Assembly: GCF_004310345.1 (NCBI RefSeq)
Contig: NZ_SISK01000001.1
Location: forward strand, 124,001 to 188,000
Direction of reading: 5' to 3'
Source of the DNA: Paracoccus subflavus
GTDB taxonomy: Bacteria; Pseudomonadota; Alphaproteobacteria; Rhodobacterales; Rhodobacteraceae
Length of the DNA: 64,000 nt
Positions 1 to 64,000 of this stretch are shown here, piece by piece (positions within the stretch are counted from its first letter, which is position 1; every line of letters begins with the position of its first letter). The notes beneath the pieces were generated by a model that ran no database searches, was not told where the DNA came from, and was given only the letters and a program-made list of their open reading frames with translations. The position numbers and the translations under genes were made by a program.

Positions 1-115
1 CCATGCCCACCACTGGCTGATCCTGCATGGCCGATACATCTGCCAGGCCCGCCGGCCGCGCTGCGCGGTGTGCCCTGTCCACGACCTGTGCCCCTTCGAG
101 GAGAAGACCCCATGA
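1..115 (+). CDS. nth: Endonuclease III, C-terminal end (partial)
   Basis: The first 37 codons seen here are the tail of a gene that begins before the window. The reading frame from base 2 ends in four cysteines spaced C-x6-C-x2-C-x5-C, the 4Fe-4S ligand pattern at the C-terminus of endonuclease III, the base-excision-repair glycosylase/AP lyase acting on oxidised pyrimidines. The catalytic Lys and Asp lie outside the window and cannot be checked. The stop overlaps the next start (ATGA at 112-115), so the two genes are probably cotranscribed. MutY carries a similar cluster and is the main alternative. Confidence 0.8.
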   Translation, partial: HAHHWLILHGRYICQARRPRCAVCPVHDLCPFEEKTP

Positions 116-1125
116 CCACCCCCTATGTGATCGGCATCGGCAATGCGGTGATGGATGTGATCTCTCCCACCGATGATGCACGGCTGGCGGCCCTGGGCGT
201 GCGGAAGGGCATCATGCAGTTGATCGAGCGCGAGCGGTCGGAATACCTGATGGCCGCGCAGGCCGATGACCATGGGCCGGGCCGTGCGCAATCGCGCCTG
301 GTGCCGGGCGGGTCGGTCGCCAACACCCTGGCGGGCATCGGGATGCTGGGGCTGCGCACGGCCTTTATTGGGCGGGTGGCCGATGACGCCCTGGGCCTGT
401 CCTATGCCGAACAGACCGAGGCGGCGGGCACGGTGTTCGTCAACCCGCCGGTCGGCGGGGATCAGTTGCCGACCTCGCGCAGCATCATCTTTGTGACGCC
501 GGACGGCGAGCGGTCGATGAACACCTATCTGGGGATTTCCGCCGAACTCGGGCCGGAGGACGTGAATCCGTCGGTCTTTCAAGGGGCTGGGTGGCTTTTC
601 CTGGAAGGTTATCTGTTCGACAAGCCGAAGGGAAAAGAAGCGTTCCTGAAGGCCGCGCGGTCCTGCCATCAGGCGGGCGGGCAGGCGGGGATCGCCCTGT
701 CGGACCCGTTCTGCGTGGACCGTCATCGCGAGGATTTCCGCCGTCTGGTCGCCGGACCGATGGATTACGTGATCGGCAATGTCCACGAATGGGAATCGCT
801 CTATCAGGTCACGGATCTGGAGAAGGCGCTGCGGCTGGCATCCGCCGATTGCGGAACGGTGATCTGCACGCGGTCCGGGAATGACGCGATCCTGATCCGG
901 GATGGGGAACGGGTGACCGCGCCGGTTCACCGGATCGTGCCGGTGGATGCGACCGGGGCGGGGGACCAGTTCGCGGCGGGGCTGATCTATGGCCTGGCCC
1001 TGAACCTGCCGCTGGCGGTGGCAGGGCGGATGGGCTGCATCGCGGCGGCCGAGGTGATCGGGCATGTGGGGCCGCGGCCCGAACGGGATCTGCGGGCCGA
1101 TTTCCGGGCCGAAGGGCTGACCTGA
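112..1125 (+). CDS. PfkB-family sugar/nucleoside kinase, probable adenosine kinase
   Basis: A 337-residue member of the PfkB (ribokinase) family, which transfers phosphate from ATP to a sugar or nucleoside hydroxyl in the cytoplasm. The N-terminal family signature GGSVANT is at about 66-72. The C-terminal signature DATGAGDQFAAG is at about 279-290, with the catalytic base Asp at about 285. The overall pattern (GIGNAVMDV start, GGSxANT) resembles the alphaproteobacterial proteins annotated as adenosine kinase, which would make AMP from adenosine. The ATG at 112 was chosen because it overlaps the nth stop; the ATG at 70 would lie inside nth. Substrate assignment is inferred from family resemblance only. 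Confidence 0.8.
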   Translation: MTTPYVIGIGNAVMDVISPTDDARLAALGVRKGIMQLIERERSEYLMAAQADDHGPGRAQSRLVPGGSVANTLAGIGMLGLRTAFIGRVADDALGLSYAEQTEAAGTVFVNPPVGGDQLPTSRSIIFVTPDGERSMNTYLGISAELGPEDVNPSVFQGAGWLFLEGYLFDKPKGKEAFLKAARSCHQAGGQAGIALSDPFCVDRHREDFRRLVAGPMDYVIGNVHEWESLYQVTDLEKALRLASADCGTVICTRSGNDAILIRDGERVTAPVHRIVPVDATGAGDQFAAGLIYGLALNLPLAVAGRMGCIAAAEVIGHVGPRPERDLRADFRAEGLT

Positions 1126-1234
1126 GGCGCGACGCCGCACAAGGCCCCAAGCGGGCCATGCCCCCGGCGTTGCGCCGTTCTGCCGCCGCGTGTATCAGGG
1201 CCGGAACGAACGGGCAGCGAAAAGGACATCGTGG

Positions 1235-2497
1235 ATGCGCAGGGTTGTTGTCACCGGGTTGGGGATGGTCACGCCGCTGGCCTGCGGCGTCGAGGCGACG
1301 TGGGAACGGCTGCTGGCGGGGCAATCCGGCGCCGGGCCGATCACGCGGTTCGATTCCAAGGACGTGGTGACAAAATACGCCTGCGAAATTCCCCTGGGCG
1401 ACGGCAGCGACGGCACCTTCAATCCCGACGACTGGATGGAGCCGAAAGACCGGCGCAAGGTCGATGATTTCATCCTGTACGGGATGGCCGCGGCCGAGCA
1501 GGCCGTGAAGGATTCCGGCTGGGAGCCGCAGACCGAGGAGGACCGCGAGCGGACGGGCGTGATGATCGGGTCGGGGATCGGCGGGCTGACCTCGATCGCG
1601 GAAACGGCGGTGCTGATCAAGGAGCGCGGCCCCAAGCGGGTGTCGCCGTTCTTCATTCCCGGCGCGCTGATCAACCTGGTGTCGGGGCAGGTGTCGATCC
1701 GCTTCGGGTTCAAGGGTCCGAACCATGCGGTCGTCACGGCCTGTTCGACCGGCGCGCACGCGATCGGCGATGCGGCGCGGCTGATCGCGCTGGGCGATGC
1801 CGACGTGATGGTCGCGGGCGGCGCGGAAAGCCCGATCAGCGAGATCGGCATCGCGGGCTTCAATGCCTGCAAGGCCTTGTCCACCAAACGCGACAACGAT
1901 CCGCAGGCGGCCTCGCGGCCCTATGACGCGGACCGCGACGGGTTCGTCATGGGCGAGGGCGCGGGCTGCGTGGTGCTGGAGGAATACGAGCACGCCAAGG
2001 CGCGCGGGGCGCGGATCTATGCCGAGATCCTGGGCTATGGCCTGTCGGGCGACGCCTATCACATCACCGCGCCCAGCGAGGATGGCGATGGCGGGTTCCG
2101 GGCGATGAAAAACGCGCTGCGGTCTGCGGGACTGGAGCCGTCGGCGGTGGATTACATCAACGCACATGGCACCAGCACCATGGCCGACACCATCGAACTG
2201 GGCGCGGTGGAACGCCTGCTGGGCGATCATGCGGGTAACGTGGTGATGTCATCCACCAAATCCAGCATCGGCCACCTGCTGGGCGCGGCCGGCGCGGTCG
2301 AGGCGATCTTCTGCGTGCTGGCGATCCGCGACCAGATTTGCCCGCCCACGATCAACCTGGACAACCCGGCGGTGGAGCCCAGGCTGGATCTGGCCGCCAA
2401 TGCCGCCGTCCGGCGGCGGGTCGATGTGGCGCTGTCCAACAGCTTTGGTTTCGGCGGCACGAATGCGTCGCTGGTTCTGGGGGCGGTCCGCGGATGA
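1235..2497 (+). CDS. fabF: 3-oxoacyl-[acyl-carrier-protein] synthase II
   Basis: FabF (KAS II) condenses malonyl-ACP with acyl-ACP in fatty-acid elongation in the cytoplasm. The 420-residue protein has the full thiolase-fold Cys-His-His set: the nucleophile Cys170 in ACSTGAH, His311 in NAHGTST and His347 in SSIGHLLG, plus the Gly-rich C-terminal GFGGTNAS loop. The start at 1235 gives the family's usual N-terminus (MRRVVVTGLG); longer in-frame starts add an unconserved tail. The stop overlaps the mltG start. acpP, often just upstream of fabF, is not here; the 109 bp before fabF hold no gene I can see. The fabF-mltG pairing is common in bacteria. Confidence 0.95.
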   Translation: MRRVVVTGLGMVTPLACGVEATWERLLAGQSGAGPITRFDSKDVVTKYACEIPLGDGSDGTFNPDDWMEPKDRRKVDDFILYGMAAAEQAVKDSGWEPQTEEDRERTGVMIGSGIGGLTSIAETAVLIKERGPKRVSPFFIPGALINLVSGQVSIRFGFKGPNHAVVTACSTGAHAIGDAARLIALGDADVMVAGGAESPISEIGIAGFNACKALSTKRDNDPQAASRPYDADRDGFVMGEGAGCVVLEEYEHAKARGARIYAEILGYGLSGDAYHITAPSEDGDGGFRAMKNALRSAGLEPSAVDYINAHGTSTMADTIELGAVERLLGDHAGNVVMSSTKSSIGHLLGAAGAVEAIFCVLAIRDQICPPTINLDNPAVEPRLDLAANAAVRRRVDVALSNSFGFGGTNASLVLGAVRG

Positions 2498-3678
2498 TGT
2501 GGCGCAACATCGCCTCGAATTTCCTGACGCTGCTGATCGTGCTGCTGATCGCCGCCGCGGCGGCGGTGGCCTGGGGCAAGCATCAGTTCAGCGGGCCGGG
2601 GCCAAGCGCGGTTGCCCAGTGTGTGCAGGTGTCGCGCGGCGCCAGCCTGAACGCCGTCAGCCAGCAACTGGTGGAACAGGGGGCGATCAGCAATGCCTAT
2701 GTCTTTCGGGCCGGAACCGACTATCTGGACAAGGCGCGGGACCTGAAGTTCGGCAGCTATCTGGTGCCGCCCGCCGCCAGCATGGCGCAGATTGTCGAGG
2801 CGATCACGGCGGGCGGGCCTTCGACCTGCGGGACCGAGGTTCTGGTCCGCGTGGGCGTGCGCGAGAACACCGTGCTGCTGCGCGACCTGAATCCCGACAC
2901 CGGCGCGTTCGAGGAAATGGCGCGCTATGACCCGGCGACCGAAACCGCGCCCGAGGCGATCCTGGCGGCGGTGGACCGCCCCGGTGCCCGGCTGCGCGTC
3001 GCCATGGCCGAGGGCGTGACAAGCTGGCAGGTGGTCGAGGCGCTGAAGGCCGCGTCGTTCCTGACGGGCGAGGTCGATGACATCCCTGCCGAAGGCAGCC
3101 TGGCGCCCGACACCTATGAGGTCGAGAAGGGCAGCGACCGCAACGCGTTGCTGGCCGAGATGGCGCAGCGGCAGGCGACGATTCTGGCCGAGGAATGGGA
3201 GGCGCGCCCCTTTGGCCTGCCCTACGAGTCGCCCGAGGAGGCGCTGATCATGGCGTCCATCGTGGAAAAGGAAACCGGCGTCCCCGAGGAACGCCCGCAG
3301 GTCGCCAGCGTCTTTGTCAACCGGCTGGAGCGGGGGATGCGGCTGGAAACGGACCCCACGGTGATCTATGGCATCACGAACGGGCAGGGCATCCTGGATC
3401 GCGGGCTGCGGCGATCCGAACTGGCGGCCACGACGCCCTATAACACCTATCGCATCGACGGCCTGCCGCCCACGCCGATCGCCAATCCGGGGCGGGCGGC
3501 GATCCAGGCGGCGCTGAACCCGGATACCACGGACTATATCTTTTTCGTGGCGGACGGGACCGGCGGGCACGCGTTCTCGCGCACGCTGGAGGAACACAAC
3601 GCCGCCGTTGCCCGCTGGCGCGAGATCGAGCGTCAGCAGGGCGGCGATCCGTCCAGTCCCGTGCAGGGCGACGGCTGA
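2494..3678 (+). CDS. mltG: Endolytic murein transglycosylase MltG (YceG-like)
   Basis: MltG cleaves nascent peptidoglycan strands at the inner membrane and is thought to set glycan chain ends. The 394-residue protein has one N-terminal membrane anchor (about 10-27), then a periplasmic YceG domain. The conserved SIVEKETG segment (about 256-262) carries the catalytic Glu, followed by the family blocks ending in DPTVIYG and the NPGRAAIQAALNP block near the C-terminus. Two adjacent Met codons (2494 and 2497) can serve as start; 2494 overlaps the fabF stop (ATGA). A strong hairpin with a short T run follows, so the fabF-mltG transcript probably ends there. Confidence 0.93.
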   Translation: MMWRNIASNFLTLLIVLLIAAAAAVAWGKHQFSGPGPSAVAQCVQVSRGASLNAVSQQLVEQGAISNAYVFRAGTDYLDKARDLKFGSYLVPPAASMAQIVEAITAGGPSTCGTEVLVRVGVRENTVLLRDLNPDTGAFEEMARYDPATETAPEAILAAVDRPGARLRVAMAEGVTSWQVVEALKAASFLTGEVDDIPAEGSLAPDTYEVEKGSDRNALLAEMAQRQATILAEEWEARPFGLPYESPEEALIMASIVEKETGVPEERPQVASVFVNRLERGMRLETDPTVIYGITNGQGILDRGLRRSELAATTPYNTYRIDGLPPTPIANPGRAAIQAALNPDTTDYIFFVADGTGGHAFSRTLEEHNAAVARWREIERQQGGDPSSPVQGDG

Positions 3679-3704
3679 ACCGCAAGCCGTTCAAAGGGTT
3701 TGAC

Positions 3705-3748
3705 AAAGCCCGCCCCCGGTCGCAGGCTTGCGGCAGAGGGCGGGCTTT
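3705..3748 (+). terminator. Hairpin terminator after mltG
   Basis: An 11-bp perfect inverted repeat, AAAGCCCGCCC (3705-3715) and GGGCGGGCTTT (3738-3748), encloses a 22-nt loop and ends in TTTT. It lies 26 bp past the mltG stop and fits a Rho-independent terminator, although the loop is long and the T run short. Confidence 0.6.
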
Positions 3749-3786
3749 TGCGATCCGGCCCGGCGACCATTGCAGGAGGATGAGCC

Positions 3787-4230
3787 ATGAAACTGTCGGA
3801 CATGTTTTCCACGCTGGCCGAAAACGCGCGCACCTATGAGCAGCGCATGGCCGAGTGGCAGGACCAGATGAACGCCCGCAACGAGGAAATGATGGCCGGC
3901 GCCCGCAAGTGGCAGGAAACCACCATGCAACGCCAGGACGAGATGAACCGTCAGATCCGCAGCTATTTCGAGGAAGCCGGGGAAAATGTCCGCAACCAGT
4001 GGCAGACCATGCAGTCCGCCTGGGAGGATCAGTTCCAGAAGATGCGCGAGAAGGGCGAGGAAATGCGGGCGGCGGCGATGAAATCGGGGCATTTCCCCGA
4101 ATGGGCCGAAGCCTATGCGGCCCAGATGGTCGGCTTTGCCCAGAAGATGCAGGACGAGGCGGCAAACGCGATCGCGACCGCCACCGAGGCCCACAGCAAG
4201 CCCAAGGACAACAACAACAAGACCGGATGA
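3787..4230 (+). CDS. Small coiled-coil protein of unknown function
   Basis: 147 residues with no domain I recognise. The sequence is almost entirely charged helix rich in Glu, Gln, Met, Arg and Trp, with heptad-like spacing over about residues 10-130 and a disordered polar tail (KPKDNNNKTG). There is no signal peptide or membrane segment. A strong AGGAGGA Shine-Dalgarno sits 6 nt before the ATG, which suggests good expression. It stands alone between the mltG terminator and the GTA promoter region. The Met/Gln-rich amphipathic helix loosely recalls phasins and other surface-coating proteins, but that is only a compositional impression. Confidence 0.75.
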   Translation: MKLSDMFSTLAENARTYEQRMAEWQDQMNARNEEMMAGARKWQETTMQRQDEMNRQIRSYFEEAGENVRNQWQTMQSAWEDQFQKMREKGEEMRAAAMKSGHFPEWAEAYAAQMVGFAQKMQDEAANAIATATEAHSKPKDNNNKTG

Positions 4231-4292
4231 TTCCCCCTTCCCATGGGGCGCGGACGGTCGGGAAACAGGGCTGACGCATCCGTCCGACCCTT

Positions 4293-4313
4293 GGTGTTGC
4301 GCGGGTGTTGCGC
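4293..4313. promoter_or_regulatory. Direct repeat upstream of the GTA promoter
   Basis: GGTGTTGCGC occurs at 4293-4302 and again at 4304-4313, an 11-bp period (about one helical turn). The pair lies about 65-80 bp upstream of the candidate -35 box, where an activator dimer would bind. A role for a GTA activator (GafA-type) is inference. Confidence 0.35.
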
Positions 4314-4368
4314 CATTTAGGGCTTTGTTCTGAAAGGTGAATATACTGCAACCTGTGCGCGCCATGGT

Positions 4369-4404
4369 TTAGTGATTGACTAACCGAACGCCCTCAGGTA
4401 GAAC
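4369..4404 (+). promoter_or_regulatory. Candidate GTA operon promoter with overlapping dyad
   Basis: TTGACT (4376-4381), a 17-bp spacer and TAGAAC (4399-4404) form a reasonable housekeeping-type promoter, with transcription expected from about 4411. The dyad TTAGT-GATTG-ACTAA (4369-4383) overlaps the -35 box and could be an operator. This is the only good match I see in the 276-bp gap between the coiled-coil gene and the first GTA gene. Confidence 0.5.
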
Positions 4405-4430
4405 ATACCTATGCTGGGAAAGTTGAACGA

Positions 4431-4461
4431 GCGGCCGGGGGCGACCCCAAGGCCGCTTTTT
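4431..4461 (+). terminator. Leader terminator/attenuator before the GTA genes
   Basis: GCGGCC (4431-4436) and GGGG (4437-4440) pair with CCCC (4445-4448) and GGCCGC (4451-4456), with a GCGA loop and a 2-nt bulge, followed directly by TTTTT (4457-4461). This is a textbook intrinsic terminator shape. It lies between the candidate promoter and the first GTA start codon at 4507, so transcripts would stop unless RNA polymerase is modified or the hairpin is prevented. Confidence 0.65.
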
Positions 4462-4506
4462 CGATTTTCGGCTCGTGCGGACAGGACACGAGGCGGGACA
4501 GTTTGC

Positions 4507-4920
4507 ATGAACGATATGGAATGGCGCGGGGTCGGTGATCCCGAGGGACCGTTCGTGGCCGGGCACGACCGGGTTCGGGCGGATACAGTGCCGATTGCCA
4601 GTGCGGCGGCGGAGATGGACCCAAGCGAGGCCATCGCCGTCGCCGAGGGGTTGTTCTGGTCCTATGTCAAGGATCTGAAGCGTCACGAGGCCGCGTTGGA
4701 GGCCAAGCAAAGCGGGGCCGTCGACCCTGCCGAGCTGAAGGAAGCCATGCAAACCGCAAAGGTCGTCCGCGAGGCGGTGGGCCTTTTGATGGCGGAAAGG
4801 AACAGGGTTGACAAGCTACGCAAGGATATCGCCGGAGGGGTCGGAGGCGGCAGCCTCGACCTTGACGGGGCAAGAGATGAAATCGGGCGCCGCCTGGCTT
4901 GCCTCCGCCGCGCCGGATGA
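4507..4920 (+). CDS. GTA small terminase-like protein (orfg1)
   Basis: A 137-residue protein in the orfg1 position of the RcGTA cluster, where the product acts as the small terminase partner that recruits DNA to the packaging motor. It is mostly helical, with a charged central segment (about 40-110: WSYVKDLKRHEAALEAKQSG and on) typical of phage small terminases. No DNA-binding motif is obvious by eye. I chose ATG 4507 because it follows the leader terminator. An in-frame ATG at 4411 would coincide with the predicted transcription start (leaderless) and add 32 Arg-rich residues. The 3' end overlaps the large terminase by 44 bp, unusually long for this operon. Confidence 0.75.
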   Translation: MNDMEWRGVGDPEGPFVAGHDRVRADTVPIASAAAEMDPSEAIAVAEGLFWSYVKDLKRHEAALEAKQSGAVDPAELKEAMQTAKVVREAVGLLMAERNRVDKLRKDIAGGVGGGSLDLDGARDEIGRRLACLRRAG

Positions 4921-6217
4921 GGTTGACGCATTCCTGGGCGGTCTGTCCGAGAATGCACTGATGGCACTGCCCTGGCTGTTCGAGTTCTGGGCCTTGCCCC
5001 ACCAGTTGCCCCCCGAGGGCTGCTGGAAGACCTGGGTCATCATGGGCGGACGCGGCGCGGGCAAGACCCGTGCCGGGTCCGAATGGGTGCGGCGGATGGT
5101 CGAGGGACCGACCGCCGCCGCACCGGGGAAATGCCATCGTCTGGCGCTGGTGGGGGAAACCTTCGACCAGGTGCGCGAGGTGATGGTGTTCGGTGAATCG
5201 GGCATCCTGGCCTGTTCGCCCCCCGACCGGCGCCCGGTCTGGGAGGCCGGTCGGCGGCGGTTGGTCTGGGCCAATGGTGCGACTGCCACCGTCTATTCCG
5301 CGCATGAGCCAGAGGCCTTGCGCGGGCCCCAGTTCGACGCGGCCTGGGCCGACGAGCTGGCCAAGTGGAAGAAGTCAGAGGATGTCTGGGACATGCTGCA
5401 ATTCGCGCTGCGGCTGGGGGATCATCCGCAGCAGGTCGTCACGACGACGCCGCGCAATGTGGGCGTGCTGAAGCGCATCCTGGGCAACGCCTCGACCGTG
5501 ACGACGCACGCGCCGACCGATGCGAACCGCGCCTATCTGGCGGAAAGTTTCCTGGCCGAGGTGGCATCGCGTTACGGCGGCACGCGGCTGGGGCGGCAGG
5601 AACTGGACGGCGTGCTGCTGGACGATGTCGAAGGCGCGTTGTGGACCACAGCGATGCTGGAAGGTGCGCGGATCGAGCGGGCGCCCAAGCTGTCCCGCGT
5701 TGTCGTGGCGGTCGATCCTGCCGTGACGGCGGGCAAGGCCAGCGACGAATGCGGGATCGTCGTGGCAGGCGTTGTCACCAATGGTGAGCCGGGCGCCTGG
5801 ACGGCCTATGTCCTTGAGGACGCCACGATCAAGGGCGGGCCGCTGGACTGGGCGCGTGCCGCCATCGCGGCAATGGATCGCCATGGCGCCGAGCGTCTGG
5901 TTGCCGAGGTGAACCAGGGCGGCGATCTGGTCGAGAGCGTGATCAGGCAGGTGGACCCGCTGGTCCCGTTCCGGGCGCTGCGGGCAGGCCGCGGCAAGGG
6001 ACTGCGGGCCGAGCCTGTTGCGGCGTTGTACGAGCAGGGACGCGTCAAGCACCTGCGGGGCCTGGGCGCGCTGGAGGACCAGATGTGCCAGATGACGGTG
6101 CGCGGGTTCGAGGGCCGTGGCAGTCCCGACCGGCTGGATGCGCTGGTCTGGGCGATCCATGAACTGGTGATCGAGCCGGGGGCAAGCTGGCGGCGGCCGC
6201 AGATGCGGCGGCTGTAA
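4877..6217 (+). CDS. GTA large terminase, ATPase and nuclease (orfg2)
   Basis: The DNA-packaging motor of the particle, which translocates genomic DNA into the head and cuts it at headful length. The 446-residue protein has the Walker A loop GGRGAGKT (57-64), a Walker B-like FDAAWADE (153-160) with the catalytic acidic pair, and an RNase H-like nuclease domain opening with VVVAVDPA (about 275-282), whose Asp280 should bind metal. Length and order match Terminase_6/GTA orfg2. The start at 4877 gives the usual N-terminus; the 4808 ATG lies deeper in orfg1 and adds an unconserved segment. Two hairpins separate it from the portal gene. Confidence 0.93.
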   Translation: MKSGAAWLASAAPDEVDAFLGGLSENALMALPWLFEFWALPHQLPPEGCWKTWVIMGGRGAGKTRAGSEWVRRMVEGPTAAAPGKCHRLALVGETFDQVREVMVFGESGILACSPPDRRPVWEAGRRRLVWANGATATVYSAHEPEALRGPQFDAAWADELAKWKKSEDVWDMLQFALRLGDHPQQVVTTTPRNVGVLKRILGNASTVTTHAPTDANRAYLAESFLAEVASRYGGTRLGRQELDGVLLDDVEGALWTTAMLEGARIERAPKLSRVVVAVDPAVTAGKASDECGIVVAGVVTNGEPGAWTAYVLEDATIKGGPLDWARAAIAAMDRHGAERLVAEVNQGGDLVESVIRQVDPLVPFRALRAGRGKGLRAEPVAALYEQGRVKHLRGLGALEDQMCQMTVRGFEGRGSPDRLDALVWAIHELVIEPGASWRRPQMRRL

Positions 6218-6222
6218 GAAAG

Positions 6223-6266
6223 CCGGGGCGCTGCCCCGGACCCCGGGATATTTGGACCAAGATGAA
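6223..6266 (+). repeat. Dispersed intergenic repeat ending in GGGATATT
   Basis: A 7-bp hairpin, CCGGGGC-GCT-GCCCCGG (6223-6239), is followed by ACCCCGGGATATTTGG and an AAGATGAA tail. A related element occurs inverted at 54756-54808. I know this layout as a common extragenic element after genes in Paracoccus and Rhodobacter relatives. The portal frame can be read back into it (ATG 6262), which is why that start was not used. Confidence 0.55.
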
Positions 6267-6267
6267 A

Positions 6268-6292
6268 GGGCTGCCGTTTGGCGGCCCTTTTT
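6268..6292 (+). terminator. Intrinsic terminator between GTA terminase and portal
   Basis: GGGCTGCC (6268-6275), loop GTTT, GGCGGCCC (6280-6287; one G-U pair) and TTTTT (6288-6292) make a compact intrinsic terminator preceded by AAA. It sits inside the GTA operon, 21 bp before the portal start, so it should reduce expression of all later genes unless read through. Confidence 0.65.
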
Positions 6293-6312
6293 CGTTGGCA
6301 TGGAGGCGAGCT

Positions 6313-7497
6313 ATGGCGTTTCGGTTGTTTTCGCGGGAGGAGAAGCAGGCTTCCCCGCCAGAAAGAAAGGCCAGTGCGACGGGCCGTGTTGTGGCGCTGG
6401 CCAGCGGCGCGGGCCGCGCGGTCTGGTCGTCGCGCGATACCGCCAGCCTGACGCGGGGCGGTTTCGTGGGCAACCCGGTCGGTTTTCGCTGCGTCAAGCT
6501 GATTGCCGAGGCGGGGGCCGCGGTGCCCCTGATCTGCGAGGATCGCGACCGGCGTTATGACATTCATCCGGTGCTGGATCTGCTGCGGCGGCCCAATCCG
6601 GGGCAGGGGCGGGCCGAACTGTTCGAGGCGCTGTTCGGCCAGATGCTGCTGTCGGGCAACGGTTATGTCGAGGCCGCGGGACTGGGCGCGCAGGGTCTGC
6701 CCGAGGAACTGCACATCCTGCGTTCCGACCGGATGAGCATCGTGCCGGGCGCGGATGGATGGCCCATCGCCTATGATTATTCGGTGGGCGGGCGCAAGCA
6801 CCGGTTCGATATGACCGGCAGTCCCGACCCGATCTGCCACGTCAAATCCTTTCATCCGCAGGACGACCATTACGGCCTGTCCCCCATGCAGGCGGCAGCG
6901 GTGGCGCTGGACGTGCACAACAGCGCAAGCGCCTGGTCCAAGGCCCTGCTGGACAATGCGGCCCGGCCCAGCGGCGCCATCGTCTATAAGGGCGTGGACG
7001 GGCAGGGGGTTCTGTCGCCCGAGCAGTACGACCGGCTGGTGGGCGAGATCGAGATGAACCACCAGGGCGCGCGCAACGCGGGGCGCCCGATGCTGCTGGA
7101 AGGCGGGCTGGATTGGAAACCAATGGGGTTTTCGCCCAGCGACATGGAATTTCATGAAACGAAGCTGTCGGCGGCACGCGAAGTCGCACTGGCCTTCGGC
7201 GTGCCGCCGATGCTGCTGGGCATTCCCGGTGACGCGACTTATGCCAATTATGCCGAGGCGCACCGGGCGTTCTATCGCCTGACCGTGCTGCCGCTGGCCA
7301 CGCGGGTGGCGGCGTCAGTCGCCTGGTGGCTGTCCGAGCATCTGGGTGCCGAATTCGAGCTGCGCCCCGACCCCGACCGCATTCCGGCCTTGGCCGAGGA
7401 GCGAGACCAGCAATGGGCGCGGATCGGCGCGGCGACATTCCTGACGGATGCGGAAAAGCGGGCGCTGCTGGGCCTGCCGCCGCTGGCCGAGGCGTGA
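6313..7497 (+). CDS. GTA portal protein (orfg3)
   Basis: The HK97-type portal forms the dodecameric ring at the head vertex through which DNA enters. The 394-residue protein resembles phage portal family proteins in length and in blocks such as GFVGNPVGFRCVKLIAEA (about 40-60), GNGYVEAAGLG, and the late GVPPMLLGIPGDATYANYAE segment that marks the clip/stem region. ATG 6313 has GGAGGCGAG just upstream; the in-frame ATG at 6262 would start in the repeat element. It lies between the large terminase and the protease, as in R. capsulatus. Confidence 0.9.
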   Translation: MAFRLFSREEKQASPPERKASATGRVVALASGAGRAVWSSRDTASLTRGGFVGNPVGFRCVKLIAEAGAAVPLICEDRDRRYDIHPVLDLLRRPNPGQGRAELFEALFGQMLLSGNGYVEAAGLGAQGLPEELHILRSDRMSIVPGADGWPIAYDYSVGGRKHRFDMTGSPDPICHVKSFHPQDDHYGLSPMQAAAVALDVHNSASAWSKALLDNAARPSGAIVYKGVDGQGVLSPEQYDRLVGEIEMNHQGARNAGRPMLLEGGLDWKPMGFSPSDMEFHETKLSAAREVALAFGVPPMLLGIPGDATYANYAEAHRAFYRLTVLPLATRVAASVAWWLSEHLGAEFELRPDPDRIPALAEERDQQWARIGAATFLTDAEKRALLGLPPLAEA

Positions 7498-7501
7498 TCC
7501 C

Positions 7502-7735
7502 ATGGAGGGGTCGCGTTTTGTGAAGGACAGCTTCGGTTGGCACGACCAGCGATTCGAGGCTCAGGAACGGATCATGGCGCTGCAATTCGGCACCGTGGAA
7601 AAGCGGCTGGAGCGGATCGAGGCCCTGATCGAAGGGCTGGAGAGGCGCCTGTGGATGACCGTCTATGGCGTCGTGGCCGTGATCCTGACGCAGGCAGTGC
7701 AGGGCATTCTTGAATTCGCGCCCAAAGGAGGCTGA
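7502..7735 (+). CDS. Small membrane protein of the GTA cluster (orfg3.5)
   Basis: A 77-residue protein in the orfg3.5 position. Residues about 25-48 form an amphipathic charged helix (VEKRLERIEALIEGLERRL), followed by one hydrophobic segment (MTVYGVVAVILTQAVQGIL, about 50-68) and a short basic tail. The job of orfg3.5 is not known to me. The membrane segment would allow an assembly-scaffold or holin-like role, but nothing here proves either. A GTG at 7520, 9 nt after GGAGGGG, is an equally good start and would give 71 residues. The stop is 3 bp before the protease start. Confidence 0.65.
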   Translation: MEGSRFVKDSFGWHDQRFEAQERIMALQFGTVEKRLERIEALIEGLERRLWMTVYGVVAVILTQAVQGILEFAPKGG

Positions 7736-7738
7736 GGC

Positions 7739-8266
7739 ATGGTTCCGGGACTTGAGGTGAAATTCGCAGGCGGGGCGCCGGTCCTGACGGATGGACAGAT
7801 GATCGAGGGCTATGCCAGCCTGTTCGGCCTTACCGATCAGGGAGGGGATGCCGTGGCGCCAGGGGCGTTTGGCGCATCGCTGGCAAGGCTGGCGGCCAAG
7901 GGCGACAAGGTGCGGATGCTGTGGCAGCATGATCCGCAAAAGCCCATCGGCGTCTGGGACGAGATCAGCGAGGACGAGAAGGGCCTGTGGGTCAAGGGAC
8001 GGCTTCTGCCAGAGGTCGCCCTGGCGCGGGAGGCTGCCGCGCTCATCCAGGCGGGCGCGATCGACGGCTTGTCGATCGGCTATCGCACGATCCGCGCCGA
8101 GCGCGACCAAAAGGGCCGCCGCGTGCTGGCCGAGGTCGAGTTGTGGGAAGTGTCGCTGGTCACGTTCCCGATGCTGCCCGAGGCCAAGGTGGGTCGCAAG
8201 GATTCGGACGATCTGCGCGAATTTGCGGCATTGTTTTCTGCCGCGACCGAGGCGCTGCGGGTTTGA
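7739..8266 (+). CDS. GTA prohead protease (orfg4), HK97/S78 family
   Basis: A serine protease that trims the capsid protein's N-terminal domain during head maturation. The 175-residue protein starts GLEVKFAG and has the herpesvirus-assemblin-like fold pattern: His64 in LWQHDPQKPIG and Ser112 in DGLSIGYRT, the expected catalytic pair, with the ALWEVSLVTFPM-type block (here LWEVSLVTFPML) near residue 140. An AAAGGAGG Shine-Dalgarno precedes the ATG. A 20-bp GC hairpin (8273-8293) lies between it and the capsid gene. Confidence 0.92.
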   Translation: MVPGLEVKFAGGAPVLTDGQMIEGYASLFGLTDQGGDAVAPGAFGASLARLAAKGDKVRMLWQHDPQKPIGVWDEISEDEKGLWVKGRLLPEVALAREAAALIQAGAIDGLSIGYRTIRAERDQKGRRVLAEVELWEVSLVTFPMLPEAKVGRKDSDDLREFAALFSAATEALRV

Positions 8267-8272
8267 TGGTTT

Positions 8273-8293
8273 CGGGGGGATGAAGCCCCCCCG
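8273..8293 (+). other. GC hairpin between protease and capsid genes
   Basis: CGGGGGG (8273-8279) pairs with CCCCCCG (8287-8293) across a 7-nt loop. There is no T run, so it is more likely an RNA stability or processing element protecting the capsid mRNA 5' side than a terminator. Function is inferred. Confidence 0.4.
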
Positions 8294-8372
8294 GTCTGTG
8301 GGTTTTGGATCGCCATGGTGGTCCGAAAACAAGGGGCGGGTCGGCCCCGATCATCGCGATGAGGAGAAGATC

Positions 8373-9533
8373 ATGACCGAGGTGAAAGCCGCGGAGGGTG
8401 GCGGCACGGCCGTCGACCTGAAGGAAGCCATGCGGGGGTTCGTCGGCGAGCTCAAAGGTTTCCGCAATGACATCCAGACGAAACTTGCTGCACAGGAAGA
8501 ACGCATGACCATGCTTGAACGCAAGACCATCCGCGGCCGCGCGCCCTTGTCCACCGTGGCCGAGGTCGAGGCGCCGCATCAGAAAGCCTTCAGCGCCTAT
8601 CTGCGCAGCGGCGACGATGACGGCCTGCGCGGCTTGGTCATCGAGGAAAAAGGGCTGACGGTCGCTGGCGACGGCGGTTTCCTGGCAGCGCCGCAGGTTG
8701 CGGAAACGGTCCAGAACGTGCTGCGGTCCGGTGCTTCGCTGCGCAAGCTGGCCAATGTCGTGACCATCGAGTCCGCCACCTATGAGGTGCTGGTCGAGAA
8801 GAACGAGATGGGTGCGGGCTGGGCGGACGAGGATTCCGCCGCCGACACGGCACCAGGCAATGTCGAGCGTATCTCGATCCCGCTGCATGAACTGTCGGCC
8901 ATGCCCAAGGCTAGCCAGCGTCTGCTGGACGACGCGGCCTTTGATGTCGAAGCCTGGCTGGCCGAGCGCATCGCCGACAAGTTTGCCCGGTCCGAGTCGG
9001 CCGCATTCGTCGTGGGTGATGGCCAGTCCAAGCCGCGAGGCATTCTTTCCTATCCGACTGCGTCGAATTCGACAGCCGGGGCCAATACCATCGGGGTGAT
9101 CGAAACGGCTTCGCTTGGCGGCTTTGATGCAGCGGCTCCTGCCGATGCATTGATCGATCTGATCTATGCGCTGGGCGCCGAATATCGGGTCAACGCCAGC
9201 TTTGTCATGAATTCGAAGACAGCGGCTGCGATCCGCAAGATGAAGGATGCCGATGGCCGGTTCCTGTGGACCGATGCGCTGGCTGCCGGGCAGACTCCGC
9301 AACTGCTGGGCTATCCGGTCATGATCAGCGAAGACATGCCCGACATCGGTCCCGATTCCCTGGCCGTCGCATTTGGCGATTTCCGCGCCGCCTATACCAT
9401 CGTCGAGCGCCCCGACCTGCGCGTCCTGCGGGATCCCTTCAGCGCCAAGCCGCATGTCTTGTTCTATGCCACCAAGCGCGTGGGCGGCGGGGTGACCGAT
9501 TTCCGTGCTGTCAAGCTGTTGAAGTTCGCCTGA
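8373..9533 (+). CDS. GTA major capsid protein (orfg5), HK97 fold
   Basis: The 386-residue major capsid protein forms the shell. The first ~100 residues are charged helix (delta/scaffold domain; EERMTMLERKT) and should be removed by the orfg4 protease. The remainder matches the HK97-like phage major capsid family: GGFLAAPQVAETV, SLRKLANVVTI, GWADEDSAA, a P-rich SQRLLDDAAFDVEAWLAERIADKF helix and the C-terminal RVGGGVTDFRAVKLLKF block. ATG 8373 follows GAGGAG closely; longer in-frame starts run back through the hairpin and protease gene. It is the only GTA gene bracketed by large hairpins on both sides. Confidence 0.93.
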   Translation: MTEVKAAEGGGTAVDLKEAMRGFVGELKGFRNDIQTKLAAQEERMTMLERKTIRGRAPLSTVAEVEAPHQKAFSAYLRSGDDDGLRGLVIEEKGLTVAGDGGFLAAPQVAETVQNVLRSGASLRKLANVVTIESATYEVLVEKNEMGAGWADEDSAADTAPGNVERISIPLHELSAMPKASQRLLDDAAFDVEAWLAERIADKFARSESAAFVVGDGQSKPRGILSYPTASNSTAGANTIGVIETASLGGFDAAAPADALIDLIYALGAEYRVNASFVMNSKTAAAIRKMKDADGRFLWTDALAAGQTPQLLGYPVMISEDMPDIGPDSLAVAFGDFRAAYTIVERPDLRVLRDPFSAKPHVLFYATKRVGGGVTDFRAVKLLKFA

Positions 9534-9557
9534 CCCCAAACGACGGGTTCGGGTGAA

Positions 9558-9645
9558 GGGAAAGACCGCGCGCGGGTGGCCGGCCATCCCGGCTTTGCAA
9601 CTGTCCGCGCGTGCTGATGGCTGGCGCGCGGGCGCGGTCTTTCCC
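9558..9645 (+). other. Long-range inverted repeat after the capsid gene
   Basis: GGGAAAGACCGCGC (9558-9571) is perfectly complementary to GCGCGGTCTTTCCC (9632-9645), a 14-bp stem enclosing 60 nt that can fold further. It begins 24 bp past the capsid stop and may cap the 3' end of a stable capsid mRNA. Confidence 0.5.
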
Positions 9646-9660
9646 GTCCTGACACAAGGT

Positions 9661-9686
9661 CAAGGCCCCGGCCGGGGGCCTTGTTT
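9661..9686 (+). terminator. Partial terminator after the GTA capsid gene
   Basis: CAAGGCCCC (9661-9669) and GGGGCCTTG (9675-9683) form a perfect 9-bp stem with a 5-nt loop, followed by TTT. With the long inverted repeat just upstream it would make capsid transcripts more abundant than those for the connector and tail genes, which suits capsid stoichiometry. Confidence 0.5.
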
Positions 9687-9727
9687 CGGTGAATGACAGG
9701 CGGACAGCAAGACGGGAGGTTCGCGAA

Positions 9728-10345
9728 ATGTTGCTGATCGAGGAAACGGCGCCGGCAGCCGAGGCGCTGCCTGTTGCGGCGCTGCGCGAGCATTTGCGGC
9801 TTGGAACGGGGTTCGAGATCGCCCAAGACAACGCCGAGGACGTCGCGTTGGCCGGTTTTTTGCGGGCCGCCATCGCCACGATCGAAGCCCGTACCGGCAA
9901 GGTATTGCTGACGCGCCGCTTTCGGATGCAATTGGACGACTGGCGCGACAGGCTGGGCCAGACCTTGCCCCTGGCGCCGGTGATTGCCGTCGAGAAGATC
10001 GAGATCGACGATGGAATGGGCACCGTGACAGAAGTGCCGCCGGACAACTGGCGGCTGCTGCCGCATGGACAGAGGCCCATGATCCTGCCCGCTGGCGTGA
10101 TCCTGCCGCATGTACCCCGCCGGGGTTTGGTCAATGTGACCTTTACTGCAGGATTCGGCGATCGCTGGGATCAGGTGCCTGCTGATCTGGGACAGGCGGT
10201 CCTCATATTGGCTGCCCGCTACTATGAAGATCGCGGCATGGACGGAAACAGGGGTGCAATGCCGTTTGGCGTCAGCACACTGATCGAGCGATGGCGTCAG
10301 GTGCGCACGCTGGCTGGACGCGGCAGCCGCGAGGCAAGCCGATGA
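9728..10345 (+). CDS. GTA head-tail connector adaptor (orfg6)
   Basis: A 205-residue protein in the orfg6 slot, the adaptor ring that joins the portal to the head-closure protein. Its N-terminal part (LPVAALREHLRLGTGFE, then a helical block LAGFLRAAIATIEARTG) is the usual start of gp6-like head-tail connectors. The C-terminal half has the WDQVPADLGQAVLILAARYYEDRG helix common to this family. ATG 9728 lies 7 nt after GGGAGGT; the earlier ATG at 9689 lacks a site. The stop overlaps the next start by ATGA. Confidence 0.85.
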   Translation: MLLIEETAPAAEALPVAALREHLRLGTGFEIAQDNAEDVALAGFLRAAIATIEARTGKVLLTRRFRMQLDDWRDRLGQTLPLAPVIAVEKIEIDDGMGTVTEVPPDNWRLLPHGQRPMILPAGVILPHVPRRGLVNVTFTAGFGDRWDQVPADLGQAVLILAARYYEDRGMDGNRGAMPFGVSTLIERWRQVRTLAGRGSREASR

Positions 10346-10680
10346 ATACACCCCGGCTGAATGTTCAACTGGATCTGGAAACTCCCGTTCGCCAGTCCGA
10401 CGAGATGGGCGGCTATCGCATCGTCTGGCAGAGGATAGGATCGTTGTGGGTCGAGATGAAAGCGACCACCGGAACGGAACGCGGAGCCGAGGTCGGACCG
10501 GAGAGTGTGGTGTTCTGGCGCATCACAACGCGCGGCGCACGATACGGCGATCCACGGCGTCCTGCTGCCGGCCAGAGGCTGCGGATGGGACCACGCCGGT
10601 TTGTCATCGAAGCTGTGGCCGAACGTGATCCGACCGGTCTGTGGCTGACCTGCTTTGCCCGAGAAGAGGAACAAACATGA
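10342..10680 (+). CDS. GTA head closure protein (orfg7)
   Basis: A 112-residue protein of the phage head-tail adaptor (gp16/SPP1-like) type, which closes the head after DNA filling. It has the family's short beta-rich layout: a partner-binding start (LNVQLDLETPVRQSDEMGG), the VWQRIGSLWVEMKATTGTER block and the RYGDPRRPAAGQRLRMGPRRF strand region. It is translationally coupled on both sides: the start overlaps the orfg6 stop, and the stop overlaps the orfg8 start. Confidence 0.85.
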   Translation: MNTPRLNVQLDLETPVRQSDEMGGYRIVWQRIGSLWVEMKATTGTERGAEVGPESVVFWRITTRGARYGDPRRPAAGQRLRMGPRRFVIEAVAERDPTGLWLTCFAREEEQT

Positions 10681-11102
10681 GCTTTGCCGCAAGCGTCGCC
10701 CTGCAAGGGGCGGTCTATCAGCAGTTGCGTACCGATCCCGCCCTGCAAGACCTTGTGGGAGATGCGATCTTTGATGCGATGCCGGTAGAAACGCCGAATG
10801 GAGTTTTTGTTTCGCTTGGTCCCGAAGAGGTTAGGAATGCGGGTGACGTGACGGCGGCAGGATCGAGACATGATTTCATCGTGTCGGTTCTGTCTGGCGC
10901 GGATCAGGGGGTAGGTTTTGCAGCCGTCAAGGCTGCGGCTGCCGCTGTTGCCGATGCACTGGATCAGGCGCAATTGGCGCTAAGCCGAGGGCGACTTACC
11001 GCTTTGTGGTTCCTGCGCGCCCGCGCGCGGCGGGTTGAAAACGGGGCTGCGCGTCGGGTCGATCTGACCTTTCGCGCACGGATTGATCTGGCTGAGGAGT
11101 AG
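10677..11102 (+). CDS. GTA tail terminator protein (orfg8), DUF3168
   Basis: A 141-residue DUF3168-type protein, the tail-completion ring that caps the tail tube at the head side. It has the family features: an N-terminal ALQGAVYQQLRTDPALQ helix, a central beta stretch with GVFVSLGPEEVRNAGD, HDFIVSVLSG and a long Ala-rich helix, then ARRVENGAARRVDLTFRARI at the end. ATG 10677 overlaps the orfg7 stop. Base composition here is slightly less GC-rich than in the flanking head genes. Confidence 0.85.
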   Translation: MSFAASVALQGAVYQQLRTDPALQDLVGDAIFDAMPVETPNGVFVSLGPEEVRNAGDVTAAGSRHDFIVSVLSGADQGVGFAAVKAAAAAVADALDQAQLALSRGRLTALWFLRARARRVENGAARRVDLTFRARIDLAEE

Positions 11103-11107
11103 GGCCA

Positions 11108-11521
11108 ATGGCGGTACAGAATGGACGCGATCTGCTGATCAAGATGGACATGACCGGGAGCGGAGCGTTCGAGACGGTTGCAGGGCTTCGCGCCTCGCGA
11201 TTGTCGTTCAATGCTGAAACCATCGATGTGACCAGCCTGGAAAGCCAAGGTGGTTGGCGCGAGCTGCTGGGTGGCGCGGGGGTGCGCAGCGCCTCGATTT
11301 CCGGGTCGGGGGTTTTTCGCGACGCTAGTACCGATGGCCGTGCACGGCAGATTTTCTTTGACGGAGAAGTGCCTCGGTTCCAGGTCGTTATCCCGGATTT
11401 TGGCACGGTCGAAGGACCATTCCAGATCACCGCGCTGGAATATGCCGGGAGCTACGATGGCGAGGCGACCTATGAGGTGACGTTAGCCTCGGCTGGGGCC
11501 CTGAGTTTTGTGGCCATGTGA
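11108..11521 (+). CDS. GTA major tail tube protein (orfg9)
   Basis: A 137-residue tail tube monomer of the TP901-1/GTA major tail family, which stacks into the tube that conducts DNA. The diagnostic blocks are NGRDLLIKMDM near the start, TIDVTSLESQGGWRELLGGAGVRS (about 37-61), which is the usual signature for this family, and a C-terminal SYDGEATYEVTLASAGALSF strand pair. GAGGAG lies 8 nt before the ATG. The stop codon shares a base with the orfg10 start. Confidence 0.9.
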   Translation: MAVQNGRDLLIKMDMTGSGAFETVAGLRASRLSFNAETIDVTSLESQGGWRELLGGAGVRSASISGSGVFRDASTDGRARQIFFDGEVPRFQVVIPDFGTVEGPFQITALEYAGSYDGEATYEVTLASAGALSFVAM

Positions 11522-11835
11522 TGGCAAACCCGATGCGCGGAGAGGTCGAAGTAGTATTGGACGGCACCCTCCACGTCGCCCGTTTGACGCTGGGCGCCCT
11601 GGCAGAGTTAGAGCATGACCTGGGTGCCGACAGCCTGATGGCCATTGCAGAACGGTTCGAACAGGGCCGGTTCAGCAGCCGCGATGTGCTGGCTGTGCTT
11701 GTCGCAGGCCTGCGGGGCGGGGGCTGGAGCGGCTCGGCCGCGGAACTTCTGACAGTGGACATCGGCGGCGGGCCGGTGGCGGCGGGCCGTGCCGCTGCCG
11801 AACTTTTGGCACGGGCATTTCGGATCCCGGCATGA
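11521..11835 (+). CDS. GTA tail assembly chaperone-type protein (orfg10)
   Basis: A 104-residue protein in the orfg10 slot, known as gene transfer agent family protein (GTA tail assembly chaperone family). It opens with RGEVEVVLDGTLHVARLTLGALAELE, the recognisable family start, and has a helical C-terminal half. In phages this position encodes chaperones that coat the tape measure before the tube assembles. ATG 11521 overlaps the orfg9 stop by one base; the GTG one codon earlier is less likely. Confidence 0.85.
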   Translation: MANPMRGEVEVVLDGTLHVARLTLGALAELEHDLGADSLMAIAERFEQGRFSSRDVLAVLVAGLRGGGWSGSAAELLTVDIGGGPVAAGRAAAELLARAFRIPA

Positions 11836-12035
11836 CTGGCGGTCTGGACTGGCCGGGGTTGATGCGGGCCGGGATGCGGGGGCTTGGTTTGCGCCCGGAT
11901 CAGTTCTGGGCGCTGACGCCCGCGGAATTGGCGCTGATGCTGGGTGTCGAGGCGGGGCCGCCTGCCATGACGCGCAACCGGCTGGCGGAACTGGCGGCGC
12001 GCTATCCCGACCGGCCGACGGAAACATCTGGATAA
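11832..12035 (+). CDS. Small GTA tail assembly chaperone (orfg10.1)
   Basis: A 67-residue protein with the compact pattern GLDWPGLMRAGMRGLGLRPDQFWALTPAELALMLG, which matches the TIGR02216-type phage tail assembly chaperone found between orfg10 and orfg11 in Rhodobacteraceae. It probably pairs with orfg10, as G and G-T chaperones do in other phages; here they are separate genes joined by an ATGA overlap instead of a frameshift. No frameshift signal is evident. Confidence 0.85.
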   Translation: MTGGLDWPGLMRAGMRGLGLRPDQFWALTPAELALMLGVEAGPPAMTRNRLAELAARYPDRPTETSG

Positions 12036-12047
12036 GAGGCGAGGGCG

Positions 12048-12704
12048 ATGGCCAACAAGAACGGGTTCGGCTCTGCGCTGGACGACTTGGACGAGGGACT
12101 CGGCAATACCGGGCGCATGACGGCTGCCTTTGAGGCCGAACTGGAGCGGCTGCGCCAATCGGTAACCGTGACGGCGCGCGAGGTCGGATCGCTGAGTTCG
12201 GGTATCGAGGGCGGCTTGCGACGGGCCTTTGACGGGCTGGTTTTTGACGGCGAAAAGCTGTCCGAGGCGCTGAAGGGCATAGGTCGTTCGATTGCGGACA
12301 CCGTGTTTTCGATGGCAATGAAGCCCGTGGAAAATGCCCTGGCCGGATCGTTGGCCCAAGGGATCGGCGGCATGCTGTCAGGAGCAATGCCATTTGCCAA
12401 TGGCGGGGCTTTTGTCCAAGGGCGTGTGATGCCCTTTGCCAAGGGCGGTGTCGTCAGCCAGCCGACGCACTTTCCCATGCGCGGGGCGACCGGCCTGATG
12501 GGCGAGGCAGGTCCCGAAGCCATCATGCCACTGCGCCGGGGGGCGGACGGAAGGCTGGGGGTTGCGTCGGCCGGGGGTGGTTCGCGGCCGGTGAACGTCA
12601 CGGTGAACGTCTCTACGCCCGATGTTGCGGGCTTTCAGCGCAGCCAGGCCCAGATCGCGGCGCAACTTGGTCGTGTCATGGCCCGTGGCGAACGTAACGG
12701 CTGA
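12048..12704 (+). CDS. GTA tape measure protein (orfg11)
   Basis: This protein sets tail length. At 218 residues it is far shorter than phage tape measures but normal for RcGTA-type particles with short tails. The N-terminal half is helical (DDLDEGLGNTGRMTAAFEAE). The middle holds a hydrophobic Gly/Ala stretch (about 80-125: GIGRSIADTVFSMAMKPVEN, then LAQGIGGMLSGAMPF). The C-terminal half has the family block PTHFPMRGATGLMGEAGPEA followed by basic residues. It lies 12 bp after orfg10.1 and 15 bp before orfg12. Confidence 0.9.
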   Translation: MANKNGFGSALDDLDEGLGNTGRMTAAFEAELERLRQSVTVTAREVGSLSSGIEGGLRRAFDGLVFDGEKLSEALKGIGRSIADTVFSMAMKPVENALAGSLAQGIGGMLSGAMPFANGGAFVQGRVMPFAKGGVVSQPTHFPMRGATGLMGEAGPEAIMPLRRGADGRLGVASAGGGSRPVNVTVNVSTPDVAGFQRSQAQIAAQLGRVMARGERNG

Positions 12705-12719
12705 ACACAGGATCGGCTC

Positions 12720-13352
12720 ATGGCTTTTCACGATGTAAGATTTCCGGCCAATCTGTCCTTCGGATCGCTGGGCGGGCCAGAGCGGCGGACCGAGATCGTT
12801 GCGCTGGCCAGCGGGTTCGAGGAGCGCAATACCCCCTGGGCCCATGCCCGGCGGCGTTATGACGCCGGAATGGGGCTGCGGTCGCTGGACGATCTGGCGG
12901 CCCTGATCGCCTTTTTCGAAGCCCGTGCGGGTCAGTTGCACGGGTTTCGCTGGAAGGATTGGTCCGATTACAAGAGTTGTTTGCCATCGCGCGCGCCGGC
13001 CTTTGACGATCAGGTCATCGCCCGGGGGGACGGCGTGCAGAAGGTCTTTGCGTTGACCAAAATCTATTCCTCGGGTCCGGGCAGCTATGTCCGGCCGATC
13101 ACGAAGCCTGTGCGCGACAGCGTCCGGGCCGGGGTCGGCGGAAGCGAAGTGTTTGCCGGTAGGCATTATTCGGTAGATCACGCAACAGGAGTTGTCAGTT
13201 TTGCCGATGCCCCCGAGGCTGGAGCGGAGATAACGGCAGGTTATGAGTTTGACGTACCCGTGCGCTTCGACACCGACCGCATCGCTGTTTCCGTTGCCTC
13301 TTTTCAGGCAGGCGAGATCCCCGACATTCCCGTTATCGAGGTGCGGGTATGA
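12720..13352 (+). CDS. GTA distal tail/baseplate protein (orfg12), DUF2460
   Basis: A 210-residue DUF2460 (TIGR02217) protein, the distal tail hub at the base of the tube. The family start FHDVRFPANLSFGSLGGPER, the ARRRYDAGMGLRSLDDLAAL block, GFRWKDWSDYKSC (about 80) and the end DTDRIAVSVASFQAGEIPDI are all present. The stop overlaps the next start (ATGA). Confidence 0.92.
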   Translation: MAFHDVRFPANLSFGSLGGPERRTEIVALASGFEERNTPWAHARRRYDAGMGLRSLDDLAALIAFFEARAGQLHGFRWKDWSDYKSCLPSRAPAFDDQVIARGDGVQKVFALTKIYSSGPGSYVRPITKPVRDSVRAGVGGSEVFAGRHYSVDHATGVVSFADAPEAGAEITAGYEFDVPVRFDTDRIAVSVASFQAGEIPDIPVIEVRV

Positions 13353-14182
13353 CTGCGACGACGATTGCGCGGGCCTGGATGGTGCGCCGCGCCGATGGGA
13401 TGGTGCTGGGCTTTACTGATCATGACGCCAGCCTGACCTTTGAGGGTATCCGATTTCTTCCGGACCATGGCATGTCGGCCCGCGCGCTGGTTCAGGCAAC
13501 CGGTCTTTCGGTTGACAACTCTGAAGCCGAAGGTGCGCTATCGGATGATGCAATCACCGAAAAGGATGTCCTTGCGGGTCGGTGGGACGGTGCCGAGGTC
13601 CGTATGTGGGAGGTAGATTGGACCCGTGTCGCATCACGCCGCCTGATCTTTGCCGGCAGCCTGGGAGAGATTGCTCGTTCCCGTGGCGCCTTCCGGGCCG
13701 AACTAAGGGGGCTTTCCGAGCCTCTCAATGCAGCCCGCGGTCTGGTGTTTCATCCGCGCTGTTCAGCACGGCTGGGTGACAGCAATTGCAAGCGTATCCT
13801 GACTGGCGCGACGTTCATGACCGAGGCAAGCATTGCAAAAGTCAGCGATGGCAGCGTTTTGGGTTTTACGGCTTTTCCCGCCTACGGCCCCGGCTGGTTC
13901 GAGCGGGGCAATATTCTGGTTCTGAGTGGTAAGGCCGAGGGGCTTCATGCCTCAATCAAGGACGACGTTGCCAGCCCGGGTGGACGCCGCGAGATCGCAC
14001 TGTGGCAGGCTTTGGGCATCTTGCCCGACATCGGCGATCGGGTGCGCATCGTGGCGGGCTGCGACAAGCGTGCGGAAACGTGTCGCAAAAAGTTTGATAA
14101 TTTCCTGAATTTCCGCGGGTTTCCTCACATACCTTCCGAAGACTGGATCATGGCGCCGCAGACGGGGGGACGACGTGGTTGA
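13349..14182 (+). CDS. GTA baseplate hub protein (orfg13), DUF2163
   Basis: A 277-residue DUF2163 (TIGR02218) protein, a baseplate hub component. The motif LGFTDHDASLTFEGIRF (about 22-38) and a set of conserved cysteines near 133, 142, 235 and 243 (CSARLGDSNCKR; GCDKRAETCRKKF) match the family. In RcGTA this protein is reported to carry an iron-sulfur cluster, and the two Cys pairs here would permit the same. It overlaps orfg14 by 8 bp. Confidence 0.9.
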   Translation: MTATTIARAWMVRRADGMVLGFTDHDASLTFEGIRFLPDHGMSARALVQATGLSVDNSEAEGALSDDAITEKDVLAGRWDGAEVRMWEVDWTRVASRRLIFAGSLGEIARSRGAFRAELRGLSEPLNAARGLVFHPRCSARLGDSNCKRILTGATFMTEASIAKVSDGSVLGFTAFPAYGPGWFERGNILVLSGKAEGLHASIKDDVASPGGRREIALWQALGILPDIGDRVRIVAGCDKRAETCRKKFDNFLNFRGFPHIPSEDWIMAPQTGGRRG

Positions 14183-14600
14183 TGTTGTGCATCTGGCGCA
14201 GGCCTGGATCGGAACACCTTATCATCACCAGGCCAGCGTGAAGGGAGTCGCTTGCGATTGTCTTGGGCTGGTGCGGGGCATCTGGCGCGAACGCTATGGG
14301 TCCGAGCCCGAGGTTTTGCCCCCTTATACGCCCGATTGGGGCGAGGGAGGCGGCCACGAGGTTCTGTTTTCGGCCGCGCTGCGCCATCTGGTGCCGGTCG
14401 CACAGGTGGAACCGACGCGTCCAGGGGATGTATTGCTGTTCAGGATGCGGGCGGGCGCCATTGCCAAGCATCTGGGCGTCATGTCCGCCGTCGGCGAGGC
14501 CCCGCGCTTCATTCACGCCTACAACGCCCATGGCGTCATCGACAGCCCCCTGACGATGCCTTGGCAGAACCGGATCGTGGCCCGGTTCCGCTTTCCCTGA
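14175..14600 (+). CDS. GTA tail NlpC/P60 peptidoglycan peptidase (orfg14)
   Basis: A 141-residue NlpC/P60 cysteine peptidase (TIGR02219) carried on the tail tip, thought to open the recipient cell wall. The catalytic Cys29 is in ACDCLGLVRG, His99 in AKHLGVM, and a third polar residue lies around HAYNAHG (114-120). Translation begins at GTG 14175, 5 nt after a GGGGGGA site and inside the end of orfg13; no ATG gives the Cys-containing N-terminus. It is followed by a 24-bp gap with AGGAGA before the tip gene. Confidence 0.92.
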   Translation: MVDVVHLAQAWIGTPYHHQASVKGVACDCLGLVRGIWRERYGSEPEVLPPYTPDWGEGGGHEVLFSAALRHLVPVAQVEPTRPGDVLLFRMRAGAIAKHLGVMSAVGEAPRFIHAYNAHGVIDSPLTMPWQNRIVARFRFP

Positions 14601-14624
14601 ATTCAAGACCTTTAGGAGACCGTG

Positions 14625-17600
14625 ATGGCAACCATCGTCCTGTCCGCTGTCGGGGCGTCGCTTGGCGGAAGCTTTGGCGGCGCGGTTCTGGGCCTGTCTG
14701 GCGCGGTGATTGGCCGCGCCGTCGGCGCGACGGTGGGCCGGGCGATCGACCAGAAACTGCTGGGCAACGGGTCGCGGGCGGTCGAGACGGGGCGCATCGA
14801 CCGGCTGCGTCTCCAGACCGGAGGCGAGGGCATGCCCATTCCGCGCATCTGGGGACAGATGCGGGTGCCGGGTCATGTCATCTGGGCCTCGCCCCTCGAG
14901 GAAATTGCGCGCTCCGAAGACGCAGGGGGCGGTAAGGGATCGCCCAGATCCACGGTTATGCAGATCAGCTATCGTCTGTCGGCTGCGCTGGCCTTGTGCG
15001 AGGGGCGCATCCTGGGGGTGGGCCGAGTCTGGGCCGATGGCGAGGAAATCTCGGCCGACGATCTGAACATGCGGGTCTATAAAGGCGATGAAAATCAATA
15101 CCCCGATCCGGCCATTGCCGCGCACGAGGGCCAGATGGCACCGGCCTATCGCGGCCTGGCCTATGTGGTGCTGGAGGATCTGAATCTTGAACCCTGGGGC
15201 AACCGGATGCCCCAGCTAAGCTTCGAGGTGACGGCGCCCGCGCAGGACGGCAGCGGTCTTTGCCGCGACATTCGGGCGGTTGCGCTGATACCGGGCACGG
15301 GCGAGTATTCGCTGGCGACGACGCCGGTCAATCAGGATCTGGGGCTGGGCGAGTTGCGTTCCACGAACGTCAACACGCCGATGGGCGGCACGGATGTCAC
15401 TGCCTCCCTGAATATTCTGGGGCGGGAACTGCCCAATGTCGGGTCGGTTTCCGTTGTCGTGTCGTGGTTCGGAAGCGACTTGCGCATCAACCATTGCGCC
15501 CTGCGTCCCAAGGTCGAGCAGCGCGAGGTGGACGGGGCCGAAATGCCCTGGTCGGTGACCGGCATCCAGCGCGCGGATGCCGCCCAGGTCGCGCGCGTGG
15601 ATGGCCGCCCGATCTATGGCGGCACGCCGTCGGATCGGTCGGTGATCGAGGGACTCAAGGCAATCGCCCAGTCGGGGCGCAAGGCTGTTTTCTATCCGTT
15701 CATCCTGATGGAGCAGTTGTCGGGAAATCGTCTGCCCGACCCCTATGGCGCGACCGAACAGCCGGTCATGCCGTGGCGGGGCCGCATCATCACATCGGTT
15801 GCGCCGGGCGGCGGCGGTTCGCCCGACGGGACTGTTGCCGCAACAGAGGAGGTTGCGGCCTTTTTCGGCGCCGCTGCCGTAACGGATTTTGTCCGCGATG
15901 GCGACGACGTGCGCTATACCGGGCCAGAGGAATGGTCCTATCGCCGGTTCATCCTGCACTATGCGCATCTTTGTGCCGTCGCAGGGGGGATCGATTCCTT
16001 TCTGATTGGGTCAGAGATGGTCTGCATGACGCAGATCCGTGGTGCCGGAAACAGCTATCCCGCAGTCCAGCAATTATGCCGTCTGGCAGCCGATGTGCGG
16101 CAAATCCTGGGTCCATCGGTCAAGATCGGATATGCTGCCGACTGGTCGGAATATTTCGGTCATCATCCGGGCAAGGGCGAGCTTTTCTTTCATCTCGATC
16201 CGCTGTGGGCCCATCCCGACATCGATTTTGTCGGCATCGACAACTATATGCCGCTATCGGACTGGCGCGATTCCGAGGATCATCTGGACGCCCACTGGGG
16301 GCGCATCGGCAATCCAGACTATTTACAGGCCAATGTTTGCGGCGGAGAGGGATTCGACTGGTATTACGCCAGCGAGGCCGATCGGGATGCGCAGGTTCGG
16401 ACGCCGATCACCGACGGTACCTATGACGAGGCCTGGGTTTGGAAATACAAGGATTTGAAAAGCTGGTGGAAAAACCAGCATTTCGACCGGCCCAACGGAG
16501 TCCGGAGCAGCAAGGAGACGGCTTGGCTGCCGGGATCCAAGCCAATCTGGTTCACTGAATACGGCTGCGCTGCACTGGACAAGGCGACGAACCAGCCAAA
16601 CAAGTTTCTGGATGCGATGAGTTCGGAAAGCACGCTGCCGCATTATTCAAATGGTCAGCGCGACGATGCCATCCAGGCCGCTTACATTTCGGCAGTTAAC
16701 GCATATTGGTCACAGGCCGCCCACAATCCTGCGATGGCCGACGGTCGGCGCATGGTCGATCTGGGCCGGGCGCATGTCTGGTGCTGGGATGCACGACCGT
16801 TCCCTGCATTCCCCGGAAGAACCGATCTGTGGTCGGATGGTCCCGCCTGGCAGCGTGGGCACTGGCTGAACGGTCGGGCGGGGGCCGTTATGCTGGCATC
16901 GGTCATTGCCGATATCTGCCGCGAGGCGGGTGTCAGGGATGCCGATGTCAGCGCAGTGACCGGCCTGGTTCGTGGTTATCAGGTTCATGGCGGCGAAACT
17001 GCACGCGCTGCCTTGCAGCCCTTGCTTCTGGCCCATGGACTGGATGTTGTAGAACGTGAAGGGCAACTGCGCTTTGTTCATCGCGATGGCCGGATTGCGC
17101 GCGACCTTGGTCCCGATGATCTGGCGATCGGAGAAGATATTTCGGGTTTCGAAACGATTCGCCAGCCGCAGGCCGAACTTTCCCAGCGGGTCCGGCTGAC
17201 GCATATAGAGTCGGGCGCCGACTATGGTGTGGCGACGGTCGAGGTCAGCTTATCCGATACAGGCGGCGATACGGTCAGCAACAGCGAATTTTCGATGTCC
17301 CTTACCCGTGCCGAGGGCCGAGCCATCGCCGAGCGCTGGCTGTCAGAGGCACGTGTTTCCGCAGATTCCACACGGTTTTCCTTGCCGCCTTCTGCCGCGG
17401 ATCTTGGCCCAGGGGACGTGATCCGCATGAACATCGGAAACGCAGAACCCAAGAGATGGCGTATCGACCGGGTCGAGCGCGCAGGTGCCATCACCGTGGA
17501 CGCTGTGCGGATCGAGCCAAGAGTTTATCGACCTGCCATGTCGAACCCAGATGATGGTATCACCAATCGCTATACGCCTTTGCTGCCGGTCTGGTCGGTC

Positions 17601-18509
17601 TTTCTGGATCTGCCGCTGCTGAAAGGGGATGAGCAGCCTCATGCACCCTATCTTGCGTCAACGGCCAAGCCGTGGCCGGGTTCGGTCGCGGCCTATGCGT
17701 CGATCGAAGCCGAAGGCGGGTTTGATCTGAATACCGTTCTGACACGTCGAGCATTCATCGGGCGGACCGAATCCCCGCTGCGTCGCGCGCGCCCTGCCGT
17801 TCTGGACCGTGGGGCACCGCTGCGGCTTCGGATCAAGGATGCAACCTTGCGCTCGGTTGGACAAAAGGCTTTGCTGGCTGGCGCGAACGTCATGGCTGTT
17901 GGCGACGGGTCGATGGAGAACTGGGAAGTGATCCAGTTTTCAAAAGCGGTTCCCGTCGAAAGGGACCTGTGGGAGATCAGCGACAGGCTGCGCGGTCAGG
18001 CCGGCACGGATGCAATCATGCCGGATGTCTGGCCAGAGGGCAGCATTGTCGTGATAATGGATGGTGCGCCCCGGCAGGTCAGCCTTCCGCCGTCCGCCCG
18101 TGGCCAGGAACGGTTCTGGCGGATCGGGCCGGCGAAGCGGGCCTTCGACGATCCAAGTTACCGTACACAAATCACGCAGGCGCGCGGGGTGGGGCTTCGC
18201 CCCTATGCCCCTTGCCATCTGCGCGTCGAAAACCGGACGGCGACATGGATTCGCCGCAGCCGGATCGACGGCGACGGCTGGGACGGCCTGGACATACCGT
18301 TGGGAGAGGTTCGGGAAAGCTATCGACTTCGGATCATACAAAGCGGGGCGATTCTGCACGCGGCGGATATCGAATCCCCCCGATATGTCATTCCGGACGA
18401 TATCTGGAATGCCGCCAGGCAGGCCGGAGCCTTTACGCTGGCCGTATGCCAGCTTTCCGACCAGTTCGGCCCCGGGCCCTTTGCCAAGAGGACAATTCAT
18501 GTCGACTGA
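14625..18509 (+). CDS. GTA tail tip/megatron protein (orfg15)
   Basis: The 1294-residue central fibre of the GTA baseplate. The N-terminus is a Gly/Ala-rich hydrophobic helix (about 1-35, VGASLGGSFGGAVLGLSGAV), then a hub region beginning PIPRIWGQMRVPGHVIWA. A TIM-barrel glycoside-hydrolase-like domain (GTA_TIM) spans about 400-720, with IDSFLIGSEMVCMTQIRG, DIDFVGIDNYMPLSDWR and KPIWFTEYGCAALDK carrying Glu residues in the positions expected of such a barrel. The C-terminal third holds phage-tail_3-like and Rcc01698-like beta domains. ATG 14625 is 5 nt after AGGAGA. The 3' end overlaps the fibre gene by 11 bp. Confidence 0.93.
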   Translation: MATIVLSAVGASLGGSFGGAVLGLSGAVIGRAVGATVGRAIDQKLLGNGSRAVETGRIDRLRLQTGGEGMPIPRIWGQMRVPGHVIWASPLEEIARSEDAGGGKGSPRSTVMQISYRLSAALALCEGRILGVGRVWADGEEISADDLNMRVYKGDENQYPDPAIAAHEGQMAPAYRGLAYVVLEDLNLEPWGNRMPQLSFEVTAPAQDGSGLCRDIRAVALIPGTGEYSLATTPVNQDLGLGELRSTNVNTPMGGTDVTASLNILGRELPNVGSVSVVVSWFGSDLRINHCALRPKVEQREVDGAEMPWSVTGIQRADAAQVARVDGRPIYGGTPSDRSVIEGLKAIAQSGRKAVFYPFILMEQLSGNRLPDPYGATEQPVMPWRGRIITSVAPGGGGSPDGTVAATEEVAAFFGAAAVTDFVRDGDDVRYTGPEEWSYRRFILHYAHLCAVAGGIDSFLIGSEMVCMTQIRGAGNSYPAVQQLCRLAADVRQILGPSVKIGYAADWSEYFGHHPGKGELFFHLDPLWAHPDIDFVGIDNYMPLSDWRDSEDHLDAHWGRIGNPDYLQANVCGGEGFDWYYASEADRDAQVRTPITDGTYDEAWVWKYKDLKSWWKNQHFDRPNGVRSSKETAWLPGSKPIWFTEYGCAALDKATNQPNKFLDAMSSESTLPHYSNGQRDDAIQAAYISAVNAYWSQAAHNPAMADGRRMVDLGRAHVWCWDARPFPAFPGRTDLWSDGPAWQRGHWLNGRAGAVMLASVIADICREAGVRDADVSAVTGLVRGYQVHGGETARAALQPLLLAHGLDVVEREGQLRFVHRDGRIARDLGPDDLAIGEDISGFETIRQPQAELSQRVRLTHIESGADYGVATVEVSLSDTGGDTVSNSEFSMSLTRAEGRAIAERWLSEARVSADSTRFSLPPSAADLGPGDVIRMNIGNAEPKRWRIDRVERAGAITVDAVRIEPRVYRPAMSNPDDGITNRYTPLLPVWSVFLDLPLLKGDEQPHAPYLASTAKPWPGSVAAYASIEAEGGFDLNTVLTRRAFIGRTESPLRRARPAVLDRGAPLRLRIKDATLRSVGQKALLAGANVMAVGDGSMENWEVIQFSKAVPVERDLWEISDRLRGQAGTDAIMPDVWPEGSIVVIMDGAPRQVSLPPSARGQERFWRIGPAKRAFDDPSYRTQITQARGVGLRPYAPCHLRVENRTATWIRRSRIDGDGWDGLDIPLGEVRESYRLRIIQSGAILHAADIESPRYVIPDDIWNAARQAGAFTLAVCQLSDQFGPGPFAKRTIHVD

Positions 18510-19209
18510 AACCGCACGTCTGCAACTGCCGCTTCTCCAGTCAGCGCAGGCCCAGAAGCATGTGACCGTCAACGAGGCGCTGATGCGCCTGGACGGGATG
18601 GCGAACATCGTTCTGGAAAGCACTTCCACGCTGAACCCTCCAGAAGCCGTGATCGAGGGTCAATGCTGGGGTGTTCCTTTGGACGCATCGGGCGCCTGGG
18701 CTAGACGATCCGGAAAGATTGCCATCGGGGCCAACGGAGGCTGGATCTTTGTTGACCCCACGCGCGGGTTGCGGGCCTTCGTTGCCGATACCGGTTTGCA
18801 GGCCATCCATACCGGCCAAGGCTGGTTTCATGGCGGTTCCACCCTGGGCGCCACCGGCGCGGGGCTGGCGCACGGGATGGCCGATGACGAGGTGACGGTG
18901 GGAACGGGCACGGTCTTTGACACAAGGATCGCGATCCCCGCCAATGCCATGGTTATCGGGGCCGTGGCCCGTGTGACCCAGACGCTGACCGGCAGCCTGC
19001 AAAGCTGGCGGCTGGGCAGCCCCGGATCGGACAATCGCTTCGGGCAGGGTTTGGGCAAGGCCGCCGGGTCTTGGGCAAGAGGAATGCTGGGAACACCAAT
19101 GACCTATTATTCGGATTCAACCCTGATCATGACGGCTGAAGGGGGCATGTTTGACGGCGGCAATGTCAAGCTGGCCGTGCATTGGATGGAGCTTCGCCTG
19201 CCCGACTGA
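18499..19209 (+). CDS. DUF2793 fibre/receptor-binding protein of the GTA
   Basis: A 236-residue DUF2793 protein. The N-terminal ~90 residues have the family signature (TARLQLPLLQSAQAQKHVTV, then NEALMRLDG). The C-terminal part (about 110-236) is a beta-rich, Gly-rich module (SWRLGSPGSDNRFGQGLGKA) like phage carbohydrate-binding tips. It starts inside the end of orfg15, 5-6 nt after AGAGGA, so it belongs to the same operon. In R. capsulatus, as I recall, DUF2793 fibre genes needed for GTA are at a separate locus; here one is built into the main cluster. It probably sets which cell-surface glycans the particle recognises. Confidence 0.82.
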   Translation: MSTETARLQLPLLQSAQAQKHVTVNEALMRLDGMANIVLESTSTLNPPEAVIEGQCWGVPLDASGAWARRSGKIAIGANGGWIFVDPTRGLRAFVADTGLQAIHTGQGWFHGGSTLGATGAGLAHGMADDEVTVGTGTVFDTRIAIPANAMVIGAVARVTQTLTGSLQSWRLGSPGSDNRFGQGLGKAAGSWARGMLGTPMTYYSDSTLIMTAEGGMFDGGNVKLAVHWMELRLPD

Positions 19210-19273
19210 CAGGCCTTCTTTCATTGGCCGGAACTTCGCGTTACAACGAGCCATGACTCACGCGGAGCCCGCC

Positions 19274-20101
19274 ATGACTATTCAAGGCAGCAAGAAAGCC
19301 CTGGGACTGGATCGCGATGCGATCTGGTCGCAATTGCGCGACGAGGCACGGGCAGCCGTTCGCGACGAACCCCTGCTGGGGGCCTTGATCCATGCCGGGC
19401 TTCTGCATCATTCCGATCTGGAATCGGCGCTGGCTTATCGGTTTTCCTTGAAACTGGCCAGCGGCGAGATGAGCGAGCAGATCCTGCGCGAGATCGCGGA
19501 TCAGGCCTATCGCACTTCGCCCGCGCTTGGGGATGCCGCGCGTGCCGATCTTCTGGCTGTCTATGACCGCGATCCGGCAACGCATCGTCTGTTGCAGCCT
19601 GTCTTGTTCTTCAAGGGCTTTCAGGCGTTGCAGGCCTATCGCATGGCTCATTGGCTGTGGCAGCAGGAACGCCGCGATATGGCGTATTTCGTTCAGATGC
19701 GGTGCTCGGAATGCTTTGGAGTCGATATCCATCCTGCGGCCACGATTGGAACAGGCGTGATGATCGACCACGCGCATTCCATCGTGATCGGGGAAACGGC
19801 GACCGTCGGCAATGACGTGTCGATGCTGCATTCCGTCACGCTGGGCGGCACCGGCAAGGAAGATGGCGATCGCCATCCCAAGATCGGCGATGGTGTCATG
19901 ATCGGGGCCGGAGCCAAAGTATTGGGCAACATCCGCATCGGCCACCATTCGCGTATTGCCGCAGGATCGGTGGTTCTGCACGATGTTCCTTCGTGCAAGA
20001 CCGTTGCGGGGGTTCCGGCTCGGGTCGTTGGCGATGCCGGTTGCGCGGAGCCGTCGCATAGCATGAACCAGTTGCTGGGTCTGGGCGAGAATTATTTCTG
20101 A
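19274..20101 (+). CDS. cysE: Serine O-acetyltransferase
   Basis: CysE transfers acetyl from acetyl-CoA to serine, the first step of cysteine synthesis. The 275-residue protein has the N-terminal helical domain (about 15-145) and the left-handed beta-helix of hexapeptide repeats (about 150-250). The catalytic His167 is in [11 protein letters not shown] and the CoA-site [13 protein letters not shown] segment at 200-212. ATG 19274 follows CGGAGC; an ATG 21 bp upstream (19253) is possible. cysE next to orfg15 is, to my knowledge, a conserved flank of this GTA family. It converges on pyrD with a 10-bp overlap of coding ends. Confidence 0.93.
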
Positions 20102-21156
20102 GCCCAGTCTGCCGCCCCGCTTCCGCGCAGGTCATTCAGCGTCATTCCCTCGGCCCTCAGCCTGCCGTCCAGTCCGTGCGCAATATGTGCTGCAAGAGAC
20201 AAGCCGTGGTAAACGAGGGCGGAATAAATCTGAACGGCTGAGGCGCCGGCGCGGATCTTTTCCCAGGCATCCTCTGCAGAACTGATGCCGCCCACCCCGA
20301 TCAGGGGAATGGCGCCGCCAGTTGCCCGCCATAACTTTGCCAGAACCACGGTTGACCGCATACGCAGCGGTTGCCCTGACAGGCCGCCCGTTTCAGCCGC
20401 CTGCGGATCGAGCAGGCCTTCCCTCGACAAGGTGGTGTTGGTGGCGATTATCGCATCGACGCGGCAATCTCTGGCAACCGCCGCAATTTCTTGAATCGCC
20501 ATGTCATCCAGATCGGGCGCGATCTTCAGAAAGATCGGCGGGCGCTGTTCAAGACTGTCGCGCGTGGCGATTACCCCCTCAAGCAAGGCAGCAAGAGCCT
20601 CTGCCCCTTGCAGATCCCTCAATCTTTCCGTGTTCGGAGACGAGACGTTCACCGTCAGGAAATCTGCTACCGGTCCCGCCGTAGCGACGACGCTGGCAAA
20701 GTCCGCCGCCCGGTCCCGGCTGTCCTTGTTCGCGCCGATATTGAGCCCGACCGGTATCCCCGCGGGTCTATCTGCCAGACGGGATGCGATGATACGCGCG
20801 CCGTCATTGTTGAAGCCGAACCGATTGATGACGGCCCGATCCTTGGCCAGGCGGAACAGTCTTGGCTTGGGGTTGCCCGCCTGGGGATATGGCGTGGCGG
20901 CCCCCACCTCGACAAAGCCGAAGCCCGCCTTCATCAGTGACGCGACTGCCTTGGCGTTCTTGTCATAGCCTGCGGCCAGTCCCACCGGGTTGGGAAGATT
21001 GAGACCTGCGAGCGTGGATCTCAGCCGCTCGGAAGTGACGGGTCCTCCCTGAAGGGGGACCAGACCCCAGGACAGCGCCTTGATGGACAGGTCATGCGCC
21101 CGCTCAGGGTCGATCCGGTGCAAAGCCGCCAAACCGATTTTTTCAAGAACATTCAT
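20092..21156 (-). CDS. pyrD: Dihydroorotate dehydrogenase (quinone), class 2
   Basis: PyrD oxidises dihydroorotate to orotate in pyrimidine synthesis, passing electrons to ubiquinone at the inner membrane. The 354-residue protein has the class 2 N-terminal helical extension (1-40), FMN-site blocks ([22 protein letters not shown]) and the class 2 catalytic Ser in [12 protein letters not shown] (172-173); class 1 enzymes have Cys there. [20 protein letters not shown] (about 290-310) binds the FMN phosphate. The start overlaps the stop of the DUF952 gene, so the two form an operon. Confidence 0.95.
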
Positions 21157-21488
21157 TCCAGCGGTCCTGTTTCATGACCCCTGGGGGTTCGTGCAACATC
21201 GCGCGACCAAGCGATATCGTCCATCGTCAGGGCCCTGTAGAGGTGGGGAAACAGATCCCCGCCACGGGACCGCTCCCAGCGGAGGGCCTCGCCAAGGTCC
21301 GCATCGCGGCAGGCCAGCAGGACCAGATCCCCCTCCTTGGAAAAATGCCGGCGTAGCGTTTCCCCAAGCTGCAGCGCGGTGGAGAAATGCACGAAGCCGT
21401 CCACCCGGTCGACAGGCGCACCGTGCGTTTGTCCGTCAGACTGGAATTGTGACCATTCCGGGTGGCGCAGAATCTTGTAGATCATCAT
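21153..21488 (-). CDS. DUF952 family protein
   Basis: A 111-residue cytoplasmic protein of the DUF952 family, with the signature [12 protein letters not shown] at the start, [21 protein letters not shown] (about 27-48), [16 protein letters not shown] and [13 protein letters not shown] (about 80-92). The function is unknown; the family fold is related to ADP-ribosyltransferase-like domains by remote similarity, which I cannot test here. Its last bases overlap the pyrD start (ATGA). A second Met follows directly, so the start is 21488 or 21485. Confidence 0.85.
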
Positions 21489-21611
21489 GACCGCATTTGC
21501 CTTTGCCCTGTGCGGCCGGTCAAGGCGCCCCAGTTTCGGATTGCGTCATTTGACCCGCGGAATTGCCTGCGCCATCCTTTTGGCGATCGGCATCCCGGAA
21601 AGGAATCAACC

Positions 21612-23216
21612 ATGCCTCTTCGCCTTTTGACCGTTGTGTCCATCGCGGCGCTTTTTGCGGGTTCTGCTCAGGCCGAGACGGTGCTGCACATTCTTCATAC
21701 GAACGATCTGCACAGCCGGATCGAGGCGATCAACGAATACGACAGCACGTGCGAACAAGAGGCGCGCGATGCCGGCGAATGCTTTGGCGGGGTTGCGCGG
21801 CTTGCCGCAAAAGTGCGCGAAATTCGCGACCAGATCCAAGCCGAGGGCGGGAACGTGATCGTGCTGGACGCAGGCGACCAATATCAGGGATCGCTGTTTT
21901 ACACCACCTACAAAGGCGCAGAGGTCGTGGAATTCATGACCTCTATCGGCTATGATGCGATGGCGGTCGGCAATCACGAATTCGACGATGGGCCCGAGGG
22001 GCTGGCCGTACTGGCGGACGGAGCGGATTTTCCGGTCGTTTCGGGCAATCTCGATCTGTCCCGATCCAATGTCCTGAACGGCAAAGTGGGCGATATCGCA
22101 ATTCTTGATGTCGGCGGCGAACGGATCGGTATCGTTTCGGCCCTGTCCATGGACACCCCTGAAATTGCCTCGCCGGGGCCGGGCGTGATCTTTCAGGACG
22201 ATGTCGAGAGCCTGAGGGCCGACGTTCAGGAACTGACCGACCAGGGCATCGACAAGATCATCGCGTTGACCCATGTGGGGTATCGTCGCGACCAGTATTT
22301 CGCCCGCGAGGTGCCGGGGCTGGATGCGATCATCGGCGGGCATTCCCATACGCTTCTGGGCGACATGGAAGGGGCGGAAGGACCCTATCCTACCCTGGTG
22401 GGCGGACCGGGCGGGGTCGAGGTTCCGGTGGCAACCGCCTATGCCTATTCAAAATACCTGGGTCACCTGACGCTGACCTTTGATGACGGGGGCAATCTGG
22501 TCAAGGCCGAGGGCCAGCCGATCCTTCTTGACAGTTCGATCCCCGAGGACGAAGCGATTGCCGCGCGTGTGACTGAAATGGCGGCCCCCATCGAAGAATT
22601 GCGCCAGACGGTCGTGGCCCAGGCCGCAGCCCCCATTGACGGAGACCGGACGAATTGCCGGGCGCGCGAATGCCAGATGGGCAACCTGGTTGCCGATGCG
22701 ATGCTGGACCGGGTCAAGGATCAGGGCATCACCATCGCCATTGCCAATGGCGGGGGTTTGCGCGCCTCGATCGACCAGGGGCCGGTGTCGATGGGCGAGA
22801 TTTATACCGTTCTGCCGTTCCAGAACACGCTGGCAACCTTTCATCTCAGGGGAGCGGACGTGATTGCCGCGCTCGAGAACGGCGCCAGCCAGTATGAGGA
22901 TGCGGGGGGTCGATTTGCTCAGGTGGCCGGGCTGAAATACACCGTTGATCCGGCGGCCGGGACCGGCAGCCGCATCAGCGACGTCATGGTCATGGACGAG
23001 GGCGAATGGAAACCCATCGATCCTGACGCAACCTATGGGGTCGTGTCCAACAACTATATGCGCGGCGGCGGCGACGGCTACGAGGTTTTCGAGACGAGGG
23101 CCGAAAACGCCTATGACTTCGGACCCGACCTGGCCGAAGTCGTCGCGGAATATCTGGCCGGTCTGGACGAAAGCTATCGACCCCTTCTGGATGGACGCAT
23201 CACGGTCAGGCAGTAG
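21612..23216 (+). CDS. Periplasmic 5'-nucleotidase/2',3'-cyclic phosphodiesterase
   Basis: A 534-residue UshA/CD73-type enzyme that would dephosphorylate nucleotides outside the inner membrane to nucleosides for uptake. A signal peptide (1-21, cut after AQA) is followed by the dinuclear metal domain: Asp32 and His34 in HTNDLHSRI, Asp89 in DAGDQYQGS, the GNHEFDDG block (120-127) and GGHSH (about 244-248). The C-terminal substrate domain has NLVADAMLD, IAIANGGGLRASID and YTVLPFQNTL. AAGGAA precedes the ATG at 21612; the longer frame start has no signal peptide. It is transcribed divergently from the DUF952-pyrD operon and suits the purine-salvage genes elsewhere in the window. Confidence 0.92.
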   Translation: MPLRLLTVVSIAALFAGSAQAETVLHILHTNDLHSRIEAINEYDSTCEQEARDAGECFGGVARLAAKVREIRDQIQAEGGNVIVLDAGDQYQGSLFYTTYKGAEVVEFMTSIGYDAMAVGNHEFDDGPEGLAVLADGADFPVVSGNLDLSRSNVLNGKVGDIAILDVGGERIGIVSALSMDTPEIASPGPGVIFQDDVESLRADVQELTDQGIDKIIALTHVGYRRDQYFAREVPGLDAIIGGHSHTLLGDMEGAEGPYPTLVGGPGGVEVPVATAYAYSKYLGHLTLTFDDGGNLVKAEGQPILLDSSIPEDEAIAARVTEMAAPIEELRQTVVAQAAAPIDGDRTNCRARECQMGNLVADAMLDRVKDQGITIAIANGGGLRASIDQGPVSMGEIYTVLPFQNTLATFHLRGADVIAALENGASQYEDAGGRFAQVAGLKYTVDPAAGTGSRISDVMVMDEGEWKPIDPDATYGVVSNNYMRGGGDGYEVFETRAENAYDFGPDLAEVVAEYLAGLDESYRPLLDGRITVRQ

Positions 23217-23242
23217 GCGATCCCCCGGTGCGGCTGTGGGGC

Positions 23243-24391
23243 CTATATGGCCTCGACCAGACGACGGGCGCCCCCATTGTGCTGCTGGCGCTGCGCCAAC
23301 TGACGGGCCTCGCGCCCCGTCAGCAGGCGGCGGGCAGGGGCTGGCGGCCCGCCTGAGGCCAGTTCGGGAAACAGGCCCAGGATTTCGCGACGTGCCGCCG
23401 GGGTCAGCGACAGCAGTGCTTGCGGGCCGGTGTAAAGGCTTTCGGTCCAGCAGCCTTCCGACAGGATGATCTCATGCCGGTCGAACAGCAGGTGGTGATA
23501 GGTGACACCACCCGGCGGGTCGGCAGCGGCGATGCCCGGCAGGCCGACCAGATGCTTGGCCGCTACCATCACTTCGGCATCCCGAAACAGGCGGTGCGAA
23601 ATGCGCGACCGGACAAGAACCCGATGCTGCGGCGAAACCAGCAGGTCACGGGCCGGGACATTGGCACCAAGCGCACCTGCACGGATCAGGATCGGCCTGA
23701 GGTTCGGGCGTTCCTCCAACCCGGATGCCGACACATGCGCGCCCCCTGCCCACCGAACCGTCTGTACCCCGTGATCGCGCGTCAGAACCAGATCCCCGGG
23801 CCGCAGGGTTTCCACCCCGCAGGCCCCGCGGGCCGTCTGGATCAGGGTGCCCGCCGCAAAGCACGGCACCGCCGCGGGCACATAGGGCGTGGCGTTGTCC
23901 AGCAGGCCGATGGTCTGCACGCTGGCGAAGGAATAGGGCCGTGAAAGGTCGAAGGTCGGATATGACCCGTCCGGTCGGGCGACAGGCATCAGAAGAACAG
24001 CGAATCGCCCCCCAAGCTCGACCCCGATGATACCGGCCTGAAAGTGTCGGGGAAACAACGCCAGGAACTGGTCAAAGCTGCCGTCAGGGTTCGGGGTTCG
24101 GATGACGCTGCTGGTGTGAAAGGACAGGGCCGTGCCGGCGGGGGTGGGGGCAGGATCGTTGCCGAAAGTGACGGCTGCGGTCAGGGTCTGGCCCGTTTCC
24201 AGAGGGTTGTAGCGTCCCGACTCAAAGGCTTGATCGTCGTCGCGGAGGGTGACTGACGACAGCGTGGCGCCGGGCAGGGCGAGGGTTGCATACGTCTTTT
24301 GATCCGCCCACGGCGCCTGTACAGCAGCCCCGGACGTTCCGGTCGTGATCCGCTGGGTGACAGTCAGGAGAGTGAACCGGTGGTCATTCAT
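23243..24391 (-). CDS. Hint-domain (hedgehog/intein-type) protein
   Basis: A 382-residue protein with a Hint_2 domain from about 177 to 315: Cys177 opens the CFAAGTLIQTARG block, followed by VETLRPGDLVLTRDHGVQTVRWAG and the SPQHRVLVRS segment with His256. Such domains self-cleave; in this family, abundant in Rhodobacteraceae, the N-terminal ~170 residues are probably the released or attached part. Here that part is beta-like, with no signal peptide and no domain I recognise. The C-terminal ~50 residues are basic and helical. The start is uncertain: ATG 24391 was preferred over GTG 24451. It shares direction with hisBH but is 129 bp away. Confidence 0.82.
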   Translation of the reverse strand: MNDHRFTLLTVTQRITTGTSGAAVQAPWADQKTYATLALPGATLSSVTLRDDDQAFESGRYNPLETGQTLTAAVTFGNDPAPTPAGTALSFHTSSVIRTPNPDGSFDQFLALFPRHFQAGIIGVELGGRFAVLLMPVARPDGSYPTFDLSRPYSFASVQTIGLLDNATPYVPAAVPCFAAGTLIQTARGACGVETLRPGDLVLTRDHGVQTVRWAGGAHVSASGLEERPNLRPILIRAGALGANVPARDLLVSPQHRVLVRSRISHRLFRDAEVMVAAKHLVGLPGIAAADPPGGVTYHHLLFDRHEIILSEGCWTESLYTGPQALLSLTPAARREILGLFPELASGGPPAPARRLLTGREARQLAQRQQHNGGARRLVEAI

Positions 24392-24520
24392 TTCTGCGGT
24401 CCGTCGCAACAGTTGAGCCGGCAGGCCACGGACGAAATGCAAAGCCCGCACAGCAGGCTAGGCGGAAAAGGTCTAATATCCGATTAAGGGGCCAGAAGCC
24501 TCAGTCATGATTTTGACGGC

Positions 24521-25150
24521 TCACGGGCTCCAGCCAAGAAAGTTCCGGATCAGCCGCAGGCCGGTTTCCTGCGACTTTTCCGGGTGAAACTGGGTGCCGA
24601 CGATGTTGTCGCGTCCGATAACGGCTGTCACCGGCCCGCCGTAATCGACATGGGCCAGCAGGTGGGCCGGATCACGGACCTGAAACTGCCAGCCATGAAC
24701 GAAATAGGCATGATTGCCCGTTGAAATCCCGTCCAGCACCGGATGCGGCCGGTCGATCACCAGATCGTTCCACCCCATGTGCGGCACCTTCAGCCCCGGT
24801 GCAGCAATCGCGGTCACCGCTCCGCCGATCCAGTCGAGGCCCGGCGTTTCGCGGTATTCATGCCCCGTCGTCGCCAGCATCTGCATTCCCACGCAGATCC
24901 CCAGGAACGGCACGCCGCGCAGCAGCACGGCCTCGCGAAGGGCCTCGGCCATGCCGTCCACCTCGCCCAGGGCGTGGCGGCAGGCGGGAAAGGCCCCGTC
25001 ACCCGGCAGCACGATTCGGTCGGCCCGGGCGGCCAGGGACGGGTCCGACGTAACGATCACCTCGGCCCCCGCATCCCGGCCCATCAACTGGAACGCCTTT
25101 TCCGCCGAATGCAGGTTGCCGCTGTCGTAATCAATCAGCGCGACCCGCAT
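24521..25150 (-). CDS. hisH: Imidazole glycerol phosphate synthase, glutaminase subunit
   Basis: HisH releases ammonia from glutamine for HisF in histidine (and AICAR) synthesis. The 209-residue class I amidotransferase has Cys86 in GICVGMQML, and the His-Glu pair in GTQFHPEKSQ near residues 190-195. The oxyanion strand VLPGDGAFP is at about 48-55. ATG 25150 overlaps the last base of the hisB stop. hisA and hisF, usually next in line, are not in the window. Confidence 0.95.
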   Translation of the reverse strand: MRVALIDYDSGNLHSAEKAFQLMGRDAGAEVIVTSDPSLAARADRIVLPGDGAFPACRHALGEVDGMAEALREAVLLRGVPFLGICVGMQMLATTGHEYRETPGLDWIGGAVTAIAAPGLKVPHMGWNDLVIDRPHPVLDGISTGNHAYFVHGWQFQVRDPAHLLAHVDYGGPVTAVIGRDNIVGTQFHPEKSQETGLRLIRNFLGWSP

Positions 25151-25737
25151 CACAGCGCACCCTTGGTCGAGGGCAGGACGCCGGCCATCCGGGGGTCGGG
25201 CTCGACCGCCTCGCGCAGCGCGCGAGCTACGGCCTTGAAGGCCGCCTCGGCGATGTGGTGGCTGTTGAGGCCATGGAGGCGGTCCACATGCAGTGTGATG
25301 CCGCCATGCGTGGACAGCGCCTGAAAGAATTCGCGCACCAGTTGCGTGTCGAAGGCGCCGATTTTTTCGGTCGGAAAATCGACGTTCCAGACCAGGAACG
25401 GTCTGGCGGACAGGTCCAGGGCGGCGCGCAGCAGCGCATCGTCCATCGCCAGCAGAAAGCTGCCATAGCGGCGGATGCCCTTTTTGTCGCCAAGGGCGCG
25501 GGTCAGGGCCTGTCCGATGGCGATGCCCGTATCCTCGACCGTATGGTGGTCGTCCACATGCCGGTCGCCCTTGGCGCGGATGGTCAGGTCGATCAGCGAA
25601 TGGCGCGCCAACTGGTCCAGCATGTGATCGAAAAAGCCAACGCCCGTCTGGTTGTCGTAAACCCCCGTCCCGTCAAGGTTCAGCGCGACCTCGATCTGGG
25701 TTTCGGCGGTGGTTCGGGTGATGGTGGCTTCACGCAT
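25150..25737 (-). CDS. hisB: Imidazoleglycerol-phosphate dehydratase
   Basis: HisB removes water from imidazole glycerol phosphate in histidine synthesis, using manganese. The 195-residue monofunctional enzyme has the three family blocks: [20 protein letters not shown] (about 32-51), [19 protein letters not shown] (about 62-80) and the [13 protein letters not shown] metal-binding segment (about 158-170). AAAGGA lies 9 nt before ATG 25737; the much longer frame upstream is unconserved. It is transcribed away from the zapA pair, with 117 bp between for both promoters. Confidence 0.95.
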
Positions 25738-25854
25738 GACAGGTCCTTTCGTCGCCTGCCTTATAGGGCGCGGCGCCCGCAACGCCAAGCCGGCAGGCTT
25801 GTCATGAGGCGGTGGCGATGCCACAACCGGCCAAAGGCCACGAAAGGACTGTGG

Positions 25855-26343
25855 ATGAGCGATATCTCGATCAGCGAACGGCGGCTCAGCGCGGCGCTGG
25901 ATCGCATCGGCCAGTATCTTGACCGGGGGGGCGTGGGGCATGGCCCGGCCGGGTCGGACCTGCGTGCCGAACTGGACGCCGCACATGCGCGGATCGCGGA
26001 ATTGACTGACCGGATGCCGCATCCCGCAGCGGACGGGGCCGGTGTGGGTGACATGGCCGAACATGCGGCGCGGCTGGCTGCCGCCAACGACAGCCTGTCG
26101 GCGGCGAACCGGGCGCTGATCGCCGCGATGGCCGGAGAGGACGACCGGATCGAGGCGGTCAGCCTTGCGCTTGAGGCCGAGATCGAGTCCCTGCGCGCCG
26201 CCCGCGCTGCCGAGGCCGCGCAACTGGCCGCCCTTTTGGCCGAGGTCGAGCAGCTTCTGGGCGATGACAGGGATCATTCGGACGCACGGGCCACGGACGA
26301 TCCGGACCGGGACAGCAGCGATACGGAAAAAGGGGGCATCTGA
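25855..26343 (+). CDS. Coiled-coil protein cotranscribed with zapA
   Basis: A 162-residue acidic protein, mostly Ala/Glu/Leu-rich helix (about 10-60 and 65-145) with heptad pattern and an Asp/Ser-rich disordered tail ([11 protein letters not shown]). It has no signal peptide and no domain I can name. GAAAGGA precedes the ATG, and its stop TGA directly abuts the zapA ATG, so the two are translationally coupled. By analogy with ZapB, which links ZapA to the Z ring in gammaproteobacteria, a role at the division site is plausible, but there is no sequence proof. Confidence 0.75.
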
Positions 26344-26706
26344 ATGGCCGAAGTCGATTTCACGGTCGGGCACAAGGAATACCGCGTCGCCGCCCAGGAT
26401 GGAGAGGAGCGCCTGCTGCAACGGGCCGCCGCCCTTCTGGATTCCGAGGCGCAGCAGATCCTGTCGCAGGCAGGCCGCGTCCCTGAACCGCGCCTGCTGC
26501 TGCTGGCCGGGCTGATGCTGGCCGACCGGGTAGCGACGCTGGAGGAACGGGCCGAAAAGGCCGAACGCCACCTGAACCGGCTCCAGGCCAATCCCACCAG
26601 GGTCGAGGTTCCGGTGATCCCGTCCGACCTCAAGGAAGCCATGGCCGAACTGGCCGCCCGCGCCGAATCGCTGGCCGACCGGTTGCAGGAACAGAACGGG
26701 CGCTGA
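26344..26706 (+). CDS. zapA: Cell division protein ZapA
   Basis: ZapA binds and bundles FtsZ at the division septum. The 120-residue protein has the ZapA globular start ([12 protein letters not shown]-type strand pair; here [20 protein letters not shown]), the [17 protein letters not shown] helix, then [20 protein letters not shown] and a C-terminal coiled coil to the end. Length matches the family. It directly follows the coiled-coil gene with no gap, and converges on the hydrolase gene across a GC-rich hairpin. Confidence 0.88.
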
Positions 26707-26734
26707 CCGGGTCTTCCACGGCCGGGCGCGATAG

Positions 26735-26771
26735 GGGCGCCATGCGCGGGCCTGCCGTCAGCCCGGCGCCC
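26735..26771. terminator. Bidirectional hairpin between zapA and the hydrolase gene
   Basis: GGGCGCC (26735-26741) pairs with GGCGCCC (26765-26771), and an inner GGGC/GCCC pair extends the stem around a CTGCCGTCA loop. There is no strong T run on either side. Its place between convergent genes suggests shared 3'-end formation. Confidence 0.4.
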
Positions 26772-26839
26772 GGGATGCCGGCGCCTTGCGTCATGGCCTC
26801 ACCGGCACCGCCCGCTGCGATCGGGTAAGCCGGGGATGC

Positions 26840-27622
26840 TCAGCCCTCTCCCAGAAAGCCGACAAGGATCTGGGCCACCGCCTGGGGGGCATCGGCGTGC
26901 AGCCAGTGTCCGGCCCCCTTGACGCGCACGACCCGCGCCTGCGGAAAATGCTCGCGCAGCGCCGCCTGTCCTGCCTCGGACACGTAATCGGATCGTTCGC
27001 CCGCGATCTCGAGCATCGGGCCATCGAAGCTGCCTTTCGGCAGATCGTCCGGCCAGCCGACCAGCCGGTCCATCTGGTCGCGCAAGGCACAGAGGTTCAT
27101 CCGCCACGCCGCCGGATCGGATTTCAGATCCAGCGATTGCAGCAGAAAGGCGCGGATGCCGGGGTCGTCGACATGCCGCGCCAGGGCCGCATCGGCCGCG
27201 CTGCGGCGGTCGATCGCCGACAGGTCCAGCGATTCCATGGCGACAATCAGGCCGATCTGGGAATGCTTATAGGACAGGGGCGCGATGTCCATGACGGCCA
27301 GCTTTCGCACCATCCGGGGATGGGTCAGCGCCAGGGCCATGGCCGCCTTGCCGCCCATCGAATGGCCGACCACATCGGCGCGCCCCCCAAGCCCGGCGAT
27401 GGCATCGGCCAGATCCCCAGCCAGGGCCGGATAGCCGTGGTCGGGATCGTGAAAGCTGTCACCGTGGTTGCGCATGTCCACCACGACAACGCGCCGGCTT
27501 TCGGACAGCCTGCGTGCCAGCGCCCCCAGGTTGCGGGCCTGCCCGAAAAGGCCATGCGCCATCAGGATGGGCACCCCTCCCTCGGGGCCGTGGGTCTGGT
27601 GACTCAGTCTCATGCCGGCCAT
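26840..27622 (-). CDS. Alpha/beta-fold hydrolase (esterase-like)
   Basis: A 260-residue single-domain alpha/beta hydrolase. The oxyanion HGLF motif is at about 23-26, the nucleophile Ser88 in VVGHSMGGKA and the catalytic His in GAGHWLH (about 235-241), with an Asp in the SDYV stretch before it as likely acid. The VDMRNHGDS block (about 49-57) is typical of the YbfF-like esterase group. There is no signal peptide. The natural substrate cannot be told from sequence. The start is ATG 27622 or the in-frame ATG at 27613. Confidence 0.88.
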   Translation of the reverse strand: MAGMRLSHQTHGPEGGVPILMAHGLFGQARNLGALARRLSESRRVVVVDMRNHGDSFHDPDHGYPALAGDLADAIAGLGGRADVVGHSMGGKAAMALALTHPRMVRKLAVMDIAPLSYKHSQIGLIVAMESLDLSAIDRRSAADAALARHVDDPGIRAFLLQSLDLKSDPAAWRMNLCALRDQMDRLVGWPDDLPKGSFDGPMLEIAGERSDYVSEAGQAALREHFPQARVVRVKGAGHWLHADAPQAVAQILVGFLGEG

Positions 27623-27669
27623 TCTAGACGCTCTGGCATGGCCGGACCAGAGCCGCTAGACAGCGGGAC

Positions 27670-28068
27670 ATGACACGGCATGCAACCGGCCCCGATGACA
27701 TACGCGACATGGCGGACGAGGTGTCGCGCCTGATGGCCAGCCGTTTTGGGGGCGCGCGGCGCGGCGAACAGCCGCCGCTGGCCGTCATGCTGCGGCGCCG
27801 GGGCGGCGCCCTGCCACGCCGGTTGCGGCGACAGGCTTTGGCCCTGGCCCGCGCCGACCAGATGTCCGCGCAGCCCAAGATCGCCCGGCAACTGGACCTG
27901 GCAGGACTGTCCCGCGCCCATGGTGCCCTGACGGCCCATCTGCAGCCACTGGGGGAACTGTCCCGCTGGCGGAACCGTGCCATCGGCTTCGGCGCCTCGG
28001 TGGCGCTGGGCCTGCTGGTTCTGGCGGCGGTTGGCGTCTGGATCATGATCCGCCGCGGCTATTTGTGA
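27670..28068 (+). CDS. Hypothetical protein with a C-terminal membrane segment
   Basis: 132 residues with no family I recognise. The N-terminal 95 residues are strongly basic and helical (MLRRRGGALPRRLRRQALAL). The last 25 form one hydrophobic segment (FGASVALGLLVLAAVGVWIM) followed by RRGYL, a tail-anchored layout with a positive cytoplasmic face. It starts 47 bp from the hydrolase start on the other strand, so the two share a short divergent promoter region. The coding bias is normal for the neighbourhood, which supports a real gene. Confidence 0.7.
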   Translation: MTRHATGPDDIRDMADEVSRLMASRFGGARRGEQPPLAVMLRRRGGALPRRLRRQALALARADQMSAQPKIARQLDLAGLSRAHGALTAHLQPLGELSRWRNRAIGFGASVALGLLVLAAVGVWIMIRRGYL

Positions 28069-28164
28069 CACTTGCACGGGCTGCAAGGCAGTTCTGCCGG
28101 CTTGCGCCTTGTCATTGCCGCAGGGGGTCGTGATGTTGGCGCCATCAGCCACAGGAATGCATCC

Positions 28165-29349
28165 ATGACCGAATCGGGCAATCTTCGTCATGCCATTCTG
28201 GCTCTGGCCCTCGGGGCCTTTGCCATCGGCACGTCGGAATTCGCAGCCATGGGGCTGCTGCCCTTTTTCGCGGGCGACCTGGGCATATCCGAGCCACAGG
28301 CGGGCCATGTGATCAGCGCCTATGCCCTGGGGGTGGTGATCGGTGCCCCTGTGACGGCCATTCTGGGCGCCCGGTTGCCCCGGCGACGCTATCTGGCGGC
28401 CCTGATGGCCTTTTACGGCGTCATGAACCTGGCTGCCGCAGTCCTGCCGGGGCTGGCGGCGCTGACGGGGATGCGCTTTCTGGCCGGCCTGCCGCATGGC
28501 GGCTTTCTGGGGGTGGCGATGCTTTATGCGGCTGATGCCCTGCCGCGTGAACATCGTGCGCGCGGTGCGGCCCAGATCATCATGGGACTGACCATCGCCA
28601 ATATCGTTGGTGTTCCGCTGGCCGGATGGCTGGGGCAGGGGATCGGCTGGCGCTGGGGCTTTGCCCTGCCGGGCGTCATCGCGCTGCTGTCGGCCTGGCT
28701 GATCCTGACATTGGCCCCCCGCGTCGGCGGCAATCGCGATGCGCGCCCCTGGGACGAGGTGCAGGCCCTGCGCAACCCCCGCGTTCTGTGGCTGCTGGCG
28801 GTGGGGGCGATCGGTTTTGGCGGCCTGTTCGCCGTCTATGCCTTTCTGACCGCCGCCATGATGGCCACCACCGACGCGCCCGACTATGCCATTCCCCTGA
28901 CGCTGGGATTGTTCGGGGTAGGGGGCACTCTGGGCACCTGGGCCGCAGGCCGGCTGACGGAACGGCTGGGCCAGATCCGCGCGGCCTATGTCAGCCTTGC
29001 CGCAATGGCCGCGACCCAGGGCTTTGCGGCGCTGTCCGTGGGCAACTGGCCGATGATGGCGCTGTCGTCGTTCATGATCGCGGCGGGGGCGGGGCTGGTG
29101 ATCCCCCTGCAGACGCGGCTGATGGATGTCGCGGGCCGGGCGCAGAACATGGCAGCGGCCATGAACCACGCGGCCTTCAACGCCGCCAATGCGCTGGGTC
29201 CGTTCCTGGCGGGGCTGGCGCTGGCGGCCGGCTGGGGATGGGCCTCCAGCGGGCTGGTCGGCATGGCGCTTACGGCGGCGGGGGCCGTCGCTCTGACTCT
29301 GGCAGTCTGGCATGATCGGGCCAGCGGGGCGGTGGCAGACTGCGCATGA
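28165..29349 (+). CDS. MFS transporter, AraJ/YdhP-like exporter
   Basis: A 394-residue major facilitator with 12 predicted membrane helices. It opens with LALGAFAIGTSEFAAMGLLP, the signature of the arabinose-efflux/YdhP drug-exporter group, and has the loop 2-3 motif ARLPRRRYL and the PHGGFLGVAMLYAADALPRE segment. It would export small molecules (sugars or drugs) by proton antiport; the substrate is not knowable here. ATG 28165 follows ACAGGAA and starts just before helix 1. Its last 80 bp overlap the end of the convergent DUF599 gene. Confidence 0.9.
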   Translation: MTESGNLRHAILALALGAFAIGTSEFAAMGLLPFFAGDLGISEPQAGHVISAYALGVVIGAPVTAILGARLPRRRYLAALMAFYGVMNLAAAVLPGLAALTGMRFLAGLPHGGFLGVAMLYAADALPREHRARGAAQIIMGLTIANIVGVPLAGWLGQGIGWRWGFALPGVIALLSAWLILTLAPRVGGNRDARPWDEVQALRNPRVLWLLAVGAIGFGGLFAVYAFLTAAMMATTDAPDYAIPLTLGLFGVGGTLGTWAAGRLTERLGQIRAAYVSLAAMAATQGFAALSVGNWPMMALSSFMIAAGAGLVIPLQTRLMDVAGRAQNMAAAMNHAAFNAANALGPFLAGLALAAGWGWASSGLVGMALTAAGAVALTLAVWHDRASGAVADCA

Positions 29350-30031
29350 TCACCTGCCGCGAGGTCGAAGCGAATTCGCGCCGCCAGGTCACGAACAACA
29401 CCACACCCGTGCCCGCCACCAGCATCCAGGGTCCGGCCAGCCATCCCAACGATCCGAGCGCGAAATAGACGCTGCGCAGCCCCGCGTTGAAGCTGCGCGC
29501 GGCGGTGATGTTCAGATCCGCTGCCTGCATCGCCCGTTCGGGTGCCACGGGATCGTCCGGTTCATTGGGAACCGCTGCCATCATGATCGCGCAGTAGCCG
29601 AACAGCCGGTGCGCCCAGACGAATTTCAGAAAGGCATTGACGACAAAGAACATCGTCACCAGCAGCTTCAGTTCCCACAGAACGTCTGCCGTGACCTCCA
29701 GCGACAGTTCCTGCACCAGTCCCTGCAACCGGTCGCCATTGCCGATCAGCGCCAGGATGCCGCCCGTCGCGATCATGCAGGCCGAGGCGAAGAACGCCGT
29801 TCCCTCGCGCAGGCTGGTCAGGATGTTGCCGTCGAAAATCCGCGGATCGCGAGAGATGAAGCGGGTCATCCACTCGCGCCGGAACCGCTTCATCAGGACC
29901 GACACCGACGGCTTGCCGGGCGGAGGCCGCTCGATCAGCCAGCCGATGCCGAACCAGACCGCGAACAGCAGCGCCACGGCTGCCAGATCGGCCAGCGGGA
30001 TACGGGCGGGAAGGGCAAGATGCAGGTCCAT
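29270..30031 (-). CDS. DUF599 family inner-membrane protein
   Basis: A 253-residue DUF599 protein with about four membrane helices (near 13-33, 80-98, 122-142 and 193-213). Recognisable blocks are FISRDPRIFDGNILTSLREG (about 58-77), ASACMIATGGILALIGNGDR and LKLLVTMFFVVNAFLKFVWA. The function is unknown. The C-terminus is Pro/Arg-rich and lies inside the antisense of the MFS gene; this 80-bp convergent coding overlap is long for this genome. The start at 30031 precedes the first helix, with a weak ribosome site. Confidence 0.85.
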   Translation of the reverse strand: MDLHLALPARIPLADLAAVALLFAVWFGIGWLIERPPPGKPSVSVLMKRFRREWMTRFISRDPRIFDGNILTSLREGTAFFASACMIATGGILALIGNGDRLQGLVQELSLEVTADVLWELKLLVTMFFVVNAFLKFVWAHRLFGYCAIMMAAVPNEPDDPVAPERAMQAADLNITAARSFNAGLRSVYFALGSLGWLAGPWMLVAGTGVVLFVTWRREFASTSRQVIMRSLPPPRWPDHARLPESERRPPPP

Positions 30032-30125
30032 GCCATGGGTTTAGATCGCGCAGACCCGCCATGAAAGCCCTGTTGTCGGTCAGGGGGGATCATCGGCAGA
30101 TGCTGTCAAAAATGTTTGAAATCCT

Positions 30126-30153
30126 CTTGAAGGCACTCCGGTCCATCCTAGAT
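30126..30153 (+). promoter_or_regulatory. RpoH-like heat-shock promoter
   Basis: CTTGAA (30126-30131), a 15-bp spacer and CCTAGAT (30147-30153) resemble the sigma-32 pattern (CTTGAA / CCCCATnT), with a weaker -10 half. It lies 90 bp upstream of the small heat-shock gene, leaving an 80-85 nt leader. Confidence 0.5.
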
Positions 30154-30160
30154 TTTCGTC

Positions 30161-30243
30161 ACCGGCGGCCGCCATGGCGCCGGTTCGACCGCCCGCCCGG
30201 ATTTCGGGGGGCACCTGTGCATCGCTTGTGAAGGATGTGACCA
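30161..30243 (+). promoter_or_regulatory. ROSE-like RNA thermometer
   Basis: The leader can form three hairpins. The last, CATCGCTTGTGAAGGATG (30220-30237), pairs UCGCUU with AAGGA and buries the Shine-Dalgarno (30231-30235), leaving a G-G opposition (30224/30234). This is the hallmark of ROSE elements (UYGCU against AGGA), which melt on heat shock in alphaproteobacteria. Upstream hairpins are ACCGGCG/CGCCGGT (30161-30184) and a GCCC/GGGC stem around 30191-30212. The Hsp20 gene directly downstream is the classic ROSE target. Confidence 0.7.
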
Positions 30244-30720
30244 ATGCGCAACTTTGACCTGACCCCGCTTTATCGTGCCTCGGTCGGATTCGACCGTCTG
30301 GCCGACATGATGGACCGCGCGCTGACCGCCGATGTCTCTGCGCCGACCTATCCGCCCTACAATATCGAAAAGACGGGCGAGGATGCCTATCGCATCTCGA
30401 TCGCCGTGGCCGGTTTCGCCCCCGAAGACCTGAATGTCGAGGTTCGCGACGGGGCCGTGATCGTGTCCGCCCGCAAGGCCGAGGAAGACGACGGACGCAC
30501 CTATCTGCACCGCGGCATCGCCACCCGCGCGTTCGAACGCAAGTTCACCCTTGCCGACCATGTCCGCGTCGATGGCGCCAGCCATGTGGACGGGATGCTG
30601 CATATCGACCTGGTCCGTGAAATCCCCGAGGCTTTGAAGCCCCGCCGGATCGACATCGCCAAGACCGCGCCTCAGGTCGAAAAGAAGGCCGGAAACAAGG
30701 TGGAAAAGCTGGCCTCGTAA
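30244..30720 (+). CDS. Small heat-shock protein, Hsp20/IbpA family
   Basis: An ATP-independent cytoplasmic chaperone that holds unfolding proteins for refolding by DnaK/ClpB. The 158-residue protein has the class A sHsp start (MRNFDLTPLYRASVGFDRL), an alpha-crystallin domain (about 38-130; YRISIAVAGFAPEDLNVEV, YLHRGIATRAFERKFTL, ADHVRVDGASHVDGMLHIDL) and a C-terminal I-x-I motif (IDI in RRIDIAK) for oligomer contacts. The basic tail (EKKAGNKVEK) is longer than in IbpA. Expression is likely double heat-controlled, by an RpoH-type promoter and a ROSE-like leader. A good terminator follows. Confidence 0.93.
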   Translation: MRNFDLTPLYRASVGFDRLADMMDRALTADVSAPTYPPYNIEKTGEDAYRISIAVAGFAPEDLNVEVRDGAVIVSARKAEEDDGRTYLHRGIATRAFERKFTLADHVRVDGASHVDGMLHIDLVREIPEALKPRRIDIAKTAPQVEKKAGNKVEKLAS

Positions 30721-30749
30721 GCCGCCTTTCCGCGCCGTTCATGACGCAC

Positions 30750-30778
30750 ATGCCCGTCGGATTCCGGCGGGCATTTCT
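30750..30778 (+). terminator. Intrinsic terminator after hsp20
   Basis: ATGCCCGTCGG (30750-30760), loop ATT and CCGGCGGGCAT (30764-30774) form an 11-bp stem with one G-U pair, followed by TTCTC. It separates the heat-shock gene from the tRNA on the other strand. Confidence 0.65.
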
Positions 30779-30786
30779 CATGTGAA

Positions 30787-30862
30787 TGGTAGGCCCGGAG
30801 GGACTCGAACCCCCAACCAAGGCGTTATGAGCGCCCTGCTCTGACCATTGAGCTACAGGCCC
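30787..30862 (-). tRNA. tRNA with CAT anticodon, probably tRNA-Ile2 (lysidine type)
   Basis: The reverse strand folds into a complete 76-nt cloverleaf: acceptor GGGCCTG/CGGGCCT, D arm with AGCTCAATGGTCAGAGC, anticodon stem GGGCG/CGCCT around CTCATAA, a TTCGAGT T-loop and an encoded CCA. It lacks the three G-C pairs of the initiator anticodon stem. The C4-G69 and C5-G68 acceptor pairs match the TilS recognition pattern of E. coli tRNA-Ile2, whereas elongator tRNA-Met differs there, so isoleucine is favoured, but automatic annotation may call it Met. Confidence 0.93.
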
Positions 30863-30875
30863 ACACAGCGCCTTC

Positions 30876-30904
30876 GGGTTAATCGTCCACGGCCATTGGG
30901 TCAA
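30876..30904 (-). promoter_or_regulatory. Candidate tRNA promoter
   Basis: On the reverse strand TTGACC (30899-30904) and a -10 within TTAACCC (30876-30882), 16-17 bp apart, sit just upstream of the tRNA 5' end, leaving about 6 nt of leader after the expected start. It lies in the 112-bp gap shared with divergent purM. Confidence 0.4.
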
Positions 30905-30974
30905 GCGCCGATCGGCGTTGCCCAGGATGACGGCTTCCGCTATCGGGGGCGCAGCATTCAGCCGGGGGGTCGAC

Positions 30975-32015
30975 ATGACACGGAACGGGATCAGCTATCG
31001 CGATGCGGGTGTCGATATCGACGCGGGCAATGCCCTTGTGGACCGCATTAAGCCCGCCGCCGCAGCGACCGCACGGCCCGGTGTGATGGATGCCCTGGGG
31101 GGCTTCGGCGCGCTGTTCGACCCGCGCGCGGCGGGATACGACGACCCGGTCCTGGTGGCGGCGACCGATGGCGTGGGCACCAAGCTGCGCATTGCCATCG
31201 ACACCGGCCATCTGGACGGCATCGGCCAGGATCTGGTGGCCATGTGCGTGAACGATCTGGTCTGCCAGGGCGCGGAACCCCTGTTCTTCCTGGATTATTT
31301 CGCGACCGGCAAGCTGTCGGTCGATCAGGGCGCGCGCGTCGTCGAAAGCATCGCGCGGGGCTGCAAAGCCTCTGGCTGCGCCCTGATCGGCGGAGAGACG
31401 GCGGAAATGCCGGGCATGTATCACGACGGCGACTTCGATCTGGCCGGTTTCGCAGTGGGCGCCCTGCAACGCGGCACGGCGCTGCCTCGGGGCGTGGTCG
31501 AAGGCGACATCCTGCTGGGCCTGGCCTCCGATGGCGTCCATTCCAACGGCTATTCGCTGGTCCGCAAGGTCGCGGAACATGCGGGGCTTGGCTGGGACGC
31601 GGCTTCGCCCTTTGGCGACGGCAATCTGGGGGGGGCTCTGCTGACGCCCACCCGGCTTTACGTCAAGCCCGTCCTGGCGGCGATCCGGGCGGGCGGGGTT
31701 CACGCGCTGGCCCATATCACCGGCGGCGGCATCACGGAAAACCTGCCGCGCGTGCTGCCCGAAGGCCTGGGCGCGGACATCGACCTGTCGTCCTGGCCGC
31801 TGCCGCCGGTGTTTCGCTGGCTGGCCCAGGCGGGCGGGATCGATCAGGCCGAGATGTTGAAGACCTTCAACAGCGGCATCGGCATGATCCTGGCGGTCGC
31901 AGCCGACCGCGCCGATCCCCTGACCGACCTGCTGAGCGGGCAGGGCGAGACGGTCCACCGTCTTGGCCGCGTCACCGCTGGGCCGGGCGTCCGTTACAGC
32001 GGGACGCTTGCATGA
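30975..32015 (+). CDS. purM: Phosphoribosylformylglycinamidine cyclo-ligase
   Basis: PurM closes the imidazole ring to give AIR in de novo purine synthesis, using ATP. The 346-residue protein has the N-terminal [20 protein letters not shown] block, the ATP-site [12 protein letters not shown] (about 57-68), [20 protein letters not shown] (about 91-110), [11 protein letters not shown] and [13 protein letters not shown] (about 246-258). The ATG at 30975 has a GGGGGGT site; the ORF extends upstream without conservation. It overlaps purN by ATGA. Confidence 0.96.
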
Positions 32016-32602
32016 AACGCGTCGCCATCCTGATTTCGGGGGGCGGATCGAACATGGTGCGGCTGGTCCAGGACATGCAGTCGGGCGATCATCCCGCGCG
32101 TCCGGTGCTGGTCGCGTCGAACGATCCGGCGGCGGCGGGGCTTGCGAAGGCCGCGGCCCTGGGGGTGCCGACGGCCGCGGTCGACCACCGCGCCTATCGC
32201 GGCGACCGCGCCGCGTTCGAGGCAGCCCTGCTGGAACCCTTGCTGGACGCGCGGCCCGACATCCTGTGCCTTGCGGGGTTCATGCGCATCCTGACGCCCG
32301 GCTTCATCAACCGCTTCGACAGCCGGATGATCAACATCCATCCTTCTCTGTTGCCCAAATACCCCGGCCTGCACACCCACGCCCGCGCCATCACGGCGGG
32401 TGATGCCGAAGCCGGCGCCACGGTCCATGAGGTCACGACTGAACTGGATTCAGGCCCGATCCTGGGCCAGATCCGTGTTCCCATCAAAGCGGGCGACACA
32501 CCGGACAGGCTGGCCGCCCGTGTACTGGAACGCGAACACCGGCTTTATCCCCTGATCCTGCGCCGGTTCGCGGCGGGGATCCGCGACCGCGTCGATCTCT
32601 AG
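32012..32602 (+). CDS. purN: Phosphoribosylglycinamide formyltransferase
   Basis: PurN transfers formyl from 10-formyl-tetrahydrofolate to GAR in purine synthesis. The 196-residue protein has the GAR-binding start [10 protein letters not shown], the catalytic Asn and His in [14 protein letters not shown] (about 107-120) and the catalytic Asp in [12 protein letters not shown] (about 138-149). It is coupled to purM. Its 3' end overlaps the end of the convergent thiE-like gene by 4 bp. Confidence 0.96.
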
Positions 32603-33213
32603 CTCCACAGGGCGGACAGGGCCGTTGCCGGATCGTCCTGCGACCAGATTTCCGGCCCGATGGCAACAAAGTCGCTGATCGGGGAAAGTTGCTTCAGCAG
32701 TTCGCGCGTGATCGCCCCTTCCGCGACGACCGGCACCTCGACCGTTTCGGACCACCACTGGAACAGGTCCAGGTCCACAGGCTCTCCACGATACAGGGTG
32801 GATGCGCCGACCGGGCCAAAGCTGACGTAATCCGCGCCCGCCTCGCCCGCGTTCATGCCGTCGTGGCGCGAGTTGCCGCAAAAGCTGCCGACGATGGCGT
32901 CAGGGCCCAGTTCCTTGCGGGCATAGCGCACGGTGCGCGCGCCGTCGGTCAGATGCACCCCGTCCAGCCCGTGCCGCAGCGCCAGCGCGACGTGATCGTC
33001 GATCACCACCGCCACGTCGCGGGCGTGCGCTATTTCCCGCGCCAGATCGGCGATGCGGCCCAGCTCGTCCTCCTCGGCGCCGGCACGGATGCGCAGGCAG
33101 GCCACCGGAAAGGCATCCATCACCGCCGCCAGCCGCGGCCCCAGGACCGAAGCCTGCACCCCGGCGGGCGTCATCAGGTAAAGCTGCGGGGCATCGGGGG
33201 CGGCATCAGGCAT
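32599..33213 (-). CDS. Divergent thiamine-phosphate synthase-like protein
   Basis: A 204-residue TIM-barrel protein of the ThiE/TenI group. IDDHVALALRHGLDGVHLTD (about 71-90) corresponds to the ThiE block that normally reads NDRVDLA...GVHLGQxD; the usual GQ-D pyrophosphate-site residues are not seen. GADYVSFGPVG (about 125-135) is the phosphate-binding loop. GSFCGNSRHDGM replaces the usual strand after it. It could be a ThiE paralogue with another substrate, a TenI-type enzyme, or a weak ThiE. It is monocistronic and convergent with purN, with no other thiamine genes nearby. Confidence 0.7.
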   Translation of the reverse strand: MPDAAPDAPQLYLMTPAGVQASVLGPRLAAVMDAFPVACLRIRAGAEEDELGRIADLAREIAHARDVAVVIDDHVALALRHGLDGVHLTDGARTVRYARKELGPDAIVGSFCGNSRHDGMNAGEAGADYVSFGPVGASTLYRGEPVDLDLFQWWSETVEVPVVAEGAITRELLKQLSPISDFVAIGPEIWSQDDPATALSALWS

Positions 33214-33282
33214 GGCGGAACTCCTTTATGCCGCAGATAGCGCAGCTTGCCGCCCGCCGCCAGACGCACTATCTGGCCCCCC

Positions 33283-34011
33283 ATGGAAAGCCACCGCCAG
33301 CCCGTCATCATCCTGGTCCGCCCGCAGATGGGCGAAAATATCGGCGCAAGCGCCCGCGCCATGCTGAATTTCGGCCTGACCGAGATGCGTCTGGTCGAAC
33401 CGCGCGACGGCTGGCCCAATTCCCGCGCCATCGCGATGGCATCGGGCGCGGCGGGGCAGGTGCTGGACCGCGCGCGTGTCTTTGCCACGCTGGCCGAGGC
33501 GATGGAGGGCATCGACTTTGCCTTCGCCACCACCGCACGGGGCCGCGAACTGTCCAAGCCCGTCCACACCCCCGCCACCGCGATGGAGATGGCCCGCGCC
33601 CATCCGGGACGCTGCGCGATCATCTTCGGCCCCGAACGCACGGGGCTGGAAAACGACGACGTGGCCCGTGCCAATGCCATCGTGACGGTGCCGGTCAACC
33701 CCGGCTTTCCGTCCCTGAACCTGGCGCAGGCGGTGCTGCTGATGGGCTACGAATACGGGCGCGACCTGCTGCCCGCCGAACCGTCCCCGCACCACGGCCG
33801 CCCCGAGGCGATCCAGCCCGCCGACCGCGTGGAAATCGAAAAACTGGGCGATCATTTCGAAGAGCGGCTGACCCAGGCAGGCTTCTTCTTTCCCGAAACC
33901 AAGGCCGCGTCCATGCGGCTGAACCTGCGCAACATGTGGGCGCGGCTGGACCTGACCCGTGGCGACGTGCGCATCCTGCACGGGATGCTGCGCCAGTTGA
34001 CCCGCCGCTGA
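33283..34011 (+). CDS. SpoU-family RNA 2'-O-methyltransferase (TrmJ-like)
   Basis: A 242-residue SPOUT methyltransferase using S-adenosylmethionine to methylate ribose in RNA; the closest family is TrmJ, which modifies tRNA position 32. The three SpoU motifs are present: VRPQMGENIGASARAMLNFGL (about 10-31, with Asn and Arg of motif 1), IIFGPERTGLENDDV (about 113-127) and PVNPGFPSLNLAQAV (about 138-152) for the cofactor knot. The C-terminal ~70 residues form the TrmJ-type extension. ATG 33283 begins at the family N-terminus; the ORF upstream is unconserved. Confidence 0.88.
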   Translation: MESHRQPVIILVRPQMGENIGASARAMLNFGLTEMRLVEPRDGWPNSRAIAMASGAAGQVLDRARVFATLAEAMEGIDFAFATTARGRELSKPVHTPATAMEMARAHPGRCAIIFGPERTGLENDDVARANAIVTVPVNPGFPSLNLAQAVLLMGYEYGRDLLPAEPSPHHGRPEAIQPADRVEIEKLGDHFEERLTQAGFFFPETKAASMRLNLRNMWARLDLTRGDVRILHGMLRQLTRR

Positions 34012-34044
34012 CCCCCACCTACTGTCCGCCTGAAGGAGCATGCG

Positions 34045-35205
34045 ATGGCCAAGCGCCCCGTTTTCGAGGAAGTCTCGGACCCCACCGCCCCCAGCCGCCC
34101 CGTCACCAGAACCGGCATGATCGACGCCGCCCGCAATGGTGCCTCGCGCGGCGCGCGACGGGCGATCCGCATCTGGCTGATGATCCTGTTCGCCATGGTC
34201 GTGTCGATGATCGCGCTGGGCGGGGCCACGCGCCTGACCGGATCGGGCCTGTCCATCACCGAATGGGCGCCGGTCACGGGCACGATCCCGCCGCTGTCAG
34301 AGGCGGATTGGCAAGCGGAATTCGACGCCTACAAGCAGATCCCGCAATATGCCGAGGTGAACCCTGACATAGACATGGCGGGGTTCAAGCAGATCTATCT
34401 GTGGGAATGGGCGCATCGATTGCTGGGCCGTCTGATCGGTCTGGTCTGGGCGGCGGGCTTTGTCTTTTTCATGGCGACCCGGCGCATTCCGACCGGCTGG
34501 ACGCCGCGCCTGCTGGGCCTCGGCGCTCTGGGCGGGCTGCAAGGCGCCATCGGCTGGTGGATGGTCAGTTCCGGCCTGGTCGAGGGGATGACCCGCGTTG
34601 CGTCCTATCGGCTGGCGACGCATCTGGGGCTGGCTTTCGTGATCCTGGGCCTGATCGCCTGGTATGTCCTGCTGCTGGGGCGCAGCGAGGCCGATCTGCT
34701 GCGCGCCCGTCGCGCGGGTGAAGCCAAGCTGTTTTCCATGTCCACCGGTCTGATGCACCTGGCCTTTGTCCAGATCCTGATCGGCGCCCTTGTGGCGGGC
34801 ATCGACGCGGGGCGCACCTATACCGGCTGGCCGACCATGGGCGGCGAATGGATCCCGTCGCTGATCTGGGACGCGGCCCTGGGCTGGCGCAACCTGTTCG
34901 AAAACCCCGCGCTCGTGCAGTTCGTGCACCGCATGGTGGGCTATCTTCTTGCGATCTTTGCCGTGGTGGTCTGGATCCGAGCGCGCCGGTCGCCCCATCC
35001 GGTGACGCGGGGGGCGTTCACGGTCATGCTGGTGGCGGTGGCGGTCCAGGTGGCGTTGGGTATCATGAACGTCATCCACGCCTCGCCCTTGCCGTTGGCA
35101 TTGGCCCACCAGATCGGCGCGGTCGCGCTGTTCGCGCTGATCATCCGGGGGCGGCATCATGCACGCTATCCGCATGAAACTTCGGTCAGGGGGACCATCC
35201 GATGA
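34045..35205 (+). CDS. ctaA: Heme A synthase (COX15/CtaA)
   Basis: CtaA oxidises the C8 methyl of heme O to give heme A for aa3-type cytochrome oxidase, in the inner membrane. The 386-residue protein has eight predicted helices in two four-helix halves. Conserved pieces include the ALGGATRLTGSGLSITEWAP loop (about 56-75), IYLWEWAHRLLGR with a heme-ligand His (about 119-131), RLATHLGLAF, LMHLAFVQ and VQFVHRMVGYLLA. AAGGAG lies before the ATG. The 3' end overlaps the M32 peptidase start by ATGA. Confidence 0.94.
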   Translation: MAKRPVFEEVSDPTAPSRPVTRTGMIDAARNGASRGARRAIRIWLMILFAMVVSMIALGGATRLTGSGLSITEWAPVTGTIPPLSEADWQAEFDAYKQIPQYAEVNPDIDMAGFKQIYLWEWAHRLLGRLIGLVWAAGFVFFMATRRIPTGWTPRLLGLGALGGLQGAIGWWMVSSGLVEGMTRVASYRLATHLGLAFVILGLIAWYVLLLGRSEADLLRARRAGEAKLFSMSTGLMHLAFVQILIGALVAGIDAGRTYTGWPTMGGEWIPSLIWDAALGWRNLFENPALVQFVHRMVGYLLAIFAVVVWIRARRSPHPVTRGAFTVMLVAVAVQVALGIMNVIHASPLPLALAHQIGAVALFALIIRGRHHARYPHETSVRGTIR

Positions 35206-36674
35206 CGGCCATCAACGACCTGCTTGCCTTTCAGCGCCAGACCGAGGCGCTGTCATCCGTTGCGGAGCGCCTGGGTTGGGACCAGGAAACCGTCATGCCG
35301 CGCGGCGCCGTCGAACAACGCTCTGAAGAAATGGCCGCGATCGAATCCGTGCTGCACGAACGCCGCACCGATCCGCGCATCGGCGAATGGCTGGAGGTCG
35401 CCGAACCCCGGTCCGAGGCCGAGGCCCGGTCCGTCGAACTGATCGCCCGCGATTTCGGCCGGGCCAGCCGCGTTCCGGCCCGGCTGGCGCAGGAACTGGC
35501 GCGCGTCACGTCGCTGTCCCAGGGCATCTGGGCCGAGGCGCGGGCCAATGACGCGCCCGACGATTTCCTGCCGACGCTGGACCAGGTGCTGATGCTGAAG
35601 CGCGAGGAAGGGGCGGCCATCGCGGACGGCGGCGATCTGTATGACGCCCTGCTGGACGATTACGAACAGGGCATGACGGGAACCGAGATCGCCGCGCTGT
35701 TCGACGCCATGCGGCCGCGCCTGGTGGCCCTGCGCGAACAGGTGCTGGACGCGGATCGTCAGCCGCAGCCGCTGACCGGCCATTTCCCGCAGGAAACCCA
35801 GATCCGGCTGGCGCGCACCTGTGCCACGGCCTTCGGTTACGACTGGACGCGGGGGCGTCTGGACATCGCCGTCCATCCCTTCAGCAGCGGCCGTTGGCAG
35901 GACAGCCGCATCACCACGCGGGTGGTGGAAACCGATCCGTTCAACTGCATCTATTCCACCATCCACGAGGTCGGCCATTCCAGTTACGAACTGGGCATCG
36001 ACCCGGATTACGCCTTCACGCCGCTGGGCCGGGGCGTGTCGATGGGCGTCCACGAAAGCCAGAGCCGCATCTATGAAAACCAGATGGGCCGGGGCCGGGC
36101 GTTCACGGACTGGCTGTTTCACCGCATGTCGGATGCCTTTGACGGGCTGAACATCGCCGATCCCGATGCCTTCTATGCCACCGTGAACCGCGTCACCCCC
36201 GGATTCATCCGCACCGAGGCGGACGAGATCCAGTACAACCTGCACATCATGATGCGCTTCGATCTGGAACGGGATCTGGTTGCCGGACGCCTGGACACGG
36301 ACGATCTGGTCGAGGCGTGGAATGCCCGTTTCCAACGCGACTTCGGCGTGGCGGTGGACCGCCCGGCCAACGGCGTCTTGCAGGACGTGCATTGGGCGGT
36401 GGGGCTGTTCGGCTATTTCCCGACCTATGCCCTGGGCAACGTCTTCGCGGGCTGCCTGGACCGGGCCATGCGCGACGCCGTGCCGGACCTGGATAGCGCC
36501 CTGACTGCGGGCGACGCCGCGCCCGCCGTCGAATGGCTGCGCGAGAACGTGCAGCGCCACGGCGGCCTCAAGCGCCCCCGCGCCCTGATCGAGGAGGCGA
36601 GCGGCGGCGACGTGTCGCCCGAGCCGCTGCTGGCCTATCTGGAGGACAAGTTCGGCCGGATCTACGATCTGTAA
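35202..36674 (+). CDS. Carboxypeptidase Taq, M32 metallopeptidase
   Basis: A 490-residue cytoplasmic zinc carboxypeptidase. The HEVGH zinc motif (about 253-257, in TIHEVGHSSYELG) is followed by HESQSRIYENQMGR with the third ligand Glu, and the M32 signatures HPFSSG (about 225) and IRTEADEIQYNLHIMMRF (about 336-353) are present. Its physiological role is probably peptide turnover. It is translationally coupled to ctaA by ATGA, although no functional link is known to me. A perfect 14-bp hairpin follows the stop. Confidence 0.94.
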   Translation: MTAINDLLAFQRQTEALSSVAERLGWDQETVMPRGAVEQRSEEMAAIESVLHERRTDPRIGEWLEVAEPRSEAEARSVELIARDFGRASRVPARLAQELARVTSLSQGIWAEARANDAPDDFLPTLDQVLMLKREEGAAIADGGDLYDALLDDYEQGMTGTEIAALFDAMRPRLVALREQVLDADRQPQPLTGHFPQETQIRLARTCATAFGYDWTRGRLDIAVHPFSSGRWQDSRITTRVVETDPFNCIYSTIHEVGHSSYELGIDPDYAFTPLGRGVSMGVHESQSRIYENQMGRGRAFTDWLFHRMSDAFDGLNIADPDAFYATVNRVTPGFIRTEADEIQYNLHIMMRFDLERDLVAGRLDTDDLVEAWNARFQRDFGVAVDRPANGVLQDVHWAVGLFGYFPTYALGNVFAGCLDRAMRDAVPDLDSALTAGDAAPAVEWLRENVQRHGGLKRPRALIEEASGGDVSPEPLLAYLEDKFGRIYDL

Positions 36675-36675
36675 G

Positions 36676-36708
36676 GGCAATGGCCGGGCGCGTTGCCCGG
36701 CCATTGCC
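36676..36708. terminator. Perfect hairpin after the M32 gene
   Basis: GGCAATGGCCGGGC (36676-36689) and GCCCGGCCATTGCC (36695-36708) form a 14-bp perfect stem with a GCGTT loop. There is no T tract. It lies between convergent genes and probably protects or ends transcripts from both sides. Confidence 0.55.
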
Positions 36709-36735
36709 TACCGGTTCGGCGCCTACCGGTTCGGC
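36706..36735. repeat. 15-bp tandem duplication at a gene end
   Basis: GCCTACCGGTTCGGC occurs twice without gap (36706-36720 and 36721-36735). The second copy encodes the last codons and stop (PNR-stop) of the ureidoglycine aminohydrolase; the first copy repeats them just past the stop, so the protein is unaffected. It looks like a recent slippage event beside the hairpin. Confidence 0.8.
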
Positions 36736-37628
36736 CACAAGGGCGCGTGGCGGTTCACATCCTTGTAGAGCAGGTATCGGAACGGCCCCGGCCCGCCCGC
36801 GTAACACGCTTGCGGACAAAAGGCGCGCAGCCACATGTAATCGCCCGGCCCCACCTCGACCCAATCCCGGTTCAGGCGATAGACGGCCTTGCCCTCCAGC
36901 ACGAACAGGCCGTGCTCCATCACATGCGTTTCGGCAAAGGGGATCGAGCCGCCGGGTTTGAAGGTTACGACCGTGATGTGCATGTCGTGGCGCAGATCGG
37001 CCGGGTCCATGAAGCGGGTGGTGCCCCAGGCGCCGTCGGTGTCGGGCATCATCGAGGGCGCGATGTCCTGTTCCTGAGCGATGATCGGATCGGGCCGGTC
37101 CACCCCGTTGCAGGGCTGCCACCGCTTGCGCCACCAATGAAAACCGGTATTGCCCGGCGTGGTATTGCGCACCGACCAGGGGGTGCCGGGGGGGACATAG
37201 GCGAACCCGCCGGGCCGCAGCAGGTGTTCGGTGCCGTCGATGGTGACGGACATTTCGCCCCCGGTGACGAACAGGGCGTGCTGGATTTCCGGGTCGTCGT
37301 CGGGGTTGTCCGCGCCGCCTCCTTCGGCCAGTTCGACGATGTACTGGCTGAAGGTCTCGGCAAAGCCCGACAGGGGCCGGGCGATCATCCACATCCGCAT
37401 TCCCGTCCAGCCCGGCAGATAGCTGGTCACGATGTCGCGCATCACCGTTCGCGGAATGACCGCATAGGCTTGGGTAAAGACCGCCGTGTCGGTGGTCATG
37501 CCGGTCTGCGGCGGCAGGCCCGCGACGGGACTGGCATAGGGGATGCGCCGGGTTTCCGGCTGCGGAACGGGGGCGATGTCGCCGGTGGGGGCGCCGGCGG
37601 GCGGTTGGTCGGGGGACAGGTCGGTCAT
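36723..37628 (-). CDS. allE: (S)-ureidoglycine aminohydrolase, bicupin
   Basis: This enzyme releases ammonia from (S)-ureidoglycine to give ureidoglycolate in allantoin breakdown, using manganese. The 301-residue bicupin has a first cupin with HALFVTGGEMSVTIDGTEHL (about 117-136) and a second with the metal-site block SIPFAETHVMEHGLFVLEGK (about 228-247), where Glu and His residues line the site. GYVPPGTPWSV-type text (here AYVPPGTPWSVRN) is also typical. The N-terminal 25 residues are Pro-rich. It overlaps the upstream puuE-uraD gene (ATGA). Confidence 0.88.
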   Translation of the reverse strand: MTDLSPDQPPAGAPTGDIAPVPQPETRRIPYASPVAGLPPQTGMTTDTAVFTQAYAVIPRTVMRDIVTSYLPGWTGMRMWMIARPLSGFAETFSQYIVELAEGGGADNPDDDPEIQHALFVTGGEMSVTIDGTEHLLRPGGFAYVPPGTPWSVRNTTPGNTGFHWWRKRWQPCNGVDRPDPIIAQEQDIAPSMMPDTDGAWGTTRFMDPADLRHDMHITVVTFKPGGSIPFAETHVMEHGLFVLEGKAVYRLNRDWVEVGPGDYMWLRAFCPQACYAGGPGPFRYLLYKDVNRHAPLWPNR

Positions 37629-39031
37629 GTCAGGGCCTCGTTCAGGCGAAGTTCCGCGATGCGCATCACCTGGCGTTCGGCCTCGGCGCGCTCGGTCAGA
37701 GTGTCGTTCTGGGCGCGGGCCTGCATGGCGGCCATGATGCCCGGCTTGTCGTGGTCGCGCACGGCGATGATGAAGGGAAAGCCGTGCTTGGCGACATAGG
37801 CATCGTTGAGCCGGGTGAAGGTCGCGCGTTCGTCGTCGGTCAGGCTGTCCAGACCCGCGCTGGCCTGTTCGGCGGTGCTCTCCGCCGTCAGCCGTTTCGC
37901 CTGCGCCAGCTTGCCCGCCAGGTCGGGATGGGCCACCAGCACGCCCAGCCGTTCTTCGTCGCTGGCAGCGCGGAACACCTGCGCCATGCGCGCGGCAAGG
38001 CCCGCAGGGCTGTCATGAACCGCGCCCATTTCCCCGTCCCAGACGCGCTCGGCGATGAAGGGGGAATGTTCATAGATGCCGCCGAACCTGTGCACAAAGT
38101 CGTCGCGGTTCATCTGCGAGGGTCGCAAGCGGGACCGATAGGGATGGACCCTGGCCCAATGGCGCGCGATATCCAGGCGCGAGGCGAACCAGACGCCCTC
38201 ATGCTGGCGGCAGTGATCCAGGAACCGCTGGATCGCCATGGCCCGGCCCGGCCGTCCGGCCAGACGGCAATGCAGGCCGATGGACATCATCTTGGGCGCG
38301 CCCGCCGCGCCCTCGGCATACAAAACGTCGAAGCTGTCGCGCAGGTAGTCCAGGAAATCCGTGCCCGTGCCAAAGCCCTGTCCGCTGGAAAAGCGCATGT
38401 CGTTGGCATCCATCGTATAGGGCACCATCAGTTGCGGCTTGCCGTCGTGGACATGCCAATAAGGCAACTCGTCCGCGATCGTGTCGGACAGATACTCGAA
38501 CCCGCCTTCCTCGCAGCCAAGCGCCACCGTGTTCATCGAACAGCGGCCCTGATAAAATCCGCGCGGGCGTTCCCCGGTGACGCGGCTGTGCAACTCGACG
38601 GCCTGGGCGATGTGGTCGGCCTCGATTTCTCGCGGAATGTCGCGATAGTCGATCCATTTCAGGCCATGGGTCGCGATCTCCCACCCCGCGGCCTTCATCG
38701 CCGCCACCTGTTCAGGGCTGCGTTCCAGGGCGGTCGCCACGCCATAGACGGTCACGGGAATGCCCCTCAGCATCCGGTGCAGGCGCCAGAAGCCCGGCCG
38801 CGCGCCATAGTCATAGATCGATTCCATGTTCCAGTGCCGCTTGCCCGGCCAGGGCTGGGCGCCGATGATCTCGGACAGGAACGCCTCGCTGGCCGCGTCG
38901 CCGTGTTCGATGCTGTTCTCGCCGCCTTCCTCATAGTTGACGACGAACTGGACCGCGATCCTTGCGCCGCCGGGCCATTGCGGGTCGGGGGTGTGCTCTC
39001 CATATCCTCGCAGGTCGCGGCTGTAGCGCAT
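37625..39031 (-). CDS. Fused PuuE allantoinase and UraD OHCU decarboxylase
   Basis: A 468-residue two-domain protein. Residues ~1-300 are a metal-independent PuuE allantoinase of the polysaccharide-deacetylase fold (YGEHTPDPQWPGGARIAVQF, NYEEGGENSIEHGD, ETHGLKWIDYR-like ATHGLKWIDYR). Residues ~305-468 are UraD, which decarboxylates OHCU to (S)-allantoin: MNRDDFVHRFGGIYEHSPFI opening, with its catalytic His in the YEHSP segment, and LVAHPDLAGKLA near 390. The two catalyse consecutive steps, with the UraD product being the PuuE substrate. AAAGGA precedes ATG 39031. It is transcribed divergently from the permease, 217 bp apart. Confidence 0.92.
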   Translation of the reverse strand: MRYSRDLRGYGEHTPDPQWPGGARIAVQFVVNYEEGGENSIEHGDAASEAFLSEIIGAQPWPGKRHWNMESIYDYGARPGFWRLHRMLRGIPVTVYGVATALERSPEQVAAMKAAGWEIATHGLKWIDYRDIPREIEADHIAQAVELHSRVTGERPRGFYQGRCSMNTVALGCEEGGFEYLSDTIADELPYWHVHDGKPQLMVPYTMDANDMRFSSGQGFGTGTDFLDYLRDSFDVLYAEGAAGAPKMMSIGLHCRLAGRPGRAMAIQRFLDHCRQHEGVWFASRLDIARHWARVHPYRSRLRPSQMNRDDFVHRFGGIYEHSPFIAERVWDGEMGAVHDSPAGLAARMAQVFRAASDEERLGVLVAHPDLAGKLAQAKRLTAESTAEQASAGLDSLTDDERATFTRLNDAYVAKHGFPFIIAVRDHDKPGIMAAMQARAQNDTLTERAEAERQVMRIAELRLNEALT

Positions 39032-39248
39032 CGGGCATCCTTTCCGTGGCAGTGCGGGCACAGGAAAGCGCGTGCGGACCTGCGCGGCAAGCGGGCAGAG
39101 GCAGAATTCTGTATCAAGGAATCGGAAAAGATCGCCTGCGGTTTCAAGCGGCCATTGAAAGACTTGCGGGCTGGCACCGATTGTTGAGGCGATCGCGGTC
39201 CCCATAAGCTGCGCGGAGTGCGGCCAGAGGAGCCGCGGGAGGGAACCC

Positions 39249-40550
39249 ATGGAACGCTACTTCAAGCTGGCCCGGCATGGCACGACCGTCAGGACCGAGG
39301 TGATCGCCGGGATCACCACCTTCCTGACGATGGCCTATATCATCTTCGTCAACCCCGACATCCTGTCCACCACCGGCATGGACCGCAACGCCGTGTTCGT
39401 CGCGACCTGCCTGGCCGCCGCCATCGGATCGGCGGTGATGGGGCTGTGGGCCAACTGGCCCATCGGCATGGCGCCCGGCATGGGGCTGAACGCGTTCTTC
39501 GCCTTTACCGTCGTGGGCGCCATGGGCTTTACCTGGCAACAGGCGCTGGGCGCGGTCTTTATCAGCGGGCTGATCTTTCTGTTCCTGTCGGCCACGGGCA
39601 TCCGCCGCTGGCTGGTGGCGGGCATTCCGGTGTCGATGCGCAGCGGCGTCGCGGCCGGGATCGGGATGTTCCTGGGCATCATCGCGCTGCAATCGTCGGG
39701 CATCGTGGTGGACAGCCCGGCCACGCTGGTGACGCTGGGCGACCTGACCGCGCCCGGCACGCTGCTGACCATCGCGGGCTTTTTCATCATCGTGGCGCTG
39801 GATGCGCTGCGGGTCACGGGCGCGATCCTGATCGGCATCCTGGTCATCACCGTCGCCGCCATCGGGCTGGGCGTCAGCCAGTTCGGCGGCGTGGTGTCGA
39901 TGCCGCCCTCCATCGCGCCCACGCTGCTGCAACTGGACGTCTGGGGCGCGCTGGGGTTCGGCATCGCCCAGGTTATCCTGGTGATGGTCCTGGTCGAGGT
40001 GTTCGACGCCACCGGCACCCTGATCGGGGTCGCGAAACGCGCGGGCCTGCTGAACGAAGGACCGGCCCACACCAATCCCGGTCTGTCGCGCGCGCTGATG
40101 GCGGATTCGACCGCGATCACCGTGGGGTCGATGCTGGGAACCTCATCGACAACCGCCTATGTCGAAAGCGCATCGGGCGTGCAGGCGGGCGGGCGCACCG
40201 GCCTGACCGCGCTGGTGGTGGCCGTTCTGTTCCTGCTGGCGATGTTCTTTGCCCCCCTGGCCGGGTCGGTGCCCGCCTATGCCACCGCGCCCGCGCTGCT
40301 GTATGTGGCGACCCTGATGGTGCGCGAACTGTCCGAGATCGCCTGGGACGACGTGACCGAGGCTGCCCCCGCCGTGCTGACCGCCCTGGTGATGCCCTTC
40401 ACCTATTCCATCGCCAACGGCCTGGCATTCGGGTTCATCAGTTATGCGGCGATCAAGCTGCTGACCGGCAAGGCGTCACAGGTCCATGCCGCGACCTGGA
40501 TCGTGGCGGCGCTGTTCGTCATCAAGTTCGCGTTCTTCGGCGGGCATTGA
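39249..40550 (+). CDS. Purine permease, AzgA-type NCS2 transporter
   Basis: A 433-residue inner-membrane carrier with about 12-14 helices. The start TEVIAGITTFLTMAYIIFVNP, the GMGLNAFFAFTVVGAMG segment (about 78-94), LVEVFDATGTLIGVAKRAGL (about 250-270) and SSTTAYVESASGVQAGGRTG (about 301-320) are signatures of the AzgA branch, which imports adenine, guanine or hypoxanthine with protons. AGGGAACCC precedes ATG 39249. Its neighbours (adenine deaminase, xanthine dehydrogenase, guanine deaminase) support purine import over uracil. Confidence 0.9.
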   Translation: MERYFKLARHGTTVRTEVIAGITTFLTMAYIIFVNPDILSTTGMDRNAVFVATCLAAAIGSAVMGLWANWPIGMAPGMGLNAFFAFTVVGAMGFTWQQALGAVFISGLIFLFLSATGIRRWLVAGIPVSMRSGVAAGIGMFLGIIALQSSGIVVDSPATLVTLGDLTAPGTLLTIAGFFIIVALDALRVTGAILIGILVITVAAIGLGVSQFGGVVSMPPSIAPTLLQLDVWGALGFGIAQVILVMVLVEVFDATGTLIGVAKRAGLLNEGPAHTNPGLSRALMADSTAITVGSMLGTSSTTAYVESASGVQAGGRTGLTALVVAVLFLLAMFFAPLAGSVPAYATAPALLYVATLMVRELSEIAWDDVTEAAPAVLTALVMPFTYSIANGLAFGFISYAAIKLLTGKASQVHAATWIVAALFVIKFAFFGGH

Positions 40551-40764
40551 CGGATCAGGTCGTGCATGGCGTTTCATGCGGGATCGCCATGCCCCTATGC
40601 TGTTCGCTTCCGGAAATCCTGATCGGCTTTCGACCACGATTGAGCAGCTTGTCCCTGCGCGGATCACCGGATGGGGCGATGGGATTTTTCAGGCGTCGGC
40701 TGTGAACACCCCCCTCGGGCAGGCGATGCTTCGCGCTGAGGGGCCATCCGGCAAGCCCTTGCGG

Positions 40765-42462
40765 TCAGTCGCCGATGATTTCGAACCGCGCGACGTCCAC
40801 CATGCCGCGGTCGGTGATCTTCAGGGCCGGGATGACGGGCAGGGCCAGAAAGGCCAGTTGCAGGAACGGCTCGTCCAGCACGACCCCCAGATCGCGCGCG
40901 GCGTGGCGCAGAACCATCAGCGCGTCGCGCACGGCCTCGAAGGGCTCCAGGCTCATCAGGCCGGCGACGGGCAAGGCCAGTTCGGCCACGACACGCCCCT
41001 CGGCCGCGACGACAAAGCCCCCCTCGATCCGGGTCAGCCGGTTCGCGGCCAGGGCCATGGCGTCATAGTCCATCCCCACCACGGCGATGTTGTGATGATC
41101 GTGGCAGACGGTCGAGGCGATGGCCCCGCGCCGGAGGCCGAACCCTTTTACAAAGCCTGTCGCGATGTTGCCGTTTTTCCCGTGCCGTTCGATCACGGCG
41201 ATCCGTGCAAGGTCGCGGGCCGGATCGGGACGCTTGTCGCCATCGCGGGGCGGGATGTCGCAGGTCAGGTGTTCGGTGATGATCCGGCCCTCGACGATGC
41301 CGATCACGGGCGTTTCCGCCCGGTTTCCGCCGCTACGGAAATCCTGCGGCTTCAGCGGGGGCGCCTTGACCGACTGTCGGCCGATCGGGGGCAGGGCGTC
41401 CCGCCCTGCGAATGCCGCGTCATCCGCCACACGCCCCCCGCACAGAACCAGCCGGGCATGGCAGCCCGCCAGACTGTCCACTGCGACGATATCGGCCCGC
41501 AGCCCCGGAGCGATCAGACCGCGATCCTTCATCCCGAAGGCCTCGGCCGCCGACAGCGAGGCCGCGCGATACACGGCCAGCAGCGGGGTGCCGCGCCGGA
41601 TCAGCTCGCGGATCATGTGGTCCAGATGCCCGTGTTCCGCGATGTCCAGCGGGTTCCGGTCATCGGTGCACAGGCACATATAGGGTGCGGTGATGTCGGT
41701 CAGCACCGGCTGCAGGGCGGCCAGATCCTTGCTGACCGACCCTTCGCGGATCAGCACGCGCATCCCCTTGCGCAGCTTTTCCAGGGCCTCGGCGGCGGTC
41801 GTCGCCTCGTGTTCGGTGCGGATGCCGGCGGCGACATAGGCGGACAGGTCGCGGCCCGACAGTTGCGGGCAATGGCCGTCGATATGGCTGCCCTGGAACA
41901 GCCGCAGCTTGGCCATGGCCTGGGGGTCGCGGTGAATCACGGCGGGATAGTTCATGAATTCGGCCAGCCCGATAGCCGACGGGTGGCCCATGACGGCGCG
42001 CAGATCCCCCGCCTCGATCCGCGCGCCCGAGGTTTCCATGTCGGTCGAGGGCACGCAGGACGACAGTTGCACCCGCAAATCCATCAGCGTCCGTTCGCTG
42101 GCCTGCTGAAACCAGCGGATGCCGTCGAGGCCGATGACATTGGCGATTTCATGCGGGTCGCAGATCGCCGTGGTGATGCCGCGCGGGGTGACGCAGCGGT
42201 CGAACTCCAGCGGCGTGACCAGGCTGCTTTCGACATGCAGATGCGTGTCGATAAAGCCCGGCACCAGCGTCAGGCCGGAAACGTCGATGACCCGCGTGCC
42301 CTGGCAGGGCTCGCCCACCCCGACGATACGGTCCCCGCAGATGGCGACATCGCCCGCGATCATGGCCCCGGTGATCAGGTCGAAAACCTGTCCCCCCCGC
42401 AAAACCAGATCCGCGGGTTCGTCCCCGCGGGCCTGAGCGATACGCCGTTCCAGATCGTCCAT
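40765..42462 (-). CDS. ade: Adenine deaminase
   Basis: This enzyme converts adenine to hypoxanthine and ammonia. The 565-residue amidohydrolase-superfamily enzyme has the metal motif [14 protein letters not shown] (about 70-83), [12 protein letters not shown] (about 108-119), HCPQLSG (about 192-198), the RHGxxD-equivalent [10 protein letters not shown] (about 266-275) and a C-terminal block [14 protein letters not shown]. It follows the Ade family, not the ADA-like family. ATG 42462 has an AGGGGAT site; a TTG nine codons earlier is less likely. It is convergent with the permease gene, 214 bp away, with nothing recognisable between. Confidence 0.92.
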
Positions 42463-42553
42463 GACATCCCCTGCGGTTTTGTCCGACAAGACCCGACAGG
42501 CGCGGCATCGTCCAGTGGCCTCGTGCGACGGGCGCTGTCCGGGGCTTGCGGGG

Positions 42554-43447
42554 TCAGAACACCTTTTTCAGTTCCCGCACGGCAAAATCGGCGAACATCC
42601 GCACCTTGGGATCCTGCAGCCGCCGGTGCGGGGTCAGGCATCCGAATTGCGCGGGCAGGGGGCGGTTCCGGGGCAGAACCTCGATCAGGCGTCCGGTCCT
42701 GATGTCGTCCGCAACCTCGTACAGGGGCCGATTGGCGATCCCTTCGCCGCCAAGCGCCCAGGTGGTCAGCACATCGCCGTCATCCGTATCGAACCGCCCG
42801 CCGACCATCATCTTTTGCGGCCCGTCATCCGACTGCAGCACCCAGTAATATTCGGGGCTGCGAGGATAGCGCAGCAGCAGGCAGTTATGGTCCACCAGAT
42901 CCTCGGGGACATCGGGTGTGCCATGACGCGCCAGATAGCCGGGCGACGCGACCAGCACCCGTGGGCAATCCGCGATCTTGCGCCATTTCAGGGCGGAATC
43001 GGCAGGCTCGCCCAGAAAGAAGGCCAGGTCGATGGCGTCCTCGACGATATTGACGTTGCGGTCCGACAGCCGCAGCCGGAAATCCACGCCGGGATTTTCC
43101 GCACAGAATGGCGGGATCAGCGGCGCGATCAGCCGCCGCCCCAGGCCCAGCGGCGCCGTCAGCCGGATCACCCCCTGCGGGCGTCCGGAAAAGCTGGACA
43201 CCAGTGCCTCGGCCTCGTCCAGGGTCTCGATCACGCGGCGGGCGTTGTCGTAAAAGGCGCGGCCGATCTCGGTGGGGGTCAGCTTGCGGGTGGTCCGGTT
43301 CAGCAGCCTGACGCCAAAGCGGTTTTCCAGATCCTTGATGCGATTCGAGGCAACTGCCGGCGAAAGCCGCAGATCGCGGCCCCCGGCGGTGATCGACCCC
43401 AGTTCCACCACCCTGACAAAGACGCGCAGGCTTTCAAGATAGGACAT
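42554..43447 (-). CDS. LysR-family transcriptional regulator
   Basis: A 297-residue LTTR. The winged helix at 1-62 ([20 protein letters not shown], then [20 protein letters not shown]) is followed by the effector-binding fold from about 90. It is transcribed head-to-head with xdhA across 113 bp and lies upstream of ade on the same strand, so it very likely senses a purine intermediate and controls xdhABC-guaD. Ligand identity (for example xanthine or urate) is inference. The N-terminus resembles the CrgA/DmlR-type LysR group. Confidence 0.9.
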
Positions 43448-43560
43448 GGGTGATAGGCCGTTTTCAAGGATTCGTGTAAAGTCTTCCGGGTCGGCGCCGA
43501 TTTCGCAACCGTTTTTTTCCGCCTAGGATTCTCATCGGGTCACAGCCACAAAGGAATGCC
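43448..43560. promoter_or_regulatory. Shared control region of the LysR gene and xdhA
   Basis: This 113-bp divergent gap is unusually A/T-rich for the region, with a run of seven T after AACCG near 43510 and several T-n11-A pairs typical of LysR boxes. I cannot single out one operator. Promoters for both genes must lie here, unless xdh is read from further upstream. Confidence 0.45.
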
Positions 43561-45012
43561 ATGACACCCGCGCTGCGCTTTCTGCTGAACGGTCAGCCGA
43601 TCACCCTGGCCGAGGTCGGGGCATCCGACACGCTGCTGGATTTCCTGCGCATCGACCGCCGCCTGACCGGCACCAAGGAAGGCTGTGCCGAGGGCGATTG
43701 CGGCGCCTGCACGGTGCTGGTGGGGCGTCTGGCCGATGACGGGCTGGTCTATGAGCCGGTGAACGCCTGCATCCGCTTTCTGGCGTCCTGCCACGGCTGC
43801 CATGTGGTGACGGTGGAACACCTGCGCGGCCCGGGCGGCGGGCTGCACCCCATCCAGGCGGCGATGGTAGAACACCACGGCAGCCAGTGCGGGTTCTGCA
43901 CGCCGGGCATCGTGATGGCGCTGTACGCCCTGTGGATGGCCAATCCCGACGCATCCGTCACCGACATCGAGATCGCCCTGCAGGGCAACATCTGCCGCTG
44001 CACGGGTTACGAGCCGATCGTCAAGGCGGCGCTTGCGGCGGGCCGGGCGGGCGGTCAGGCCGCCGATGCGCTGGCGGTGGAACGCGAACTGGTGGCCGCA
44101 AAGCTGCGCGCCATGCGGGGTGAACGGGTCGAACTGTGCAGGGGCGGCGAACGCGCCATCATCCCCGCCGACGTGGACGATCTGGCCGCCCTGCTGGAGG
44201 CGGAACCCAAGGCCACCATCATCGCGGGGGCGACCGACGTGGGCCTGTGGGTGACGAAATTCATGCGCGACATTTCTCCGGCGGTCTTCATCGGGCATCT
44301 GATGAAATCGCGCCGGGTCGAAGGCGGGGAAATCCGTCTGGGCGCGGGCGTGACCTATTCCGAGGCCGCGCCGCTGATCCGCGACCATATCCCTGCCGCC
44401 TATGACTATTGGCTGCGCATCGGCGGCTGGCAGGTGCGCAACATGGGCACCATCGGGGCCAATATCGCCAACGGATCGCCCATCGGCGACACGCCGCCCT
44501 TGCTGATCGCCCTGGGCGCGCGGATCGTGCTGCGCAGGGGGACCGCGCGCCGCGAGGTGCCGCTCGATGCGTTCTTTATCGAATATGGCCGCCAGGACCG
44601 CGCGTCGGGCGAATTCGTCGAGGAGGTCATCATCCCCACCCGCCCCGATGCCCGCGTCGCCGCCTACAAGGTCAGCAAGCGCCGCGACAGCGACATCACC
44701 GCCGTCGCCGCCGGGTTCTGCCTGACGGTCGAAAGCGGCACCATCGCCGAGGCGCGCGTCTGCTTTGGCGGCACGGCGGGCGTTCCGAAACGCGCCACGG
44801 GGGCCGAGGCCGCGCTGACCGGCCAGCCCTTTGCCCGCGATACCTTCGAGGCCGCGGCGCGCGCCGTCGCCGACGACTTCCGGCCCCTGACCGACATGCG
44901 CGCCAGCGCCGAATACCGCAGCGCGGTGGCCGCCAACCTGTTCCGCCGATTCTGGCTGGAACAGTCCGAACCCGGCCTGCCCGTCCGCCTGACCCAAGCC
45001 GTAGGAGCGTGA
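43561..45012 (+). CDS. xdhA: Xanthine dehydrogenase, FeS/FAD subunit
   Basis: The electron-transfer subunit of xanthine dehydrogenase, which oxidises hypoxanthine and xanthine to urate with NAD. The 483-residue protein has the plant-type 2Fe-2S set (GCAEGDCGACTVLVG, about 41-55, with a further Cys near 76), the second cluster (HGSQCGFCTPGIV and NICRCTGYEPI, about 107-154) and a FAD domain (TIIAGATDVGLWVTK, about 221-235; GANIANGSPIGDTPP, about 299-313). AAAGGAA precedes the ATG. xdhB begins 1 bp after the stop. Confidence 0.95.
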   Translation: MTPALRFLLNGQPITLAEVGASDTLLDFLRIDRRLTGTKEGCAEGDCGACTVLVGRLADDGLVYEPVNACIRFLASCHGCHVVTVEHLRGPGGGLHPIQAAMVEHHGSQCGFCTPGIVMALYALWMANPDASVTDIEIALQGNICRCTGYEPIVKAALAAGRAGGQAADALAVERELVAAKLRAMRGERVELCRGGERAIIPADVDDLAALLEAEPKATIIAGATDVGLWVTKFMRDISPAVFIGHLMKSRRVEGGEIRLGAGVTYSEAAPLIRDHIPAAYDYWLRIGGWQVRNMGTIGANIANGSPIGDTPPLLIALGARIVLRRGTARREVPLDAFFIEYGRQDRASGEFVEEVIIPTRPDARVAAYKVSKRRDSDITAVAAGFCLTVESGTIAEARVCFGGTAGVPKRATGAEAALTGQPFARDTFEAAARAVADDFRPLTDMRASAEYRSAVAANLFRRFWLEQSEPGLPVRLTQAVGA

Positions 45013-45013
45013 G

Positions 45014-47335
45014 ATGAAAGACGACACCACCCTCGGCGGGCAGGCGCATCAGGACACCGTCCACGACAGCGCCATCAAGCACGTCACGGGCCGCGCCGAC
45101 TATACCGACGACCTGGCCGAGCCTTACGGGCTGCTGCATGCCTATCTGGGCCTGTCGCAATGCGCGCATGGCACGATCACCGGGATGGATTTCACCGAAA
45201 CGCTGGCCGCGCCGGGCGTGATCGGCGTGCTGACGGCCCAGGACATTCCCGGCGTCAACGACGTGTCGCCCAACGGCAAGAACGACGACCCGATCTTTGC
45301 CGAGAAGAAGGTCCTGTTCTGGGGCCAGCCGGTCTTTGCCGTGATCGCGGAAACCCGCGATCAGGCCCGGCGCGCGGCGCACAAGGCGCGCATCAGCTAT
45401 GACATTCTGCCCCACGCGCTGGACCCCATCGCCGCGCGCGACGCGGGCATGGGCTATGTCACCGACCCCCTGACCCTGCGCCGGGGCGACGCGGATGCGG
45501 GCATGGCCGCCGCGCCCCGGCGCATCAAGGGCCGTTTCGCCATCGGCGGGCAGGATCATTTCTATCTGGAAGGCCAGATCGCCATGGCCATCCCCGGCGA
45601 AGACGAAGATGTCACGGTCAATGTCTCGACCCAGCACCCGTCCGAGGTCCAGCACATGGTGGCGCATGTCCTGGGATGCCGGAGCAACGCGGTGGTGGTG
45701 AACGTGCGCCGCATGGGCGGCGGTTTTGGCGGCAAGGAAACGCAGATGAACCTGTTCGCCTGCGTCGCGGCCATCGCCGCGAAACGCTGGAACCGGGCCG
45801 TCAAGATCCGCCCCGACCGCGACGACGACATGACCGCCACCGGCAAGCGGCACGATTTCGTCGTGGATTACGAGGTCGGCTTTGACGACGACGGCACGAT
45901 CCGCGCCGTCCGGGGCGACTGGTATGCCCGCTGCGGCTTTTCGGCAGATCTGTCCGGCCCGGTGACGGACCGTGCGCTGTTTCACTGCGACAATGCCTAT
46001 TACTATCCGGATGTGCGCGTCAGCAGCCATCCGATGCGGACCAATACCGTCAGCAACACCGCCTTTCGCGGCTTCGGCGGCCCGCAGGGCGTGATCGTCG
46101 CCGAACGCATGATCGAGGAGATCGCCTATGCCCTGGGCCGCGACCCGCTGGAGATCCGCAAGCGGAACCTTTACCGCAACGGCCAACTGACCCCCTATCA
46201 TCAGGAGGTCACCGACCAGATCCTGCCGCGCATCTTCGAGGAGCTGGAAGCCTCCAGCGACTATCACGCGCGCCGCCAGGCGGTGCTGGACTGGAACGCG
46301 AAAGGGGGCGTGATCCGCAAGGGCATCGCCCTGACGCCGGTCAAGTTCGGCATCAGCTTCACCGCGACCTGGTTCAACCAGGCGGGCGCGCTGATCCATG
46401 TCTATAACGATGGGTCCATCGCGCTGAACCATGGCGGGACCGAGATGGGGCAGGGGCTGAACACCAAGGTCGCGCAGGTCGTGGCCGAGGCGTTCCAGTG
46501 CGACATCGGCAACATCAAGATCACCCGGACGACCACGGAAAAGGTGCCCAACACCTCGGCCACCGCCGCCTCGTCGGGGACGGACCTGAACGGCATGGCG
46601 GCGCTGGACGCGGCGGAACAGATCAAGGCGCGGCTGGTCGAATTCGTCGCCGAACGCTGGCAGCAGCCGCGCGAGGATGTGCACTTCGTTCCCGGCCATG
46701 TCCGCGCGGGCGACCATCTGATCCCGTTCCGCGACGTGATCGCGGCGGCCTATAGGGCGCGCATCCACCTGTCAGCGGCGGGTTTCTATAAGACGCCCCA
46801 GATCCATTGGGACCGGGCGACCGGACGGGGGCGGCCGTTCTATTACTATGCCTATGGCGCGGCCGTGTCCGAGGTGTCTGTGGACACGCTGACGGGCGAA
46901 TATGTCATCGACCGTTCGGACGTGCTGCACGATGTGGGGCGCAGCCTGAACCCCGCCATCGACAGGGGCCAGATCGAGGGCGCCTTTGTCCAGGGGGCGG
47001 GCTGGCTGACGATCGAGGAACTGTGGTGGGACGACAAGGGCCGACTGCGCACGCACGCGCCCTCCACCTACAAGGTGCCTCTGGCGTCGGACCGGCCGCG
47101 CGTGTTCAACGTGCGCCTGGCCGACTGGTCCGAGAACAGCGAACGCAGCATCAAGCGGTCCAAGGCCGTGGGCGAGCCGCCCTTCATGCTGGGCATCAGC
47201 GTGTTCGAGGCGATCAACATGGCCGTCGCCTCCTTTGGCGATTACCGCGAGCCCGCGCGGCTGGACGCGCCGGCCACGCCCGAGCGCGTGCTGATGGCGA
47301 TCGAGAGGCTGCGTCACGGATCGGGGCGGGGATGA
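45014..47335 (+). CDS. xdhB: Xanthine dehydrogenase, molybdenum-binding subunit
   Basis: The 773-residue catalytic subunit binding molybdopterin. Landmarks: GGGFGGKETQ (about 236-245), TAFRGFGGPQGV (about 350-361), GTEMGQGLNTKVAQV (about 476-490) and the active-site Glu in KAVGEPPFMLGISVFEAI (about 716-733), which matches the R. capsulatus XdhB catalytic Glu. FYYYAYGAAVSEV precedes the C-terminal region. It sits in the order xdhABC with its stop overlapping the xdhC start. Confidence 0.96.
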   Translation: MKDDTTLGGQAHQDTVHDSAIKHVTGRADYTDDLAEPYGLLHAYLGLSQCAHGTITGMDFTETLAAPGVIGVLTAQDIPGVNDVSPNGKNDDPIFAEKKVLFWGQPVFAVIAETRDQARRAAHKARISYDILPHALDPIAARDAGMGYVTDPLTLRRGDADAGMAAAPRRIKGRFAIGGQDHFYLEGQIAMAIPGEDEDVTVNVSTQHPSEVQHMVAHVLGCRSNAVVVNVRRMGGGFGGKETQMNLFACVAAIAAKRWNRAVKIRPDRDDDMTATGKRHDFVVDYEVGFDDDGTIRAVRGDWYARCGFSADLSGPVTDRALFHCDNAYYYPDVRVSSHPMRTNTVSNTAFRGFGGPQGVIVAERMIEEIAYALGRDPLEIRKRNLYRNGQLTPYHQEVTDQILPRIFEELEASSDYHARRQAVLDWNAKGGVIRKGIALTPVKFGISFTATWFNQAGALIHVYNDGSIALNHGGTEMGQGLNTKVAQVVAEAFQCDIGNIKITRTTTEKVPNTSATAASSGTDLNGMAALDAAEQIKARLVEFVAERWQQPREDVHFVPGHVRAGDHLIPFRDVIAAAYRARIHLSAAGFYKTPQIHWDRATGRGRPFYYYAYGAAVSEVSVDTLTGEYVIDRSDVLHDVGRSLNPAIDRGQIEGAFVQGAGWLTIEELWWDDKGRLRTHAPSTYKVPLASDRPRVFNVRLADWSENSERSIKRSKAVGEPPFMLGISVFEAINMAVASFGDYREPARLDAPATPERVLMAIERLRHGSGRG

Positions 47336-48072
47336 TCCGCGTCCGGATCATGTCGGCCCTGGGTTCCACGCCCCGCGACGCGGGGGCCGAGATGTTCGTC
47401 GGCCCCAACCGCGTGACCGGCAGCATCGGCGGCGGCCAGTTGGAATACATGGCCATCGACCGGGCGCGGCAGATGCTGGCATCCGGCGAAGCCGAGGCCC
47501 GGATGGATGTTCCGCTGGGCCCAGAAATCGGCCAGTGCTGCGGGGGCAGGGTGGTCCTGCACCTGGATCGCCATGGCCCCACGCCCGAGGATCATCCCGA
47601 TGTGCTGGTCTTTGGCGCCGGCCATGTCGGGCGGGCGCTGGCGCGGGCCCTGCAGCCCCTGCCGGTCAATGCGGTGCTGATCGACCAGCGACCCGAGGAA
47701 CTGGCCCTTGCCGCACCCGGCGTCGATACCCGCCTGACCCCCTTGCCCGAGGCCGAGATCCGCGCCGCGCGCCCAGGCAGCGCCGCCGTGATCCTGACCC
47801 ACGATCATGCCCTGGATTTCCTGCTGGCGGCCGAGGCGCTGTCGCGGACCGACCTGTCCTATGTCGGCATGATCGGCAGCGCCACCAAGCGCGCGCAGTT
47901 CACCCGCCTTGCCCGTGAACGCGGACTTGATCCGACGCCGCTGATCTGCCCGATAGGCGCGGGATTTTCCTGCGACAAGCGTCCGGCGGTCATCGCCGCC
48001 TTCACCGCCGCCGAACTGATCGGGCGGCTATCTGCCACGTCTTCGTTGAAAAAATACCCATGCAACAGTTGA
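47332..48072 (+). CDS. xdhC: Xanthine dehydrogenase maturation factor XdhC
   Basis: XdhC binds the molybdenum cofactor, protects its sulfido form and inserts it into XdhB. The 246-residue protein has the XdhC start (VRIMSALGSTPRDAGAEMFV, GSIGGGQLEYMA), the QCCGGRVVL block and a Rossmann-like XdhC_C domain (VLVFGAGHVGRALARAL, then DQRPEELALA and LTHDHALDFLL, YVGMIGSATKRAQF). It is some 50 residues shorter than the R. capsulatus protein, with a trimmed N-terminus, but the family core is intact. It overlaps guaD by 13 bp. Confidence 0.9.
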   Translation: MIRVRIMSALGSTPRDAGAEMFVGPNRVTGSIGGGQLEYMAIDRARQMLASGEAEARMDVPLGPEIGQCCGGRVVLHLDRHGPTPEDHPDVLVFGAGHVGRALARALQPLPVNAVLIDQRPEELALAAPGVDTRLTPLPEAEIRAARPGSAAVILTHDHALDFLLAAEALSRTDLSYVGMIGSATKRAQFTRLARERGLDPTPLICPIGAGFSCDKRPAVIAAFTAAELIGRLSATSSLKKYPCNS

Positions 48073-49343
48073 TCCGGGGCCGCGTCCTGTCCTTTTACGC
48101 CGACCCGCACGATACCCAGGACAACCACCGCTATTTCGAAAACGGCGCGGTCCTGATCGGGGACGGCCGCATCCAGGCCGTGGACGATTACGCAAAGCTC
48201 GCCCGCCCCGACCTGGCCGAGATCGATCACCGCCCGCACCTGATCCTGCCGGGGTTCATCGACACGCATATTCATTTCCCGCAGGTGCAGGTGATCGCCA
48301 GTTGGGGCGCGCAGCTTCTGGACTGGCTCAACACCTATACCTTCCCCGAGGAATCGCGCTTTGGCCAGCAGGGTCATGCACCTGCCATGGCCGACGCCTT
48401 CCTGAACCTGCTGACCGACCACGGCACCACCACCGCCGTCGCCTTCTGTTCGGTCCACCCGGAATCGGCCGAGGCGCTGTTTTCCGCGGCCCATGCGCGC
48501 AACATGGCGATGATCGCGGGCAAGGTGATGATGGATCGCAACGCCCCCCCCGAGGTTCTGGACACGCCCCGGCAGGGATACGACGACAGCAAGGCGCTGA
48601 TCGACCGCTGGCACGGCACGGGCCGCCAGCGATATGCGATCACGCCGCGCTTCGCCATCACCTCGACGCCCGACCAGATGGAGATGACCGGGCAGTTGGC
48701 GCGCGAGCATCCCGATTGCCATGTCCAGACCCACCTGTCCGAGAACCTCGACGAGATCGAGTTCACCCTCGGCCTCTATCCGCAGGCGCGCGACTATCTG
48801 GACATCTACGAAACCTACGGCTTGCTGTCCGACAGGCTGCTGCTGGGCCATTCCATCCACCTGCGCCCGCGTGAAATCGCCCGCATGGCCGAAACCGGCA
48901 GCCGGGCGGTGTTCTGCCCGACCTCGAACCTGTTTCTGGGGTCTGGTCTGTTCGACGAGGCGGGACTGCGGGCGGCAGGCATCACCAGCGGCATCGCCAC
49001 CGATGTCGGCGGCGGCACCAGCTATTCCATGCTGCAGACGCTGAACGAGGGATACAAGATCCTGCAATTGCGCGGCCAGAAGCTGACGCCCTTGTCGGCC
49101 TTTCACTGGATCACGCGCGGCAATGCCCTCGCCCTGGGAATGGCCGACCAGATCGGCACGCTGGACCCCGGAAGCATGGCGGACCTGGTGGTGCTAGACA
49201 GCCGCGCCACCCCGGCGATGGCCCTGCGCATGGCAAGGGCCGAGACGCTGGAACAGGAACTGTTCATTCTGCAAATCATGGGCGACGACCGCAGCATTCG
49301 CCAGACCTATGTGGCTGGCCGGCCGATGAAACCTACAGGTTGA
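48060..49343 (+). CDS. guaD: Guanine deaminase
   Basis: This enzyme deaminates guanine to xanthine, feeding xanthine dehydrogenase. The 427-residue zinc amidohydrolase has PGFIDTHIHFPQVQVIASWG (about 64-83; the His-x-His pair), QTHLSENLDEIEFT (about 223-236), LGHSIHL (about 261-267), the FCPTSNLFLGSGLF segment (about 282-295) and the ATDVGGGTSYSML metal Asp (about 309-321). It is the last gene of the xdh operon and begins inside xdhC. Confidence 0.95.
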   Translation: MQQLIRGRVLSFYADPHDTQDNHRYFENGAVLIGDGRIQAVDDYAKLARPDLAEIDHRPHLILPGFIDTHIHFPQVQVIASWGAQLLDWLNTYTFPEESRFGQQGHAPAMADAFLNLLTDHGTTTAVAFCSVHPESAEALFSAAHARNMAMIAGKVMMDRNAPPEVLDTPRQGYDDSKALIDRWHGTGRQRYAITPRFAITSTPDQMEMTGQLAREHPDCHVQTHLSENLDEIEFTLGLYPQARDYLDIYETYGLLSDRLLLGHSIHLRPREIARMAETGSRAVFCPTSNLFLGSGLFDEAGLRAAGITSGIATDVGGGTSYSMLQTLNEGYKILQLRGQKLTPLSAFHWITRGNALALGMADQIGTLDPGSMADLVVLDSRATPAMALRMARAETLEQELFILQIMGDDRSIRQTYVAGRPMKPTG

Positions 49344-49416
49344 ACGACGCGCGGCCTTCCCCGCCGCGGCCTGTCGCGCTATCCCTGTGCCGATGCGGAC
49401 CACAAGGGACAGTTCC

Positions 49417-50850
49417 ATGACCAAGATCACCCCCGTTCTGATGGCCGGCGGATCGGGAACGCGGCTGTGGCCCGTGTCCCGCAAAAGCTTTCCCAAGCAG
49501 TTCGCGCCCCTGGTGGGGGATCAGACGCTGTTTCAGGCATCCGCCCGCAGGCTGTCGGGACCGGATTTTGCCGATCCGGTGGTGATGACCAATGCCGATT
49601 TCCGCTTCATCGTGGCCGAACAACTGGAACAGGCGGGCATCCGACCCGGCGCCATCGTGATCGAGCCGTCGGGCCGCAACACCGCGCCGGCGATTCTGGT
49701 CGCGGCGCTGATGATCGCGGCCAAGGACCCCGAAGGGCTGCTGCTGGTCGCGCCATCCGATCATGTCATTCCCGACGACGCGGCCTTTGCCCGCGCCGTG
49801 CGCCACGGTGCCGGCCCGGCCCGCGAAGGCCGGATCGTCACCTTCGGCATCACCCCCGACCGCCCTGAAACCGGCTACGGCTATCTGGAACTGGCGGGGC
49901 AGGGCGACGGACCCCAGCCGCTGGCGCGCTTTGTCGAAAAACCCGATGCGGCGACGGCGGCGCAGATGCTGGCTCAGGGCAACTTCCTGTGGAACGCGGG
50001 GATTTTCCTGTTCCGCGCGGATGCCATGATCCAGGCGTTTCGCGCCCATGCGTCCGAATACCTGTCGCCTGTTCTGGCGGCCCTGGACGAGGCCAAGGAC
50101 GACATCGGCTTTCTGCGGCTGGCCAAGGCGCCGTGGAACAGCCTGCCCGACCAGTCCATCGACTATGCGGTGATGGAAAAGGCAGACAACCTGACCGTCG
50201 TGCGGTTTTCCGAACGCTGGTCCGACCTGGGCGGCTGGGATGCCGTCTGGCGCGAGGCGCTGTTGGAACGCCCGTCCGACAGCGGCGTGGTCGCTGACGA
50301 CAATTCGACTGCCATCGACTGCCACGACGTGCTGCTGCGGTCCGACAGCGACGACCTGCAGGTGGTGGGCATCGGGCTGACGGATGTGATGGTGGTCGCC
50401 ACCGCCGATGCGGTGCTGGTGGCCGACAAGAGCCGCGCGCAGGACGTGCGCCATGCCGTCAGCGCGCTGAAGGCCAGGGGCCGCAAACAGGCCACCGCCT
50501 TTCCGCGCGATCACCGCCCCTGGGGCTGGTTCGAGACGCTGGCCCTGGCGGACCGGTTCCAGGTCAAGCGCATTGTCGTCAAGCCCGGCGCGGCGCTGTC
50601 GCTGCAAAGCCATGTCCACCGGTCCGAACACTGGATCGTGGTCAGCGGCACCGCCAGGGTCACGGTCGATGACAAGGTGACGCTGGTCACCGAAAACCAG
50701 TCGATCTATGTCCCGCTGGGTGCCGTGCATCGGATGGAAAACCCCGGCAAGGTGCCGATGGTCCTGATCGAGGTGCAGACCGGCAGCTATCTGGGCGAGG
50801 ACGACATCATCCGATACGAGGATGTCTATGCCCGCAGCAGCGCGGACTGA
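49417..50850 (+). CDS. Mannose-1-phosphate guanylyltransferase/mannose-6-phosphate isomerase
   Basis: A bifunctional enzyme making GDP-mannose for surface polysaccharides. The 477-residue protein has the nucleotidyltransferase signature LMAGGSGTRLWPVSRKSFPK (about 8-27), APSDHVI (about 114-120) and FVEKPD (about 167-172) in the N-terminal domain. The C-terminal type II cupin isomerase domain (about 360-477) has HRPWGWFETL, KPGAALSLQSHVHRSEHWIV and ENQSIYVPLGAVHRMENPG with metal-site His and Glu. AAGGGA precedes ATG 49417. It stands alone, without other polysaccharide genes. Confidence 0.94.
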   Translation: MTKITPVLMAGGSGTRLWPVSRKSFPKQFAPLVGDQTLFQASARRLSGPDFADPVVMTNADFRFIVAEQLEQAGIRPGAIVIEPSGRNTAPAILVAALMIAAKDPEGLLLVAPSDHVIPDDAAFARAVRHGAGPAREGRIVTFGITPDRPETGYGYLELAGQGDGPQPLARFVEKPDAATAAQMLAQGNFLWNAGIFLFRADAMIQAFRAHASEYLSPVLAALDEAKDDIGFLRLAKAPWNSLPDQSIDYAVMEKADNLTVVRFSERWSDLGGWDAVWREALLERPSDSGVVADDNSTAIDCHDVLLRSDSDDLQVVGIGLTDVMVVATADAVLVADKSRAQDVRHAVSALKARGRKQATAFPRDHRPWGWFETLALADRFQVKRIVVKPGAALSLQSHVHRSEHWIVVSGTARVTVDDKVTLVTENQSIYVPLGAVHRMENPGKVPMVLIEVQTGSYLGEDDIIRYEDVYARSSAD

Positions 50851-50917
50851 GGCGGGGGCCGACCCCGGCACCCCCTTGGACATTGATGCCGCCACAAGAC
50901 GGGTTTATCGCGATGCC

Positions 50918-50993
50918 TCATAATCTTCTGTAGGATTATGAATTTGCCGATACCGGCATAGGCCGCTATATCTGCGCCTTCCTGACGAAGGCG
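50918..50993 (+). promoter_or_regulatory. Structured leader of the split metH
   Basis: Three successive hairpins fill the gap before the gene: TCATAATC/GATTATGA (50918-50925/50934-50941), TGCCG/CGGCA (50945-50958) and CGCCTTC/GAAGGCG (50975-50981/50987-50993). The third buries the GAAGG Shine-Dalgarno 5 nt before the ATG. This could be a translational switch or, for the first, a protein operator. It matches no riboswitch consensus I know. Confidence 0.5.
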
Positions 50994-50998
50994 AGACG

Positions 50999-52034
50999 AT
51001 GACCGGCAGACTTTCCCCATCCCCCGCATTTGCCGCGCTTGACCGCGCGGCCGCCGACCGGATTCTGATCCTGGACGGAGCGATGGGCACGCAGATCCAG
51101 CAGCTTGGGCTGGGCGAGGATGATTATACGGGGCACGGATCGGGCCATGCCTGCCGCCACCATTCCGACCATCCGCAGCAGGGCAACAACGACCTGCTGA
51201 TCCTGACCCAGCCCCGGGCGGTCGAGGAGATTCATTACCGCTATGCCGTGGCGGGCGCCGATATCGTGGAAACCAACACTTTTTCCGCAACCACCATTGC
51301 CCAGGCCGATTACGGGATGGGGGCTGCCGTCCATGACCTGAACGTCGAGGGCGCGCGGATCGTGCGCCGCGCCCTGGATCGTGCCACCGCTCAGGACGGG
51401 CGGCCGCGTTTCGTGGCGGGCGCGATCGGGCCGACGAACCGCACCGCGTCGATCAGCCCGGACGTGAACAACCCCGGATACCGCGCGGTGAGCTTTGACG
51501 ACCTGCGCGCCGCCTATCTGCAACAGGCGCAGGGTCTGATCGAGGGCGGGGCCGACATCCTGCTGATCGAGACGATCTTCGACACGCTGAACGCCAAGGC
51601 CGCGATCTTTGCCTGCATCCAAGCGATGCAGGGGCACGGACAGGCGCTGCCGCTGATGATCTCGGGGACGATCACGGATGCGTCGGGGCGCACGCTCTCG
51701 GGGCAGACGCCGACGGCCTTCTGGCATTCGGTGCGCCATGCCCGGCCCTGGTCGGTGGGGCTGAACTGCGCGCTTGGCGCCGCCGCGATGCGCCCGCATC
51801 TGGCGGAACTGGCGGGTGTCGTCGATACCAAGATCTGCGCCTATCCCAATGCCGGGCTGCCCAATGCATTCGGCCAATACGACGAAGGGCCGGACGACAC
51901 CGCCGTTCAGGTCGCGGAATTCGCGCGTGAAGGTCTGGTGAACGTGGTCGGCGGCTGCTGCGGCACGACGCCCGACCATATTCGCGCCATCGCCGAGGCG
52001 GTCGCCCAGTACAGCCCGCGAAAGGTGCCCGAAT

Positions 52035-52042
<8 letters not shown>
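50999..52042 (+). CDS. Methionine synthase part 1, homocysteine-binding domain
   Basis: A 347-residue zinc homocysteine S-methyltransferase domain equal to residues ~1-350 of full-length Met[14 protein letters not shown] opens the barrel. The zinc ligands are Cys257 in GLNCALGA and Cys320-Cys321 in [13 protein letters not shown]. It ends in PRKVPEYV-stop, where MetH normally runs on through a linker. The next gene starts 8 bp before this stop with the rest of MetH, so the enzyme is made as two polypeptides. The leader just upstream is structured. Confidence 0.92.
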
Positions 52043-54749
<2,707 letters not shown>

Positions 54750-54755
54750 GCTGTA

Positions 54756-54808
54756 GGTTTTCGTTTGAATATCCCGCAGGGGGGTCCGGGGGACGTGACG
54801 CCCCCCGG
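54756..54808. repeat. Second copy of the GGGATATT repeat, with terminator hairpin
   Basis: Read on the reverse strand, a GC hairpin (CCGGGGG 54786-54792 with CCCCCGG 54802-54808) is followed by GGACCCC and CGGGATATT, the same order as the element at 6223-6266. It sits between convergent metH part 2 and the binding-protein gene and can serve as a terminator for both. Confidence 0.55.
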
Positions 54809-54815
54809 TGTCCGG

Positions 54816-55856
54816 TCAGAACCCGGCCTTGATCTTTTCGAATTCGGCCAATTGCTTCTCGCGCTGCGCGGGGTCGTTGGGGGTCTGGGCCAGGATCGGG
54901 GCATCGACCTCGCTCAGACCGTCCTTCACGGCCGGTTCGTCTGCGATGGTCGCCATCGCCTCGGTCGAGGTGTGGCCATAGCCGATCGTGTCCAGCAGCG
55001 CCTTGCCTGCGGACGGCTCCAGCCAGGCATTGATGAAGTCATAGGCCTTGTCCTCGCTGCCCGGCCCGTCTTTCATGTTGATGTATCCGCAGAAGAAGGT
55101 GGACGATCCTTCCTTGGGCGCCCGCTGGAAGCCCACCGGATAGTTGTCGGCCTGCAGATAGACCACGCCGTCGTTCCAGGACCAGGCGATGTCCACCGCG
55201 CCCGACGCCATCAGTTGCGCCTGTTCGGACGGATCCGCCCAATAGGCCGCGACGTTCTGGTGCGCCTGGCGCAGCCAGTCGGCGGCGGCGGCGAACTGTT
55301 CGTCGGTCACGTCGGTCCAGTCGGTCGTTCCCGTTGCCAGATAGGCAAGCGCCCACACATCGTCGGACGAATCCGGCAGAGAGGTGCGGCCCTGGTATTT
55401 CGGATCGACAAAGACCTGCAATGTCGAGACATCCTCGGCTGGCACGGTTTCCGTGTTATAGGCAATGGCCGTGGCGCCCCAGTCGGTCGGGATGAACCAG
55501 ACGCCCTCGTCATCGCGGATGGTTTCGGATGCCAGGAATTCCGGCGCGATCTTGTCGAAGTTGGGTATCTTCGACGTATCCCAGGGTTCGATCAATCCGG
55601 CATCGCGATATTTGCCGACCATCTGGCTGCACGGATGGACCACGTCGGCCTTGAACCCCGAGGCGATCTTCTGGAACGCCTCGTCGTCGTCGCCGTAAAA
55701 GGCATAGGTCGGGCTGTCGCCATGCTTGTCGACATAGGACTGGAAAATCGACGGCTCCTCGAACCCCGCCCAGTCAAAGACGGTCAGTTCCGGATCGGCC
55801 GCAAGAACAGGCACGGCAATGGCAGAGGCGAGGGCGGTGGTAGTCAGCAAGCGCAT
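54816..55856 (-). CDS. Periplasmic PotD/PotF-like solute-binding protein
   Basis: A 346-residue extracellular binding protein with a signal peptide (1-19, MRLLTTTALASAIAVPVLAA). The mature part starts LTVFDWAGFEEPSIF and has the PotD-type features PCSQMVGKYRDAGLIEPWD, GVWFIPTDWGATAIAYNTE and YINMKDGPGSEDKAYDFINA. It would capture a polyamine or similar cation for an ABC importer. No permease or ATPase gene is adjacent, so the partner must be encoded elsewhere. AAGG-type ribosome site upstream. Confidence 0.88.
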   Translation of the reverse strand: MRLLTTTALASAIAVPVLAADPELTVFDWAGFEEPSIFQSYVDKHGDSPTYAFYGDDDEAFQKIASGFKADVVHPCSQMVGKYRDAGLIEPWDTSKIPNFDKIAPEFLASETIRDDEGVWFIPTDWGATAIAYNTETVPAEDVSTLQVFVDPKYQGRTSLPDSSDDVWALAYLATGTTDWTDVTDEQFAAAADWLRQAHQNVAAYWADPSEQAQLMASGAVDIAWSWNDGVVYLQADNYPVGFQRAPKEGSSTFFCGYINMKDGPGSEDKAYDFINAWLEPSAGKALLDTIGYGHTSTEAMATIADEPAVKDGLSEVDAPILAQTPNDPAQREKQLAEFEKIKAGF

Positions 55857-56003
55857 GAAATCGGACCTTCCTGTTGGGCGGATTTGCCTTGAACGCTAAC
55901 GGGGCGGCCACGGGCGCGCAAGGGTATCGCAGGACGGTGATCGGCAGGGGGGATCGGCAGGGGCACGTCCACAGTGCCGAGGCCGCCGGCATGGGCGCCC
56001 GGA

Positions 56004-56882
56004 TTATCGGTCCAGCAATTCCGGCCCGCCTGCAATCGCCATGTCAGGCGTGCCGATTGCCTCTGTGTCCTTGCCCGCGAAATCCACGCCGTTCAGCACG
56101 GTCTGGATGGCGGCCAGATGTGCCCGCCGCTTGTCGTCGGACCGGATCACATGCCATGGCGCGACCGGGGTGTGCGACCATGTAAGCGTGTCCCGGATCG
56201 CCGCGGTATAGTCGTCCCACCGCAATACGCCGTCCACGTCGATGGACGACAGTTTCCATTGCTTCAAGGGATCGCGTTCCCGGTCGAGGAACCGGCGCAT
56301 CTGTTCGGCGCGTCCCACATTGAGCCACAGCTTGATCAGGATGATGCCGTCATCGACCAGCATCTGTTCGAACAGGGGAAGCTGGCGAAAGAACACTTGC
56401 CGCTGTTGTTCCGTCGAAAACCCGAAGACGCGCTCGACCACGCCCCTGTTGTACCAGCTTCGGTCGAACAGGGCGATTTCGCCCCGGGCCGGCAACCAGT
56501 CCGCATAGCGCTGGAAATACCATTGTCCCGCCTCGCGCTCGGTGGGCCGGGGCAGGGCGACGATATAGGCCGAACGGGGGTTCAAATTCTGGCGCATCCG
56601 CTCGATGGTGCCGCCCTTGCCGGCGGCGTCGCGGCCTTCGAACAGGACCACCAGCCGCTTGCCGGTCGCCACGACATCATGCATCAGCCGCACAAGCTGC
56701 AATTGCAGCCCTTTCATGCGGGTCTTGTACAGGTCCTTGTCCAGCACGGTGCGATAGGGATAGGCCGGGTCGAGGATGTCGTCCTTGTCCGGGCCGTCCA
56801 GCACCTTGCGGATATCCCTGGGCGCGGCCGTCAGCGCCTCGGTGATCTTGCCGACAAGCGGCAGGTCGGGGTTGGAGGGCAC
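56004..56882 (-). CDS. ppk2: Polyphosphate kinase 2
   Basis: PPK2 transfers phosphate between polyphosphate and nucleoside di- or monophosphates, mostly to make GTP or ATP. The 292-residue protein has the Walker A loop [16 protein letters not shown] (about 82-97), the Walker B-like [10 protein letters not shown] (about 140-149) and the lid region after it ([20 protein letters not shown]). It is a single-domain, class I-size enzyme. Start GTG 56882 lies 8 nt after AAAGGA; no suitable ATG exists. It lies 4 bp after the metA stop, in a three-gene operon. Confidence 0.93.
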
Positions 56883-56886
56883 GGGT

Positions 56887-57813
56887 CTATCCTTTGCCGA
56901 TGCGTGACAGGTCGTAATGGGTGGTCTGGTAGATCTCGTTGATCCAGTTTCCGTAGAGCAGATGCGCATGGCTGCGCCAGCGGTTCGCCGGCGCGCGGGA
57001 CGGGTCATCGCCGGGATAATAGTTCGACGGCACGTTGATCGGCTTTCCTGCGGCAATGTCGCGGTCGTATTCATCCTTGAGCGTGGTGCTGTCGTATTCG
57101 AAATGGTTGAACACATACAACGCGCGATTGGCCGGATCTTCCAGCAGGCAAGGGCCGACCTGATCGCTGGCCAGCAGCGTCCGCAGCGCGGGACGGGCAT
57201 CGACGTCGTCCTGCCGGACCTCGGTCCAGCGGCTGACGGGAACCAGCACATCGTCAGAAAAGCCCCGCAGATAGGGCGAGGCCGGCGCGAGGTTGCGATG
57301 GCAGAAACAGCCAAAGGCCTTGCGGTCCAGGGGACGTTTTTCCAGCCGATGAAAATGCCAGGCCATCGCCATGCCGCCCCAGCAGACGCCGAAAGTCGAA
57401 TGGACATGCCCCTGGGTCCAGTCAAAGAGCCGGGTCAGTTCGTTCCAGTAGGTCACCTCCTCGAACGGCAACTGCTCGACCGGGGCGCCGGTGATGATCA
57501 GGCCGTCGAATTTCTCGCCCGTCGCCTCGACCTCGCGGAAGGTCCGATAGAAGCTTTCCATATGGTCGGCCGCCGTGTTGCGGCTTTCGTGGTCCGACAT
57601 GCGGATCAGTTGGAAGTCGATCTGCAGGGGCGTCGCGCCGACCAGCCGGGCGAACTGGTTTTCGGTCTGGATCTTCTTGGGCATCAGGTTCAGAAGCCCG
57701 ATCCGCAGGGGCCTGATGTCCTGGGTTGCCGCCCGGCCCGGAGACATGACCATCACGCCTTCGTCCGACAGGATGCGATAGGCGGGCAGGTTCTCGTTCA
57801 GGGTGATGGGCAT
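56887..57813 (-). CDS. metA: Homoserine O-acyltransferase, probably acetyl-CoA-using
   Basis: MetA acylates homoserine at the start of methionine synthesis. The 308-residue protein has the family start [29 protein letters not shown] (about 41-54), the nucleophile Cys in [10 protein letters not shown] (about 145) and His in FNHFEYD (about 236). The residue that sets acyl choice lies after TGAPV and is Glu113, equivalent to position 111 in E. coli, where Gly gives succinyl transfer and Glu gives acetyl transfer. Homoserine O-acetyltransferase is therefore more likely. AAGGA precedes the ATG. It is flanked by a P-loop gene and ppk2. Confidence 0.9.
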
Positions 57814-57814
57814 G

Positions 57815-58678
57815 TCAGGATTCCTTGCGGTCAATGGCACGGGCAATCAGGCGGTCGAAGTCGGCGGGGGTTTTGACCTCGGCCACCTCCTCGGCCAGGA
57901 TGGTGACGCCGCGCCGGGCCATGGCTTCGTATCGCGGCTGGCGATGGGCCAGGGCGCGGGCATAGGTCCAGCGGATGAAATCGTCGGGGTTCACCTGATC
58001 GCCCTCCAGGCCCTTTTCGACACGATAGGAAACCCACGCCTTTTCCAGAAATTCAGGCTGGTAATACATGGGCTTGGGGGCACGGTCAAAACGGCGCACC
58101 AGTTCGGCGGTATGGGCGTCCGACCCCTTGATCCAGACCATCAGCAGGTCGCGTTCCAGCGCGGACAGAACCGGATCGGCGGCATCGTCGGGGTCCACCA
58201 CCTCGCAGATGGACCCGCCGCTGTCGCAGACGAAATGCGGGATGGCATAGATGTCACGGGCGCGGTCCATGAAATGCCGCGTGTCCAGCAGGGCCGCGAT
58301 TTCGGCCCGGCGGTGCTGGTTCTGGCGCAGGCAATATTCGTCGAAGGGCAGGCCGCCGCGGCTGGGACTGCCGGGCTTGCCCAGATAGGTGGACAGGGGG
58401 GCAAGGTTGTCGAAGGTGATGTTGCTGGCGATATAGACGCTGTCCGACAGCAGCAGGTCGCGCAGGAACGGAACCCTCATCGCCTCGCGCTTGAAGTTGT
58501 CGGCGATGAATTCCCCCATATAGCGGGTGCCGATGCGGTAATCGACGCTGTAGTGGAACCACTCGCCCGCCTCGCGCAGCATGTTGGCCAGATAGGTCTT
58601 GCCCAGCCCCGACATGCCGAACAGCACCACGCGCTTGGCACCCGCTTTCAACCATTCGCCGCCGCTGCCATAGATCAT
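57815..58678 (-). CDS. P-loop ATPase of unknown role, upstream of metA
   Basis: A 287-residue P-loop NTPase. Walker A is [13 protein letters not shown] (about 19-31). Tracts such as [20 protein letters not shown] and [20 protein letters not shown]-like text ([20 protein letters not shown]) suggest a kinase-type fold. I cannot name its substrate. Its stop is 1 bp before the metA ATG, and metA is 4 bp before ppk2, so all three are one transcript. It may be a small-molecule kinase or an ATP-dependent regulator linked to methionine or phosphate metabolism; that is speculative. Confidence 0.75.
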
Positions 58679-58723
58679 CGGATGCCCCTTCGCTGCAGGC
58701 GCATAGGTAATCCCGCCCCCCGG

Positions 58724-58754
58724 AAAAGCAAAGGCCCCGCCGGGGCGGGGCCTT
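58724..58754 (-). terminator. Intrinsic terminator of the FadL-like gene
   Basis: AAGGCCCCGCC (58731-58741) pairs with GGCGGGGCCTT (58744-58754). On the reverse strand the stem is followed by TGCTTTT (58724-58730), a good intrinsic terminator for the outer-membrane gene. Confidence 0.65.
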
Positions 58755-58777
58755 GCTGGTGCCAGGATGAGCGTCTG

Positions 58778-59932
58778 TCAGAAGCTGTAGCCGACGCGGA
58801 CGCCGACGCCCCAGGCATGGTTGTCATCCATCGTGGCAACCCGCGTCTTGTTGCCGGTTTCCCCGATCCCCAGGTCCGAGCCGCCCAGCCTGGTATAGTT
58901 GATGCCCGTCGTGACCTTGACATTGTCCATCGTATAGATGGCCGCCAGCGTCACGCCCTTGCGCCCGTTGCTGGGCGCAAGCGGCGAAACCGTGTCCCCT
59001 TCGCTGGACTCGTACAGGAACGACAGCGAGCCGGACCAGTTCTCCGTGAACTTGCGGCCGACGCCGATCGTGTAGGTCGTCGTATCCTCGACCTCGACCA
59101 GCGGAACCGTGCCGCCTGTCGGGGTCGCGATCGGAAACACGGCGTTGTCCACGATGAATTCGGACCATTTGACCCACCGGATCGAACCGAACACCAGCGT
59201 GCCCTCGGCGATGCCTGTCTGACCTTCCAGGGTCCAGCTACGCGGCGTCTTGACCGTGTAGCGTCCCGAAATCGTATCCGTCAGGCCACCGGTAGCACCC
59301 AGGATGACCCGCCCCGTTTCGGTCATGTCGAAGTCATGCTCGATAGGAGAGTTGTAGGTCAGCGACACGCGTCCGGCGATTTCGGGTATCTCATAGGCCG
59401 CGCCGATGACATAGCCCGTGCCCCATTCATCCTCGATTTCCAGGTCATAGGGCGGTGCGATCCGGCTGTACCCCGCTCCGTCCAGGGTCACGCCGCCATC
59501 GGCCTTCGAGGCGCGGATCCCCCCATGGATCGAAAAGTTGTTCTGGAACTTGTAGCGGGCCAGTGCCGTCAGGGTCGTCGAATTGACCTCGACCCGCGTT
59601 CCGCCCAAGACAGGAGAGCCGGCCGGCGCCGTCGGATAGAGGATGTCCGCCCCGAACGGCTGCTCGGCGATAACGGCAGCCGACAGGTTGTCGTTGAACT
59701 GATGCTTGTAGGACAGGCCGAAAAAGCCATAGCCCTGCGCCACGTCGCCGGTCGGGAATCCGGCGATATCGGTCCCCTCGACCGTCGGATCGACGGCCCC
59801 GAAGCTCAGCTCGGCATAATTCCCTTGCTCGAACAGCACGGCCAGCGATTGCGGCGCGCGTTCGATGCCGCCGGCCATGACCGGCGCGGTCGTCATCAGC
59901 ATCACCGCGCCGCCCGACAGGATCTTGTGCAT
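58778..59932 (-). CDS. FadL/TodX-family outer-membrane transport protein
   Basis: A 384-residue beta-barrel protein. A signal peptide (1-20, ending APVMAGG) precedes an N-terminal plug-like part (GGIERAPQSLAVLFEQGNYA), then many alternating strands, ending in VGVRVGYSF with the terminal aromatic Phe recognised by the BAM machine. The family imports long-chain fatty acids or other hydrophobic compounds. It is monocistronic with its own terminator. No fatty-acid genes are adjacent. Confidence 0.88.
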   Translation of the reverse strand: MHKILSGGAVMLMTTAPVMAGGIERAPQSLAVLFEQGNYAELSFGAVDPTVEGTDIAGFPTGDVAQGYGFFGLSYKHQFNDNLSAAVIAEQPFGADILYPTAPAGSPVLGGTRVEVNSTTLTALARYKFQNNFSIHGGIRASKADGGVTLDGAGYSRIAPPYDLEIEDEWGTGYVIGAAYEIPEIAGRVSLTYNSPIEHDFDMTETGRVILGATGGLTDTISGRYTVKTPRSWTLEGQTGIAEGTLVFGSIRWVKWSEFIVDNAVFPIATPTGGTVPLVEVEDTTTYTIGVGRKFTENWSGSLSFLYESSEGDTVSPLAPSNGRKGVTLAAIYTMDNVKVTTGINYTRLGGSDLGIGETGNKTRVATMDDNHAWGVGVRVGYSF

Positions 59933-60044
59933 GAGGTTCCCCCTTCTGAAATTTCTCCGCCCCTCGGGTCAGCTTTAATGCGCATATCCCTTGGATCAAT
60001 GAAGCATTCATGTGACGCGGCGTCCCCAGGCGCGATAAGGTGTG

Positions 60045-60066
60045 CCAGTTGCATTAGAGCAACTGG
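60045..60066. promoter_or_regulatory. 22-bp perfect dyad between fadL-like gene and guaB
   Basis: CCAGTTGC-ATTAGA-GCAACTGG has perfect 8-bp arms. It lies 115 bp before the guaB ATG and 113 bp before the fadL-like ATG, midway in a 248-bp divergent gap, as expected of an operator for a dimeric regulator of either gene. The rest of the gap holds no gene I can see. Confidence 0.5.
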
Positions 60067-60138
60067 AAATTGCAGAAGGCCTGCCCGGACATTGAACAAT
60101 TCCGCCCGGCCAGGCTGGACAAACTGCGCTGCTCGTGA

Positions 60139-61629
<1,491 letters not shown>

Positions 61630-62049
61630 GGTTCCAGAGAAGTTGTCGAGAGGGTGAGAGCTGATGCTGTCAGTTCCGTGATAATCTGTATTATGGAATA
61701 TAAAGATTGTCAGTTTCGGATCAGAGCTGTAACTGTCGTGCCGCCGTCGTCCCTCATCGAGGGGTAGCAAGCTCATCATTCCCCCGCCCAGCGCCGACGC
61801 TTGCCAGGACCTGATTTCCACGACAAGACCTGCGTGCAACGCGCGGCGAGCGTATCTTTGCCACCAGCAAGATTGTGGAGCTTGCCCAGAAGGTGGAAGC
61901 AATCGCCACCAAGCGAAGCAGGGTCAAGGCCACCCTGCCCCGTCTCGTCTTGAAGCCGCTTGGTAAGGCGTTATCCGCTGCCACGGCGCTGGCGGCATCG
62001 CCTGATGCTACAGCAGTGCTCCAGAAGGCCGGCAACAAGGCAGCTCCGG
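61630..62049. other. Gap after guaB, no recognisable gene
   Basis: This stretch is A/T-richer at first (61670-61720), with no convincing terminator. A possible short frame on the plus strand (61875-62075, 66 aa, KVEAIATKRSRVKA) has no family I know and weak start context. Fragments hint at a decayed mobile element, as next to it. Confidence 0.5.
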
Positions 62050-62316
62050 CTAGCCGTGGCGATGTTTGGAGATGAAAGTGAACCTCCCGCGCGAAAAAGT
62101 GGCTGCCTTCCCGAGGATGTTACGCTCCGCACGAAGATGCACGGCCTCTTTCCTCAGCGCTGCGAGCTGGGCCAGATCGGCCCGCGTCTGCCAGTTCCCG
62201 GGAAAGGCCGCAGGAGGGGTCGCGGTCAGTTCCCGCATTCAGCGGCGCGACCCGCTCTCCGCCACAAATCTTACGGCCTCGATCCCGAATTCGCGGCTGA
62301 ACTTCCGTCTCGTCAT
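62050..62316 (-). pseudogene. Remnant of an IS3-family transposase
   Basis: From ATG 62316 the frame gives MTRRKFSREFGIEAVRFVAE, the typical HTH start of IS3 OrfA, then stops at 62239. The following frame gives FPGNWQTRADLAQLAALRKE, and LRAERNILGKAATF, which is the OrfA C-terminal coiled coil (usual form LKAERDILKKAAAYFA). It then runs directly into RFTFISKHRHG, the start of OrfB. About 12 codons between the two parts and nearly all of OrfB are missing, so the copy is dead. No terminal inverted repeats were found by eye. Confidence 0.75.
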
Positions 62317-62461
62317 ATCCACTCTCTAGTCCCGTGGTCGGGATCCTGTCTTCATGCCCACAAAACGGGCAGCCGTTCATGCAGGAAAGCCAGATATCCG
62401 CTGCACCACGGCGCGCCCCCTCCCCGCTGGCCTGATGATCAAGATATCGCTTAGCTGCCCC

Positions 62462-62505
62462 TTGCAGACCTGAATATTACATCCATATACCATCCATACG
62501 GATGG
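62462..62505 (+). promoter_or_regulatory. Promoter and operator of the ribbon-helix-helix gene
   Basis: TTGCAG (62462-62467), an 18-bp spacer and TATACC (62486-62491) form a candidate promoter. CCATCC-ATAC-GGATGG (62490-62505) is a perfect dyad over and after the -10, and ATCCATA repeats at 62481 and 62492 (11-bp period). Ribbon-helix-helix proteins bind such spaced repeats, so self-repression is likely. Confidence 0.55.
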
Positions 62506-62516
62506 AAAGGCAGAGG

Positions 62517-62936
62517 ATGTCAGATAAAGTGGTGCCGTTGCGGCCTCCTGTTCCCGAAACCGAGAAGATCACCATCAATCTGGGCTACGTCGATCTTGGT
62601 CGGATTGATCTGCTGGTCCAGGAAGGCTTCTTCTCGAACCGGACCGACTTCATCAGGACGGCGATCCGCAACCAGCTGGGCAGTCAGGCCACAGAGGTGT
62701 CGCGTTCGATCGAGCGGCACAGGCTGGAGGTCGGCCTTCTGGAACTTGGGACGGTTGAACTGGAGGCCGCAAAGGCTGCCGGCGAAACCCTTCATGTCAG
62801 GGTCGTGGGCCTTATCCGCATTGCCCCCGATGTCACACCGGAGCTTGCTCTGCAGACGATCGGCTCGCTGACGGTGCTCGGCGCACTGCAGGCAAGCCGC
62901 GAGATCAAGGCCGCATTGGCCTCACGGATCAAATAG
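62517..62936 (+). CDS. Ribbon-helix-helix (CopG-type) transcriptional regulator
   Basis: A 139-residue protein whose N-terminal half is a ribbon-helix-helix: KITINLGYVDLGRIDLLVQE (strand and helix 1), then FFSNRTDFIRTAIRNQLG (helix 2), about 22-59. The C-terminal half (about 80-139) is a sensor-like beta-alpha part of unknown ligand. ATG 62517 is 6 nt after AAAGG; the ATG at 62502 lies inside the operator dyad. Such regulators are found beside PHB-depolymerase-type esterases in Rhodobacteraceae, and the esterase follows here after 29 bp. Confidence 0.85.
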   Translation: MSDKVVPLRPPVPETEKITINLGYVDLGRIDLLVQEGFFSNRTDFIRTAIRNQLGSQATEVSRSIERHRLEVGLLELGTVELEAAKAAGETLHVRVVGLIRIAPDVTPELALQTIGSLTVLGALQASREIKAALASRIK

Positions 62937-62965
62937 CCGCGCGAGCGGCAGGAAAGGTAGACAAA

Positions 62966-64000
62966 ATGACCACTGATTACGTCGCGGAGATCCTCCGCGC
63001 GACCGGCACCCTGCGGTCCGGTGATCCGGCCGGCGTGACGGCAATCGTTCAAAACGCCTTGGCACTCGCAGGTCTGAAAGACCCAGGTGCCGGGATCGCT
63101 GCCGGTGCCTCGGCCAGGACCACGCCAATGCCGCAGCCGCTGTTGCCGGGCCCAGTGCATACTGACCATCACTCCTTCGGGGCCGGCCGGCTGCGCAAAC
63201 CCCTGGGCGAGGTCATCCGGGCCTTGCGAGAAGGCGGAAAGGGGCTGAAGCTTGAAGGATTGCCGGGAATGGGCCGTCCCGTGCAGGCTCCAGAACTGCC
63301 GTTGCCAGAGGGCGCAAGGTTCCTGGACGAGCGGTATTCCTGCGCGGCTGGCGCGCGCCGCTACCGGCTTTATGTTCCCTCACCTGCGAAAAAAGGCCTG
63401 CAGGGTATGATCGTGATGCTGCACGGCTGCACGCAGAACCCGGAAGACTTCGCTGCCGGCACCGGGATGAACGCCCTGGCCGAAGAGCACCGGCTGCTTA
63501 TCGTCTATCCCGCGCAAACCGGCGGCGACAATTCCATGTCCTGCTGGAACTGGTTCCGCCCCAGCGACCAGATGCGGGATGCGGGTGAGCCTGCGATCAT
63601 TGCCGGGCTGACCGAAGGTCTTCGCGACCAGTACGCCGTTCCCGCGGACCGGATCTTCGTGGCCGGTCTTTCCGCAGGTGGCGCGATGGCGGTGATCATG
63701 GGGGAAACCTACCCAGAGCTTTATGCTGCTGTGGGGGTTCACTCAGGCCTTGCCTACGGCTCTGCCAATGACGTCATGTCGGCCTTTGCGGTGATGCGGG
63801 GGCAGGCAAGCCTTGGCGCAGTGCCCTTGAGGAAACCCGGTGCGGGACTGGAGACGGGGCCGCGGATGATCGTGTTTCAGGGCAGCGCCGACACCACGGT
63901 CCATCCTTCCAATGCCGAACGGATCATTGCCGGCAAAGGCGCCGGTGCGGGGACGACCTCTCGGGTCGAACCCGGAGCCTCGGAGGGAACCCGCGGATAC
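62966..64000 (+). CDS. PHB depolymerase-family esterase (partial)
   Basis: At least 345 residues, open at the window end. An N-terminal helical part (about 1-100) has no signal peptide. The alpha/beta domain begins YRLYVPSPAKKGLQGMIVML, with HGCTQNPEDFAAGTGMN (oxyanion region, about 152-168), the nucleophile Ser in VAGLSAGGAMAVIM (about 231-244) and GVHSGLAYG after it. The Asp in FQGSADTTVHPSN (about 309-321) is the likely acid; the catalytic His lies beyond the window or near its end. The family hydrolyses poly-3-hydroxybutyrate or related short-chain polyesters, here probably inside the cell. Confidence 0.88.
   Translation, partial: MTTDYVAEILRATGTLRSGDPAGVTAIVQNALALAGLKDPGAGIAAGASARTTPMPQPLLPGPVHTDHHSFGAGRLRKPLGEVIRALREGGKGLKLEGLPGMGRPVQAPELPLPEGARFLDERYSCAAGARRYRLYVPSPAKKGLQGMIVMLHGCTQNPEDFAAGTGMNALAEEHRLLIVYPAQTGGDNSMSCWNWFRPSDQMRDAGEPAIIAGLTEGLRDQYAVPADRIFVAGLSAGGAMAVIMGETYPELYAAVGVHSGLAYGSANDVMSAFAVMRGQASLGAVPLRKPGAGLETGPRMIVFQGSADTTVHPSNAERIIAGKGAGAGTTSRVEPGASEGTRGY

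Follow-up and report, generated by a model that had tools for sequence, protein, structure and literature searches.

A conserved leader terminator in the GTA operon of Paracoccus suggests anti-termination control involving GafA

Comparative analysis of a 64,000-nucleotide stretch of Paracoccus subflavus DNA (the window) and of related loci indicates that the GTA operon carries an intrinsic terminator between its promoter and its first gene, and that this leader terminator is conserved in nearly all sampled Paracoccus. Our principal reading, to which we give a probability of about two in three, is that leader termination silences the GTA operon and that GafA, once loaded at the promoter, enables polymerase to continue past the stop. 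The sequence comparisons show where the leader terminator lies, that it is conserved with compensatory changes and a T-run and is unique, and that GafA is present; from these we infer that termination occurs in vivo, that GafA acts here as an anti-terminator and that leader read-through is the controlled step. Because a conserved stop lies just after the operon start, the cell probably needs a read-through factor, most likely GafA, to pass it before particles are made.

The RcGTA-type cluster occupies about 4507-19209 of the window, with terminase, portal, protease, capsid and GTA-specific tail genes in order, and has Pfam matches to Terminase_6, Phage_portal, Peptidase_S78, Phage_capsid, GTA_TIM and Rcc01698_C. 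On the + strand, g1 (4507-4920) is an ORF without a Pfam match, assigned as the small terminase by position and synteny; g2 (4877-6217) is the large terminase (Terminase_6N and Terminase_6C), and g3 (6313-7497) is the portal (Phage_portal), its ORF being open from 6262 and the start at 6313 being our choice. Between 3500 and 20500, 25 terminator-like sites are present on both strands versus 13.2 +/- 3.7 in shuffles; we consider the comparative evidence for terminators set out below to be stronger than this single-window count. An Rfam search of 3600-20200 gave no match above the gathering score and one sub-threshold match (E 0.9).

The candidate promoter proposed at 4376-4404 in the preliminary description was borne out. 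It comprises, on the + strand, a -35 element, TTGACT (4376-4381; 99% mean identity over 61 leaders), a spacing of 17 bases and a -10 element, TAGAAC (4399-4404; columns 4398-4403 have 96% identity), lying 126-131 and 103-108 bases upstream of the g1 ATG, respectively, and is nearly invariant among Paracoccus leaders. It is missing from a generic sigma-70 scan, since its -10 element lacks the T at position 6 that such a scan requires. At the level of sequence, the whole promoter pattern has one exact copy in the genome, with the next best having three mismatches; a reversed-pattern control gives more. The core of the spacer, CGAACG (4385-4390, + strand; 95% identity versus 77% for the whole spacer), is a candidate, ZBE/QBE-like site for the C-terminal part of GafA. 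A CG-NN-CG motif occupies this position in 51/61 Paracoccus, 15/19 other named and 18/21 order loci, i.e. in 84 of the 101 promoters placed; a longer spacer dyad is seen in some loci only, its outer positions being without joint change.

Conservation extends to either side of the promoter. The first transcribed bases (4410-4428, + strand), a possible pause or loading element, have 94% identity in Paracoccus and are kept in other genera, where the consensus is CATGCTAGGAGAAGTGGGC (a comparison that placed 21 of 40 stretches, from regions negative for and hit by the covariance model R1 described below). Upstream, tandem TGTTGCGC repeats (4295-4313, + strand; copies at 4295-4302 and 4306-4313) constitute a candidate activator site: mean column identity is 80% over 4293-4315 versus 56% over the intergenic region 4232-4370. 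The repeat spacing is 11 here and about 21-22 in several other leaders, and the 8-mer alone is not rare within the window (6 found versus 4.1 expected). On the 3' side of the terminator, the leader segment GCTCGTGCGGACAGGACACGAGGCGGG (4471-4500, + strand) is also conserved (95% identity), and 4471-4506 folds weakly (z -0.8). Neither the conservation of the first transcribed bases nor the GCTCGTGCGGA segment is accounted for by a plain terminator. The arrangement of a conserved spacer core, about 20 conserved transcribed bases and a downstream terminator is that expected for a promoter-loaded anti-terminator.

The leader terminator itself (4429-4461, + strand) consists of a stem (4429-4436/4451-4458), a loop (4437-4450) and a T-run (4457-4461); it begins 53 bases from the start of TTGACT, upstream of g1, and would lie at about +19 to +51 if transcription starts at 4411. 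Its nested stem has a folding energy of -26.3 kcal/mol (z -4.2), matched by none of 200 shuffles, in agreement with the earlier proposal of a strong terminator at 4431-4461, before the first start codon. It is unlisted in the window terminator scan, which allows loops of 3-8 bases only. The element is present in 80/81 loci (the window plus 80 relatives), L109 being the one without it, and all 80 element-bearing leaders have a terminator of -15 kcal/mol or better there, versus 5.1% of shuffles. The stem changes are compensatory: in an alignment of 57 rows, chosen from 76 distinct segments by dropping near-identical ones by eye, 97.1% of cells are paired, 27 cells carry double changes, and covariation is 0.230 versus 0.091 in shuffles and at most 0.068 in slid structures. 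The outermost pair (pair 8, counted inwards from the T-run) is unpaired in 12 of the rows. The two half-sites are separated by 11 to 18 bases, and only one side has a T-run. In a position-free scan of 8.6 kb in 61 Paracoccus and 20 other loci, the leader and the g2/g3 gap stand out within the cluster, both on the coding strand, the sole other cluster bin being in 4/20 loci of other genera. Among 21 full clusters, a terminator is present in the leader of all 21, in the g2/g3 gap of 19 and in any other place of at most 8.

The covariance model R1, representing the leader terminator, matched 98/101 Paracoccus genomes, once in each, and, across the order, 101/196 genomes from 47/87 genera. When the distance to g2 was checked for 86 of 102 matches (including G119, G125 and the second match of G135), 83 were on the g2 strand, 359-475 bases before that gene. 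In eight divergent loci the hairpin lies 50-57 bases from the start of the TTGAC box. In a non-random sample of 20 of the 95 R1-negative order genomes, taken mostly from the tops of tables, a strong terminator at the set position downstream of a TTGAC box was not found in 12, so a leader stop is not a universal requirement; within these 20, box and terminator showed no association (Fisher p = 1.0). The corresponding R1-hit sample comprised 20 mostly low-scoring regions from 19 genomes, and a wider-order set of 20 loci was picked non-randomly from both samples. A search of the class gave matches in 4/289 genomes, of which three are labelled as own or same family and one (G329) is from outside; the latter we take to be a chance match, as tblastn found no GTA gene within 5 kb and no GTA promoter was seen. 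The Rhodobacter congeners L103 and L111 share the leader terminator; R. capsulatus itself was not located in the sequence collections by pattern (0/394).

Of the four stops claimed in the preliminary description, two are well supported, namely the leader terminator and that between terminase and portal; the pair of post-capsid hairpins lacks such support. The g2/g3 terminator proved somewhat larger than proposed (6268-6292), with a hairpin at 6265-6290 plus TT (6265-6292, + strand), and has an energy with flanks of -21.9 (z -4.2); it is also listed by the window terminator scan. It is present in 63/80 loci or, using a fixed window in the named loci, in 65/81 at -15 kcal/mol and 70/81 at -10, and is rare in the wider order set (4/20 and 5/20, respectively, fixed window). 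Predicted terminators in the same orientation thus lie inside the operon, as for GafZ-type anti-termination. The long intergenic hairpin at 9558-9645 (+ strand) is very strong (-65.4 kcal/mol, z -4.3) but has no T tract directly 3', and is not considered a terminator. The hairpin at 9661-9686 (terminator-like part 9663-9681, + strand) is weaker (z -2.2, with 3/200 shuffles as good) and has an interrupted tail, TGTTTC. A terminator of -15 kcal/mol or better in the post-capsid gap occurs in 17/79 loci versus 6.7% of shuffles, i.e. above chance, and in 2/21 full clusters, the window among them; we therefore rejected these hairpins as conserved terminators.

The proposed search of the genome for gafA/gafY/gafZ homologues gave one full-length GafA (L127:1505-2644, 379 aa) with a helix-turn-helix (HTH) and DUF6456. 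DUF6456 is present in 101/101 Paracoccus genomes and, among 14 control genomes, in Caulobacter only. The gene was located via DUF6456 rather than its neighbourhood; a position beside guaA, reported for other Rhodobacterales, was rejected for the window genome, gafA being absent from the ten ORFs examined in the 16 kb that surround guaA. In R. capsulatus GafA is the known direct activator (Fogg 2019, PMC6363796; Sherlock and Fogg 2022, PMC9638019). Its C-terminal part binds 75-125 bases upstream of g1, a stretch said to hold the -10, the -35 and the start site, and its N-terminal domain binds fragments that flank this site; GafA is reported to recruit RNA polymerase through omega (PMC6363796; PMC9638019). 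The Paracoccus system resembles RcGTA in having a fused GafA (379 aa versus published numbering to residue 382) and a promoter about equally far from g1. The published model is, however, one of activation by polymerase recruitment, whereas we propose anti-termination; the words terminator, termination, antitermin- and hairpin are absent from the main texts of PMC6363796 and PMC9638019, and none of the papers found in our searches reports this leader terminator.

The closest parallel is Caulobacter crescentus, where anti-termination by GafZ has been shown (Tran and Le 2024, PMC11150451). Both systems have a GTA operon, a regulator of the GafA family (each genome has DUF6456), an element within the promoter spacer between -35 and -10 (the GafZ site there, the CG-NN-CG core here) and a terminator directly after the large terminase, which in Caulobacter (terGTA) is overcome in part by GafZ. 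The Caulobacter terminator consists of three 150-bp repeats after gtaT, whereas those in Paracoccus are simple hairpins, one of them in the leader, a position for which the sections of PMC11150451 consulted describe no terminator. The Caulobacter -35 is degenerate and that of Paracoccus near consensus, and GafY and GafZ are two proteins, in contrast to the single fused GafA; IHF is needed in Caulobacter. Omega is reported not to be pulled down with GafZ, and R. capsulatus GafA is reported to act via omega, so the mechanisms may differ. The layout also resembles, as presented there, those of lambdoid Q and Pseudomonas aeruginosa AlpA, with a protein site in the promoter spacer, conserved early transcribed bases and a downstream terminator, although GafZ is reported to lack similarity to these anti-terminators (PMC11150451).

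On our principal reading, unaided polymerase starting at the GTA promoter would release an RNA of about 50 bases ahead of g1. GafA (N-terminal helix-turn-helix, C-terminal DUF6456) would bind at and around the -35/-10 spacer and join polymerase at promoter escape, so conferring resistance to termination; the loaded polymerase would then pass both conserved stops, in the leader and behind the large terminase gene, and transcribe what remains of the operon of roughly 15 kb. In the lambda pR'/tR' system the terminator tR' is farther from the start than the leader terminator here (about +19 to +51). A more far-reaching proposal, which we hold tentatively and think rather doubtful, is that the main GTA on/off switch in Rhodobacteraceae is release from a promoter-proximal terminator and not promoter activation, with constant initiation at the near-consensus promoter, a leader RNA of about 50 bases in all cells, and only GafA-loaded polymerase continuing. 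If true, the archetypal GTA would have retained, through its domestication, a late-gene switch like that of a phage; in Caulobacter the stop is further downstream and the promoter weaker.

Intergenic terminators commonly end upstream transcripts and block stray transcription, and the leader hairpin might do just this, shielding the GTA operon while GafA only recruits polymerase, in keeping with the published omega recruitment. We regard this as unlikely, given that the hairpin is downstream of the promoter at near-fixed spacing (53 bases here, 50-57 in the divergent loci), that flanking leader sequence is conserved and that some loci have a separate terminator for the upstream genes (3708-3745 here; 14/61 Paracoccus in that bin) or, in L103 and L111, one immediately upstream of the promoter. 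That the inverted repeat is instead a DNA operator, e.g. for the GafA N-terminal domain, would fit with the binding of that domain to either flank of the core site, as seen in R. capsulatus, and with the sequence conservation both at the start of the transcript and in the segment downstream. The half-sites, however, vary by compensatory pairs around a centre of variable length, the T-run is one-sided and the terminator signal is on one strand, making a pure operator improbable; mixed operator and terminator function is possible.

Small regulatory RNAs usually have a conserved single-stranded 5' part followed by a terminator of variable sequence, and the predicted RNA of approximately 50 bases would be built in this way, its 5' part perhaps pairing with targets and the terminator being a normal 3' end. 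This too seems improbable: there is one copy per genome in the genus, the checked matches in the order are nearly all at the GTA operon (83/86), and full GTA expression still has to pass the stop. In L304, a genome without g2, the 5' arm of the hairpin is lost (n = 1), although two other decayed clusters retain the hairpin. Attenuation through translation of a leader peptide from the ATG at 4411, at or near the first transcribed base, appears the least probable. An ATG is kept here, and in 52/80 leaders the opening codons give MLGE(M/V)GKR, with near variants in the rest, but frame and stop are not kept, the ORF running for 10 to 173 codons over 79 loci with ends scattered inside and beyond the hairpin; we thus rejected a ribosome-mediated attenuator.

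The discussion of PMC11150451 poses the question of whether GafA, the archetypal activator, also acts as an anti-terminator. The leader terminator provides a defined, conserved target for testing this, in many genera including two Rhodobacter species. If true, our principal reading would explain how a 15-kb operon that is lethal to the producing cell is kept from expression despite its good promoter. It also predicts that non-producing cells contain a short leader RNA, which existing RNA-seq could reveal.

With respect to phages, a search with an L103 leader found no DNA relatives in the 'phages' collection, and no GafA was confirmed in viral_contigs; a GafA-like match labelled as phage, MW462191.1, was set aside since it looks like bacterial chromosome. 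Judged by their lengths and identity, the viral_contigs matches to g2 seem to be GTA clusters extracted from bacterial genomes. Separately, in some other genera the early transcribed bases include a -10-like TGCTAGAAG, which we note as a lead only.

The large terminase of the window's GTA cluster is 97-98% identical to those of named Paracoccus relatives, P. benzoatiresistens and P. aerius among them; Pfam matches at 4877-18509 cover the large terminase, portal, protease, capsid, connector, head completion and GTA-specific tail proteins. The predicted leader terminator, comprising a hairpin at 4429-4458 and a T-run at 4457-4461, lies between the GTA promoter and the small terminase gene, g1. 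The preliminary description had claimed this hairpin and one between the large terminase (g2) and portal (g3) genes at ~6265-6292, and both fold far better than shuffled sequences (z -4.2 in each case). Two post-capsid hairpins, also proposed as stops, are not well supported as such: the long one folds strongly (z -4.3), but no T tract directly follows it, and the last one folds more weakly (z -2.2).

The window was compared with 80 large-terminase loci, the 80 best of 260 in a single scan of named genomes. Of these, 59 (L033-L091) carry the label Paracoccus, except L048, as does L108; the other 20 belong to other genera or to unnamed bacteria. With a terminator taken as a fold of -15 kcal/mol or better and at least four T in six bases, all 80 leaders pass, versus 5.1% of shuffles, as do 63 of 80 g2-g3 gaps (10.5% of shuffles; 68 of 80 versus 29.7% at -10 kcal/mol) and 17 of 79 gaps between the capsid gene and g6 (6.7% of shuffles). 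A position-free scan of 8.6 kb, using a slightly different T-run rule on 61 Paracoccus and 20 other loci, places coding-strand terminators in the leader (two adjoining bins: 46 + 13 of 61 Paracoccus, 3 + 18 of 20 others), in the g2-g3 gap (21 + 23 of 61 and 4 + 11 of 20), where the upstream gene ends (14 of 61 Paracoccus) and, for 4 of 20 loci of other genera, in a minor bin; the opposite strand has no bin above 8 of 59. Over full clusters (the window and 20 genomes of the genus, -14 kcal/mol), a predicted terminator is present in 21 of 21 leaders and 19 of 21 g2-g3 gaps, with at most 8 at any other place. Using a fixed window of ~250 bases after g2 and -15 kcal/mol, the g2-g3 terminator is found at 65 of 81 named loci versus 4 of 20 wider-order loci; this predicted terminator is thus common in nearer genera and rare further out.

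The stretch between the capsid gene and g6 (9534-9730) is extremely structured in Paracoccus relatives, where its 133-205 bases fold at about -55 to -118 kcal/mol, and has no conserved terminator; it is perhaps an mRNA-stability or processing element. Directly 3' of g2, a 34-base stretch (6218-6251) has a 94% identical copy elsewhere on the contig, ~75 kb further along (G000:C11:204971-205004), as a dispersed repeat would.

The leader element is present in 80 of 81 loci (the window and the best 80 of 260 relatives), being absent from L109. In an alignment of 61 leaders (the window, L033-L091 and L108), mean identity is 99% for the -35, 95% for the CGAACG spacer core, 96% for the -10 and 94% for the first transcribed bases; the stem arms reach 97% and 91% and the segment 3' of the terminator 95%, and identity is lower in the upstream intergenic stretch (56%) and the hairpin loop (75%). 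Stem sequences vary by group (AAGCGGCC, AAGCGCCG, AAGCCGCC), with the opposite arm changing to match. Among 80 leaders, 76 have G-C and 4 have C-G at pair 5, whereas at pair 6 there are 64 with G-C, 12 with C-G, 3 with G-T and 1 with T-G; here as in the other comparisons, the counts are of non-independent events given the relatedness of the sequences. In 57 chosen rows, 97.1% of cells are paired, pair 8 is unpaired in 12 rows, and the covariation score is 0.230 versus a shuffle mean of 0.091 and at most 0.068 for slid structures. In the register used for those pair counts, the four bases after the stem include at least two T in 80 of 80 leaders and at least three in 72. Between the terminator and g1, GCTCGTGCGGACAGGACACGAGGCGGG (4471-4500) is almost invariant; CTCGTGCGGA occurs in many other genera and is absent from both Rhodobacter loci.

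A covariance model of the leader terminator has a single match in each of 98 genomes out of 101 sampled in the genus; g2 is likewise missing from the three negative ones, G016 (71% complete), G065 and G074. Across the order, by rough E-values, it matches 101 of 196 genomes in 47 of 87 genera, with g2 in 189 of 196. Of 86 matches checked (102 in total), 83 are on the same strand as g2 and 359-475 bases upstream of it; the remaining three are in G119 (g2 not found), in G125 (a distant g2-like match at best) and, as a second match, in G135. Among 20 of the 95 negative genomes of the order, a strong terminator follows a TTGAC box in 8, at 50-57 bases from the start of the box, and occurs without the box in 2; in 10 the scanned region yielded no strong terminator, and a looser look found some form of hairpin with a T-run in about 11 of the 20. 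In the class sample only 4 of 289 genomes match: the genome itself, two from its family and one from outside the family, in which the search of the neighbourhood found no GTA gene. The hairpin is still present in decayed clusters (L305, L307, L308). A GTA remnant (L304, G066:C7:52000-58500), in a genome without g2 and with one late GTA gene only in the 6.5 kb examined, keeps promoter and leader and has lost the 5' arm of the terminator. In three loci of one genus (L160, L167 and L172, in G103, G126 and G138), g2 is kept and no strong leader terminator was found; L160 and L167 still have the TTGACT box and the GCGTGCTAGAAGG element.

The search for gaf homologues proposed in the preliminary description finds the DUF6456 domain of the GTA activator GafA in 101 of 101 genomes of the genus, those without g2 included, and among 14 control genomes in Caulobacter only. 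The promoter pattern has one exact match in the genome. Its CG-NN-CG spacer core is present in 51 of the 61 promoters from Paracoccus, 15 of the 19 from other named loci and 18 of the 21 from the order, with a longer spacer dyad in some loci (L182, L199). In the published Caulobacter account, GafZ binds at an inverted repeat located in the -35/-10 spacer (PMC11150451), and in those on R. capsulatus the C-terminal part of GafA binds a stretch with the -10, -35 and start site, its N-terminal part binding either side (PMC6363796; PMC9638019). Tandem TGTTGC motifs lie 5' of the GTA promoter (4295-4313) and also 5' of gafA (about 1340-1408 of L127, the stretch with gafA), and a CtrA-like TTAACCACGCTTAAC lies ~55-70 bases upstream of gafA.

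A good -35 followed by a conserved terminator at about +19 to +51, with the start inferred from -10 spacing and published R. capsulatus mapping, suggests that initiation is not the sole gate. On the simplest account, GafA, which is homologous to a factor with experimental support as an anti-terminator, would load at the GTA promoter and then carry polymerase past the leader stop. The R. capsulatus papers describe GafA recruiting polymerase through omega (PMC6363796; PMC9638019), which does not exclude anti-termination by GafA, a possibility raised by the Caulobacter authors (PMC11150451). In Caulobacter, a strong terminator lies directly 3' of the large terminase gene gtaT, and part of the polymerase is reported to pass it thanks to GafZ (PMC11150451). 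The g2-g3 terminator here has the same position, a parallel rather than proof of descent. A Caulobacter reporter without that terminator, terGTA, falls about four-fold on GafZ loss (PMC11150451), which hints at a GafZ effect in the leader as well.

Among the papers on GTA, GafA and anti-termination covered, mostly open-access main texts, we recognised none that describes the leader terminator; neither PMC9638019 nor PMC6363796 uses the words terminator, termination or hairpin in its main text. PMC13236601 cites a 2025 eLife study of Bartonella GTA anti-termination. In a record labelled bacteriophage (MW462191.1, 70124-82522), a GafZ-like gene comes directly after a small DNA-binding gene, and a gene for a sulfur acceptor protein lies close by; the record looks like a bacterial chromosome contig.
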